Assembly (NCBI RefSeq): GCF_029867415.1
Contig: NW_026705576.1
Coordinates: 124,001-188,000 of the forward strand
Reading direction: 5' to 3'
Source: Vicia villosa
Lineage: Eukaryota > Streptophyta > Magnoliopsida > Fabales > Fabaceae
Length of the DNA: 64,000 nt
Each line of letters begins with the position of its first letter. The first letter of the stretch is position 1. Position numbers and translations under genes: made by a program. This document shows positions 1 through 64,000 of this stretch, in pieces. Under the pieces are notes generated by a model, which saw only the letters and a program-made list of their open reading frames with translations, was not told the origin of the DNA and did no database searches.

Positions 1-620
1 TGATGGTAGGGGCTTTTTCTCATTCGACTGCTGTAGGAAAGCTTCGAAAAGACTTACCAGATGTACCGGTCGATGCACGTGCTATGTTTCCTCGATACAG
101 TTTAGAGGAAGCGGACACTGTCTGTCATTATTATTTAAGGTATGCTGACACAGTCTCTCTGTTCCTCAAGTTGATAAAATTGCTTATATGACACAAGTTG
201 CACAACACTAACACTATAGTGTAATAATTAACAAATCAATCAGTCTATAATAAGTTGTCTAATTTTATATCTTTTTAATTCGTTTTCCTATTGGAAATGT
301 ATTATTGTTGGACATTTCCCATATTCAGTCTATAATATTTTCAGAATAGAAAGACACATTGTTGATACATAATTGTTCTTTAAGGTAGCGATCGATAGAT
401 GAATGTTCTTGTATATTTATACCTTTGATTTATACTACACCATTACATTTCATAGCTTGAAAATTGTGTTTCATATTCCTGAGTTTCTTGTGTTTTACTA
501 TTTGACAGACAAAGGCTTATTCGTCGTGAAGCATTCACAGAAGAAAATTGGAAAAAAATTTACTTCCTATGCAACGGAAATGGAGCAGAAATGAGGGGAT
601 TAGTTCCTTTCATGCGATGA
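1..620 (+). CDS. 3' end of an unidentified protein-coding gene (last two exons)
   Basis: Two exons join in frame. The first runs from the window edge to 139 and ends at AG|GTATGC; the second is 509-620, after an acceptor ending in GACAG, with stop TGA at 618-620. The split codon gives Arg, and the joined C-terminus is basic and charged (RRE, ENWKK) and ends in a short hydrophobic run before Met-Arg. The 369-bp intron is AT-rich. I do not recognise the family. The first exon may begin upstream of the window, so the ATG at 3 should not be taken as the start. The clean splice pair and uninterrupted frame argue that this is a real gene rather than a chance ORF. Confidence 0.5.
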
Positions 621-3559
621 CAGACGTCAGATGCACTACTATTAATTATTTTTAACCAGTGAGATGTGTTCTGACTGTCATCCATAATAATATAGATGTT
701 TCGTATTTACTTGAGCGATATTCATCATAGGATAGGATACAGTTGGATTACTATTTGCACGATCCACTTTAATCTGTTTAATTTGCTTTAAAACTTGTTC
801 TCAAAGGCAGTGTATTGAGTGTTTGTTGCAGATTTTGTACATCTAAACTTATTTATTACAAAAATGTAAAATTTAGTTTCAAAATATTCTCTCCCTCTAG
901 ATCAGAAGTTTCTTTTATATTGGAAATCTGCGTGAGGAGATTTTAGGTTGAGGATGGGGTAGTCGGAGACTCGAAGTGGTTAAATTCATGGATTGGTAAG
1001 GGCGGGTGTCAATTATGGCAGAAAAATGCCTGTGACGAAGACATTGCAACAAGCTGTCGTATATTGAAAAAACTGAACGGCAGTGATTTTTGGAGGAGAG
1101 CATAGATGTAGGAGAGTTATTCAGGATATGGCCAAGGTTGTGGGGTAGTGCTTATTTATGTCAAGTGAAAATGCAAGTCAGAGAACAGCAACTACAAGCA
1201 CTTGATATATATTTGGTACAAAAAGACGTCAATGATCAAATCAAAAACTCAGGTTCACAAGGATGGCGACATACTAAAGGTTAATGGCTCAACGACGGTC
1301 TTTTGTCGAAACTATCATGTTTCTCTCGATAGCGTGTACATACAAATATTTTGATGTTTAACTCAAATTCACAACCACGACATCAAATTAATGGGTAATG
1401 GATTGACAATGCTACTTGGTTAGAATTCTCGGAAGTCAGGAGGAGTAGGAGTCATTAGTGTAGGGTTTTAAATACGTGGCTTGTATAAGCTTAAAGACGT
1501 GGTATTGAGTTTAAATACGTCAAAAAATCGTAGAGAAATAAATATAACAATATAAATTGAATTTAAAGTATTTATTTAAACCTTTCAAACTCCTACTTTG
1601 ATACAAATTTTTAAAAACCGAATCGGAGAAAACCGTTAAAACATGCGGGTCATGGTTCAATCGGTTCAACCGTGATTGAACTGTATATTAAATTTAAATT
1701 AAAAAAATAAACAAATTATTAAATATCCTAATAAAATTTATTTATATTATAATTTGTTAAATAAAATTCTCAAATAAATACGTACTAATAAACAAACTTA
1801 CTAAATAAGAAACAAGCTTACTAAATAAGAAGAATGCTAAGACCTAATAACAAATCATAAAATTAGTTAAGGACTAAAATGTATATATTTGTCCTAATTA
1901 TTTAACTCAAAGCCATAAGTTATTCATTAGTATAATTTTTCACACCTCTTTCTAGACCAACATCGGTTATCCCGTGTCCACATAAATTACATTATTTTTT
2001 CTCTTTCTATTACATTTACATTGTCTTGTCTCCTTCAATTTTATTCCTTATTTTTCATCTATACAATTTTAAATATTTGCTATATTAATTTTTTAGATTT
2101 AAACAAGGAAATAAAATAAAGTAAAACATAAAAAAAATTATCTTTTAAAAATTAGTAATCAAGTTTATTTTTATTTTTTTAATATTATTTTAAGTATTTT
2201 GGTTATGATAACAAATATTTGTCTATTATTCATTCATACACTTTTGTCTATTACATTTTTGGATTAATAACCTTTTAACAAATACTATTATTAAATATTT
2301 TAAGATATTTCATACAATCCACACAATTAATATAATATAATGTTGTATCTAGTTTTTTTTTAATAAACAATTTGTATTTTGAAGAATTCGAATTTGAGAT
2401 TCTGAAAAATATATTATTTTTTATAATCTATTATTTGTTATACAAAAATCTATTATTTATTTTTTTAATATGTTAAAAAATAAAAAATAAATTATTATTT
2501 ATATAAAAAATCATATTCTCAAAATTAGAACACGACCTCCGAAATATTGGAGCCGAACCTGCAAAATCTTCTATCAAAAAATATCTTTTTTAAGTTTTTT
2601 AATTTTTCTCTCTCTATTTCCTCTAGTAAAATCCTTCATTTCCCTAGGTTGAAACTCGCAAACCAAACTTAAGAATTTATTGTCATGCTATTTTCTTTAA
2701 CTTGTGAGACCTATTAATAGACAGGAAACGGATAAAATTATTTGAAAGATAAGAAACTGTTACAGATTGTTGTTATTTGCCAAACCATAGTCCACGTATC
2801 GAAACACGACAAGATCTAACTAATAAGCTACGTCATAAATTAAAATGTATAGATGTGAACTATGAGTCAAATGAGTAAACACCACACCAGTCGGTTATAC
2901 GTATAAATATGTGTTTCATTTCATCTATAATAAAAGATATATTAATGTTGAGAACCTACTTAATTATGCCTATTTCTACGTGGCATAAATAAAATAGTAT
3001 TCTCTTTACCCACACATGCATAATTTTTTATTCTAAGTACAGTTTAATATATTTAATTATTCATTTTCAAAAAACATAAAATAATAATTAGAGATATTTA
3101 AAAATAAATAAAATTTTAATATTTATAATAAAAAAACTGATTATTACTTTAAAAAAATTTAAAAGTGACATGTAAAAAAGTTACAAGGAGAATATTTTTA
3201 TTTCGTGTGTTAGAATTAGAGTTAATCGGAAAGTATTGATTAGAGTTTGTTGCGGTGGTGCAAAACTTCTGATGCAAAGGAGATAAGTTGACTTGCAAGA
3301 TTAATGTTTCAATGTTCAATTTGCTATGAGAGTGAAAAATGATATTTGAATGAGAAAAGATTTAAATACTTGTAAAATGGTATGTTTTCCTCTTTAAATA
3401 TGATAAGTAATTGGCAACTTAATGTATGTGGAACAACGTGGGATGCAGTCAGTTGTTAGATTGATCTGGGTGATTGGTCTCGTGAATGGTTGTATTAATG
3501 AAAAGAAAAGGCCTACCTATTATGCGTCCAGTGCTTTGGTGCTTTACCATTGGACCTTT
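621..3559. other. AT-rich intergenic DNA, nothing recognised
   Basis: About 2.9 kb with many A/T homopolymers, no open frame with recognisable motifs, and no LTR, TIR or tRNA-like signature that I can defend. The start presumably holds the 3' UTR of the gene ending at 620. Weakly repetitive AT-rich words dominate 1680-3180. Confidence 0.6.
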
Positions 3560-4070
3560 TGTTGGACAAGTAACTTCACACACAAGAGGGGGTGAATTTT
3601 ATGGTTCAAAAAAAATATAATTTTTTTAAAAAAATTGGAATCAAAATTAGATCTTAAAACATTTTGAAAAATATTTTAATATTAAACAGAAAAATAAAAT
3701 AAAATTGTAGAATATAAATTGCAAAATGTAAAGAGTTTAGGAAAAAGAGAGAACATCGAGAGTTATAGATGTTCGATCAAACAAAGAAAAAGATATATTC
3801 TTCTCCTAAAAAATTTATATTAAGAGTATCCAATAAATTTCAGAGCTTTTAGTAGTTTATTCTCAGGAACCTTCTTATACAAGAAAAAATGAAGTTTAAG
3901 GTTGACTTCCAACCAATCGACAAACTATGGAATGAAGTGGTGAGTCTTCCTACCAAACGTCAAATCATAACGGTTAGTCTTCTTTCCACGAAAAATCTTG
4001 GAGCGGCTAGTCTTCAAGCTTCTAAACAAACTTTGCAAACTTTTAATACTGGGATGACCTCACGAACCTT
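3560..4070 (-). repeat. Probable copia-type LTR end, minus strand
   Basis: On the plus strand the segment begins TGTTGGACAAG and then has AGAGGGGGTGAA. This is the reverse complement of the terminal layout of the SIRE-like LTRs at 53083 and 58953, which end with a C-rich CACCCCCC block followed by CTAACA. The 5-bp termini and the G-run are the only family evidence. The first CACTA element is inserted at the right end. DNA beyond that element and beyond the solo LTR (21633 onward) may be the rest of the same LTR, since a TATAAATAG box on the minus strand lies near 22070. Confidence 0.3.
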
Positions 4071-4084
4071 CACTACTACAAATA

Positions 4085-4620
4085 GCCCCATTTCACGTCA
4101 GACGCAAAAGGGATATAATCTCGGTTACACATGCGAGGTAACATAGAACGACATAAAAAGATGCCACTTTACCCCTCGACTTTTAAATAACCGGGGGAAA
4201 AGTGGCACTTGTTATGAGTTTGATCTCTAGCAAGTGCATTTTTTGGATTTTTGAAACTGCGCTACTTTTTACCTCGATTTTTAACAATAACTGAGGAGTA
4301 AAGTCCTGTTTATAAAATTTTAATTTTAAGCTGTTTTTTTTCTTCGTTTTAATCTGTAAAACATAAAATTTAATGAAAAATTATAAATCTTCCTCCTCCT
4401 CATCATCAACAACAATACCAATCACTACAATAAAAACAAAATCAATAGAATCCTTAAACATTAAATCTCAACAACAAAAACAACAATAACAATAACAACA
4501 AAATCCATGGAATCTTTAAACATTAAATCTCTACAACAACAACGACAACGACAACAAATAAACAAAATCAATAGAATAGTTAAATACTAAATTAAAAAAA
4601 AAAACAACAATATTAAACAT
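4085..4620. repeat. Left arm of the CACTA element: subterminal inverted units and CAA-rich tandem copies
   Basis: Around 4168-4215 there is a palindrome: CCACTTTACCCCTCGACTTT, a short spacer, then the complementary arm ending in AAAAGTGGC. A second CCTCGATTTTT / ACTGAGGAG pair follows near 4267-4305. From about 4430 to 4620 there are three imperfect copies of a roughly 75-bp unit built from AACAACAA runs and the word AGAATCNTTAAACATTAAAT. No ORF of interest. Confidence 0.6.
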
Positions 4621-4760
4621 TTTACTATAACTAAAATTAATAAGTTATTTTCATGCTTTCCTAACTAGATAAAAGATTAAGCATTAAGAAACCAACCTTG
4701 AAGTATTTTGCTACTCTTACTTTCATTATCATTGTTTTTCATATGTTTAACTAGTGTCTT

Positions 4761-4780
4761 ACCCGTGCGTTCGCACGGGT
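4761..4780 (-). terminator. Helitron 3' terminal hairpin
   Basis: ACCCGTGCG-TT-CGCACGGGT is a perfect 9-bp stem with a 2-nt loop, 6 nt from the CTAG end. In Helitrons this hairpin acts as the transposition (rolling-circle) stop signal, not a transcription terminator. Confidence 0.9.
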
Positions 4781-4829
4781 ACCCGTCTGTCTCGCGCATT
4801 GGGTTTTAGGGCACTTTAATAAAATAGGG

Positions 4830-4832
<3 letters not shown>

Positions 4833-4907
<75 letters not shown>
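4833..4907. repeat. (AT)n microsatellite inside the Helitron 3' region
   Basis: About 37 uninterrupted AT dinucleotides, 50 bp inside the terminal hairpin. It is likely hypervariable between copies and may also be length-compressed or expanded in the assembly. Confidence 0.95.
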
Positions 4908-4909
<2 letters not shown>

Positions 4910-5200
4910 TTCATATTATAAGGTAAAATATTTTAAATAGGTTAAAAATACCTGTTGGACCTTATAGTTGGTTAATTTATCTAATGGGCCTTAGAATTCT
5001 AGCCTTGGTGCAGAAAACCTATTTTTATTGTTAGACCTAATTTGTTAATAGGCCCAAAAAAGAATCCTATTATTGGTATTGTTACATAACGCTGGAATTT
5101 AAAATGAAAGTAACGTTGGATTCATAAGCAATCAAAGAGTCTGTCTTTGGCATTGTTGGTGTAAGAAACGCAGGGTTGGGTGATAAGTGTGAAGAACAAA
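4908..5200. other. Leader/promoter region of the first Helitron B3-like gene
   Basis: AT-rich, without an open frame. It separates the AT microsatellite from the start codon at 5201. No clear TATA box assigned. Confidence 0.3.
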
Positions 5201-6200
5201 ATGTCGCAGCCAAGAAGGTATGTGCATGTGTTACTGTTTATGTTGTTTGCAGAGTTTATCATAAGATATTCATCCATTTAGAGGTCGCAATGTTGTTTTG
5301 ATTCCAGTTCACCCGATAGGTTGGAGTTGCAAACTCCATGGAAGCGGCTCACAGTTGAGAGGATACTGAGTGGGTCACAGGAGAATGATGATGTTATGGA
5401 GGAATGGAAGAAACAACATCAAAGATTGAATCGTGTCGACGATGCCGGTAAAGTTTCTGTAGAGGCTGCCAGGATTGTTGAAAATAAAGGGTAATCTTAT
5501 AGTTTAATTTTGTTTCTTGTATTGAATTCCATTTAACCTCTACAAAATTGAATGTGTTTCCGGAATAATGAGTTACAACTTAGTTTAATAAATAGTTTGT
5601 ATGTTATTGTGTTGAAGGGATGATGGAGATGGAATTGAATACATAATGATATCTTCTGATAGTGAGAGGTAAAGTTTATTTATAAGAGATAGGGAATATA
5701 TTATCGTTATAGGTATATTGATGCTGTTGTGTTTGCATTGTGTTGTAAATGTGGTCTTAATTGCAGGGAAATGAGTCCTGTACAGGAAGAGTTCGAAGAA
5801 GCGTACTGGACACGTGAAGTTCATGATGTAAAGAAGTTTTGCTCAAATGTTATGGTAAGCAGTGTTCAAAGTCTATAGTTGTTGGCACACTGGTGTTATA
5901 CAGAGATGTAATGTAACTGATATTGTATGTCAATGAGTGCAGTATATTCCTGCAGAAATAGTAGAGAAATGTGGGCTTGCTGGAATGTCAGAGATTACCC
6001 TCAATGATGTGGACAACGGGTACCCATATGAGTGCAATGTGAAGAAGAGGCCAAAAAAAAATGAAACATATTTGTATGGAGAATGGTTTGACTATGTAAG
6101 GGCAGCGGAACTGAAAGTAGGTGATAAAGTGCACTTTGTGATTTATTACCCGCCGGTGTTAGATATTATGGTAACAGTGGAGCGCAGTGGTGATCGTTGA
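5201..6200 (+). CDS. Helitron-borne B3-like DNA-binding protein (copy 1, 198 aa)
   Basis: Five exons: 5201-5217, 5308-5490, 5618-5668, 5767-5854, 5943-6200. All introns are GT-AG and the coding total of 597 nt is a multiple of three. The N-terminal half is acidic and unstructured-looking (EENDD-type, SSDSE). The last exon (about residues 114-198) is a B3-like fold: IPAEIVEKCGL, then GEWFDYV, then ELKVGDKVHF, matching the conserved P..F/V, GW..F and L..GD..F positions of B3 domains. B3 domains are plant-specific DNA-binding pseudobarrels; the target here is unknown. It lies on the strand opposite the Rep/helicase, within the same Helitron. The Trp-bearing GEW replaces the usual GW. Annotation as B3-like is by pattern, not by search. 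Confidence 0.7.
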
Positions 6201-6961
6201 TAGAGCTGTTGGTTAGGCAATGTTTGTGGTGGATGTATAGGGCCGTTTTTTAGCAGTTTGGTTTGTATGGGATTTATGGTTTTGTTTTTTTTTGTAATGG
6301 TGGATGTGAACCAAGATTAACAATTATGGCACTATGTATGGTTTTAAATTAAATATTATCAATTTTGGCTGTAAGTTTCATGGACTGAGCCGAATCTGCC
6401 ATGGTTTTTATGCAAAATTGATTACCACTCTGTTTTAAAATTAAGTATTGTTTATTATAAGTATTGAACAGGATATCTATCAAACTTGATCAGAATAGGG
6501 AACCTAATTTCATTATTGTTGGTATAAGTTTGGGTATGGCTCCTGTAAATGGTAGGCTATTAAATCTAATAGGTAAACACACAACAATGGACATATGAAT
6601 AGTTGAAAATTCAATTTAATAGTATATGTTAAAGAGTAGTACGATAATATTAAATGGTTATAAAATAGTTGTAATGTGTTATATTATATTGGGATGTGAA
6701 AGATCAATTGGGTTATGGGCAGTTATTGTTTTTCGTGAGGCATATAAATAAAACGAAAACTGTTTTGAAGTGATGTAAATGCAAAGAAGACTAATTGAAC
6801 AATTGCATTGATTTCTATTGGGCGGTGGAAAAGTAGCAGGTATGTGAAGAGTCCATTTAGAGTGTTATATAAGTAATGTGCAGATAGTTTGATAGCACTA
6901 AACACTAAAGCATTCATCATTACTCTGCAATCAACAGTGTAAGCTGCGAATTTCTGAAAAG
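6201..6961. other. Spacer between two Helitron B3-like genes
   Basis: About 760 bp, AT-rich, holding the 3' UTR of copy 1 and the presumed promoter and leader of copy 2. No ORF with recognisable content on either strand. Confidence 0.5.
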
Positions 6962-7683
6962 ATGGAAGGAAGAGTTGATCAAGCAGTGAGAGGTAAAGGT
7001 TAACACATCATTTGAAAGTTTGCTCTGTTACATATTGTATTTAAAAGTTATATATGGTTGCATGCAGGTGAAGAAAACTCGGTCAACCAAATGGCTGTGG
7101 GGAAAGCTGTCACCTCTGATAACTCTGTGTATGTTTGAATTAGCTTATGTTGAGTATACATTTTATGTTTTAATTTAGAATGTTTGATAACACATTTATT
7201 TATTGACCATGTTGTCTGTTTGTATAATGTTCCAGATGCCATGAACCTGTTGTTGACGATTTTAGTTGCCATGTAGAACAGCCTGCTAAGTTACAATATT
7301 GTATCTGGAAGCAAGATGTGTCCAACGGGAAGATGGCTCAGTCATGTCTTCTTGTAAGTTATTATTCGTTTTAAGCTTATTGTCTTTCCCTAACAGTTAA
7401 TGGGATTATCTAATGTTGTTTTATATCAATATTGCAGGAAATTCCTGAGCATGTTGTGGCAAGTCGCTGGCTCCATGGAGCAAGGTTTGTAGATTTGGTT
7501 GACTGGGAAAGGGAAGTCAGGTATGAATGTGAAGTTCATCATACCGAAAAGGGTCAGATGTTCTTAGGGCGTGGTTGGTACAAATTTGCCAAGGAAAGGT
7601 GCCTGCTTGATGGAGACTCTATGGGCTTCAGCGTTAAGGATCCCATCAGCAAGGAGATACTTGTAACAATGTTGAAATATTGA
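6962..7683 (+). CDS. Helitron-borne B3-like DNA-binding protein (copy 2, 151 aa)
   Basis: Four exons: 6962-6992, 7068-7128, 7236-7353, 7438-7683. GT-AG introns; total 456 nt. The N-terminal about 70 residues are Cys/Val-rich with no known domain. The last exon (residues 71-151) is the B3-like part: EIPEHVVASRWL, GRGWYKFAKERCL, GDSMGFSV. It has the same final-exon architecture as copies 1 and 3, suggesting duplication of one ancestral gene, but the N-termini differ strongly. It is convergent with the Rep/helicase gene: stop codons are only 255 bp apart (7683 versus 7939). Function beyond DNA binding cannot be stated. Confidence 0.7.
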
Positions 7684-7938
7684 CAATGATGTCAAAGTTT
7701 GTTATAAATATCTAAGTGTTAAACTTTTTGTAATTTTCTGGTGGACTTAGGTCCACCTTTATATTAATATATAAGATTTTGGTTTTTAGATGTTATGCTA
7801 TATATATATTATTTCTGTTACTTACATTGCTAATATGCTATTAGTAATATATATTACAGCAGTTACTTGCAATACTAATATGCTGTTATTAATATAGATT
7901 ACTGCTGTTACAGATTTACTCTGATCAATTCTAAAAAC

Positions 7939-10900
7939 TTAGACATTGTTAAAAACTTCTTTATAGACAACATTTGTAGTTTTCTCCCTGAATTTCTTTT
8001 CTTCATCATGTATCAGTATTTTGATTCCCTTTTTTGTTGTTACTCTTGACAATGCGACATAAATCTGGCCATGTGTGAATACATCTTTCGGTAAGTACAA
8101 ACCAACGTTATCCAAGGACTGTCCCTGTGATTTGTTAATTGTCATAGAATAGGAAACTATAATAGGGAACTGTCTCCTATTCAGTTTGAATGGCCATGGT
8201 GATTGGGATGGTGACATGTCCATTCGAGGTATGTAAACCAAATTTCCCATACCTTTACCACCCATTATTGAAGCCTCCAGTACATGGGCTGCCATCTTTG
8301 TTATACACAGCCTTGTGCCGTTACATAAACCTTCAGCCTGATCTATATTTCTCATGAGCATTATAGGTGTCCCAACCTTTAGTTTTAAGTGATGGTTTGG
8401 CAATCCTGATGTTCGGAGGGAACTTAGAAATTCTGGTGTGAGGATATCAACTACTGCTGGGTCATGAATCTCAGACTTGTCAACTGAATTTGCGCTGTAG
8501 TAGTCACGAATCTCTCCTACATTGTTGACCAAACAGAATTAGTAAAAGCAAAAATTAGATTAATATAATCCATTAAATTATATATTTTTGTTGCTTAACC
8601 TGGCATCAAGCTAAGTATATGGTCATTGATCTGATCAACAATCTGCAGTGTAGAGGCAAGTATCGCTCGACTTTTAAGGTAATCTACACATTGGAAATTA
8701 TTTATGAAATCAGGGTATGTGCTATTGACAATGGCCACGATTGGATCATCAAATTCTGTTATCAGAATATCAGGTGGTATGTTGATTTCGGCGGTGCCGT
8801 CATTAGGCTCAGATATTCGGCCCTCTCCTATTCTTAAAAGCCAATCTGAAAACTGTGCTATCTCATTTTTGTCAGTCTGTGTCGATCCTGTTCGTAGCCG
8901 CATGTTTCTTGTCAATGTTAATACCTCAACTGAATGCCATATGTAAGATGCATTTATGGCACAGTGTACAATATCGGAACGACTGCCTCTGGGGACGACA
9001 GGTAAAATCTGTCTGAAATCACCCCCGAAAACAACAACCTTTCCACCGAATACATCAGTTGAATTTTTGTCTGCACTCATAACATCTTTCAAAGTTCTGT
9101 CAAGCGATTCTATTGCATACTTATGCGCCATTGGTGCCTCATCCCATATTATAAGCTTTGTCTGTCGTAACATGTCTGCGACATCATCGTTGAATTCAAC
9201 CTTGCAAGTAGAATTGTCCATAGTTGGTACCGGTATCCTGAACTTTGAATGTGCAGTTCTACCTCCTGGAAGTAACAATGATGCTATACCGCTAGTTGCA
9301 ACAGTTAAACATATATCGTGTTTTGATCTTAATGCAGCTGCGAGTGTTCTCCACATATATGTTTTTCCGGTACCACCATAACCATGAAGGAAGAAAACCG
9401 CAGGTTTTTGAGACTCCACAGCGTGGATGATTTTTTCATAAATACTTCTTTGCTCATCTTAGGAACATAATATTGATTGTAGAACGGTGTTAGAATAATT
9501 GATTCATAGAATTTCAAAGCGTAAAATAAAATGAATTTAATTGACGCAATAGTTACCTGTAAGAGCAGCAAACAGATTTTCAAATTCTGAGTTCATTGAT
9601 GCTGTATCATAATTACGCTCATCATATATGAGCCTGTTTCCCAACTGTTCAAGAACATAAGCATCCGGATATGGAATAGGACTAAAATCCTTTAGTGTCC
9701 TTCTATTTGCCTGAAGCAGTTTCTCAATTTCTATTAAAGTCAAATTTTGCAACTCTTCTTGTGTGAGGTCCAATTCTGCATTGATATGAGAAATTGAGTT
9801 ATAATGCTGTTGGTAAGTCATCTGTAGCTTGTTATTAACAAATTGTTTTGTTTGCTATTTTATTATGTCTAACAAACCTGGATTAGCAGCCAATGCTCTT
9901 TGTGTATGTAAGACACCATCAGATAATAGGAGCCAAGTTTGTTCCCAAACATGTGCAGGGCGATTAACAGCACCAGACAAAAGCATGATAACAAACAGTT
10001 TTCGAAGAAAATGACCAGTCCCCCAATGACTTGCCTCCTTTATAGCAGCTATGTATTCTTTGTCGTCTTCAAGAAATCCCATTGCAAAGCATGCATCTCT
10101 GAATGTATCATACTGAATGTTATCCACGGTCCTGATTTCCTCATATGTTGTTGGTCCTTTTGCCACCGTCAACATCATGCGCAGGTAAAACAGTTCACCA
10201 GTTGTTGGCGGAACCCATATGAGACGTCCAATGGTGAAGCCTTTTTTCCGCGGTTTCCATTCTCTCTTTTTTTTGTGGTAAACAAACTTTGAGACAAACT
10301 GACCATAAGTTAATGTTTGTGCCTCTTCATATTTAGCATTTGCTACCAGCCATGCAGTAAACATTGATTCAGTCACACTTGCAGTTTCCAGCACATTTTC
10401 CATGCGTGCATAATCTGTATAGTATATAGGTTTCTCCCCAACCAAATGATAGAACATACGTTCCACAGCTGGTTTTCTGCCATGAATATTGTAAGAGTAA
10501 ATGCGCCAGCATGCTTCACTGGGTGAGACATACCTGCAGTCGAGATATTGTTGGATCTCATCAACAGGTTGATTGCTATTTGTTGAAACTGCTGCTGTTA
10601 TTCTGTCATAGCCTTTATTGATATATTTGAAAAGATATTTTATTGAAGTACTCTGATTACACCATTCCATGTTTATATGTGCCTGGTATTTCATAAGAAA
10701 TCTGGTATTATATGGAACCACATGTCTGTTGTCCAAGGTGATACCATTTTTTTCAATAGTGAAGGTTTTTGATCTTCTCCTATACAGCGGATATCCCTCT
10801 GCATCAACAATAGTGTCTTCAATAAACTTTTTGGGGTAGTATTTAGAACATCGTCCATTCTTCATACATTGTGAGGTCACGCGAGCAAGCCCACAGGGTC

Positions 10901-13198
10901 CATGCATCATATGTGCCCTAACCAATTTGTATAAATTGGGATGAACAGTCGGGTCGGGAATTTCAGCAGAAATGATCTTGTCTATGTCGGATGGTGTTGG
11001 GTATTTGCTCTTAGGGTGTAGGAATATCAAGATGTGAGCATGTGGCAATCCGCGCTTTTGGAATTCGATGGTGTACATATCTATTAAATTGAAAGTTAGT
11101 TCGATGTAATATTTTGGTACTACACAGACACATGATTGAAAAGTAGTATAATTAAATGAAACAACTTACATGCAATCACTTTTCCCACGACATGGTGTTT
11201 TGTAATATCATCCATGAGGGTATCAAACTTTATTTTGAAAACTTTTGAAATGATATCTGGCCTATCATGGGGTTGTAGACCTGTGCCTGACAATGCTCTT
11301 TTAATTTCAGGCCAATTTGGGTTGCAGGTAAAAGTAACAAATAAATCAGGGAATCCCAATTGACTTGAAATGGCCATACCGTCAAAATATAATTGATCCA
11401 TATATCTCTTGCTACCAACAAATGTTGATGGCAGAACAACTCGTTTTCCTCGCTTTTGGTGTTCATTTCTTGTATCGCAATCAGTTTGAGCGGCCAAATT
11501 ATTATATTTGCCCACTCTTAATTTCGACTGATTATCTCTCAACCAATTCAGTCGTTCGGATTCCATCATAGCATAGCCGTCGACTAAGAATTGTTGAAAT
11601 AGGCGTCTTGAGTAAAGTAGTGTTTTTGCCTCTTTGCGACGTTGTTGTAACCGGTAAGAAAACCAATCCTTAATGCTTTGACGGTTTCTCTTAGTGACCT
11701 CAGTTTCATGGCGATATCTGTGCATTATATTTTTCCTGTAACCATCTTCCCCATAAGGAAATATAAGAGGATACTGATAAGCCAAATATGCTGGGTGAAA
11801 CTCATCTATTCGTTGCAAACCACCATTGCGGCGCTGAATTAAGATGTCCCTTTTATCAGCAGAATCAATGTCTCCCACAATGAGTGCAGCCACTTCTGAG
11901 ACAGTAGGTTTGTTGTAAACACGGCCATCTTCGGATCTATCAGAAATAAGCCTGAGTTTTAAATCTGTGAAAGAATTTGTCCTTAAAACATCCCTTGCCA
12001 TTCTAAAAGCTTTGGCATGAACATTGTGCTGATCTAACATCATCTTGAGCTTTTTGACAACCGGTCGCTCGATGCCTTTGTTGTCCCTGTTTATTTTTCG
12101 CAGCCATGAATAAATAGTTTAACATAATTTTTGTATAAAACAATTGTGTAATTATGTCTGAGCATGCTTACTTGAAACATTTTATTCTGTGTTCAACTTC
12201 ATTGTCCGTGTCATAGATGTATAATTGAGCATATTGCGGAGGTTGCCCTGTTTCTGGCAGCAGTGTACCAATTCGATGACAGGTCTGACCCTGCAGTCTC
12301 AAAGTAGGGGGTCCACCTCTTTTAGAATATGTTGTGTCGAACTTCATTCCAGGGGAAGTGAATGAGAACATTGCGTTGTATGTTCGTATGTTAGCCTGGT
12401 AGTTTTTACTATCTGAATATGTGTTATTAAATAGAAGATCTTGCAACACCTGTGGAGGTTGCTCAAGGAACGGAAGAACAATTTTTCCTCCACGGCAACA
12501 ACGATAAAAGCGAGGAGTTGCTGTAATTTTGTGTCTATTCACTTTTTCTTGGTACCACATACATGCTTGGCAGTGTGCGCATTCATAACTTTGGTCGCCA
12601 ATATCGTAATATTCTGAAAAAAGAAACCACAATACTGAATATGTCTATCAACAGAAGAAGTGTACATCATTTGGTTATCAGTGTATGATATGGAAATACC
12701 TTGAAGATGGGCCTCCTGTAATTGTGCCGGGTCTGAATCTTCGTCAGAACTGGAACTATTAGAAGAATTTAAATTATTGTCAGAGTTGGAGTCATCATTG
12801 TCTTCATAATGAGATTCAACAGACACATTATGATTTGAGGTAGATGGATGATCCATGGACTGACTTGACATATTATAATTTGAAGTAGATGCATGATCCA
12901 TGTTCTGACTTTGACTAACAATGTTGTTCGTATTTTGAACCCTACTAACTTCAGTATTGAACAAATTTCTCAATCTTTTTCTGTTATCCAAGATTATTTT
13001 CCTTCTCTTTCTAGCCATAGCCGTTTCAATAGTGGTTTCATATGTTACAGAAGATGTAAAATTATGATTTAAATGGGAAGTGAGGTTGCTTGATCTGACA
13101 CGGTTTCGATAATCCCTCTTTGCTTTAAGAATAAGCTTTCTCCTCTTTCTTGCAATGGATGTTTGAGGAGCAGTGTTTTTAACAACATCTGTTTCCAT
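7939..13198 (-). CDS. Helitron Rep/helicase (RepHel), 1571 aa, intact
   Basis: Seven exons on the minus strand: 13198-12700, 12613-12172, 12086-11170, 11080-9878, 9775-9557, 9457-8600, 8516-7939. All six introns are GT-AG; the total of 4716 nt is in frame with no internal stop. N-terminus: two copies of a basic ARKRRK(L/I)IL word (likely nuclear localisation) and an acidic Ser/Asn-rich stretch, then a Cys/His cluster (CAHCQAC). The HUH nuclease motif PHAH has its histidines near 633 and 635; the paired tyrosines (YLDCRY) are near 798 and 803. The PIF1-type SF1 helicase has Walker A GYGGTGKT (1119-1126), WDEAP (about 1198), GGDFRQ (about 1237) and YVALSRV (1532-1538). It nicks and unwinds DNA for rolling-circle-like transposition. 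The start was chosen at METD because it is the ATG opening the conserved basic repeat. Everything needed for catalysis appears present. Confidence 0.9.
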
Positions 13199-13697
13199 CA
13201 CAAACACAAAAGTAGGATGAATAATAATACTACAAATAAGATTGATTTGTATAGATTTATGCACACAATATGAGATGTATAGCATGCTACTTCATGATTT
13301 TGAATACTAAAAGTTTACAGTTTCTAATTGAAGGGGAATTGGTGGGTTCAAATGTCATGAATGCAGTATTGATTTTAATTTTTCTTTGATACTTGAATAT
13401 ATATGAAATTGGAACTGAATATGAATAGAATGATGGTTATAGATTTAAATTACTACTTATCCCTCCCTTATAACTGTTGTGTGTGTTAAATGTATTTAAT
13501 TTAATCTATACAGGTTATTTATAATATTTTATTTGATGGATGTGTTACTCTTTTAAAAAGACTTTAAGTCAAAACTAATATTATAAGTAAATAGAAACTG
13601 AACAGTTAACCCACTTTCTGCATGTACCTAGTACTTGTTTCCTATTGCACTGAATAGAAGTTTAGCATTGCAACTGCCTGCGGTTAGGGTTCCGACA
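13199..13697. promoter_or_regulatory. Divergent promoter region between RepHel and B3-like copy 3
   Basis: The start codons of RepHel (13198, minus) and the third B3-like gene (13698, plus) lie back to back across 499 bp of AT-rich DNA, so both promoters and leaders must be here. A TTTATAATATTTTATTT stretch near 13516 is a candidate TATA for the plus gene. Specific sites are not assigned. Confidence 0.5.
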
Positions 13698-14805
13698 ATG
13701 GCATCTTCACACGGTGGTCCTTCTGTGCGTATTCCCTCTGATGATGAAAATGATTTCAGGTATGAGTAGATAATTTTATTTCACCATTGCTTTGCGGTAG
13801 AAAATAGGGTATACCGGTATACAAAATATGGTAGTGTGGTAATAACACTTAACAACATTTAGTGATGGGTGTAGTATCAATATAGCACAATGTTGTATTA
13901 TGTGTGGTATTGTCAAGAAATCAAATGTGACTGAATGACTATTGTTGGTTTTTATTGTTGGATTTCATATCCCGTCGTTGCTCGGCATATGACTATTGCT
14001 TAGTAAAGAATGCTTCATATGCGGTTTGTTTTTAATCCATATTTGATGTTGGAACAGCAATGATCAGGCAATGGAAATCATAGAAGATTTGGTAAAGGAA
14101 ACAGGGTACGATCCTAAGGTGGAAAGAAAACGCAGGAATAAACAGCGCAAAGTCACTGCTGATCGTGTTGTGACGAATGTTAATGTTGTCGCACAAAATA
14201 GCGCAATGGTTAACAGCAATCCCAATGCAGGACCTGTAAAGATAAAAGAGGAATCAACAGACATTGACACAAATGAAATCAAAGTTTCTGAAGTTGGTGA
14301 ACCAAGTGGATCAAAACAGGGTAAGAAACAAAAGGGTAAAGTGGTGAAAAAAGCAAAGGTCGGTACAGACATTACTGTAGACAGTTCTACAGGGGCTCAA
14401 AATTTTTTCTGGAACACCCATGTTACAAATGCTAAATCTACACAGCAGAATGTAATGGTAAGGAGATATTTGAATATTTGCAGCATGTTATTGAAAATGT
14501 AAATAGTATATATCGTTAATAGTTACCTTATTTCTTGTATGCAGCATTTCCCTAAGGAAATCGCCAAAAGATGCCTCCGTCGCTTTCAAGATGAAATCAA
14601 CCTGCTGGATGTGAGGACGAAGAACATTGTTACCTGTCAGGTTCACAAAGCTAACAGAAAAGGAATACCCCAGCCATATGAAAAGTACATGGCCCTGGGA
14701 TGGTACGAATTCGCCAAATCTCTTAACCTGCGTAATGGGGATACAATAGCATGGAGTATGCTGCGATTCTCTCCGTATATCTATGTGAAGGTTGAAAGAC
14801 AATGA
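13698..14805 (+). CDS. Helitron-borne B3-like DNA-binding protein (copy 3, 240 aa)
   Basis: Three exons: 13698-13759, 14058-14457, 14545-14805. GT-AG introns; total 723 nt. The N-terminal acidic tail (SDDEND) is followed by strongly basic runs (ERKRRNKQRK near residue 45; KQGKKQKGK further on), probable nuclear localisation signals. The last exon (residues 155-240) is the B3-like domain: HFPKEIAKRC, LGWYEFAKSL, LRNGDTIAW. It is divergent from RepHel across a shared 499-bp region, so co-expression is plausible. It ends 783 bp before the convergent RPA1-like gene. It is the longest of the three copies and has the clearest GW..F and NGD positions. Confidence 0.75.
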
Positions 14806-15587
14806 AGAAACTGCTGCTATTTGCAAACCGCGTACTATACCCGAATTTTAATGGTTACATTATATGTTGGGAATGTTATTTTGGTACATTGTGTTATATA
14901 TATTCTGCTACATGTTATTTTGTAAGCACTTTATCCAAAATGTGAACACAGTAATATTGTGACCACTGGAAGATCTAATCTATAATCGTTTTCAGGACAA
15001 ATTTTTTAAGTTCTCCTATTATATTCTATTAATCCACTCTGATATGCTGTTAGTTAAAATGAAATCTGTCCCATAATATTGTATCAACATTATAGTAAGA
15101 TCAGACATAAAATTATTTATTGATAGTTAACATAGTCAAATGTTAAAAGTCCTGGTGTTTGTTTGTGAGACACAATCCATGTTTTAGTTTACAATGCAAT
15201 AACAGAAAACTTAAATTCTGCTAAACCAAACAAACTGTTCTTTGCAACATCATTATTGTAACTAACATTAAAAATAATAAAAAAGGAGCACCGCGTTATA
15301 AGAGGTATAGTTAAAATGGAATGTTTGATATATGATCAAAAAGAATCAAAATAATTAATAATAGTATATATAATATGTAGTTCAATTTGAATCATTTGAA
15401 TATAATAAGACAAAGAAACCATTGATAATTCTTAAATCAAATTGAACATAACAGAAGCACATAGCCAGTATTCATGCACTAATTATTACAGAAAATGAAA
15501 TCACACACATGATTAAAAGCAAAGGAAACTAACATTCAGTTTTTGTAACAAACACCTAAGCAAAACACACACAAAATAAAAATATTC
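14806..15587. other. Convergent 3' region between B3-like copy 3 and RPA1-like gene
   Basis: About 780 bp, AT-rich, holding both 3' UTRs. No ORF or repeat recognised. Confidence 0.5.
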
Positions 15588-18122
15588 CTAATCAATCTTC
15601 TCCATTTTAATTATCTTCTTCAGCTTGTTTGATGACAGTTCCCCATCAATAGATTCACTTGATGCAGCAGGAAGATGTCTCTTACCACCAGGTGTAACAG
15701 CATCCGGCTTGTGTTCAGATGTAATTTCCAGGTCCTACAATGCCACGATGAAGACTATTAGTTAGGAATAGTGATATAAATGTAAGTCGATAAGTGTTAG
15801 TAATATTGATCTAAATGTAAGTAGGTAAGTGTGTTGCAGTGAGACTTACTGTAACCAATTCACAGTCTTCATTGGCATCTGTTTTAGCTTCATCAACACT
15901 CTCTTTAATCTATATATTGTTAAACACAGTTTTCAATATAACATAATCACAGGAAAAGCAAAAAAATGCATACACAGTTTAAAATTTCTACCTCCAGAGT
16001 ATCAGGTACGACAGTTTGGATTGGAATAGGTTCCTTGAGAATTTACCAAAGAAAAACAAAATCAGGCCAAAAATTGTTATAATATGAAGTCCTCTTTTAT
16101 AAAACAAATGTCAGTTTATTAGAGCTGACCTCATCTGTTCCCCATTTTTCCTTAAGTTGCTGGATAATAGGATCATTTTTTATAATCATAACGACGGAAC
16201 AGTTCTTCCAGCGTGGATGCCACTTAACCTTCATAGCCATTTCCAACTTCAACAACTGATCAAGTGCTAACGGAAAGTCCAATGGATCAGTAATTCCAGC
16301 CTATTTAAACAACTGGCCATATTAGTGTACACAGAGTATTGAAAAGTACATTCTAATTCGTATGCAGAATAAAAATATAACCTGAATCATAGTGTTACGA
16401 AGTTGCGATGCAGATAAACCCAACAGCATTTCACATTCTCTGTTCCAGAAGACAAAATTGCAGCTTTGGCCCCCGTGAGTAACCTCAATTTCAATCTTAT
16501 ACCTGAACATCATAAGAAGTCGTTCCGTTAAAAAAGCCGACAACATAGAAACATCAAAAACATGACAGAAACAACATCTATTAGGTGAGAACAACTAAAA
16601 CCTCAGGACTTCGGCCATGGTTTCATGACCAGATTCACACTCAAAGGGGGGGTTGTCCCCGCGCGCTATAGATTGACACATATGGCAGGCACGATAGAAC
16701 CATCCAAACGGAGATGCTACTAATAATTTTGTTGTAGCGACAGTAGCGCAAAATGTAACCTGGACAAATAGCCGCCAAAATCAGAAACATGTGACACACT
16801 AAACAATGAGGTTATAATTACGATAATATAGGAAAATAGAAAGACATACATCCGTAAGTTGAATAATCTCAGCAATAGGCAAAACAACAGCCTTAGAGAA
16901 CAATTTTTGGACAGGAGTGAGCTGTTGATTTTCAGAACTTTGGGAGGAATATTGGGAATTCCCTCCAAGTTGGTCAGACAGGGTTACCTTGCTCTCCTCA
17001 GGCATTCTGCAGAGCATGGATCATTTTCAAATTCATACATGAAAAAATAATTGCATAAAATGGATGACACTATCAACATACCTATCAATAAAGTCTTTCA
17101 TGATCGGAAAATCAGCATCAACACATAAAAGGCTCACATTGTAGGTGTTTGTCACAGACAGAGGATACTTTCCTGCAAATACAACATAACCTTGTCAATA
17201 TATTTATCACAGATTTTTTTCATTTAGTATCAATTTATAAAATAAGTCATGGAATAACCTTCTTCCTTCACTTTGGCATACTGAAGCAACACAACTGTAG
17301 GTAGTGATGCAGCAACCCTAACTTTGTTAAACTTGATGAACTGATCCGCGTATGATTCCCACAGAGTACAGTTCAACATGTTGTTGCTAAACCATGATCA
17401 CAACACATTAAGATATATAACATGATTCATATATGAGGCAGTTTAATGTATAAAAAAACAAACCTGTGATCACGCAACATCATGCTAATTTGCTGCTTCT
17501 TTGCACCTGACTCAGTCTGCGCATAACCAATACTATCCACCATTCCAATGACATCTGAAATAAATTTATTAATTTCACACGGCTATAATGCATCAAAACA
17601 TGAGACAATAAAAAAACCAAAAACCATACTCACGAATCAGAACATGTTTGTCAAACCTCCCTGTTATGATGTCTGAAAAACTTGTAAATAAAATCGATTT
17701 CGCGGGTATCTCATGTTTGTCTTCATCAAGAACAGATGTTCCAGCAGTAAACTTTATCATATATCTGTGTCCCGATGCCCTGAAGGCCAGAACATAAGGC
17801 ACCACCTTAAAATTAGATACAGTATAAGTATGGCCTAATAAGCATTTTTCGGTGAAAACCGACACATGCGGTGCTGGAACAACAGCATGAATATCATCTC
17901 CCTGCAGCAGAAACCAACAAATGATTCAAACTATACAAACATAGGTAAATGATAAACATACTGAAACACAAACAGGGTAATCACCAATTTGTCAACAAAG
18001 ATCATTTCAAAATGTTCCTTGCTGTTGGAGACAACTTTCCATCGGTGGTGAATCCTAACAACAATCTTCCAAAGCTCTTTTCCATCATTGATCTCTGCTA
18101 TTCTCTCAACAGGCCTTGACAT
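15588..18122 (-). CDS. Helitron-borne RPA1-like ssDNA-binding protein, 477 aa
   Basis: Twelve exons on the minus strand: 18122-17985, 17901-17634, 17554-17464, 17386-17259, 17172-17082, 17006-16850, 16759-16602, 16502-16382, 16300-16130, 16033-15992, 15909-15850, 15734-15588. All introns are GT-AG; total 1434 nt in frame. Order: OB fold A (opens MSRPVERIAEINDGKELWKI), OB fold B (VIGMVDSIG), then DBD-C-like region with a zinc-binding set near C270, C273, C286 and H290. The C-terminal tail is acidic then basic (NKLKKIIKM). Host RPA70 also has an N-terminal protein-interaction domain, absent here. RPA coats single-stranded DNA; in a Helitron it could protect the displaced strand. RPA1-like genes are known in plant Helitrons. 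Many exons give only moderate certainty on small exons 10 and 11. Confidence 0.85.
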
Positions 18123-18472
18123 GATAATGCAAATTCACACTGCACTGAATGATTACCGCAGAAGTTAGCAAGCATGGAAAGAGAAGAATGAAATTACTGA
18201 TAAATAGGCAAGCCATTTAAACACATAATTACTGCAATTGTGCAGTTTGGAACGTGGAGAGGCACAGAGTAATGGTCCTTACATAACTGCAGCAACATGA
18301 GAAGCTGTGAGGGTGAAACTTCCACAGCCATAACTGCCGCAGCCCACCATGCAGTTGAAGGATCAAAAATTCTGTAGTAACCACCAAAGCTGATGTGGAT
18401 CATTGAGAGAAGAGTTGCTGATGTGGACAGCCTAAGAAAGTCCCAAATGGTAGACTTTTCTTATATGATAGA
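18123..18472 (-). other. Helitron 5' end and RPA1-like leader
   Basis: 350 bp between the RPA1-like start codon and the inferred Helitron 5' terminus (TCTATCATATAAGAAAAG on the minus strand). It contains an open stretch at 18194-18403 without recognisable motifs, which I take as untranslated leader or promoter. Confidence 0.5.
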
Positions 18473-18695
18473 TTTAAATTTCAACACTTTGCATCCAAGA
18501 TGGATAATTGTGGCATTCACGTTTTGGTTAGCTAGTGAGAGTTTCACACGGATCACTAATGTTTCATGTAGATTGATGAGTTGATAATGTATTGACCATT
18601 GTTACTTTATAAATGGACGAAAAATATTCGTTGCTTAATTTTTTCATGAAATTGGTCATAAATAAAATAAAGAATAAAAAAATACATTATTTTAC

Positions 18696-19080
18696 CCCTC
18701 GATTTTCAATAAAACCGAGGTAATAAGTCATAATTTAAAAATAAAAATAAAAATAAAAGATTATAAAATGTAGTTGTTAGGATTCGAAGATGTGCCCTCT
18801 AAATACTTTGCTCCTCGGTTTTCAATAAAACCGAGATAATAGGTCATAAATTTTTTAAAAAAAAAATTAAGAAGTGATAAAATATAGTTGCTAGGATTTG
18901 AAGATGAGTCCTCTAAATACTTTATCTCTCGATTTTACTAAAAATCAAGGTAATAGTTCATCAAAAAATTTTAAAAAAAATTAAAAGGTGATAAAATGTA
19001 GTTGCTGGGATTCGAAGACAAGTCCTCTAAATACTTTATCCCTCGATTTCCAGCAAAACCGAGGGAACATATAATATTTT
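18696..19080. repeat. Subterminal tandem array of the CACTA element, about 3.4 copies of a 114-bp unit
   Basis: Units start near 18697, 18811, 18925 and 19040 (period about 114 bp). Each begins with a CCTCG(A/G)TTTTC...AACCGAG inverted pair and ends GAAGA...CCCTCTAAATACTTT. The last is partial. It forms the right arm of the element, with another CTCGATTTTTT unit next to the terminal repeat. It is a likely array of transposase-accessory binding sites, by analogy with En/Spm. Confidence 0.75.
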
Positions 19081-19207
19081 TAAATTTTTTTTTAAAATGT
19101 GACACATCTATGGTTTACACCTCGATTTTTTATTGGGTGAGGTGAAAGTTTCGTCATAAAATGTATTACTTGTAGTAGTGCTTAGACCTTAGTTTTATAC
19201 TGGGCTA

Positions 19208-21627
19208 TGTAACACCCTTTAAACCAATGACAATTTTATCTCATAAATCAAGGGTGTCACATGTATTACAAAATTACAACAAAATAAAACAAAACGACAT
19301 AATGCATCTGGTCATGTTCATAACACACATTTAATTAACACGTTTCATATGCATATCACAGCAGAATAATAAAGCGATACCAATCATTAGATCTAATAGC
19401 TTATAATCATGCATAATCGTTAGGCACTACGGCCACATCACATAATTCAACATAATCGAAATGTAAAGAGAGTAATACAATATCTCTCAACAACCATAAA
19501 CATGAATCAAACGATAACCCCCAAAGTGTTACATAACAAGAGCATGAGTTACATCTATACCTAAGAAAACGATAAACGGAAAATAAAGCTCCTCGGCTAA
19601 ATCCTCGAAAGCAACAGGCACCTCTACTCCTCGGTACCTGAGCGATGTCGTACAAAATATTATTTCAACAGAAGAGTGAGAATTCACATCATTATAGAAA
19701 TATATAATAATAAGCAATGTATAACAACATACAACAAACGAACTCATCACATTTCAAAAATACGTGTATTCAACACTTTTTAAAAACATTTCACCTGTTT
19801 ACATATACCACATAGCTCAATAGATTCAAGGTACCAAGTAATCAAATCACAAATATCAACAAAGTACCAAACCACACAATTAGCACATAAAACACACCAA
19901 TGCAATTCACATCGACACATGTGACTCCAATGCGACTTAATGCAAATGCATGTGGTACCAATGTTACCCTTAGCAGATTCCCCGAGTCCATCTCTCAGAC
20001 AGATAACCACCAAAAGCCCGTCCTCTAAGCTTTCAAACCAATTCTCTAAGTTTGGGATAAGTCACTAGTTTCCACGAAACTAACGAACATCGCCTCTTTC
20101 ACACCGAATTAATGCATGTGCAAATACCAAAAAACCATATGCAATTAAGACAATCTCCAAATCTTAATCATACAAGCATATATCCCACCATTCATCACAT
20201 ATGAATCACCTCACATTTGAACAAACATACACATCATGTTATCAATCACTCATGAAAACACATCCTTAGTACTTACCAATTCAACACATCACAATTAACA
20301 TGTAAAAAATAAGGTTCAACAATGTTAATCTTAACCAATTGCAATTCTCAACATACATGTACACACATGCATGCCATTTTTACACCTACGCATAATTCAT
20401 TTTCAAATGGTATACAACACATTTTACAAAACAATCACAGTTGTATTATCATCACAACAAGCAATAATTATCATGTATTTCATGTTGTCAAACACCAAAA
20501 CATACTTATACAACCACATACACAGGTATTCAATTAATTACCCACACTTAATTTCACCACTTGTATCAAATAGTGCAACAATTCATTAATAGAACATATA
20601 CACAATTGACTTCCCAGACATATTAGACATAAAAATATTAAGAAACCAACTCTATTATCTATACTATGTTATAATTCTATTCATTAGCTTTTCGATGCTT
20701 CAAACGGTTCAAAAGATATGACCAAAATGATTTTGCAATACAAACACTAGGGAGCTGACACGGCCACCTATGTTAGCTGACACGACCCGTGTCACTATGA
20801 ACCTAGAATTCTATTTTATTTCACTTTTCTGGCACCAAGATACAGAGGGATGACACGGCCACCTGTGTTAGCTGACACGGGCTGTGTCAAAACCCAGAAA
20901 ACCACATTTTTAACGTAATTTTGTGCGATTTTTCATGTTTTTTAACCTTTCAACAAACCTCAAACCCCAAGTTTTGACCTCCAACAATCCCAAAATATAT
21001 CATATCATAAGACACATGAATCAAGGAAGAAAAACACATTATAACACCATTACTCATCATATAGCATCAATAAAAACGTGGTTTAAACATTAATTTCATG
21101 TATTCTCATTCAAAACCTAAGCATCTCAAAAACTTAGAAATTGAAATACCCATTCTTAGTTCATTTATTCTACCCATTGCATACATCATATAAACCCATA
21201 ATCACATGAAAACCCAACCTTACCTTAGGATTTGAGCTTCTAGGGTTTACTTATCTTCTCTCTTTCTCTTCACTTCTCTTCTCTTCTTCTCTCTTTCACT
21301 TTCTCTTCTCCTATCCTCTTTTTCCTCTTTTCCTCTCTTTTCTTACTATCTTTTTATTATGTCATATTTTGTGAAACCCTTACTAACTCTTATTCTAAAT
21401 GAGCTTACTAATTAACACCTCCACTATTTCTCACACTAACTCAACATAGGCCTAATTAATTATTTTTCTCATTTTCACACTTACTAACCCAAAACACATA
21501 TAACACATATTAATTCAAATAATTCATATATTCACAAAATCACACAATTTAATTAATTACTATATCATATAATTAAATAAATAAATAATTAAGAAAATAA
21601 TTAATAAATGAAAATCGGGGTGTTACT
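19208..21627 (-). mobile_element. Solo LTR of a Tekay-like gypsy retrotransposon, 2420 bp
   Basis: Plus strand begins TGTAACACC and ends GGTGTTACT, flanked by GGCTA on both sides (19203-19207 and 21628-21632), a perfect 5-bp target duplication. No internal domain is present, so it is a solo LTR from LTR-LTR recombination. Strand: a purine-rich AGAGAAGAG tract (minus strand, 21235-21345) sits shortly after the GTAACACCCC end, the same layout as the plus-strand LTR start at 61031. The terminal dinucleotide on the minus strand is AG rather than TG, so the end is mutated. No coding capacity. Confidence 0.85.
20756..20890. repeat. GACACGG/CCGTGTC palindrome-type repeats in the solo LTR
   Basis: Two blocks (about 20756-20796 and 20848-20888) each pair TGACACGGCCACCTNTGTTAG with a downstream TGACACG...GTGTCA half. 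The same core recurs in the unrelated Athila element at 36344, 39101 and 45979. Confidence 0.7.
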
Positions 21628-21632
21628 GGCTA

Positions 21633-23435
21633 ACATATAACCTGTGAGATTTTAATACCAGGATAATCTGGAACCTTATCAAGATTTTAATATCGGGTTA
21701 AGCTTTAACCTAAACTTGGTTTTACCATTGGCTAACCAAGAACCTGCAAAAGCTTTTATCACGGGCCGAGTTTTAGAACCTAAACAAGGGTTTGATCATA
21801 CAATCCATAAACTAACATTTTTTACAAACAAACGACCCCTAATTGGATAAAATGTTCAACCAATGTAAAAATAAAAGTTCCTTGATGAAATTATAAATCT
21901 TCCATTCCGAAATTATAACTTCTCACTTGCGAAAAAGGCTTTCTTGAAAAGCACTTCGGTAAAAAACTTAGTGAGAGATAGTAAAATAAAAATTTAGAGA
22001 GAGAGCGAAGGAGAAGTATGAAATAAAACTCTGTTCTAGATGATTGGAAATGAGGAAATGCACATCTATTTATAGGCTAGAGGTTGTCTCAAAAAGAAAG
22101 TTGCTTTTAATGCATTTTAAGACTCGCCAATTGATTAATACCCTAAAATAATTTATTGTTAAGTTCAAAAAGGAAAAAAAAAGATATCTAGTGCTTTTGG
22201 ACTTGTTTTCGATTACGCTAGTCAGTAATGAGGATTCTCCTTCTTTTGAGTACTCGAGTGCTTTTGAACTTGTTTTCGAGGATATCGTAGTCGTTGGTGG
22301 TGCGGGGTGATCATATGATCCTCAATACTTGAATGGGGTTTAAAAGGTTTTTAAAGCGTCATTTTACCTCTTCTGTTGTTAACAACCTGAGACAAAATTA
22401 ATTTTACTTCCTATATCAATCTTATCAAAAAGCATTTTTGTTTCAATGTTTGATCAAGTCGACACGACTTTGTTCATTGACAATGATCTTGCATATTTGA
22501 TCGTTCATTCCTCTGAGTCACGAAGCTCAATGTTCTTCTTTTTCCCTTGTTCCCCCTTTCTATGGTTCCAAATCTAGTGAGCATTCGAGCTTGGTTGCCT
22601 GCTACATTGGACATGTATTTATTTTCTGTTACATCATATTTTAATCATGGTGACATGTTGATCCAGATATATTAGGGTCTGTTTTTGTTTTTGTTCATGT
22701 AGATGTTGACAAGTCTTTGACTAATGTGGGTCCTGCAATTGACTTGAGAGTGTTTAAAGGGAAATTGTGATATAAACACAGTAGAAAACAAAAATTTTCT
22801 TTAAGCCCATGCTTACGAATGATCATGACCAGTGATAGAAACAATTTCATATTTTAGGGACTAACACCTTTGACTCAGAATCAGATGAATGATCACAAGC
22901 GTTGAACAAAGAACAACACCTTTAGTCCCTTCACACGAACAAAATGCCTTAAATCTCAATGTTGAACAAATTTTTTTTATAATTCAGAGAAGCTTTCTTA
23001 TAACTCAAGTTAGATTGTTCAGATAGATATTATTAATTGAGGTAGTTAGTAATTAAGATAGTTAACCTTAACCAGTGAGGGAGTTAACATAATTAACATT
23101 AATTGATTTTGGTTATGCTTAATTTCAAACCTCTGGTTTTAGCATAATACATTGTCTAGTTTTTCTTTACTTTGCACTAACAACTACAATGAGAGAGGTC
23201 TAAATCACCCACATTAACCCATTACATTGCTACAATCAATATGAGATTTTTTTATAGATTAATAATTGGTGCCATATCTTACTTTATTCAATAGTGATAC
23301 TCATTGATCAAGTGAAAACAAACCTACACATATTACAACCCCTACTTATGGATCATAGAACTAATTTATAACTATATCTAAATATATTAAATTGGTGTAT
23401 ATTGTATAATCAAGGTGAGATAAAAAAATGTCACC
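21633..23435. other. Unassigned DNA, partly LTR-like, upstream of the MFS gene's 3' end
   Basis: The first about 450 bp may continue the minus-strand LTR that starts at 3560, once the nested CACTA and solo LTR are removed; a TATAAATAG on the minus strand near 22066-22074 fits an LTR promoter. A run complementary to AAAGGGGGAACAAGGG at about 22544-22560 resembles a polypurine tract on the minus strand. The remainder (22600-23435) holds nothing I recognise except the 3' UTR of the gene ending at 23436. Confidence 0.3.
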
Positions 23436-25532
23436 CTATTGGTTTTGTGAGTAAAACCTACGAGTCCTAAAATATAGAATCAAAGCCAATAAAGTTCCAA
23501 GGCAACAAAATGAACCCCAAATGATAAAAGTGTTACTAAAACATTCCATGCCCATGCATTTTTCATGTCCATTTCCTTGCTTATGGTAGATAAGTGCAGC
23601 TGAGTAACCAAATAAAAGAGATCCAATTGGAATATTAGCCACAACCACATTATGGTTTACTGAGAAATTCTTTGTTCCAAAAAGTTCAGTTGTTGTGGAA
23701 ATAGCAGTGGAAGTGATTACTCCAGTTGAGACTCCAATCACAGCTGTGCTTATGTAAAGAGCAATGTCAGTTTTGTTGAGAAGTAAGAAGAATGCACCTG
23801 CTGTTGGTGCCATTACTGCTACCATTGAGGCTGGTCTTGAAATTGTACGTTTTCCCCTGAAATTAAAATAATTTTAGTTGAATAACTAATGTATTATTTA
23901 TATATAGATCAGATATATTAATTAATTGTTTAATATATCGGAAAAACATGTTTATTTGTGATCTAAGGGAGTGTTAATAGTAACCATGTTATGGAATGTG
24001 CGGCTTTTAATTTGTTGGTTTGTTTGTCTTCATCAATGTAGATCAACCAACATCTCCATTATCTTTATTTGCATTAAATAAAAGCATAAATGCAATAGTT
24101 TCAGTCGGTATTACATTTCACAATGTTAAAAAAAATGTTCAAAATTGCAATGTAAGGCTACAACATTAAAGTTTTTGATGTTTTGTCCACCGCAACGTAA
24201 CTATTATTTTGATCAGTATTATATTTAAAAAATTATTTTTTAAATTTATTGAATAATCAATGTATTTGATCTGTAAAAATTAAATAACGTGCAATTTATG
24301 TTACATCGGACACATTTAAATGCAATTCTCAACATTATCAAAATATCACGCGACAAATATTATTAGTGTGAGAGAAATTTAAAACATGTAAAAGGCATAG
24401 AAATTGTTGCCAATTACCTGTAGAAGTAGTCTAGAAGAGATGGAATGAGACGACCAAAGAATCCAAAAGAAGAAGACAAAGACACCAAATATGAAGTTGC
24501 AGAGCAACCTCTTGATTCAGCTATCTGTCCCAAATTGTTGAGAAATACTAATCCAATTGTTGCACCAAAAAAATACACAAAGAAATATAACCAGAAATTC
24601 ATTCTCTTCAACATTAACTTCACACCTATTTCTTCCATAACACAACCATCTTCAACTTCACTCTCTTTCTCATAACTCTCTATCCTCTCTTTGTTAATAT
24701 TCTCCTCCATGGTAAAATGGTAGATTCTTAATTTTTCTCTTTTCTTGTGCAATGATTCAACTATCTCCTTGATCTTTACACAAATTGGAAGTAAAAGAGG
24801 TAAGAGAAGAGATACTAGAATACCAATAAGAACACCAAGTGAAGAAATTTTGTTTGTGAAAACTTGCAAGCTGCTGATCACAGCAAATATTCCAGTGGCT
24901 ATTGTAATAACAAACATCAAAGCAAAAACAACACTTGAATGCTTTGAACTTTTCACTTCAGTTTCTCTTACTATAGGTGCTAATATTAAGCAAACAGCCA
25001 CAGGTACTATAGAGTTCAAGAAAAGAAAAGTTTTAGCTTTATTATGTGATGAAACAACATCAGCAATATTTGTATAAATCTTCGCACTTAATCCTTGGTA
25101 ACTAGTTGTTAATCCGACCGCGACCTGGCGATGGGATAGAAAGTTTCGTATGGCAACAACATAGCAGACAGTGTTGATCCAACAAATGCTATTGCCAGCA
25201 AGAAATGTTAGGAAGAAGACATGCCAGTATGATAGGTAAGAGATTTGGTTGGTTATGAAGAGATATTGTACACCATAACCGATTAGTCCGAGAAACGAAC
25301 CGATGATGAGGACGAGCCAGAGCGGGAGGTAAATGGCAGCAAGGCCGGAAAACCAACCAAAAAGCTTGCCAGCATCAGATGCGAAAGCAAGGTTGTTGAG
25401 TTCAATTTGTGAAATGGAGAGAAGCTGTTTTAGCTGGGATGAATAAGCTGGGAAATTTGTGTTTGTTCCATTTATGACTTGGAGCCAAATGATGCCAACT
25501 AGGCTAAGCCATTGAAGAGTAGAAGAAGGCAT
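23436..25532 (-). CDS. Nodulin-like / NFD4-type MFS membrane transporter, 511 aa
   Basis: Two exons: 25532-24418 and 23856-23436; GT-AG intron of 561 bp; total 1536 nt in frame. The protein has about 12 hydrophobic segments, a nodulin-like N-terminal half (FPAYSSQLKQLLSISQ, then ASDAGKLFGWFSG) and an MFS C-terminal half (about residues 310-511: FLNNLGQIAESRG, then STAISTTTELFGTKNF and NIPIGSLLFGY). A charged cytosolic loop (residues about 255-300, KKREKLR...EKESEVEDG) separates them. This is the usual layout and length of the NUCLEAR FUSION DEFECTIVE 4-like family; substrates of most members are unknown. The start ATG is followed directly by the first membrane segment. No sign of damage: it looks like a working host gene in a sea of repeats. 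Confidence 0.9.
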
Positions 25533-27024
25533 TGTGAAGAAGATTGAAAACTAAAACTTCTAAGACATTAAGAGAGGTTTTATGGTGTGGTGTGTGTGAG
25601 GGATTAAATGTTGATAAGAAAAAAGAATGGGCTATTTGATTGAGGTGTGCAACAAAGTCAAGAAATTAATATGGACACACAAAATTGAATAGCACGGTTG
25701 TACATCAGGTGGAATACAGAAAATTTTAATCTTCATTTAAATCTGAAATGTCTTTTCTGAATTATTTAACTGGTCTAAACTAAGTTAATACTACCCTAAC
25801 CCATTCAAGATTTAAATCTGATCAATTTCACTCACTTATGCATATTCATAATAACACTAGCGTCTTCAGACTATTTTTTCAGTCATGACCAGTGTGCCTT
25901 AGCACCTGACATGGCGACATCACCCATGTGTCAAATTTTTGCCTCCTCATACGAGTAGGTCGAGTTAGATGTGATGTATAGGCCTAAGCTATTATATTCA
26001 TGACGGTTCATAGACCCCAAACACGGGGCCTATAAGAGAGAAGTGATTAATAAAAAACATAATAGTCATATATCCCTCCAAACACTAGGTCGGTAAAGGC
26101 GAAGTAGTTAAGGAGATGGTGTTATTCAAAAATAAATATCCACTTTCGCATGTTTGAGGTTGAATCAATCACAATTGTATAATTTTTGAAGACGATTCAA
26201 ACTCCTTATCCAATGGTTCCACATGAAATCCTTTGGTTGTGATTGATTCAAACTTCTTGGGAAGGACCATTTGGTTTGAGCCATTGGTTGTGTGCATACT
26301 TGGAACTAGATCTATTGTTCTTCTGAAAAAGTCACGATGGGTGTTGGGTTTGAAGGACCCTACAAGTTTCTATAAGTTATAGGACAAACCACAATCATGT
26401 TTCATTGCTTTCATATTTGCATACACTTCGCTTGTGAGCATTTCTTCTTCAACCTTATTTTCTTACTCGAGCTCGTTGCAAGCTCAACGTCCCTTACAAC
26501 ACCCTTGTGCATGTATTATTTCCTTCCTCTTTTTTCATTCCTTTTTCCACCTTCTTCAATCGGGATTTTACTTAGGAAGTGTGAAGAAAATGGAAATGTA
26601 GTTGAACCCTAGAACCACAAAAAGATATATGAGTTGTAGTCTCGGTGCATTGTAAACTTGAGACGAGAAAATGGGAGTGTTGATTAGGACACTCAACATA
26701 TAACTTATGGTGTTGTAAGTTACTAAGAAGTACAAATACAAAGACACACCTTCCTGTGAGCGAGCAAGGATGGGGGTATTGCTATAAAAGTTTTCAACTT
26801 TACGAAAGACTCTTCACATTCTTTTGTCTACTCAAATATCTCCCACTTCTTCATTAGGACAAAGAGATGGAAGGCCTTATCACTTACACATGATTGGAAG
26901 TGAGATAGGAAGGCTATCCACCACGTCAAGTGTTGAACTTGTTAGACCATTATGAAACTTCTCGTGTTAGATATGGCCTAAAATTTTTCTCGTTTGGCTT
27001 TGAATTCTCTCATGGTACATAAAG
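25533..27024. other. Promoter side of the MFS gene and unrecognised intergenic DNA
   Basis: Immediately upstream of 25532 lies the MFS leader and promoter. From about 25850 to 27000 the sequence is moderately GC-richer with no supported gene, terminal repeat or conserved frame; an open stretch at 26397-26612 is composition-driven. Confidence 0.5.
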
Positions 27025-28380
27025 TGTAAGTTATTAAGTGCGCCTAAGAGAGAGAGGGTGAATTGGGACTTTAAATTTTTTATAGGTTTTAGAAGCACGT
27101 TGTTCTTATTTTTGGTTTGGTGTATAAATTTTTAGAAATGTGTTTCTTTCTTTTCTTGTTATGATTTAAGATGAAAGCGATAAATGCGGAAAAGTAAAGA
27201 ACACAAGGATGTATCCTGGTTCCCCTCACAGTTCGAGAGTACTCCTGTACCCTTTCAACACAAAAGAGATTTCACTATTGTTAGATCTTTGTACAAGCCC
27301 TATACCAAGACTTCTCCTACAATCTTTTACCAGCAACACCACCAAGAACAATCCTCTTGGATCAACCAAGTTGAAATGAGAACAATCATATCACTTTCAA
27401 CCTCTTGCTTCCAACAATATTGGACAACAAGGAATACAAAACCAAGTAATGTTAATTCCAACAATCCTGAAAAATAAGATATGAATACAACAAAATTTTT
27501 AAGAATATAAAATTTGTAAAATAATTATCACTTTTGAGTGATGTATCAATATAATTGATCTTCCCTTCAAACAAGCAACTAATAATGATAGAATTTAGTG
27601 CTCAAGTGTTTGTAAATATTATATGAATTTTTCTGGACTGATATGGAAATACATGCATAAAAATTCTTTGTGAAAGTTCAAGAACACAAACACTTGTTTT
27701 GAAACTTGAATAAAAAATGATGTTAAATTACTATTGAAGAGGTGAAGTTTTCAAATCTGAAAATGGGAATATATATAGTGTCTTGACACCCCTAAGAATG
27801 AGTATGATTCAATGAAAAGGTGCAAAGATTGATTGACAAATTTTGAGACACGTTCATATTTGAAAGCTGACTAAAAATGGCCACTGACTTGCAGGAATCG
27901 ATTTCCAAAGTATGGGTAATCGATTTCCATGTGAAAAGTTGCAATTGGAAATTTAAAATTTCGCGAGGGAAATCGATTTCTCCAAAAGAGGGAATCGATT
28001 TCCACGCCTGAAAATGAACTTCTTAAAAACAATCTTTTTGCAGAACGTGAAGTGGAAATCGATTTCTCCAAAAGTGGGAGCCGATTTCCTGAACATATTT
28101 TTGCCAATAACTTTGTTTTTCAGGACATAAACATAAAGTGTTTTTCAGCCAATTGGACAATGCATGCAAGTGTTTTTGGAGAGCAATTTGAGCACTAAAT
28201 TATCAATATAATTGCATGTTTGTACCTCAATCAATCAAGATCCATGCTAGTCTTCAAAGTAAAATTTTTGAATACACATGATGAGTCTTAAATACTTGAA
28301 TTAATAAAATGTACTTGAAGCTTTTTCCATACTTTTTGACATGATCATTTGATTTGTACTTTGTCTTTATAAAAAACACA
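27025..28380 (-). repeat. SIRE-like copia LTR, minus strand, isolated
   Basis: Plus strand begins TGTAAG...GCGCCTAAGAGAGAGAGGG followed by TGAATTGGG, the reverse complement of the LTR end design seen at 54580-54620 (CACCCCCCCTCTAGATC then TTTAGGCC, ending ACA). The right end reads AAAAAACACA, giving a TG start on the minus strand. Length 1356 bp, close to the 1538-bp LTRs at 53083 and 58953. No matching flank duplication was seen (TAAAG left, TTGGA right), so it is a truncated or rearranged LTR rather than a clean solo LTR. Confidence 0.5.
27893..28092. repeat. Iterated (G)GAAATCGATTTC-type palindromic motif inside the LTR
   Basis: Five copies of ATCGATTTC(C/T) or its degenerate form GCCGATTTCC, arranged as spaced pairs across 200 bp (near 27897, 27929, 27971, 27993, 28056 and a degenerate one at 28080). 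Same arrangement, different hexamer, as the GTCGAC arrays at 53271 and 59141. Confidence 0.75.
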
Positions 28381-29990
28381 TTGGATGGAGAGTCTTGACT
28401 TCACATAAAGCCAAGAACTTCCCTACTTGGACCCCAAAAAAGCACTTTTCTGGGTTTAGGCGTAAGCTAAACCTCCTAACATATCATAGGATGTTCTCTA
28501 AATCCTCAAAATGCTTCTTCTCATTTGGTGTCTTTACTACTATGTCATCTATTCATACCTCCAAATTATTCCTTATTTTCTCTACTAACATTGCGTCCAT
28601 TAGTCTTGGCAGGCGACATCTGTGTTTTTTGAGGCCAAAAGGCATGACCTCCTAATTATAATTTCAAGTTTTTTTCATGAAGGAAATTTTGGGGCGTCTA
28701 ATGGATCCATCATGATTTGGTTGTACCTCGAGTAAGGCTCCTTGACACCGAGCATTTTGAACCCTGGGACTTTTTCAATCAACTTGTCTATGTTGGACAG
28801 GGGAAATGGATCCCTAGTACACGCCATATTGGACTGGTGAAGTCTTTACACATTCTTCATTTACCTAAATAATTTTAAACAATCACGACGTTGGTCAACC
28901 ATGTGAAAACTTAATCTCGTTTATGAATCTCGTGTCATTCATCTCCAGGATATTGTATGCAGGGAATCCAATAATATTGTTGTAAAATGAGTGGGAATTT
29001 ACCACAAGATATATGACTTTGATGGTCTTTGTGTTCTCCTCCACTCTAAAATTCATACTAAAGAAGATGTATCCTCATACTTGTATTTTTTTTCTCCTAA
29101 AAAACCTACTAGGAGGAATTTAAAAGGTTGAAAATTTTCATGATTTATATGCATAAAGGTGACCCAATAAAAGACGTCAACGAGACTCTCGAGGTTAATG
29201 AGGTCTGCTTTATGTTTCATATGAATATTTGCACACTAATGATCACGAGGTCATTCTCATGAGGTAGGATTTTGACGATGTATTTATATGAGAAAGTGAA
29301 GTTGGTAACATAAGAAGAGCAATGTTTAAAAGGCGAATCAACGACATGCATTACTTGGTGAGCATATTTCTTGTGTGAGGAGCTCAACTTGCCTCCTCTA
29401 TCAAATCCACTAGATATAATATTGAGGGTGTGATGAGTAAGTTCTCTTTCTCTTCCTTCTTTTCGGTTCCTTTTCTCTTCTAGGCTGGAGGCTTTATGAT
29501 TTATCACACCAAAAAGTTAAGTTATAATTTCAGAAGTAGACAGTGCACCATGGATGTACCTCATGAGATGTCCTTCCCGAATGAGGCACACTATCTCATT
29601 TTTCGGTAGGTGGAAGTAATATGTATGATGGCATTTTAACTTGTGGTATTTGCATCATTTAAAGAGTTTGTTTTCTATAACCTCTCATATAGGGGTTAGG
29701 GGTTCGGTAATGGTTCTTGTGTAAAATAATTCTCGCCATATTAGCTCTTTCATGGCATTTAATGTATAATTTTCTACATGCATTATGGGATGTTTGAGAC
29801 TATTTCCCCGTTCATGATCAATACGAATCCATTTCATTAAAGGATGATGCAGAATGCAGATAACTCACCCCAAGGTCACCTCAGCATGTGGCAGTATTAC
29901 TCACATGTCGAACTCGTGCCATGCTCGTTAAACATTATTTGAGGTTTCTCATGCTTTTCACATGGTTGCAAGCAAGTGGATCGAGTTAGA
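28381..29990 (-). pseudogene. Decayed Tat/Ogre-type gypsy gag-protease-RT remnant
   Basis: Read on the minus strand, in order: gag zinc-knuckle region with KYHK...CHHT and a GHLMRYI word (about 29700-29540); retropepsin-like region (HENDLVIISVQI near 29250; KTIKVIYLVV near 29010; IIGFPAYN near 28970); and reverse transcriptase (MPFGLKKH near 28640; a V-stop-IDD catalytic box near 28550; then IVVKTPNEKKHFEDLENIL). Stops and frame shifts are frequent and the segment between protease and RT is shortened, so it is not functional. No LTRs assigned. Family call rests on the MPFGLK and GHL(R)RF-type words. Confidence 0.65.
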
Positions 29991-30011
29991 TGGTCTTATA
30001 TGTGTATGGAC

Positions 30012-30047
30012 AATATTATTTATGATGATGCATAATAAATAATATTA
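30012..30047. repeat. Short AT-rich perfect-arm hairpin
   Basis: AATATTATTTAT and its complement AT(A)AATAAATAATATT flank a GATGATGC loop. It could be the core of a small inverted-repeat element; no further support. Confidence 0.4.
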
Positions 30048-30119
30048 TAATAGTTTGACTTAAAATGTACTTTTTCTTCCCTACTTTGTTTTTTTAATTT
30101 TTTATTTCTCTTAGAAACT

Positions 30120-30330
30120 CAATCTAGGGGTGGACATGAATTAACCACCCAACACTAACCGACCGAACCGAAAGCAAACTTTACCAATGGGTCGAGTTAG
30201 TTCGGGTGGTCGGGTTGGGCGGGTGGTCTAAGTGGGTAGTGTAGGATAGGTTAGGTCGGGTTCAGTTGAATTTTTTGGGCCCGTCAGAATCCGAGACCGA
30301 CTGATGTAGTTTTATTATTACTGTTATACC
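30120..30330. repeat. GGTCGGGT-rich dispersed repeat fragment
   Basis: Begins GGGGTGGACATG and carries GACCGAACCGAA, then GGTCGGGTTGGGCGGGTGG and GGTCGGGTTC words. This is the composition of widespread short plant dispersed repeats; no terminal repeats were delimited. Confidence 0.35.
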
Positions 30331-30429
30331 TCTTCCGATCCAAAATCTGAGGCCCAATCACTAGGATTCACAACCCAATTAACCCAATTAAAATCTCTAA
30401 CTTCAGAGTTTTCTAAGATCCTAACCTAA

Positions 30430-31046
30430 CCCTAAATGGAAGACGCAAAAGCTTCGACGGCCATCGTCTCTCTCACTCACCCCCAAAAGTGAAACCCTAC
30501 TATAATTCAAACCAATCCAACAACAAGTCTACACCATCCCTCAATTCGAATCTGGTAGGTATTCAGATATGTTCATCTTTGTTCTTCTTTGTCTACTAAA
30601 CCCTAAATTACTTTATTTTCTTGATTTTTTCTAATTTGCTTTCAAATCCTTTGAATGAAATTTGAACATTTAGGTTTGATGTTATTTCAAGAGTTCTTTA
30701 AGTGAATTGAAGGTTAATACTTTGGTAATGTTTTAAGAGTTTTATAGTCTTTTTTTATGTTATAATAACTCCATTGTTGTTGTTTTTTATGGAGAAAACT
30801 AGGGAGCTGGAGAAATGCAAGAGATGGAGAGATTCAAGGAGCTAGAAATTTGCAAAATAATCGTAAGTTTAGGTTTTAATTGATGAATGCTTATGTGTGT
30901 TTATTTTCTGTGGCCAAGTAGCTCAATTTATTTCTGTTTCTGTCAGTTTATGAAACATTTTCGTACGGAGGCCTTGTTGGAGGCTAACCCATTTTTCCAT
31001 CTTCAAATATCATCGTGTTATTGGAGGCCTTTTGATTATACACTGC
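30430..31046 (+). pseudogene. Possible 5' exons of a small host gene, split by LTR insertion
   Basis: Three exon-like pieces with consensus splice sites. About 30430-30554 is a leader ending AATCTG|GTAGGT. About 30802-30858 contains MQEMERFKELEICKII, ending AATC|GTAAGT. An exon from about 30948 follows an acceptor ending TTTCTGTCAG. If the LTR at 31047-49442 is removed, the third exon continues from 31046 to 49443 and ends TATTCT|GTAAGT a few bases later. The joined frame stays open. No family recognised; the downstream part of the gene is not identifiable because a copia element begins at 49571. It could be chance, so confidence is low. Confidence 0.3.
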
Positions 31047-34000
31047 TGTCATACCCCAAAATTTTCCCATCATATTTCAAAATATTTTGACTCATATGAT
31101 CTCCAACTGCTTAAGACTATGCAAGAATCGGGCACACTTACCTATCTCCTAAGCAATCAACCCACATCTAGGGTTTTGATTATCTCAAGGTCAAATCAAG
31201 TTCTAAGACCTCAAATGGATCCCATGGCCACTCATATGCTTCAAAGGATCCTCATGCCAAGTTTCAAGCTCTGATTCACCAGACTGCTCAATCAACTGCT
31301 CAAATGGTCAACAGTCGACTAGATCGACCTAAAAGTCAACCATGGTCAAACCACAGTCAAAACTCCTGATTTTTGGTAAACATCAAAATTTTGAAGTAAC
31401 ATTCATAATTTGCTCAAGAATTGATCATGATTCATCAAGGAAAGCTTCAAAATCACTAAATGTCCAAGTTTCTAAATTAGGGTTTTGAACTAAAAGTCAA
31501 CCCAACTTTAACTAGACATATCTCCTGCTTGGTTCATCAGAAATTTCCCTACCAAAGCTCATTCTCAAGTAAATTTGATTCTCTACAACTTTCATGTTGG
31601 GTCCAAGATCCAGAAATGCTTAAGCCTAAGAGATATGAGCCAAAACATTATAGGTCTTTCTAGAAGCTCGCAAAAAGCTGTTTTTTGTCAGGAGCTATAT
31701 CTTCAAGATAAAATCTCCAAATGCAAAATATGTTCCAAAGTGGCTTGTAGAGGACATCTTGGGGTTTCGAAAAAGTCCTAGAACACCTCTATATCATAAA
31801 TATTGAAGGAGTTACGATTGACAGAAGTTGGGGAAAATTGAGAAAGGGCATAGAACCCTAATTGAACAATTTTGAGTTTTTGGGCTAATGGGCCCAAGAT
31901 TTTTGTTCCAAACATACTTGTGACATAAATAAGGACCTCTAAATCCATAATATTAATTTTTTGATATTTATTTATATTTTATTTGAATTTTATTCATATA
32001 AATGTTAAATAAATCAAATAAAATATAAGCTTAATGGATCAATGGATAAGGCCTTAGTTCCTAATCATATAGAAGACCGAAAATACTCCTTAAAGTTCAA
32101 GAAATTCGTTGGCTTATGTTATGAAGAGGGTTGACCGAAATTCGAAAGTTTTCATATGATTTCCAAACAAATATCTATCTTTCTAATTACATGATATCCA
32201 AGCCCAAAAGTTTGACCTAATTGGTTCCACAATATATACACAGCATGGCCAGATGAAAAGAGGACGAAATTGGCCAAAGGAACTAGTGTTTCAAACTTCC
32301 AAAAAGTCAAGGAAACTAGGGCACGGTTACAAGCTCTTTCCAGCAAGATTCATTCAGTTCCAAGCGTGCCATTCTTCTCCCACGGCTCTCAGGAATACAT
32401 TCATATCCCTCTCGCAGCCAACCACGTACCAGAATTCATCCATATGTCTTCACCGGAGGTAAGGTTCTTAAACTTTCAAATTCATGGATTTAGGCCTTGC
32501 TAATCGATTTTACGTGCATAATTGTGTTCATGATCTTAATTAGAATAATTTCAACGTATCACATGTGAGATCTAGGCGTTGAATCAGAGAGTGCCATTGT
32601 TAGGGCACCAAGATCTCTCACGTTCGTATTCATAGTTGCAGGCCTTTTTACCCCAAACTAATGATTCCATTGAACTCGTAGCATGAGGTTTAGTGGATCT
32701 GGGTTAGCTTCTGCTTTGTTTTCGCGTTGTTTCGCAGGTATGAAGATGTTCATCGCTGAAGAAGAGGAAGAAGACCACCGCACACGGCGGTTTGACAATT
32801 GCAGGGGATGTCAAAAGCATGCGTGGCACGTTCCATCATCATCATTGGCCAGTCAACCGTTCCAGATCCTCTCTCCAAGTCTGATTGGCCGGTCCAAAAA
32901 TCTGGGCCCCACGCGCTGACTGGATTTGAACAAAAGTAGCTGGTACTCTCCTCTTATGCGTGCGCATGATACACTTTCGCTCCCTCACCGTCCGATTTCC
33001 CCAACACTTGATCTGATGCATCTGAAGAGGCGTTCCACCATGGAACCTCACAAGCATACCACATTGAATCCAACGCCAGGTTTCTTTTAATTTTCTTTTC
33101 TTTTCTTTATTTCTTTTATTTACTTTATTTTCTAAAATTTCTTTTTAAACTAAATTTTTTTCAAAAAATTATTTTTCTTCCTCTTTTAATTAACATTTTT
33201 TTAATAATTAATTTAAATTAATTAGAATAATTAGTTTGTAAATTTTAATTAGTTTAGTAATTTTAATTAGTTATTTAATTAGTTAATTACTTTAATTAGT
33301 AATTTTTAATTAATTTATTTAATTAGAAAATTAGGTAAATAATTTAATTTAAGAATAAATTTAATTAATTTAATAATTAGGTTTTTGATTTAATTAGCTT
33401 TAGTTCTAACCCAAAAATCATAGGAAACCCCATTAGGTTTTTAGGGTTTTTACATTAACCTTGATTTTTCTAAAACTGTTTATTTTTATTAACCTTGATT
33501 TTTCTAAAACTGTTTATTTTTATTTTCGCGATTCTCTTCTCACCTCATATTCTGTGATTGTCGTATGCTTGTGCTAATTCTCGCCCTTTGGGTAAAACTT
33601 GTTTATTTATTTAAATTATGTCATTTCAATTCTAGAAAATATGTATAGGTTTGCAAAAAGGTTTTATTGTAATAGTTTAGGTTTACTTTCCTGCCTTTAT
33701 TTTTCTGCCCTACAGGTGTTTATTGTAATAGTGTAGGACATTTAATTCTGTTTTATTTTCTGCTGTGGTTAGTAATCCTAGGGAGTGCAAGCCTTGTTAA
33801 AATGCATTTATTTCACTAACTTACAAGATAAAACATCTGAATTAACCACATGATTGATTGCACACACACACCTTTAGGATAACTTCTTTTGTTGCCTTTT
33901 GCCTTTCGATTCAAAAATAGTCAAGTCCCTCGAATACGAGGATACCTAATCAAATGTCGCTCTTAGTTCAATAAATCATCATAAGATCATAGTCCCTTCG

Positions 34001-35378
34001 ATGTTGCTGTAATACGGTGAACTGACTTTATTGAAATGTTGCGGATAGCAAGAGTCACACCGACTTTTATTTTATCCAATTAGGAAAGGCTAAAAGAACA
34101 GGAAAGACCTTTAAAAGATTTTGAGTTCGGGGGGTAAGTTATACAAAGGGAAGGTGTAAGACACCCTTTGCATCCATGGTTTTCCATGGGCTCTTAATTG
34201 CTTAGCTCACTTAGTTTTCGAAATGTTTGAATTTGTTTGAAAAGATTTTCGAAGAAGAACTTTAGCTTGTAAATAAGCGTAGTCTTTTTGAATTTGATTT
34301 TGAAAAGGAGTGGGAAAATATTTTAAATTTGAATTTGAAAAAGAGCAAGCAATTAATAGCAACTACCCTAAGTTTAGAAATTTGTTCTTTTAGCTTTTCC
34401 GGGCGAAAGGGTCTATCCATACCATGAGAGGGCAGAAAGTCTTTCAATTGGATGTTAAGGGTCATCGAGAAAAGTATCGTTCGCCATAAGACTATCCCTT
34501 GCCATAAAGAGGGCAGGTAGTCTAAGGGAAGGATATAATAGTCATTAATCTTTTAAGCATCATGCGAGGATACCTTAGCAATGGGACAATCATCTTATTT
34601 TTCTGAGGCAGCATCGAGGGACTAGATGATTTTTATTCTTTAAGGCAACCTTGGTTGAGGTATCCTCGGAATCGAGGGACTTTGACTATTTAGTACACTT
34701 AGAGGCAACAGGCAACAATTAAGGCAACAATATAAGGCAACAAGAGGGATTACCCTAAAGGTGTATGTGTGGCACAATCACGTGGTTAACTTCGATGATA
34801 TTTATCTTATAATTAGTGATCTAAGTTATTTAGCAGGCTTGCACTCCCTAGGATTACTAACCACGGCATAAAATAAAATAGTTAAAATCTTACGCTATTA
34901 CAATAAACACCTGCGGGGATGGGGGAAAGGCGAAAAATAAAACCTAACCTATTACAATAAAACCCTTATAGGGTAACAGAAAAAAGAAAACCCTTATAAT
35001 TAATTTATAATCTTTGAATGCCTTGATCTTCCTCGAACCCTTGATTGACTCTGATCATCTGAGAATTAAACAGAAAATAAATAAAAGTTAGTGTAGGAGG
35101 GATTCATTGACTGTTCGAGGCAACCCTATTTTAGGCAAAGACAAAATAAAATTAAAATGATATTTAAAGAAGAAAAGAAATAGAAACTTAGCTTTTGGTT
35201 TGACGGCGCGTAGTCGGAGGATACTGGGGTAACCTTGAAAATTTGCACAAAAGAAAAGAATTTTTAGTGTATGAATGATCTATAAACCTTAATCGATTAA
35301 AGATCTATAAACCCTAAAAAAAGAAAACTTATTGTGACCTAAAGGGTTTATAAGGCTAAAAATGCGTTAGTGGATAAC

Positions 35379-36806
35379 TGATCGGAAAATTAGCAAGTGT
35401 ACTATTTTTCACCGATGTAGTTTCAAATAGAGGTTTATACCCAGTATCGAACTCGCGGACTGCGTAGGAAGTACAAGTTATGCAATTATTCAATTTAACA
35501 AAATATCATGGGGTTTGTTGGTTTGTAGAGAAATTATAAAAATTATAACTAATTAAAACAAAAGTAAAATAACGGTTCTTGAAAATATAAGAAAGCATGC
35601 TAGGTTAGGTGTATAAATTGCCGCGCAATGAACTTTATTCCCCAATTTATGAAATATAGTTATAATGAGCTACTACCGAATCTCAAGAGTTGTTTTCCTT
35701 AATTCCTTAACGGAAAACCTTTGGTGTTTATCTTTAATCCTAATTCCTTAGCTATTAACGATAACAACAAGTGCGATAATGATGAATATCAAGAATTAAA
35801 CGGTTACCACAGTTAAATCCTCATTCCTAAGCAATTTTTACCGAAGTATTATTGTGCAAAATGCGTTGAGTGGTTTGTCCGACCTAAACCTCAACCGTAA
35901 ATCCGAAAACTATTTGTCCGATAGAAAAGGCATTAAAAACTTTGCACAATGAAGATAAACTCATTAAAACTTGAATAACATAAATTGATAGAAAATTAGT
36001 TCATAACAATGGCAATTCAGGGACACCCCCTAGCATTGGGGGGTTTAGCTACTCATAGTAATATTTGAAGAATTAAAAATAGAGATGATAAACATTACAA
36101 AAATTAGGGAAAGCTTTGATCTTCAATTGCGATTGCCGTTGAAAATCTCTATTCTCCAAAACCCTTGTTAGCTTCTCTTCTTCACCGTAGAATTCTTCAA
36201 TATGATCCAAGATCCCCCAAAAAACTCTCAAACTAGGACTAAGTAGTGTTAGGTTACATTCCATTCATGTAAAAAGTCGAAAACGCCCTTAATGAGGCTT
36301 GAAATAGTGAAACAGCTAAAAAAAACAATTTTTGGCCGCAACAGCTGACACGGCCGTGTCCCACGACACTGGCGCCCGTGTCAGCCTCTGGTTTCTCTTC
36401 AAACAACATTTTTCCATGTATGAGCTGACACGGCCGTGTCCCACGACACTGGCGCCCGTGTCAGCCTCTGTTTGCTCCCAACAGCTTTTTTTTTCTTTTT
36501 CAGCTGACATGGCCATGTCCCACGACACTGGTGCCCGCGTCAGCTACTTTCTTTGTCTTTTTGGCTTCGTTTTCTTCTGTTCTCGTCCCATTTTTTCGGC
36601 GATTCTTCCTTACACCTGAAATAACCAATAACTACCAACAAAGTGATCAAAAGTAACTATTCAACTAAAAATTACCACTAACAATTAGATTAACAAAACA
36701 TGAAAGAACTACTTAAAATAAAGAACAAACCATTCACAGTGTTACCAAAATGACCGATTTTTACCAAATAATTTGCGGAGTATAAGTGAAATTTGGTGAC
36801 CGATCA
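35379..36806 (-). repeat. Athila 3' LTR
   Basis: 1428 bp, matched to 45013-46440 with scattered substitutions and single-base indels. Carries three copies of a GACACGGCCGTGTC-containing block at 36344-36385, 36424-36465 and 36502-36544. An open stretch at 36073-36264 is present in both LTRs but has no family features. Confidence 0.9.
36344..36544. repeat. Three GACACGG...CCGTGTC blocks, 3' LTR
   Basis: Each 42-bp block is GCTGACACGGCCGTGTCCCA, then CGACACTGGCGCCCGTGTCAGC: an outer inverted repeat (GCTGACACGG / CCGTGTCAGC) around an inner palindrome. The third block has drifted (CATGGCCATG). The same set occurs in the 5' LTR at 45979-46178. Confidence 0.85.
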
Positions 36807-36822
36807 CAACCCCAAACTTAGC
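36807..36822 (-). other. Athila polypurine tract
   Basis: On the minus strand, TAAGTTTGGGGTTG directly abuts the 3' LTR start. Purine-rich tract primes plus-strand DNA synthesis in LTR retrotransposons. Confidence 0.7.
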
Positions 36823-37438
36823 TCGTTGCTTGTCCTCAAGCAATGCCTGGGACATCAAACAAAGGTCACCCCTAAATTTATGCTTCCACAATACAACCGT
36901 GTTTTTCACAACTCGACTTCCACCCTTCCGGTCAATCGTGCTAGCTTTTACTCCCCGGATTTTCCGCTCCACTTTCACGTTAAAATTCTCCTTCACCTGT
37001 AGGCTTTTTCACACTTCTCACCAAGTCTCTCATGGTTAAAAGTAATTCACTCATAAGTCACAATATGCAATATCAACTTTTAAATTTGAACAAATTCTAC
37101 TTTCATACACAAACACTTTGCACACACTTTTTGAGGTCTTTGGGTTGTAACGGGGCTTAGGACAGGTGGGATAAACAAGTAAACGGATACACAAAGGTTT
37201 TTTTTTTTGGGGCTCGGCAGTCATGTTGTCTTTCTTGTCATTGTGCTTATTTGAATCCGATGGGGTTTAACATTGACTCTTTAACTTCACTCAATTTTTT
37301 GAGTGTCTCAAATGTAACCAACTAAAAACCATAATAATAAAAAAAAACTGAAAACAATAAAAATCCCCCCCACACTTGAACCAAACATTGACCTCAATGT
37401 TTAAATTCAAGATTCGAGGGAGAACTTACAGTGCTCTA
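36823..37438 (-). other. Athila 3' untranslated region
   Basis: Between the third ORF's stop and the polypurine tract; about 600 bp with poly-T and poly-A runs. No coding signal. Confidence 0.6.
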
Positions 37439-38753
37439 CTACGGAGGAGGAGGGAACTGAAGCATCAAATGTCGCATCATGTGGTGAATGTTATCTAACA
37501 TTGCACCCTGACACGCTTGTTCATTACCTTGGCGAACTTGCTCCACTCCTTGCCTTGTTTGTTCAGCACGGAGATCCCCGAACTCCGTCTGAATCCACAA
37601 CCACTCTTCTTGATTCATGGATGAAAACCGGTCACCCTCTTGAGGACCCACCTCTGGTTGTTCATCCATATTGGCATTAGTTTGCTCTTCTTCTTGATAC
37701 TCCTCATCCATATTATCTTCTTCCTCCTCATTACCTATTTCGTCTTCATCCTCCTCCTGAATTTGCCTACCCAAGGATACATATACCCAATTGTCCCTTT
37801 CAGAAATTGAAACTCTTGCAGGATCGGGGAGTGTCAGAATAACACGTTTCTTCCATACCAAACCATATTGTGTACCCTGCACTCGAATCATTCCTTGATT
37901 GACAAGGGCATTCATGTCTAACTTATTCATACCTGTGACAATTTCATCATTCAGTGCCTGCGGGTTATAGCCAAAGTGTCTGGCTATTTGGGTGATCATG
38001 CCTCCGACCGAAATACCACCCGTAGAGGCGCGACCCACCTTACCTAAATGGTATGCCGCAAACGCGGCCACATTAACAGGGAACGCTTGTGCCATGGCAT
38101 CTAACAGATATAATTCAGCTCTTGACGCCACTCCCGTGCTGTCGCCCCTGCCAAATAAGGAAAAAGCGAGACATTTTTGAGCATACCTGAAACAGCGGTT
38201 TTGTATCTTAGATGCTTTAGCACTCTGCCACATAGCCACCCTCCTTAGTAATGTCATTCCAAAATGTCGAGGGGCTGAAGTACGAAGGGACCGCGCCGCG
38301 TCCATAAATGGGGAGGTGCAGGACGGCTCCCAATTCCTCCACCGTCAATTGGTGGTCCTCATTGTACAACCTGAATGTTAGTGTACCTGAGTGGCAATGA
38401 TATTCATCCGCCACAAGGCTCTGCAACTTAAAATTCACGGAACTTAAAAATTCAAGTGTTATGCACTCGTATGTCGGCGCTTCACAATGCATAAATTCTA
38501 AAATGCCTAACACATGAAACATTCGATTAATTTCATCCGACAGTCCTAGAGCCGATAAAGTTTCAGAGCACATATACCTCGGTGGTGTTAATTTACGCCG
38601 AATATGGCGAGAATAACGAACCTCGTGTGCCGGATTGGTGAAAATTATTCCGTGAGCATTGGTAGGCGGTGGTAGTGCATCGCTGGTCCTTGCACGAGAT
38701 CGCGAAGACTGCCCCACCGGTTGTTTTCCTCTCGTATTTCTCTTGGGAGCCAT
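37439..38753 (-). pseudogene. Athila third ORF (env-position / retrotransposon ORF-1-type protein), one frame break
   Basis: Two overlapping open frames on the minus strand: 38753-38217 (178 aa, opens MAPKRNTRGKQ) and 38305-37439 (288 aa). They are consecutive parts of one protein of about 435 aa, broken by a frameshift near 38220-38300. N-terminus basic and Ser/Arg-rich. The middle part has LTVEELGAVLHLPIYG and CLAFSLFGRGDSTGVASRAELYLLDAM, matching the protein commonly encoded 3' of pol in Athila elements. The C-terminus is acidic (EEDEDEIGNEEEED) and then Gln-rich. Its role is unknown; a true envelope function is not supported here, as I see no clear signal peptide or membrane anchor. Confidence 0.65.
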
Positions 38754-39437
38754 TGATGGTACCTAAAAAAAAACGAAATTCAACCGAAGAGTTAGTAGAA
38801 AAAGCTACCGTAGAAAGGTAGAGGACGAAATTTGGAGCAACTTTTGTGAAGACGGTTTTGAAGATGAGTTGATTTGGAGGTGAAAGTTTGAAGCTTTGTG
38901 GAGTGGAGGCTATGGAGTTTGTAAGGGTTGAGAGAGAAAAGGAGAAAGAAAGAAGAAGAAAGAAGGGAAAAAGAAGGAAAGGAAGAAAAAAAAACAAATA
39001 AAAATGCTGCTAAGTGGGTGGGGCCTACGAAAAACAAATTATATAAAAACAAAAATAAAAAAAACGAAAATTAAAAAAAAAATAAAAAAAATACGTTCAG
39101 CCGGACACGGGCGTGTCCAACGACACGGGCAGCCGTGTCCGGCGCTGCCAATCCTTGTTCCCTTCCTCTTTTTTTTTGAAACGTTTCTCCACCGGACACG
39201 GGCGTGTCCAGCGACACGGGCAGCCGTGTCCGGGTCTGCCTCCACCACTTTTTTTTTGTTTTTTTTGTTTTTTTTGTTTTTGTTTTTTTTTTCACCTACA
39301 AAATAAATAAAATTTGTTAGAAATAAATGCGTGGGTTGCCTCCCACGAAGCGCTTCGTTTAACGTCGCATGGCTCGACGGTCGTTCATCTTATCCTGCGA
39401 GACGAACAACATGAATTTGGCCACTCTCTTGGCCTTG
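38754..39437 (-). other. Athila inter-ORF region with GACACGG blocks and homopolymers
   Basis: About 680 bp between pol and the third ORF. Plus-strand 38925-39000 is GA-rich; 39055-39095 and 39250-39290 are A- or T-homopolymeric. Two blocks CCGGACACGGGCGTGTCC...GACACGGGCAGCCGTGTCCGG lie at 39101-39142 and 39192-39232, variants of the LTR blocks. Probably leader or splice region for the third ORF. Confidence 0.6.
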
Positions 39438-42400
39438 TTAATACGGTCTTAGTCTTTGCCCGTTCACTTTAAACGTGTCTCCATTTGCTGGGTTCTTTAG
39501 TTCAATTGCCCCATGAGGGAACACCTTGTGAATGACGAACGATCCCGACCATTTTGACCTTAGCTTGCCTGGAAACAGTTTTAACCTGGAGTTAAATAAA
39601 AGTACCATCTGGCCTTCCCAAAACTCTTTCCTTTGGATCCTACGATCATGCCACTTCTTGGTTTGATCCTTGTAGATTTTTGCGTTTTCATAAGCTCGAT
39701 TCCGAAATTCCTCTAGTTCATGAAGTTGAAGAATTCTGGAATCTCCTGCCTTAGCAAGATCCAAGTTAAGAAACTTTGACGCCCACAAAGCCTTGTGTTC
39801 CAGCTCCAAAGGTAGATGACAAGCTTTTCCATAAACCAATTGGTAAGGGGACATACCTATAGGTGTTTTGAAAGCAGTACGGTATGCCCACAATGCGTCA
39901 TCTAACTTACTTGCCCAATCCTTGCGAGAGGAGTTCACAGTCTTCTCAAGGATCTGTTTCAGCTGCCTATTTGACACTTCCACTTGCCCGCTTGTTTGGG
40001 GGTGATACGGGGTGGCTATGCGATGTTTCACATTGTACTTTAAAAGCAGCTTCTCCATCAGTTGATTTATGAAATGCGTTCCTTCATCACTTATGAGAGC
40101 TCTTGGCACTCCAAACCTTGCGAAGATATTTTCCTTCAGAAATTTTACTACCACTTTCGCATCATTGGTTGGTAAAGCAACTGCTTCAACCCACTTCGAT
40201 ACATAATCCACTGCCACCAATATATAATTCTTTCCAAAAGATGGTGGAAATGGACCCATGAAATCGATGCCCCATACATCAAAGAGTTCGACTTCCAGCA
40301 TGGCATTCTGAGGCATCTGATTCCTTTTCGAAATGTTCCCAGTTCTTTGGCACTTGTCACACTCTTTGATTATCTCCTGGGCATCTTTGAACAACGAGGG
40401 CCAATATAACACTGACTGAAGTACCTTTGCCGCAGTTCTATCACCACTAAAGTGTCCCCCATACTCTGAGTTGTGACAAGCTTTTAACACGTCTCGTTGC
40501 TCTTCCTCTGGAACACATTTTCTAACCAGCCCATCTACCCCTTTCTTGTATAAGAATGGATCATCCCACAAGTAGAACCTGCAATCATGCAAAAACTTCT
40601 TCTTTCGGTTAGAATCAAAATCATCGGGGATTACCCCACCTACCAGATAGTTCGCATAGTCAGCGAACCAAGGGACACCAATAACAGCGAGGATGTGTTC
40701 GTCTGCGAATTCATCCTTTATTGGCCGCTTCTCTTCTGTTTCCTCAATAGGTGACATTCGAGAAAGGTGATCCGCCACAGTGTTTTCACTCCCCTTCTTG
40801 TCACGAATTTCCACATCAAATTCCTGAAGGAGTAAGATCCATCTGAGAAGTCTTGGCTTAGAGTCCTGTTTGGCAAAAAGATACTTCAAAGCAGCATGGT
40901 CAGTATAAACAATGACTCTAGAACCCAACAAATATTTCCTGAATTTATCAAAGGCATACACAACTGCTAGCAACTTTTTTTCGGTTGTTGCATAGTTCAT
41001 CTGTGCAGGGTTCAAAACATGACTAGCGTAGTAAATAACTTGCAATAATTTTTCTATCCGCTGTCCTAATACTGCCCCTATTGCAATGTCACTTGCATCA
41101 CACATGATCTCAAAAGGTAGAGACCAATCTGGGGCCACCACAATTGGTGCCGAAACTAATTTTTTCTTGATAGTTTCAAATGCTACGGCACACTCATTAT
41201 CAAAATTAAAAACCTTATCCTTAACCAAAAGAGTAGTTAAGGGTTTTGCTATTTTAGAGAAGTCTCTTATGAACCTACGGTAAAATCCCGCATGTCCCAA
41301 GAATCTTCGGATACCTTTTTCATTCATTGGTGGTGGTAGCTTTGATATAACTTCGATCTTCGCTTGATCTACCTCGATCCCTTTGTGGGAAATTTTGTGA
41401 CCCAAAACTATACCTTCACGCACCATGAAGTGACACTTCTCCCAATTGAGGATCAAATTTGTCTGTTGGCATCTTTCTAAAACAAAGGCAAGGTTAGTCA
41501 AACAGTTATCAAAAGACTTACCGAAAACTGAGAAGTCGTCCATGAAAACCTCCATATGTTTCTCAAGCATATCATCGAAGATAGCTTGCATGCACCTCTG
41601 GAATGTGGCTGGAGCATTACATAACCCGAAGGGCATCCTTCGGTAGGCAAAAATACCAAACGGGCATGTAAAGGCAGTCTTCTCTTGATCTTCTGGTGCA
41701 ACCGCAATCTGATTATACCCCGAGTAACCATCGAGAAAACAGTAATAATCATGCCCTGCTAACCGTTCCAACATCTGGTCAATGAAAGGTAGCGGGAAGT
41801 GATCCTTTCTTGTTGCTAAATTCAATCTCCTGTAGTCGATGCAGACTCTCCACCCTGTTACTGTTCGTGTAGGGATCAACTCATTTTTCTCATTCTTAAT
41901 CACTGTCGTTCCTCCCTTCTTCGGTACCACATGAACCGGACTCACCCAAGCACTATCAGATATGGGGTAGATCATCCCTACATCTAATAATTTCACAACT
42001 TCTTTTCTGACTACTTCTTTCATCGCTGGATTGAGCCACCTTTGGGGTTGAACTACCGGTTTGTGATCATCTTCCATGAGAATTTTATGCATGCACACCG
42101 TAGGACTAATACCTTTTAAATCTTCAATAGACCATCCCATAGCGCCTTTATGCTTTTTCAGCACTTCCACGAGCTTATTCTCTTGAAGACTTTTGAGACG
42201 GGAACTTATGATCGCCGGGCATCTACTTTCGGTGTCTAAAAGGACATACTTCAAGTTTTCCGGTAATTGTTTCAATTCAGCCCCTTTTTTCGGTTCATCT
42301 TTCTTTTCCTCCATCAATGGTTGCCTAAGATCTTCCCATCGGTTTGGTCGAGAACTTTTAAAGATTGGTGTTGCTTCCATCATGGCTACCACTTCCATCT

Positions 42401-43073
42401 CTTTTTCATCAACCGCATCCTCTTCATCAAAAATTGATAAACTCAACACTTTGTCTAAAGGTAATTGTTGTGTTTCCAAGGACTTTTCATTTGCACATAT
42501 TTGATCAATCACCTCAATGTGTTGACTAGTGGCAACATCATCTTTGTATTTCATGGTGTTTCGCACATCAATTTTTAATTCTTCATCATAAACCTTCAGA
42601 GTCATTGTGCCTTCTTCTATGTCTATCAGACATCTTCCGGTCTCTAAAAATGGTCTCCCCAAAATGATTGGAATCTCTTCATCTTCCGGCATCTCTAGAA
42701 TAACAAAGTCCACCGGGAACACAAATTTGTCAATTTTAACAAGAACATCTTCTACGATCCCGTATGGTCTCTTCACAGAATGGTCAGCAAATTGGAGTGT
42801 CATTCTTGTATCTTGCACTTTACCTATCCCCAATCTCTTGTAAATGGACAGTGGCATAAGACTCACACTTGCTCCCAGATCAATAAGGGCTTTTTTGAAA
42901 GATCTATCCCCAATGGTACAAGGAATAGTCACAGAACCTCGATCCTTCTTCTTCACCGGAATCTTCATACCCTGCAAAATAGCACTACAAGTTTCGGTTA
43001 GAATAATCGGATCACGATCGATGGTCCTCTTCTTGGATAAAATATCCTTCATGAACTTTGCATAGGTAGGCAT
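39438..43073 (-). CDS. Athila pol polyprotein, open 1211 codons
   Basis: Domains in order: aspartic protease with DLGAS at about residues 65-69; reverse transcriptase about 375-545, with [21 protein letters not shown] and catalytic FMDD at 510-513 (F in place of Y, usual in Athila); RNase H from about 655 (CDASD, then [17 protein letters not shown]); integrase with HHCC zinc finger (H867, H874, C905, C908) and catalytic D937, D996, E1032, a DD35E spacing; then a C-terminal chromatin-reading-type tail without a chromodomain. All catalytic residues are present and there is no internal stop. The ATG at 43073 overlaps gag and is unlikely to be a true start: pol is normally continuous with gag, and a small frame break separates them here. 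Confidence 0.9.
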
Positions 43074-44874
43074 ATTTGCTCTAACGCCTCTAGGAATGGG
43101 ATATTTAATTCAAGTTTCTTGAACATCTCCAAGAATTTTTCAAAGTTCTTCTCATGCTGCCCCTTCTTTTTATTTCTAGTGGGAAAAGGGAGTTTCACGG
43201 CCGGTTTTGGCTCAATAATCTTCCCTTTCGTCACCGGTTCTGATATGACCACTTCCTCAGCTTCTACCTCATTTTCCTTTATTTCCACATCAACTTCAAG
43301 CAACGGCTCTTCTTCTTCAGCATTTTCCTCCACAACTTCTTTGGCTTTACCACTTCTAGTGCTTATAGCACTCACATTAGTATGATCCTTAGGATTTGTA
43401 ATTGTGGCACTAGGTAGAGTACCTGACTGTTGAGGGTTTGCCATTTGTTGTGCAATTTGACTCATTTGAATTTCAAGATTCTTAATCGATGCACCCGTGT
43501 TTCGAAAATTGCTCCTTGTTTCTTCTTGAAATTGGGAACTTTGAGCGGCCATCTTTTCAATGGCGATCTCCCAGTCTGCTTTTCTTGGTCCCTGTTGTTG
43601 AAATTGTTGTTGCGGTTGCTGATATGGTTGTTGGTATGGTTGTTGCGGTGGCCGATATTGTTGTTGTTGTGGTAGACTTTGATATGACACATCTTCTTGT
43701 TTAGGGACATTTCCTTGTTGATTTTTCCAGGAGAAATTCGGATGATTTTTCCATCCCGGATTATAAGTGTTGGAGTAGGGGTTGTTCTGCTTTAAAAAAT
43801 TGATTTCCTCCACCTGTTGAGTTGTTGCCACACAATGCATGGCAAAATGAGGTCCTCCACAAATATCACAATTTACCGCTTGAATCGGCTGAACTGGTTG
43901 AACCTGTGCTACAGTTTGCTTTTCGAGGGCCATTTGTTTCAGTCTTCGTTCAACTTCAGCTGCAATTTGGTCTTCCATCTTAACAACTTGGTTTGACAAT
44001 TTCAAATCGACTAACCCTTCAGGCTGATTAACACTGCGGTCATATAACTCTAAGTGTTCATTTGCCGCGATAGCATCAATGATCTTCTTTATCTCCGTGG
44101 CTGTTTTGAAGTTTGTTGAGCCACCGGCAGCTGTGTCAATAAGTTCCTTTGTCTTCAGTTTAAGACCATTCACAAAATTCTGCATTTGTTCCGTCACATC
44201 CATGTTATGAGTGGGACATGCAACCAACAACCGTTTGAACCTCTTATATGCATCTCCGAGTGATTCTCCTTCCTTCTGTTTAAAATTTACTATGTCATAT
44301 CTTTTGCGGATATACACAGAAGCAGGGAAATACTCATTTAAAAATGTTGTCTCCATTTGTTGCCAAGTGGTGATACTTCCAGCAGGTAAAGAGTAGAACC
44401 ACTCTTCAGCATCATCTGACAAAGTGAACGGAAACATCACTAGTTTCTTTGCCTCTTCAGAATGCCCCTCTATTTTCAACGACGTAGTCATCGTAATAAA
44501 CCTTTGTAAGTGCTTGTTGGCATCTTCATTAATTCTTCCAGAGAAAGGTTTCTTCTCAAGTTGTCGTATGGTTGCCGGGTGCAACTGAAAGTGGGCAACA
44601 TCGACCGGTTGATTGACGATTGTCATCCGGCCAGCTGGTGCATTTGCTCTACCATAATCACCTAATAGTCTCTCTACGGGAGCTGCCATAGCTTCAGCCT
44701 CCGAACCGAGTGCTCAGAATGAACAGAAAAATTATCCTCGTTATCAGTTTCTGAAGCTATCAGATTTTCTTCTCTTGCTTCCAGTCTCTCTTGTCTTGCT
44801 TTTCGAAGTCTAGCTCGCAACGATCGTTCTGGCTCTGCGTCAAAAAGAAATTCTGCTGAGGCCTTACCTCGCAT
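43049..44874 (-). pseudogene. Athila gag, with frame breaks at both ends
   Basis: Main open frame 44689-43049 (546 aa): capsid-like gag (EEWFYSLPAGSITTWQQM, FLNEYFPASVYIRKRYDI, SLGDAYKRFKRLLVACP), a zinc knuckle CX2CX3HX4C (CDICGGPHFAMHC), then Pro/Gln-rich repeats (QQPYQQPYQQPQQQ) and an acidic linker. The N-terminus is in another frame, from ATG 44874 (RGKASAEF...), shifting near 44690-44700. A second frame shift near 43070-43075 separates gag from pol. With both breaks this copy cannot make a normal Gag-Pol unless rescued by frameshifting. Confidence 0.8.
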
Positions 44875-44992
44875 AAAAAAATTAGACAATTATTAGTAGT
44901 GAGCAAATAAAACAACATAAAATTTAAAATTTTAGTTGCAGAGCAACAAAAATCCAATTGAATTATTATTAAACTTATATTTTGGCAGTCCC

Positions 44993-45012
44993 CGGCAACG
45001 ACGCCAAAAACT
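44993..45012 (-). other. Athila primer-binding site
   Basis: On the minus strand, directly after the 5' LTR: AGTTTTTGGCGTCGTTGCCG, continuing GGGA. The TGGCG(T/C)CGTTGCCGGGGA core is the tRNA-Asp-type site usual for Athila elements. Confidence 0.75.
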
Positions 45013-46440
45013 TGATCGGAAAATTAGCAAGTGTACTATTTTTCACCGATGTAGTTTCAAATGGAGGTTTATACCCAGTATCGAACTCGCGGACTGCGTA
45101 GGAAATACAAGTTATGCAATTATTCAATTGAACAAAATATCATGGGGTTTGTTGGTTTGTAGAGAAATTATATAAATTATAACTAATTAAAACAAAAGTA
45201 AAATAACGATTCTTGAAAATATAAGAAAGCATGCTAGGTTAGGTGTATAAATTGCCGCGCAATGAACTTTATTCCCCAATTTATGAAATATAGTTATAAT
45301 GAGCTACTACCGAATCTCAAGAGTTGTTTTCCTTAATTCCTTAACGGAAAACCTTTGGTGTTTATCTTTAATCCTAATTCCTTAGCTATTAACGATAACA
45401 ACAAGTGCGATAATGATGAATATCAAGAATTAAACGGTTACCACGGTTAAATCCTCATTCCTAAGCAATTTTTACCGAAGTATTATTGTGCAAAATGCGT
45501 TGAGTGGTTTGTCCGACCTAAACCTCAACCGTAAATCCGAAAACTATTTGTACGATAGAAAAGGCATTAAAAACTTTGCACAATGAAGATAAACTCATTA
45601 AAACTTGAATAACATAAATTGATAGAAAATTAGTTCATAACAATGGCAATTCAGGGACACCCCCCTAGCATTTGGGGGTTTAGCTACTCATAGTAATATT
45701 TGAAGAATTAAAAATAGAGATGATAAACATTACAAAAATTAGGGAAAGCTTTGATCTTCAATTGCGATTGCCGTTGAAAATCTCCGTTCTCCGAAACCCT
45801 TGTTAGCTTCTCTTCTTCACCGTAGAATTCTTCAATTTGATCCAAGATCCCCCAAAAAACTCTCAAACTAGGACTAAGTAGTTTTAGGTTACATTCCATT
45901 CATGTAAAAAGTCGAAAAACGCCCTTAATGAGGCTTGAAATAGTGAAACAGCTAAAAAAAACAATTTCTGGCCGCAACAGCTGACACGGCCGTGTCCCAC
46001 GACACTGGCGCCCGTGTCAGCCTCTGGTTTCTCTTCAAACAGCATTTTTCCATGTATCAGCTGACACGGCCGTGTCCCACGACACTGGCGCCCGTGTCAG
46101 CCTCTGTTTGCTCCCAACAACTTTTTTTCTTTTTCGGATGACATGGCCATGTCCCACGATACTGGCGCCCGCGTCAGCTACTTTCTTTGTCTTTTTGGCT
46201 TCGTTTTCTTCTGTTCTCGTCCCATTTTTTCGGCGATTCTTCCTTACACCTGAAATAACCAATAACTACCAACAAAGTGATCAAAAGTAACTATTCAACT
46301 AAAAATTACCACTAACAATTAGATTAACAAAACATGAAAGAACTACTTAAAATAAAGAACAAACCATTCACAGTGTTACCAAAATGACCGATTTTTACCA
46401 AATAATTTGCGGAGTATAAGTGAAATTTGGTGACCGATCA
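45013..46440 (-). repeat. Athila 5' LTR
   Basis: 1428 bp; see the 3' LTR for the partner. Carries GACACGG blocks at 45979-46021, 46059-46101 and 46137-46178. Followed at 46441 by the ATAAC duplication. Confidence 0.9.
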
Positions 46441-46920
46441 ATAACACCTACCTGAGGATTCTAGAATTTATAAATGAGTCAAGGTTAACAAACCTAAGCA
46501 TTAATTATTAATTTTTTACCTAATTAATTAACTGATTAAAAGTATATACAAAAATAATTTTATGGTTAAAAACAAATATCTTTAATGTTATGAGAAAAAT
46601 CGAGTTTCGATTAAATTAATAGTTATGTGAAATTATTATAATAATAAAAATGTTTAAATGAAATAAATTAAATAAAAACAGAAAGAAATAAATAAAGGTT
46701 TTAAAAATAAAAATAAAATAAAAAATAAATAAAGAAACTTAGCTGGGAAATGATTCGGTATGGAGGAGATCTCTGGATGTCCACCATGGAAGTCTTTGCT
46801 GGATCTTTAGATCTGTGCTGATGACAATTCAAGGGCGTGATTGTGAGGGTGCACCGTAATATCCTTCAGGAGATGCGCATGGGATCTTGAAGAAACAAAT
46901 AATTTGGACAAGTAAAAATA

Positions 46921-46996
46921 ATACTTGCCAGACTCAGGAATCGATCCGAGTCCCTTTGGGAAGCGCCTCCCACTCATTAACCAACTCAGCCAAATT
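46921..46996 (-). repeat. tRNA-like / SINE-like segment with pol III A and B boxes
   Basis: On the minus strand TGGCTGAGTTGG (A box) is followed 44 nt downstream by GGATCGATTCC (B box), the exact spacing found in tRNA genes, with a T-arm-like ACTCGG...CCTGAGT. The acceptor stem does not pair, so it is a tRNA-derived relic or SINE head and not a tRNA. It lies inside the minus-strand solo LTR. Confidence 0.4.
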
Positions 46997-49442
46997 TTTC
47001 AATTGTTAGAATAATGGACACATAAGTATAATAATAAAATTCAACAGATAAAATGGAAAAGTCAAAGTGACGCACGTGGGCCCTGGGAATATTGCGCTGC
47101 CACCAATCAAACATGGGGAGACGTTCCTGACCGGTTGACCAACGAGTAATATGGCGCCATGCATACGGAGAGAGAAAGCTCTCGTTGACGGCCCAATCAC
47201 GTTGCATTCTCCAGGCCCAGTCAGCTTCGTCTTCTTTATTCATGTTACCTGCGGAATTAGTTATGGATTTTCCTGCAGAATTACCTGCGGAAAATCCTTC
47301 GAATTTCGTGCAACTTTGAAAACACAAAAACGCGTCAGATAAAAACATGAGGGGGACCTTACCCCCCTAAACCAAGGTCTCTGAGTCCATTGGTGTAATC
47401 TTTTTTTCCATTAGACGCCTGTAGGTAGGAGCACGAAAGCAAACATGATTTTGCCCTAACAATGGTACTTCTTTGTTATCGTGTCAATGCTCATGAGCGA
47501 AGGATGCAGAGGACTCTAAACATGATTATGAATGTAAATACGTGCATAAAATCAATGTAAATACCATGAACTAAGAGTTTCAAACTTTAAAACCTTGACA
47601 AAACGGTGCAACCTTGGAGGAGTTGTTTTGTCGTGTTGCTAGCATCAAGGACCCTTGGGAATCGTTCCTTACACTTCCAGGAAGAGAATTCAACGTTGGA
47701 AACCGACTGCTACTTGTTGTGAGGAGATATTCTTTGTGCCCTAGTTTTGAGTTAAGTTTGGAGACTTGGAAACCCTTGTTCTCTCTTTTTTTTTTCCGTC
47801 CCCATGGTCTGCAGATGTTATGCTTATATATAGAGGGATAATTAGGGTTAATAACTTGGAGAAAAATCATGTGATTGGTGATTTGCAAATTTGAAGAAAT
47901 TTGATTGAAAATTTTATGTAAATATTTCTATCTTTGGTTCCAATCAAATCTCTTTTTCCTCCATGAAATTTCTTTGATTTAACTCAAAATATTTGATAAA
48001 AAAATATCCTCATTCAAATCTTTGCTTATTTGCTTTATTCTATTCAATTTAAATTGAATTTAAATAATTAAATTCAAAATAAAAATAAATAAGAATAATA
48101 AAAATGACCCCAAAGGCCTATGGGTCGTGAATGACCTATGGATCAAGTTTGGAATCAAGGATTTGGGCCCATTTAGTTAAAAACTCAAAATTCACCACTT
48201 TGGCCTTCATGTATTTTCATCAAAATTGCTCAACTTTAGAAGGTCATAACTCTCTCAAAAATTATCATATGGAGGTATTATAGGACTTTTTGAAAAACCC
48301 AAGATGTCTTCTACAAGCCACTTTGGAAAATATTTTGCATTGGAGATTTTATCTTGAAGATATGGCTCCTGACAAAAAACAGCTTTTTGCGATCTTCTAG
48401 AAGGACCTATAATGTATTGGCTCATATCTCTTATGCGGAAGCATTTCTTGACCTTGGGCCCAACATAAAAGTTGTAGAGAATCTAATTTCCTTGAGAATG
48501 AGCTTTGGTTGAGGGATTTTTGAGAAAGTATGAGAGAGTTATGGCTGGTCAAAGTTCGGTTGACTTTTACCTAGAAACCCTAATTTAGCAACTTTGTACT
48601 TTTGTGGACTTTTGACATTTTTTTTATGAATCATGATCAACTCTTGATCAAATGATGAATGACACTTCAAAATGAGAATGTTGACAAAAAGTCAGGAATT
48701 TTGACTATACTTTGACCACAGTTGACTTTTAGGTCAAATTAGTCGACTGTTGACCATTTGAGCTGTTTTGTGAATCGAAGCTTGAAATATAATGGGCAAA
48801 TTTTGGGGTATGGCAGTTGCCTTAACAAAAAAAATGATCTTGTCCCTCGATGTTGCCTCGGTTAAATGATGATCATCCCAATTGCTAAGGTATCCTCATT
48901 AGTTGCCTAGACTGACTATTATATCCTTCCCTAAGACTTCATGCCCTCTTTATGTGAACGATAATCCTCGATGACCCTTTTCACATCCAATGAAAGGACT
49001 ACCTGCCCTCTTTATGGTACAGACAGCCCTTTCAAACAAAATCTTAAAGAACAAGAAAGACAATCTTAGGGTAGGTGCTCTTAAATGCTTGCTCACACAT
49101 TCAAACTTTCAAATTACTTTTCACACCCCTTTTTCAAATCAATTCAAAAAGACTACGCTTATTTACAAGCTAAAGTTCTTATTCAAAATCTTTTCAATTC
49201 ACATACGACACTCTTTTCAAACAATTCAAACAAATCAAAGTGAGCTAAGCAATTAAGAGCCCATGGATAACCATGGATACAAAGGGTGCTTATACATTCC
49301 TTTGTATAACCTACCCATGGACTCAAAATCTTTCAAAGGTCTTTCCTGTTCTTTTTGCCTTTCCAATTGGATAAAATAAAAGTCGGTGGCGACTCTTGCT
49401 ATCCGCAACATTTTAAAAAGTCAGTTCTCCCACCGTATTACA

Positions 49443-49570
49443 ACTGTATTCTGTAAGTTTAGGTTGTACCCTGCATTGCATTAAATGAAATTTTATTGGC
49501 ATAGTTATTTAATGGCATATGCATAGCTTCTGTTAACTACACACATAGTTATTTAATGGCATAGTTTTTG
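49443..49570. other. Short flank between solo LTR and copia LTR
   Basis: Contains a direct repeat of ATAGTTATTTAATGGCATA (49503-49520 and about 49546-49564). The first bases may be the end of the host exon split at 31047. Confidence 0.4.
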
Positions 49571-50013
49571 TGAGATATTGGATCGAACTCTAGTATGGTC
49601 GAAGGGTAGCTTCTTGGTTCGACATGATTAAGCATGAAGTCGAAGGTTGTTCACATGCTGGTGTCGAAGATGCTAGGGTTGTTAGCATGTTAAATTAGGT
49701 TTTAGTGTTTAAACCCTAATTTGCTAAGTTAGCTTGTTTATTAAGTTGACTTGTGTAATGGGCCTTGTGGAAAAATCCCATTAGTTAGTATGTTAGGTTT
49801 TCTTATAAATAACATATTAGTCTCTCATCATTGCAACACAGCAAATCCTAATTTAGGGTGAGAGAGGTTATTTGTTATTCTTGTAAACTTGTAATCTTGT
49901 TTGAAGAGAAAGTAAAAGAATAGCAGTTATAACCAATTCTTGTGTTCTTTTTCTTCCTTGTTCTTTATTTATCCATTGTTTTATACTTTGTTCTTGGCAT
50001 TGAATTCACAACA
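49571..50013 (+). repeat. 5' LTR of the older copia element
   Basis: Runs from TGAGATATTGGATCGAAC to ...TTCACAACA. A TATAAATAA box lies at about 49804-49812 in an LTR promoter position. A TTGGTGCGGTGAGCG stretch follows as a candidate primer-binding site. The start is inferred from layout because the 3' LTR is outside the window. Confidence 0.55.
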
Positions 50014-50038
50014 AATTGGTGCGGTGAGCGTGGAGAAG

Positions 50039-52349
50039 ATGCCTTCAACAAAGTATGAGATTGAAAAGTTTACCGGAGTGAACGATTTCGGTCTATGGCG
50101 CTTGAAAATGAAAGTCCTACTGGTTCAGCAGGGTTGCTTGGAAGCGTTGAAGGGAGAAGCAGCCATGAATGCTGAATTAACGGCAGCAGAGAAGACGACT
50201 ATAATCAAGAAAGCACAAAACACAATTTTGTTGAGCCTTGGTGATAAGGTTCTCAGATATGTATCACAGGATACGATATCATCAGGGCTGTGGGTGAAAC
50301 TTGAAAGGTTGTATATGACCAAATCGCTGGTAAATCGACTCTACTTGAAGCAAGCTTTGTATTCATTCAAGATGATTGAAGACAAAGTGTTGGCTGAGCA
50401 TTTGGATATGTTCAACAATCTAATTCTTGATCTTGAAAATATTGATGTGAAGATTGATGATGAAGATCAAGCGCTGCTACTATTGTGCGCTTTGCCTCGA
50501 TCACATGCTCACTTCAAAGAAACTCTCTTGTATTGAAGGGAGTCCCTGAACTTTGAAGAATTTCAATCAACCTTGTATTCTAAGGACTTGAACAAACGAA
50601 AGGAGCATAAATCTTTGACTGTTAGTGAAGGTTTGGCCGTTAAAGGAAAATTCTTACGAAAGGAGGGTAAGTTCGACAAGAAGAAGGGCAAAGGCCAGTC
50701 GAAGTCTCACAGTGGCGAAGCATCCGGCATTCGATGCTATCATTGTAAGAAGGAGGTTCATACAAGAAAGGTGTGCCCTGAAAGCCTGAAAGATCATGGA
50801 AGTAAGGATAATGGAAACGCTGACATTGTTCAAGATGATTTCGAATCATCTGATGTTATTGTGGTTTCAAGTGGTGACTCGAGTAAGGAGTGGATTATGG
50901 ATTCAGGTTGCACTTGGCATATGACTCCAAACAAAGACTTGTTCGAGGAATTATGTGATCAAGATGGTGGATCAGTATTGCTGGGAAACAACAAAGCTTG
51001 CAAGATCGCAGGTGTTAGATCTGTGAGATTCAAGCTCCATGATGAGTCAATGAGGTTGTTGACTGAAGTCAGGTATGTTCCTGATTTGAAGAGAAATCTG
51101 CTGTCTCTTGGTGAATTCGACAAGAAAGGATATGATTTCCAAGGAGAGAAAAGTATCCTAAGAGTCATGAGGGGGTCGAAGGAAGTCTTGAGAGGAGTGA
51201 AGAAACAAGGCTTGTATACCCTTGAGGCTGAAGTTGTAAGTGGTTCGACAAATGTTGCATCCATGAAACCTTTGTCGAACACAGAAATCTGGCACATGAG
51301 ATTGGGTCATGTCAGTGAAAGGGGTCTGGTCGAATTAGGGAAACAAAATCTGCTTGGTGGAGACAAAGTCGAAAAGCTGAAGTTTTGTGAACCCTGTGTA
51401 CTTCGAAAATCTTGTAGAGTGAAGTTCAACAAAGGAAAATAAAGAACACATGGATCCCTTTATTACATCCATGCTGATCTTTGGGGGCCTGCAAGGTGTC
51501 CATCACATTCAGGAGCAAGATATTTTCTATCCATAGTTGATGATTATTCCAGGAAGTTATGGGTATTCATCCAGAAGACTAAGGATGCAAATTTTGAGAA
51601 TTTCAAATGTTGGAAGACTCTGCTCGATAATCAGACTGGCAGGAGGGTCAAGAAGTTGAGAACCGATAATGGCCTTGAATTTTGCAATGAGGCGTTCGAC
51701 ATTTTTTGTGCTGCCTCTGGTATTGTAAGACACAGAACTACTATAGGTACTCCACAGCAAAATGGTTTGGCAGAAAGGTTTAATCGAACTATTTTGGAGA
51801 GAGTCAGATGCATGTAGACTAGTGCTGGATTAAAGAAGTTGTTTTAGGCTGAGGATGTTTCGATAGCAACATATCTGATAAATAGATGTCCTTCGACAAT
51901 GTTAGATATGAAGACACCTGAAGAAGTTTGGTCAGGATATCCACCAGATCTCGACAAACTGAGAGTATTTGGCTGCGTAGGAGTTAAAGCTTATAGGCTA
52001 TGGTGCCTAGAGCCAGGTCACAAGAAGTGTATCATTAGTCGAGATGTAGTCTTCAATAAAGCTGAAATGGCTTTTAAGAAAACTAATGATGTTGGTCGAA
52101 ATGCAGCAACATCTGACAAAGAGCTGGAACAGGTAGAGATTCCTGTTGAGATGGAGCATGTTGATGTTGAATTGCATATCCCTGATGAAGTCGAAGAAGA
52201 AGCAGAAGATGATGAGGAAGTTGAGGAAACTGTCGATGACTACTTGTTGGCAAGAGATAGGTCGAGAAGAGTCATCAAGCCACCTTAGAGACTTGGGTAT
52301 GCAGATCTTATAGCCTATGGGTTAATCTCTGCCAGTGAGGTTCTTGATG
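50039..52349 (+). pseudogene. Older Ty1/copia element: gag, protease and integrase, decayed
   Basis: One ancestral frame from ATG 50039: gag (opens MPSTKYEIEKFTG), stop at 50534-50536, CCHC knuckle CYHCKKEVHTRKVC near 50739, protease DSGCTWHM near 50896, pre-integrase HMRLGHVSERG near 51293, stop at 51440-51442, integrase with HADLWGPA, TDNGLEF and QQNGLAERFNRT (the D, D, E core), stops at 51815 and 51845, then a shortened C-terminal region ending in acidic repeats (EEEAEDDEEVEE). Reverse transcriptase should follow but is absent; the frame is cut by the SIRE-like cluster at 52381 and resumes inside RT at 60491. Several stops make it non-coding. Confidence 0.85.
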
Positions 52350-52380
52350 ATCATTCTTGATGAGGTTCTTGATCTTATAG

Positions 52381-53082
52381 CCTGTCTTACACTCACGTAC
52401 CAAACATATTGAAATAAGGCATCACTTTCTACGAGATCATGTAGAGAAAGGAGACGTTACTTTTGAACATGTAGAAAGCAAGAAGCAACTAGCTGACATC
52501 TTCACCAAACCTCTAGCAACGGAGCAATATTTCAACATTCGTAGGGAATTAGGGATACTCGATATCTCTAATTTGGGCTAATTACGTTTGTTTTCTCTTA
52601 ATATTATTTCTTTACTTTATGTATATATCTATTTGTCTTGCTAACATTTTTCTTAGCGTAAAGGTAGTTCATCATCAAGCCAGGCGTCATATTGAAAAAG
52701 CGGTAACGTAATTGTTGTTCACTTCCAAAAATATTATTGATACTATAATATGCTATCAATTAACATGCTTATAGTGACTTCATGCATAAAAACTGCTCCT
52801 GCTCACATATGTGTCTCATTCTATCATTAACTACCTTTTACCTACTATACTGTACATGCTAGCATTATTATCTATGGTTCTCTTGTTACTCTCCTATTCT
52901 CCTGTTTTCTCTTTTTGATGTTGACAAAGGGGGAGATAGATGTTGGATGTACGGGGGAGCTTTGTTGAGAGATTGCCCTGTTGAGAGATAGATGCTGGAT
53001 GTACGGGGGAGCTCTGTTGAGTCTTTATCATTTACTACCAAAGCTTAGACGAATGGTTTGCCATCATCAAAAAGGGGGAGTA
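52381..53082 (+). pseudogene. Truncated second copy of the pol 3' end and 3' UTR
   Basis: Identical to 58251-58952 apart from one base. It encodes the last about 65 residues of RNase H ([20 protein letters not shown]) with no upstream pol, so it is a dead fragment in front of the 5' LTR. The 3' UTR part carries a tandem duplication of GATGCTGGATGTACGGGGGA-type units at about 52930-53010. Confidence 0.85.
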
Positions 53083-54620
53083 TGTGAATACAAGATTACA
53101 CTCAAAGATGTTTTTGATTCATGGCAAACTCAAATAAGCATTCAAACAACAAGACGGAAGCAGAAAACTTAAAGAAAAGCAAGCATTGATCACTCATAGG
53201 TCAACCCATTATGTTTATATGTTTAAAGGTTCTCAACACAAGCTAAACAAGAAGAATGCAGAAAAACAGCAGTTAGGTCGACCTACCATCAACCCAGGTC
53301 GACCTAAAAATGGAGAAAAATTCATATACCACTGCCAGGTCGACTCACACATCATTTAGGTCGACCTAAATTGATGAATTCTACATACCAGCCTGTTAGG
53401 TCGACCTACACATCAACTAGGTCGACCTAATCTGTGAAAATATCCCCAGAATGCACCAGAAGAGGATTCTGGTCGACCTACTCCTTCAACAAGTCGACCT
53501 AACTGGGAGCAAAATTCTGCAAGCTCTGTTAGGTCGACCTAAGCACTACAAGTGGTCGACCTAACTGATCAAGAAAGTTCAAAAATCAGTTTTTCTTGGT
53601 TCTAACTGTTATGCAATCATATATATTGTGCAAGGGTAATTATTCAAGCAACACCAACGACTGAAAGATACACAAACGCTTCTCATCTTCGTTCTTCATC
53701 ATCTCCAACACAATTACACATAATCATTCTTGCGTTGCGGGTTAGTGATGAGTTCGATAACGTCCATGGAACGGAATTGAAGATTCCTAGTGGGTGAAGG
53801 TTTGTGGGGTTTGTTGGTGAATAAAATCTGCGGGTTTTGTCCTCCACGACGGGTGGTTCTTGGGGGTTTTTATCAAGAGGCTTTCATTGAGGATTCGGCT
53901 GAGTGTAACGATTGAGGAACGGGGAGTTCAAGGAATCAAGACACTGCAGAAGGGAATCAAAGTGAAGCTCTTGGATAACCTTGATCTGGCTCAAGATTAA
54001 GGGGGAAGAAGATTCAAAGGATCGACATAATTGGTTTATCGTTTATCGCTTTGTTATCTTCTTTGTATATACTACTTTCAACATTAATGAAAGATTACCC
54101 AATTTCAATTTGGAATTGGGGGCAGACGTAGTCGTAGCGAGGACGATCGACGAACTGCCTAAACAAATATCGTGTTCTTGTCGCTTTTACTTTCTCTTTT
54201 ACTTTCTGTTCATAATTGGTTATAAGTGCAAAATTGATCAACGATTCAAGTGTTAAATTTGTGAATTAAAGTTCTGCACAAACATCACAATTCACCACAA
54301 CTTGAATCACTATCAATTTGAACGTATCACCAAGTGTTTGTGTTTTTGCTTAATCCAATCTTACTGCATTGCAAATCAAAGTTGTCAATCTAGAAGTTAA
54401 TTGGTTTTCAGTTGTTAAACGTATTGGTTAGCCATCATATTACTTCACCATCAATTCCACTTACTTTTTGGTTTTGAAACACATACGACCTTTGCAATAG
54501 CGGTCCGGAATAGACGCAAGTCGATTCAGAACCGCTTTCGCTCGAGTCAGTAGAAAAATCCGTAAAAACTTAGTGAGATCTATTCACCCCCCCTCTAGAT
54601 CTTTAGGCCAGCGTCTAACA
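53083..54620 (+). repeat. SIRE-like LTR (5')
   Basis: 1538 bp, from TGTGAATACAAG to GCGTCTAACA; partner at 58953-60490. An ATATATATTG box lies near 53619. GTCGAC array at 53271-53560. An open stretch at 53981-54256 recurs in the partner and is not a gene. Confidence 0.85.
53271..53560. repeat. TAGGTCGACCTA palindrome array in the SIRE-like LTR
   Basis: About ten copies of (T)AGGTCGACCTA or one-base variants over 290 bp, in pairs about 20-30 bp apart. Each is a 12-bp perfect palindrome centred on GTCGAC. Identical array at 59141-59430. Confidence 0.9.
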
Positions 54621-54622
54621 AG

Positions 54623-54636
54623 TGGCATCAAGAGCT
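54623..54636 (+). other. Primer-binding site of the SIRE-like element
   Basis: TGGCATCAAGAGCT begins 2 nt after the LTR end, close to the initiator-Met tRNA site TGGTATCAGAGC usual in copia elements. Confidence 0.7.
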
Positions 54637-54675
54637 CTGGTTTATTCCGTGCTACGTGAAACACTTATTGGAAGG

Positions 54676-56415
54676 ATGGCTTCCGGACCTAAAGGGGCTC
54701 ATAATAGAGCTCCAGTTTTCAACGGAGAAAACTACGGCTATTGGAAGGATTGTATGTGTGTCCATATCAATGCAATTGATAGGAACATCTGGACAGCTAT
54801 TGTCAATGGTCCATTTCAGATCACCATGACAAATGCAGCTGGTGCAGTTGTTCCAAAACCAGAAGATACTTGGAATGCTGAAGATGAAAAGAAATATGCG
54901 TACGATTGGAAAGCGAGAAACATTCTAATCTCAGCTCTAGGAGTTGATGAATACTATCGCGTTTCCCATTGTAGATCAGCTAAAGCTATGTGGGACACAT
55001 TGCAAGTTGCCCACGAGGGAACGGATGATGTCAAACTAGCTAGGATCAATACGTTAACTCAAGAGTTCGAACTTTTCCACATGGAAGATGGTGAAACCAT
55101 CGAAAGCATGCAGAAAAGATTCGTTCACCTGAAAAATCGATTAAATTCTCTTGATAGACCTGTTTCCAATGCAGTTGCTACTAACAAAATCTTAAGGTGT
55201 TTGAACAGGGAATGGCAACCCAAAGTTACAGCAATTAAGGAAGCAAATGATCTCAACACTTTAGACATTACCACTCTCTTTGGTAAACTAGAGGAACATG
55301 AACAGCATCTTAAATGCCTTGACATGCATGAGAAGAGGACAAAGAAAGAAAAGAACATGGAGAAAGAGGTAGAGAAGAAGTCAATAGCTCTAAAAGCTTC
55401 GAGCTCCAAGACCTCAAAACGAGAGCCAAAGGATAGTGACACAAGTGATGACGAAGACTCCGATGATGAGGAAATGGGACTGTTTGTGCGAAGATACAAC
55501 AAATATCTAAAGAAAAATGGAGCAAAACATTCCGACAAAGGATTGATCAACTATAGAAAGCAATCAAACATGTTCAAACAAGATGACGACAACAAAGGAA
55601 AGATCAAAGGTCTTTGCTTCAATTGTGGGAAAGCCGGTCACTACAAACCGGATTGTCCATACCTTAAGAAAGAAAAGGAGAAGAACCAAAGCAAAGGTCA
55701 TAACAAATCTAAAAGAGCTTACATAGCATGGGAAAGTGATTCATCTAGTGAAAGCTCGTCAAGCGATGAAGAAGAATCAGCAAACCTATGTTTCATGGCT
55801 CATCAAAACAAGAAAAAGAAAGCTGTAAGTCATCTTAAACCTGAACTCGTAGATAAGGTATCTCATTCTCAACTAAAACTTGCTTTTGAAGAATTGCATA
55901 GAGATGCAATTAAAGCTTTCAAACTTTTGGCCTCAAATAAGAAAATATTTTCATATCTTGAATCAAAAGTTGAGAAAACCGAAAGGGATATGGAAGCTTT
56001 AAAACAATCTATGCTAGACATTCAAAAGGACAAAGTTGAAATAGATCCTACATCATGGTTTGGTTGTGAGACATGTCACATTTGGCAAAAAGAAGTGAGA
56101 GATCTAAAAGCCAAGTTAGACAAGGCTCTACAACCAAAAGTGACTTTTGCGGTTGATCCAAACAAGTTCAAAAGATCGTATACTCCTTTATATAGTAAAT
56201 ACACTTTTGTACCAAAAGTATCAACTAGCAAAACTCCATATTCTCATCATATTACCTGTCATTATTGTTGCAAAAAGGGACATACCATTGAAAAATGCAA
56301 ATTTAGGAGAATTTTAGTTCCTAAAGGAGTATTTCAATGGTTGCCTAAGTGCAACAAATTGTGTACTCACTACCAAGGACCCAATGAAAATTGGGGACCT
56401 CCCTCTTTAAATTAA
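54676..56415 (+). CDS. SIRE-like copia gag
   Basis: Start at ATG 54676 ([20 protein letters not shown]), the conserved gag N-terminus; the open frame extends upstream to 54622 but that part is primer-site DNA. Residues about 30-240 are the UBN2/gag region (W-rich, [15 protein letters not shown]). Then a Lys-rich, acidic stretch, zinc knuckle [14 protein letters not shown] and a second, [14 protein letters not shown]. The frame ends at 56415 and does not run into protease as expected; the downstream pol lies in another frame, with a break near 56390-56400. Confidence 0.85.
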
Positions 56416-58451
56416 TCTTGCAGGAAAAGTGTCTTGACATTGCCGAAAGGTTGTGGTTCCTTGATAGCGGATGTTCAAGACACATGACTGGAGACCTATC
56501 TCTTTTCGTTGAGTTTCAAGCAAAGAAAAAGGGGTATGTCACCTATGGAGATAACAATCGGGGAGCCATACTTGGTAAAGGAAGTGTAGTACACGTTTCT
56601 TTTGATGAATCTTATGCAAAATATGTCGAGAAAGGTCTTTCATTTAATGGTGCAGGCCCATCCACTGAAGACATTGTCAAGGATAAGGAAGATGAGGATG
56701 AAAGTATTGTAAAGAAAGATGCTGAGAGAGAGAAAGATGAGTCTCACAATGAAAATGAAAAAGAAAGCATCTCAAACAATGAAGAACTTCCCAAGGCCTG
56801 GACAAACGTGAAAGACCATCCAATTGACAATATAATAGGAGACATCTCAAGGGGCGTTACAACACGCTCAAAGATAAGTAACTTCTGCCATCATTTTGCT
56901 TTTGTTTCACAAGTTGAGCCGAAAAACGCTAAGGATGCATTACTTGATGAGCATTGGCTAATGGCCATGCAAGAAGAATTAAACCAATTTAAACGGAATG
57001 ATGTTTGGGACTTAGTCCCTCATCCGGGAGATCATCAAGTAATAGGCACTAGATGGGTTTTTCGTAACAAACTTGATGAAAACGGTGTTATTACTAGAAA
57101 CAAAGCTAGATTAGTTGCCCAAGGTTACAATCAAGAGGAAGGTATTGATTATGAAGAGACATACGCTCCTGTAGCACGTCTCGAAGCTATTCGCCTCTTA
57201 CTTGCTTATGCTTGTTCTAAAGACTTCAAACTATTCCAAATGGATGTTAAGAGTGCCTTTCTAAATGGCTATATAAATGAAGAAGTCTATGTTGCTCAGC
57301 CACCCGGCTTTGAGAATTACATGTATCCAACTCATGTTTATAAGCTGAAACGTGCTCTATACGGTCTTAAACAAGCCCCTCGGGCTTGGTACGAACGTTT
57401 GAGCAAATTTCTCCTTAGTCAAGGGTACTCTAGAGGTAAAGTTGATACTACTCTCTTTATTAAAAGAAAAGATAAGGATATTCTCTTAGTCCAAATTTAT
57501 GTAGATGATATTATATTTGGGTCCACTAATGCAAAACTTGTCAAAGACTTTTCTAAGCTTATGCAGAGTGAATTTGAGATGAGTCTCATGGGTGAGCTAA
57601 ATTTCTTCCTTGGCCTACAAATCAAGCAACTCAGTCATGGAACGTTTGTGAATCAAACTAAATATTGTACGGAGCTGCTCAAAAGATTTGGAATGAGTGA
57701 AGCAAAGGAAATTGACACACCTATGGCAACAAATACAAATCTAGACAAAGATGAGAAAGGTAAAGAGGTTGACGTGAAATTATACCGAGGTATGATAGGT
57801 TCACTATTGTATCTTACTGCCTCAAGACCAGACATTATGTTTAGTGTGTGTATGTGTGCAAGATATCAATCTTGTCCAAAAGAATCTCACTTGAAAGCTG
57901 TCAAAAGAATTCTGCGATACTTACGTGGAACTACTACATATGGCCTATGGTATCCAAAAGGATATGAGTGTCATTTGGTAGGATTCTCCGATTCCGATTT
58001 TGCTGGCTGCAAATCCGATAGAAAAAGCACTAGTGGAACGTGTCATCTATTCTCAAACTCATTAATAAGTTGGCATAGTAAGAAACAAGTATCGGTTGCA
58101 TTATCCACTGCTGAGGCAGAATATGTAGCTGCTGGAAGCTGCTGTGCACAAATATTATGGCTCAAGCAACAACTTCTTGACTTTGGTATTAAGCTTGATC
58201 ACATACCTATCATGTGCGACAACACAAGCGCCATAAACTTGAGTAAAAATCCTGTCTTACACTCACGTACCAAACATATTGAAATAAGGCATCACTTTCT
58301 ACGAGATCATGTAGAGAAAGGAGACGTTACTTTTGAACATGTAGAAAGCAAGAAGCAACTAGCTGACATCTTCACCAAACCTCTAGCAACGGAGCAATAT
58401 TTCAACATTCGTAGGGAATTAGGGATACTCGATATCTCTAATTTGGGCTAA
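56391..58451 (+). CDS. SIRE-like copia pol lacking integrase (protease-RT-RNase H), 686 codons
   Basis: Protease [11 protein letters not shown] near residue 25. About 50 residues later, after GAILGKGSV, the frame goes directly to a [11 protein letters not shown] word and an acidic linker typical of the region after integrase. The pre-integrase and DDE core domains are absent, an in-frame deletion. Reverse transcriptase is complete by eye: [41 protein letters not shown]. RNase H has [17 protein letters not shown] and ADIFTKPLA, with stop at 58449-58451. No internal stop, so the remaining domains are intact. The frame offset from gag means expression would need frameshifting or a separate start. 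Mobilisation would need integrase from another copy. Confidence 0.85.
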
Positions 58452-58952
58452 TTACGTTTGTTTTCTCTTAATATTATTTCTTTACTTTATGTATATATCT
58501 ATTTGTCTTGCTAACATTTTTCTTAGCGTAAAGGTAGTTCATCATCAAGCCAGGCGTCATATTGAAAAAGCGGTAACGTAATTGTTGTTCACTTCCAAAA
58601 ATATTATTGATACTATAATATGCTATCAATTAACATGCTTATAGTGACTTCATGCATAAAAACTGCTCCTGCTCACATATGTGTCTCATTCTATCATTAA
58701 CTACCTTTTACCTACTATACTGTACATGCTAGCATTATTATCTATGGTTCTCTTGTTACTCTCCTATTCTCCTGTTTTCTCTTTTTGATGTTGACAAAGG
58801 GGGAGATAGATGCTGGATGTACGGGGGAGCTTTGTTGAGAGATTGCCCTGTTGAGAGATAGATGCTGGATGTACGGGGGAGCTCTGTTGAGTCTTTATCA
58901 TTTACTACCAAAGCTTAGACGAATGGTTTGCCATCATCAAAAAGGGGGAGTA
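58452..58952 (+). other. 3' UTR and polypurine tract of the SIRE-like element
   Basis: About 500 bp, with the tandem unit GATGCTGGATGTACGGGGGA at 58809 and 58861 and the polypurine tract AAAAAGGGGGAG at 58939-58950, two bases from the LTR start. A second purine tract (AAAGGGGGAGATAG) lies at 58797. Confidence 0.7.
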
Positions 58953-60490
58953 TGTGAATACAAGATTACACTCAAAGATGTTTTTGATTCATGGCAAACT
59001 CAAATAAGCATTCAAACAACAAGACGGAAGCAGAAAACTTAAAGAAAAGCAAGCATTGATCACTCATAGGTCAACCCATTATGTTTATATGTTTAAAGGT
59101 TCTCAACACAAGCTAAACAAGAAGAATGCAGAAAAACAGCAGTTAGGTCGACCTACCATCAACCCAGGTCGACCTAAAAATGGAGAAAAATTCATATACC
59201 ACTGCCAGGTCGACTCACACATCATTTAGGTCGACCTAAATTGATGAATTCTACATACCAGCCTGTTAGGTCGACCTACACATCAACTAGGTCGACCTAA
59301 TCTGTGAAAATATCCCCAGAATGCACCAGAAGAGGATTCTGGTCGACCTACTCCTTCAACAAGTCGACCTAACTGGGAGCAAAATTCTGCAAGCTCTGTT
59401 AGGTCGACCTAAGCACTACAAGTGGTCGACCTAACTGATCAAGAAAGTTCAAAAATCAGTTTTTCTTGGTTCTAACTGTTATGCAATCATATATATTGTG
59501 CAAGGGTAATTATTCAAGCAACACCAACAACTGAAAGATACACAAACGCTTCTCATCTTCGTTCTTCATCATCTCCAACACAATTACACATAATCATTCT
59601 TGCGTTGCGGGTTAGTGATGAGTTCGATAACGTCCATGGAACGGAATTGAAGATTCCTAGTGGGTGAAGGTTTGTGGGGTTTGTTGGTGAATAAAATCTG
59701 CGGGTTTTGTCCTCCACGACGGGTGGTTCTTGGGGGTTTTTATCAAGAGGCGTTCATTGAGGATTCGGCTGAGTGTAACGATTGAGGAACGGGGAGTTCA
59801 AGGAATCAAGACACTGCAGAAGGGAATCAAAGTGAAGCTCTTGGATAACCTTGATCTGGCTCAAGATTAAGGGGGAAGAAGATTCAAAGGATCGACATAA
59901 TTGGTTTATCGTTTATCGCTTTGTTATCTTCTTTGTATATACTACTTTCAACATTAATGAAAGATTACCCAATTTCAATTTGGAATTGGGGGCAGACGTA
60001 GTCGTAGCGAGGACGATCGACGAACTGCCTAAACAAATATCGTGTTCTTGTCGCTTTTACTTTCTCTTTTACTTTCTGTTCATAATTGGTTATAAGTGCA
60101 AAATTGATCAACGATTCAAGTGTTAAATTTGTGAATTAAAGTTCTGCACAAACATCACAATTCACCACAACTTGAATCACTATCAATTTGAACGTATCAC
60201 CAAGTGTTTGTGTTTTTGCTTAATCCAATCTTACTGCATTGCAAATCAAAGTTGTCAATCTAGAAGTTAATTGGTTTTCAGTTGTTAAACGTATTGGTTA
60301 GCCATCATATTACTTCACCATCAATTCCACTTACTTTTTGGTTTTGAAACACATACGACCTTTGCAATAGCGGTCCGGAATAGACGCAAGTCGATTCAGA
60401 ACCGCTTTCGCTCGAGTCAGTAGAAAAATCCGTAAAAACTTAGTGAGATCTATTCACCCCCCCTCTAGATCTTTAGGCCAGCGTCTAACA
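58953..60490 (+). repeat. SIRE-like LTR (3')
   Basis: 1538 bp, near-identical to 53083-54620; GTCGAC palindrome array at 59141-59430. Ends GCGTCTAACA and directly abuts older copia RT sequence. Confidence 0.9.
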
Positions 60491-61030
60491 GCGTGTACTT
60501 CCGATTTTGAACTGGTAATTCATTTGTTATTTTGTTGCTTTATGTGGATGATATTCTCATAGCAAGCAACAATGTTGAAGATGTAGTGAGGGTGAAGGCT
60601 GAACTCAATAAGGAGTTCGATATGAAGGATCTGGGAGCTACTTCCAGGATTCTTGGAATTGACATTCAAAGAGATAGAAAGAAGTCGAAGTTATGCTTAT
60701 CTCAAGAGGCATATCTACGAAAGATTCTCGAAAAGTTTGGTATGTTAAATTTGAAGCCAGTTGTGACTCCGACAAACCCTCAATTCAAGCTAAGTATAGA
60801 GCGGTGTCCCTGTACTGATTTCGAAAGAGCCTATATGAATCGCATCCCATATGCTAATATAATTGGTTCTTTGATGTATGCTATGGTCTGTACTAGACCC
60901 GATATGGAATATGTAGTAAGTCTTGTAAGCAGGTACATGACGAATCATTGAAAGGCTCACTGGCAAGCATTAAAGTGGATTTTAAAGTACATAAATGGGT
61001 CTCTGAACAGGGTCCTAATTTATGGTGGAT
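60491..61030 (+). pseudogene. Older copia element, resumed: RT and start of RNase H
   Basis: Picks up inside RT (LLYVDDILIASNN near 60538), then SLMYAMVCTRPDMEYVVSLVSRYM; a stop follows at about 60949-60951, then HWQALKWILKYINGSL. About 200 residues of RT N-terminus are missing between 52350 and 60491. Cut at 61031 by a Tekay-like LTR. Confidence 0.8.
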
Positions 61031-61297
61031 GTAACACCCCATATTTTCCCTTAATTAATTTAAATTGAAATTAAATTATTTATTGGAATTATTTGGCATT
61101 TTATTGGATTTATTGGAGAATTATGGAAAATGAGGTTATTGGGCTTGGTGTCGTATTTAGTAATAAGGGGGTGCTAAATGTTAGGCCCTTACTAAAGTGA
61201 ATTGTATTTTTCATAAAATAAGGAAAAGAGGAAAATTTGGAATGAGAAGCAAAAGAGAAAAGAAGAGAAGAAGAGAAGAACGTGAAAGAGCTGAAGA
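61031..61297 (+). repeat. Start of a Tekay-like LTR, cut by CACTA
   Basis: Begins TGTAACACCCCATATTTTCC and carries an AGAGAAAAGAAGAGAAGAAG tract at about 61254-61280. It shares this layout with the minus-strand solo LTR at 19208-21627. The rest lies beyond the CACTA insertion, probably outside the window. Target duplication could not be checked. Confidence 0.6.
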
Positions 61298-61309
61298 CAC
61301 TACAAAAAA

Positions 61310-61680
61310 AAAGGTCTCCTGCCACGCCCAGGAAACCGAGGCTATATGCAAAATAATCGTGGCGTAACGCTGAGGCCACGAAAATCCAACTGTGGAGTAT
61401 GCGGTCGTGGCCTAAAGTAAAGTCCACGGTTTTTTGGTATAGACCACGCCTTTTTGACAACCGTGGCTTTTTTAGGCCACGGTTTCGATAGCTTGATTAA
61501 GGCCACGGTTTGTATTTGCCATGAACCCTAAACCGTGGCAATATGGTAAAGCCACGATTTCAATTTAATGTTTACGACACAGTATTGATTCAAGATATAG
61601 CCACAGTTTGGTTATGATCACAGATTTAAAACCGTGGTTATATTTTATGCATTCTAAACCATTAATCTTGCCACAGTTTA
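61310..61680. repeat. CCACGGTTT / AACCGTGG subterminal units of the second CACTA
   Basis: About ten degenerate units of (G)CCACGGTTT or its complement, several as close inverted pairs (for example near 61420-61490 and 61500-61560). Confidence 0.7.
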
Positions 61681-61905
61681 TTTCTGTAACATTATATAAA
61701 TATTTTATTAATTATACTTGTGGTGGCTATCAATAAAACATTATTTTCAAATTTTTGAAAATCAAACAACAATTATTTATTCATAATTAAAGTTTAAAAT
61801 GTTACAAACTTGCATCACAATCTTACAGAAATGATTAATTAAGCAAAGAAATAAAAGATACAGCTTCAGCAATGGATTGACATATTCAATCTAGTGATCA
61901 TCCAT

Positions 61906-63100
61906 TCACTTGCCATTTTGATGCTTAGACTTTTTCGCTTTTCTTATCTCCGACAGTAAACTAGCAAACCTGCAAACATATAAATATAAATATTTTTAAT
62001 TTTTTTCCACTGATAGAAAATAAATAAGTTACTATAAAATCAATTTTTACCTATTGAGTTCTTCCTGAATGGTGCCTTTATCAAGAACTGTTTCATATAC
62101 GCCTGAATCTAGATTCACTCTGGTAAATTTTTTCTTCAATAAATTCTCACCAGCTTTCACCAGATTATTCAGATTATCTTTAGTAGATATATCCACAGAT
62201 GCTACCTCTCCCTCTAATGTGTCATCCTGTTTCATGCAACCATGTTAAGTTTCTAACAATTTAACTATATATATACTCATGAGAAGAAAATAAACAATCA
62301 TAAACAATTTAACTATATATATACTCATAAGTTTCAAACAAAATAAACAATCATTTACCAAACTATAGTATTATAATCTAAACTGCCAAACATACCAAAA
62401 TCCAATTTATGTTTTCAGAATCTCTTTGTGCTCTTTCAAAAGTAATGTATTATTTGCCATGGCAACAGCTTGTATTGGACTCAGGGCAGACTTAATGTTG
62501 CTATCACCACCTAAACCAGAACTGAAACATACACATACACACTGCTATTACCACCTAAACCATATGCCAATAGCCGCAAAAACCAGAACTAAAACATACA
62601 CATACACACTGCTATAACATAACTCAGTCCCATATCTACATAGTATAAAAATAAAGCAAGAAAGGTCAGAAAAATTTATATAACAATTTAAAAAATATCA
62701 TATAATGGTGAAAGCATTGCACTACCTTCTGAGTATCTTCTCGCAAAACAGGTTCTAAATTTTCAAGTGGCGTCTATAAAAGAAGAAGGTTAATTGTATC
62801 AACACAGATTAAACTGTATAGAATTACCAAGTACAACCTTAAAATTGTTAGAAAAAAATAATATGAAAACTTTTTGCTTACATACCCTTGTTTAATCACG
62901 TATGACAAACACCATTGTTGTTTTGCTCGGACTTAGCAATCTCATCATAACCTGATAGTATATAATCAATAAATGACAAGTTTTGATTCAAGATAACTGC
63001 TTCCACCTAATAGGTTGCTGACAAAAGATACCTGAAAGACGGTTTTCAAAAGAGGCTTATTTGCAGCTTGCTCACGGCCAATGTCATGGAACCACCTTTA
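61906..63100 (-). pseudogene. Multi-exon gene remnant inside the second CACTA, unidentified
   Basis: Minus strand. Last exon 61969-61906 (FASLLSEIRKAKKSK, stop). Preceding exon 62226-62051 carries ENLLKKKFTRVNLDSGVYE and GTIQEELNR and joins the last exon in frame across a GT-AG intron. Further exon-like pieces at about 62773-62727 (LENLEPVLRED) and ending at 63032 ([19 protein letters not shown]) have consensus splice sites. A basic C-terminus after a coiled-coil-like segment would fit a TNP-type CACTA protein, but I cannot name the family. The 5' part is not visible. Confidence 0.4.
62230..62720. other. Intron-like DNA with a short tandem duplication
   Basis: AT-rich. AACAATTTAACTATATATATACTCAT occurs in two copies near 62257 and 62306, and CACACTGCTAT(T/A)-type copies lie at about 62537 and 62607 within a 70-bp repeated segment. 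No coding content seen. Confidence 0.4.
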
Positions 63101-63381
63101 CAAGCATTGCAGAAAGAGAAAATTAGTTGCAGAAAAAAAAAATCAACTGCAAAAACATCTAAAAAAAAGTACAAGCTACTAAACAAAATTCAACGTTTTG
63201 AAATTAGTTGGTACAAAAGATATCTCAATGAAGAAGAGGGGAGAAACTCACATGTTTATTAACACAATATCTGAGACACCGAGAGAAAACAAAGCACTTT
63301 GCTTTCAAAGTCGCCGGAGGAGGATTGTGATCAAGTTTGAAAGGTAAAATGACTTACTTTGTAAAATGACTTTCCAAGTTA

Positions 63382-63576
63382 GAAGGAATGATGAGTCGAT
63401 GGGCTGCTAATAATCTGATGTATGTTCCCTATCATGGGCAGTCTCCATGGTCCAGGTGGTAATTTGGCGATAGAATTTTTAGAAGTACGCCATCTCATAC
63501 CTATTTTGAATAGTACCAAGAGGAAGAGAAAGGATACCATTAAGGTAAAGTTCAAAAAATTATTGTGAAGCTCCAT
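63382..63576 (-). pseudogene. Cytochrome P450 (CYP71-like) N-terminal fragment
   Basis: From ATG 63576 on the minus strand: MELHNN, a hydrophobic membrane anchor (VSFLFLLVLF), then the proline-rich hinge KLPPGPWRLPMIGNIHQI, diagnostic of microsomal P450s of the CYP71 clade. The reading frame ends after about 65 residues at 63382-63379, and no P450 sequence follows (heme region, I-helix and ERR motifs are absent). A full P450 is about 500 residues, so this is a fragment. It may be captured by the CACTA element or be a host gene end broken by it. Confidence 0.75.
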
Positions 63577-63600
63577 GATTGTAGAGCAAGAGAAGAACAA

Positions 63601-64000
63601 CGCTTGGATGAAGGAATCTAAACAAAAGGGTCACATTAAATAGTCGTTGCATTTTCGAGACAATGCAGGCCTGTAAAGTTGTACAATAATACAAAAAAAA
63701 CATAGAATAAACACAATATTAACATATAAAGATTCTCATTTGTCTCTTGCACTAACCATGAGAATACTATATTCTTTTCATTGCCACGTTCAATTGGCCA
63801 TGTGCCTTGTTTATTTTTTATGAATATAAGGAGATTTCATGAAGATATACATGACACATAAATTAATCTCTATCGATAACAACATAAACTTATCTATTCC
63901 TTCTGCAGAGTCACATTAAGTTTGGGACTTGGTAGTGATTGGCCGCAAGTTTACGTTTCAACAAGATTACTCAACAAGTTTAGTTTCGCTGAGAATGGTT
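63601..64000. other. Window end, unassigned
   Basis: Upstream side of the P450 fragment (minus strand), possibly its former promoter. No gene, TIR or LTR end seen. Confidence 0.4.

Follow-up and report, generated by a model that had tools for sequence, protein, structure and literature searches.

A complete, young and putatively autonomous Helitron of Vicia villosa with B3-like genes beside RepHel and an RPA1-like gene

Plant Helitrons shift gene fragments about genomes; to our knowledge, few of them have been proven active and their regulation is poorly known. The bat Helitron Helraiser moves with RepHel alone and, as far as we know, consists of a single RepHel gene with neither an RPA nor a B3 gene. 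In plants, rice elements with RepHel and an RPA-like gene measure 8,064-15,513 bp according to the main text of one report (PMC4683698), and CTAG 3' ends are described for maize Helitrons in that of another (PMC3288121); 'B3 domain', 'B3-like' and 'transcription factor' are all absent from the main text of both. The sister family of rice Mothra and maize ZmhelB have RepHel plus an RPA-like gene, as does the Helitron described here; in ZmhelB, however, the RPA domain lies within the RepHel ORF, whereas here it has a separate gene of 12 exons. The main text on the wheat Xuan-Feng system (PMC13286980) describes the same TC and CTAG termini, hairpin, AT target preference and non-autonomous partners with the same ends. 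Its Feng8 transposase, also from seven exons, has 1,676 aa against the 1,571 aa of our RepHel, and the spacing of His767/His769 and Tyr902/Tyr906 is identical to that of our His633/His635 and Tyr768/Tyr772; mobility was shown by experiment for Feng8, whereas we infer it here. For wheat, the reported conditions are reduced DNA methylation and heat. 'RPA' is missing from that main text, and so are the B3 terms tried. Across the plant Helitron literature searched (Repbase, most subscription papers and preprints lying outside the search), RPA genes are described and B3 genes are not, and like the earlier note, which knew of no account of RepHel, RPA and B3 genes combined, we found none there. The same search returned no Helitron literature naming Vicia villosa and none joining RPA with DUF223. 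The new part is the B3 genes, RepHel and RPA having already been described in plant Helitrons.

The window, by which we mean the whole stretch of 64,000 nucleotides of Vicia villosa DNA that was analyzed, contains a complete Helitron with five genes (Table 1). The sequence match among full-length copies stops at both of its ends. An A precedes the 5' TC characteristic of Helitrons in 29 of the 29 5' junctions read (11 + 18 from two copy sets, 13 of them recounted), and the 3' end has the hairpin and CTRR terminus of the group, with CTAG followed by T in all eight full-length copies; the 9-bp stem, with arms TACCCGTGC and GCACGGGTA, was read in the window copy. The folding energy of the 50-nt 3' end is -11.2 kcal/mol (z -3.2; 1/200 shuffles equally stable). 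Within the window, the 29-nt 3' end is unique, as is the 24-nt 5' end; neither was matched at <=3 mismatches in any of 100 shuffles. All 10 elements with joined flanks are inserted between A and T without target duplication, a count that was read from the flanks on both sides and includes one of two contig-start copies with an identical 3' flank. The ends proposed in the earlier note (TC, hairpin plus CTAG, A/T flanks) hold in the window and in the copies.

Table 1. Features of the Helitron, in positions of the window
Feature	Position	Strand	Remarks
Complete Helitron, 13,722 bp	4751..18472	minus	Both ends common to 7 other full-length copies
3' terminus: 9-bp stem hairpin (4760-4781), 5 nt, then CTAG (4754-4751)	4751..4781	minus	Host T directly after, at 4750
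(AT)n run within Helitron	4833..4907	none	Length differs between copies
B3a gene, 5 exons, 597 nt, 198 aa	5201..6200	plus	Pfam E 1.4e-6, below cut-off
B3b gene, 4 exons, 456 nt, 151 aa	6962..7683	plus	Pfam E 2.4e-6, below cut-off; predicted fold like plant B3 folds TEM1, VRN1, At1g16640
RepHel gene, 7 exons, 4716 nt, 1571 aa	7939..13198	minus	HUH His633/His635, Tyr768/Tyr772, Walker A 1119-1126
B3c gene, 3 exons, 723 nt, 240 aa	13698..14805	plus	B3-like domain chiefly in last exon, Pfam E 0.0015, below cut-off
RPA1-like gene, 12 exons, 1572 nt, 523 aa	15588..18122	minus	DUF223; weak REPA_OB_2 and Rep_fac-A_C
5' terminus, 30 bp, starts TC (18472-18471)	18443..18472	minus	Host A precedes at 18473

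The recomputed splicing reproduces the 31 exons and 26 introns read earlier, all GT-AG and with no internal stops. Four of the five coding totals given at that time (4716, 723, 597 and 456 nt) are correct; for the RPA-like gene 1434 nt had been given and the total is really 1572 nt, the shortfall of 138 nt being the length of exon 1 (18122-17985). The chance of an equally long open frame in random sequence of the same composition is ~3e-51 for RepHel, ~1e-17 for the RPA-like gene and, for the small genes, between 1e-5 and 2e-8; these figures leave the freedom in choosing splice sites out of account. RepHel contains the Pfam domains Helitron_like_N, PIF1 and Pif1_2B, and its residues 171-1567 can be aligned to Helraiser (PDB 7lcc; E 5e-268), an animal element, over a span that includes the HUH and Tyr2 motifs; it combines the HUH motif, two Tyr and SF1 PIF1 helicase of a Helitron protein. 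The RPA-like protein contains DUF223 above the cut-off (E 2.5e-14) and two other RPA domains below it, and the position of its gene beside RepHel is that of the plant RPA-bearing Helitrons. NCBI proteins give two of the gene models independent support: B3a matches a Vicia villosa protein (P0004) over 198/198 residues at 99%, B3b matches another (P0001) over its full length with two additional residues at the exon 1/2 join, and no comparable NCBI protein match was found for B3c. Frames and splice sites are mostly kept in the copies elsewhere, apart from the breaks given below.

The 5' end was found in at least 40 places of the genome (all 40 that were scored among 541 candidates), eight of which, including the window, reach the top score over 273 bp. 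Ten other copies were fetched whole, and seven of them are full length (13,715-13,801 bp) and share the 5' end and the hairpin end for which the earlier note had advised a search. The eight full-length copies, window included, differ by 0.17-0.77% (24-106 substitutions per 13.7 kb). Two of the eight, a pair 0.25% apart, have kept all five genes intact, and RepHel is broken in four. From the unique changes among the young copies, dN/dS is 0.35 overall, 0.23 for the RPA-like gene and, with small change counts for the B3 genes, 0.31 for B3a, 0.58 for B3b and 0.67 for B3c; for RepHel, where this check had been proposed, it is 0.34 and so below 1. The low divergence of the seven copies, their shared ends in different places, the two intact copies and the dN/dS values below 1 support the earlier reading of a putatively autonomous and perhaps recently active element. 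One further copy, 97% identical, shares both ends and has a different 5' flank. There is also a partner element of 6,186 bp, inserted between A and T and without these five genes, whose first 30 and last 29 bp are identical to those of the Helitron; at the 5' end its similarity runs for 177 bp (93%) and at the 3' end for 86 bp (83%).

Going by the Pfam domains, the content of RepHel, an RPA subunit and three B3-like proteins stands as first described, with all the B3 scores below the cut-off: Pfam B3 (PF02362) is found in the three small proteins at 28.6, 27.8 and 18.9 bits against a curated cut-off of 30.1. The precomputed column of the database lists PF02362 for the NCBI relatives P0001, P0002, P0003, P0004, P0005 and P0008 and lacks it for P0006 and P0007. 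With a predicted model of B3b, built from an input alignment that mixed B3a, B3b and B3c, the top ten Foldseek matches are all plant B3 or ARF DNA-binding domains, four of them at E <= 0.001 (best E 8e-5); mean pLDDT is 58.8, with 73-88 across residues 71-150. The model of B3c, built from the same kind of mixed alignment, is nearest to the B3 domains of VAL1 and FUS3 (E 0.028 and 0.09), both above 0.01. The predicted models point to a probable B3 fold for B3b and weakly to one for B3c. The likeness to the plant B3 domain proteins (TEM1, VRN1, At1g16640, VAL1 and FUS3) lies in this predicted fold; identity to the structural matches is <=24%, and B3b and B3c differ from them in being coded inside a transposon. 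A sequence search of the PDB with B3b gave nothing at E <= 1. In a tree of the B3 domains, which left out L049, the split between a and b has support 44/76 and is not firm, and the B3c branch is very long.

The B3 genes are also found in other Helitron families of the same genome, Vicia villosa, from which all the related families come, so a B3-bearing Helitron is not a one-off. A near relative, fam82, measures 14,461 bp, has closely similar ends and keeps the order and orientation of all five genes (dS 0.13-0.24). In families g326 and g341, a pair of B3 genes, RepHel and RPA are arranged as in the window Helitron. In L059, first taken for a control lacking B3 genes and found to hold two, these sit between RepHel and a hairpin-CTAG end followed by T; the RepHel segments of g326, g341 and L059 are ~60-82% identical. 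The B3 pair lies beyond RepHel on the opposite strand in all five other RepHel-bearing family samples, namely fam82, an older fragment (fam64/C370), g326, g341 and L059; among the families examined, B3c was seen solely in the window Helitron's family and its near relative fam82. Against fam82, dN/dS is 0.42 for B3a (p 0.002), 0.59 for B3b (p 0.14), 0.36 for B3c (p 1e-4), 0.24 for RepHel and 0.17 for RPA, and against the fam64 fragment it is 0.41 for B3a (p 2e-5) and 0.26 for B3b (p 2e-8). The B3 values thus range from 0.26 to 0.59 and are significant in four of five comparisons, the exception being B3b against fam82; these values mix selection with decay, given that the copies compared, those of fam82 and fam64, are broken ones. 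From these sequence comparisons, B3a and B3b seem to be kept by selection.

We regard it as probable that this is a complete, young and putatively autonomous Helitron with B3 proteins as its own DNA-binding proteins, B3a and B3b being common to several families. This explanation rests on the structure, the copies, their recency, the shared gene order and dN/dS below 1, and from there we infer autonomy, strand transfer and the role of the B3 proteins. That neighboring genes in a composite with chance ends were mistaken for a Helitron has practically no likelihood left: the seven full-length copies and the 97% copy share both ends in differing 5' flanks, which refutes it. The B3 genes could be host genes captured by chance and carried as passengers, a reading that agrees with their evolving faster than RepHel and RPA, with a partner element that lacks them and with the capture of gene fragments by maize Helitrons, described in the main text of PMC3288121. 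It is nevertheless improbable, as the genes are whole, with their own start, introns and stop, the pair recurs beyond RepHel in fam82, fam64/C370, g326, g341 and L059, and for B3a and B3b (fam64) as well as B3a and B3c (fam82) the dN/dS values stay under 1 at low p.

If the B3 proteins do serve the Helitron, they may be anti-silencing factors or transcriptional regulators of it, a role that DNA-binding factors coded by some plant MULEs have; we hold this as a tentative possibility, a little short of an even call. B3 is a plant transcription-factor fold, and ACTGCA occurs five times in the first 400 nt, each time upstream of the RPA start codon (0/2000 shuffles reach 5), and three times in the first 400 nt of fam82; this motif, however, was chosen after looking, nothing ties it to these B3 proteins, and the partner element has no copy of it in its first 400 nt. 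The known B3 target motifs CACCTG, CATGCA and TGTCTC show no clear enrichment in the Helitron sequence. We find it rather doubtful that the B3 proteins recognize the Helitron ends and belong to the transposition machinery. Two B3 genes adjoin the 3' end in the three families in which this end and the genes were read (the window family, fam82 and L059; no 3' end was found in what was read of g326, g341 and fam64), and the partner retains 177 and 86 bp of the ends, but gene position is no evidence of function and Helraiser moves by RepHel alone. Wheat Feng8 is likewise reported, in the main text of PMC13286980, to be required and sufficient for Xuan1 mobilization.

Returning to a Helitron with its own B3 proteins, by analogy with known Helitrons the HUH/Tyr2 site of RepHel would nick at the 5' TC, the PIF1-type helicase would peel one strand away, the 3' hairpin and CTAG would end the transfer, and the released strand would insert between an A and a T. 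The RPA-like protein would probably coat the single strand, and the B3 proteins would most likely bind the Helitron's own DNA, either controlling or protecting transcription or helping RepHel to find the ends. In a wider form, a large plant Helitron lineage may own a conserved pair of B3 DNA-binding genes, coded just past RepHel on the other strand, as a lasting functional module on a par with the RPA gene; through this module the element would control its own expression or transposition, and a third B3 gene would have been added later in one branch. We would give this as much chance of being right as of being wrong. If the pair is such a module, Helitrons would join the transposons with a plant-type transcription-factor fold of their own, and some B3 proteins annotated as 'uncharacterized' (here NCBI LOC entries from Vicia villosa) would belong to the transposon and not to the host. 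A young Helitron with two copies intact in all five genes and a partner with the same ends offers a direct test system in a legume.

The three shorter copies do not represent biological truncation, two ending at N runs (assembly gaps) and one at an apparent inserted LTR element. Copies c1605 and c662 have the same 3' end, with one extra base in the outer stem, and were rejected as independent 3' ends, as they have 906 bp of flank and ~600 bp of element in common at the contig starts, a shared stretch that is probably an assembly artefact; the B3a frameshifts of these two copies are doubtful because of the many 1-bp insertions there. In copy d1 the matched pieces are interrupted.

Rebuilding the gene models from the sequence regained the same five genes that an earlier note had claimed for the Helitron, with no internal stops and with the same 31 exons and 26 GT-AG introns. 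The coding totals of 4716, 723, 597 and 456 nt also stood; that of the RPA-like gene, given in the note as 1434 nt, had to be corrected to 1572 nt in 12 exons, the missing 138 nt matching its first exon in length.

Features of the window and related elements elsewhere in the assembly (window coordinates unless a contig is named)
Feature	Position	Strand	Description
Helitron 5' junction	18472	minus	A|TC
Helitron 3' end	4751	minus	hairpin and CTAG|T
Helitron gene order, 5' to 3'			RPA (sense), B3c (antisense), RepHel (sense), B3b and B3a (antisense), 3' end
ACTGCA/TGCAGT sites	18138-18355		five sites within 400 nt of the element's 5' end, preceding the RPA start
114-bp tandem repeat	18697-19064		3.2 copies, ~225 bp outside one end of the insertion
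62-bp AT-rich tandem array	4406-4609		~140 bp from the insertion's other end
Nodulin-like/NFD4 reading frame	24414-25532	minus	372 codons
Probable Athila-type LTR element	36342-46178		long open frames 39438-43073 and 43049-44689; ATHILA ORF-1 match 37439-38302
80-bp repeat blocks of the same element	36342-36544 and 45978-46178		consensus nearly the same
6,186-bp Helitron	C2 near 209.67 Mb (L019/L020)		near c2b, another copy of the window Helitron
Related Helitron fam82	C7:26865579-26880039		whole
B3a-like place L049	C1:52248944-52258943		exons at about 1837-2273 of the reverse complement

The RepHel protein carries Helitron_like_N, PIF1 and Pif1_2B domains, every one above its Pfam cut-off, and its residues 171-1567 align to Helraiser (7lcc). 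Its HUH histidines (633/635) and tyrosines (768/772) have the same spacing as those reported for FENG8 of wheat (PMC13286980). DUF223 scores above the cut-off in the RPA-like protein, with REPA_OB_2 and Rep_fac-A_C below. The B3 domain profile PF02362 matches B3a, B3b and B3c with E = 1.4e-6, 2.4e-6 and 0.0015, all three under the curated cut-off; the proteins are mutually 25-30% identical (BLAST E 1e-8 to 1e-11 in a three-sequence comparison). The predicted model of B3b has plant B3 domains as its best matches (TEM1, VRN1, At1g16640, NGA1 and RAV1), and that of B3c is nearest to the B3 domains of VAL1 and FUS3, with weak E-values. Vicia villosa proteins listed as uncharacterized at NCBI match B3a and B3b over their full length at 99% identity, and three more B3a relatives (P0005, P0006 and P0008) come from the same species; the sole relative found for B3c is a metagenome protein, 95% identical over 54% of B3c. 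One annotated V. villosa protein, P0003, holds B3a and B3b exons within one chain, which would reflect misannotation or else splicing that reads through from one gene into the other.

We used the Helitron_like_N domain and a B3a relative to search the genome for related elements. The former returned at least 151 matches (best 150 of 1160 candidates scored) of differing frame lengths, from which the families g326, g341 and L059 were chosen for their difference in frame length. In g326 and g341 the RepHel segments are about 60-78% identical, except for an N-terminal piece at 27%; RPA is present, and two B3 genes lie past the RepHel end, oriented as in the window Helitron. Within the stretches read, the 3' end of these two was not located and the space from RepHel to RPA showed no B3c. 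L059 had been picked as a likely negative control for B3 genes but proved to have a pair of them, followed by a hairpin-CTAG|T end; its RepHel, as far as it was read, is 69-82% identical. The B3 pair is therefore present in 3/3 families picked by RepHel alone; in the B3 domain tree, the B3a and B3b types grouped weakly.

The B3a relative gave at least 188 matches (best 150 of 1618 candidates scored), and those listed fall in identity steps from 96% down to about 52%. Four outlying places were read. The first, fam82, keeps the order of all five genes between closely similar ends, the genes themselves being broken; dN/dS against the window copy is 0.42 for B3a, 0.59 for B3b (not significant), 0.36 for B3c, 0.24 for RepHel and 0.17 for RPA. 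Fragment fam64 on C3 (dN/dS 0.41 for B3a and 0.26 for B3b) and a place on C370 each contain B3a and B3b together with the final part of RepHel; the cut in RepHel falls at an identical point in the two, so that an old Helitron fragment was apparently duplicated in place. On C370, C1478, C3:194.1-194.24M and C7:54.5M, B3a matches of 58-65% are repeated along one strand at intervals of tens of kb. The B3a-like gene of L049 is ~47-56% identical, and no RepHel was found in the 10 kb read there, which include one gap; at least 22 of the B3a matches listed share its 52% identity and near-equal scores, and L049 may be a further mobile element carrying a B3 gene.

Plant Helitrons with RPA genes are already known (PMC4683698; PMC3288121), and wheat has provided one demonstrated to be active (PMC13286980); the main texts of the three papers contain none of the B3 terms looked for. 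A literature search for Helitrons with B3, covering sources other than Repbase and most subscription papers, gave nothing relevant-looking. Judged from sequence comparison of families all from one genome, the B3 genes would be what this element adds to known plant Helitrons. Of the roles considered for their proteins, self-regulation of transcription or anti-silencing is the most likely, with end recognition next; that the genes are passengers is the least likely reading. The number of ACTGCA/TGCAGT sites in the cluster was reached in 0/2000 shuffles, for a motif picked after looking, and as a clue to the B3 role we take it as a post hoc lead only. If the general Helitron steps are assumed for this element, the HUH/Tyr2 site would nick at TC, the helicase would unwind the strand, and termination at the hairpin would be followed by insertion at A|T, the single strand probably being protected by the RPA-like protein.

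An A directly precedes TC in 29/29 5' junctions, and the target is A|T in 10/10 elements with joined flanks, namely eight of the window family, fam82 and the 6,186-bp Helitron. The last, a probable non-autonomous partner also flanked by A|T, shares its first 30 and last 29 bp with the window Helitron; in tblastn, none of the five proteins matched it at an E-value better than 0.8. AT-rich tandem repeats lie at about 4.5-6.0 kb along it, a likeness to rice Mothra, which is described as made of tandem-repeat blocks.

A 273-bp 5'-end query against the 2.03-Gb assembly found at least 40 places (best 40 of 541 candidates), the top score being common to eight, window included. Ten other copies were fetched whole; seven are full length (13,715-13,801 bp), while assembly gaps or an apparent LTR element cut the other three short. 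Any two of the eight full-length elements are 24-106 substitutions (0.17-0.77%) apart, which corresponds to an age of about 0.1 to 0.6 million years if some 6.5e-9 substitutions arise per site each year. Of the eight, 4 have an intact RepHel, 7 an intact RPA, 5 an intact B3a, 7 an intact B3b and all 8 an intact B3c; because all five genes are intact in only two, the window copy and c2a, the earlier statement that nothing is broken applies to the window copy and not to the family. Unique changes among the eight give an overall dN/dS of 0.35. Two more distant copies were fetched, of which d1 was interrupted and left out of the analysis; d2 is full length at 97.1% identity, with B3a and RepHel broken, one RPA splice site altered and dN/dS across the five genes of 0.22-0.58. 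Contigs C1605 and C662 start with an identical 906-bp flank and element end, yet their 5' flanks differ; the shared start is likely an assembly artefact at contig starts. Elsewhere in the window, the Nodulin-like/NFD4 frame is probably all or part of a host gene.
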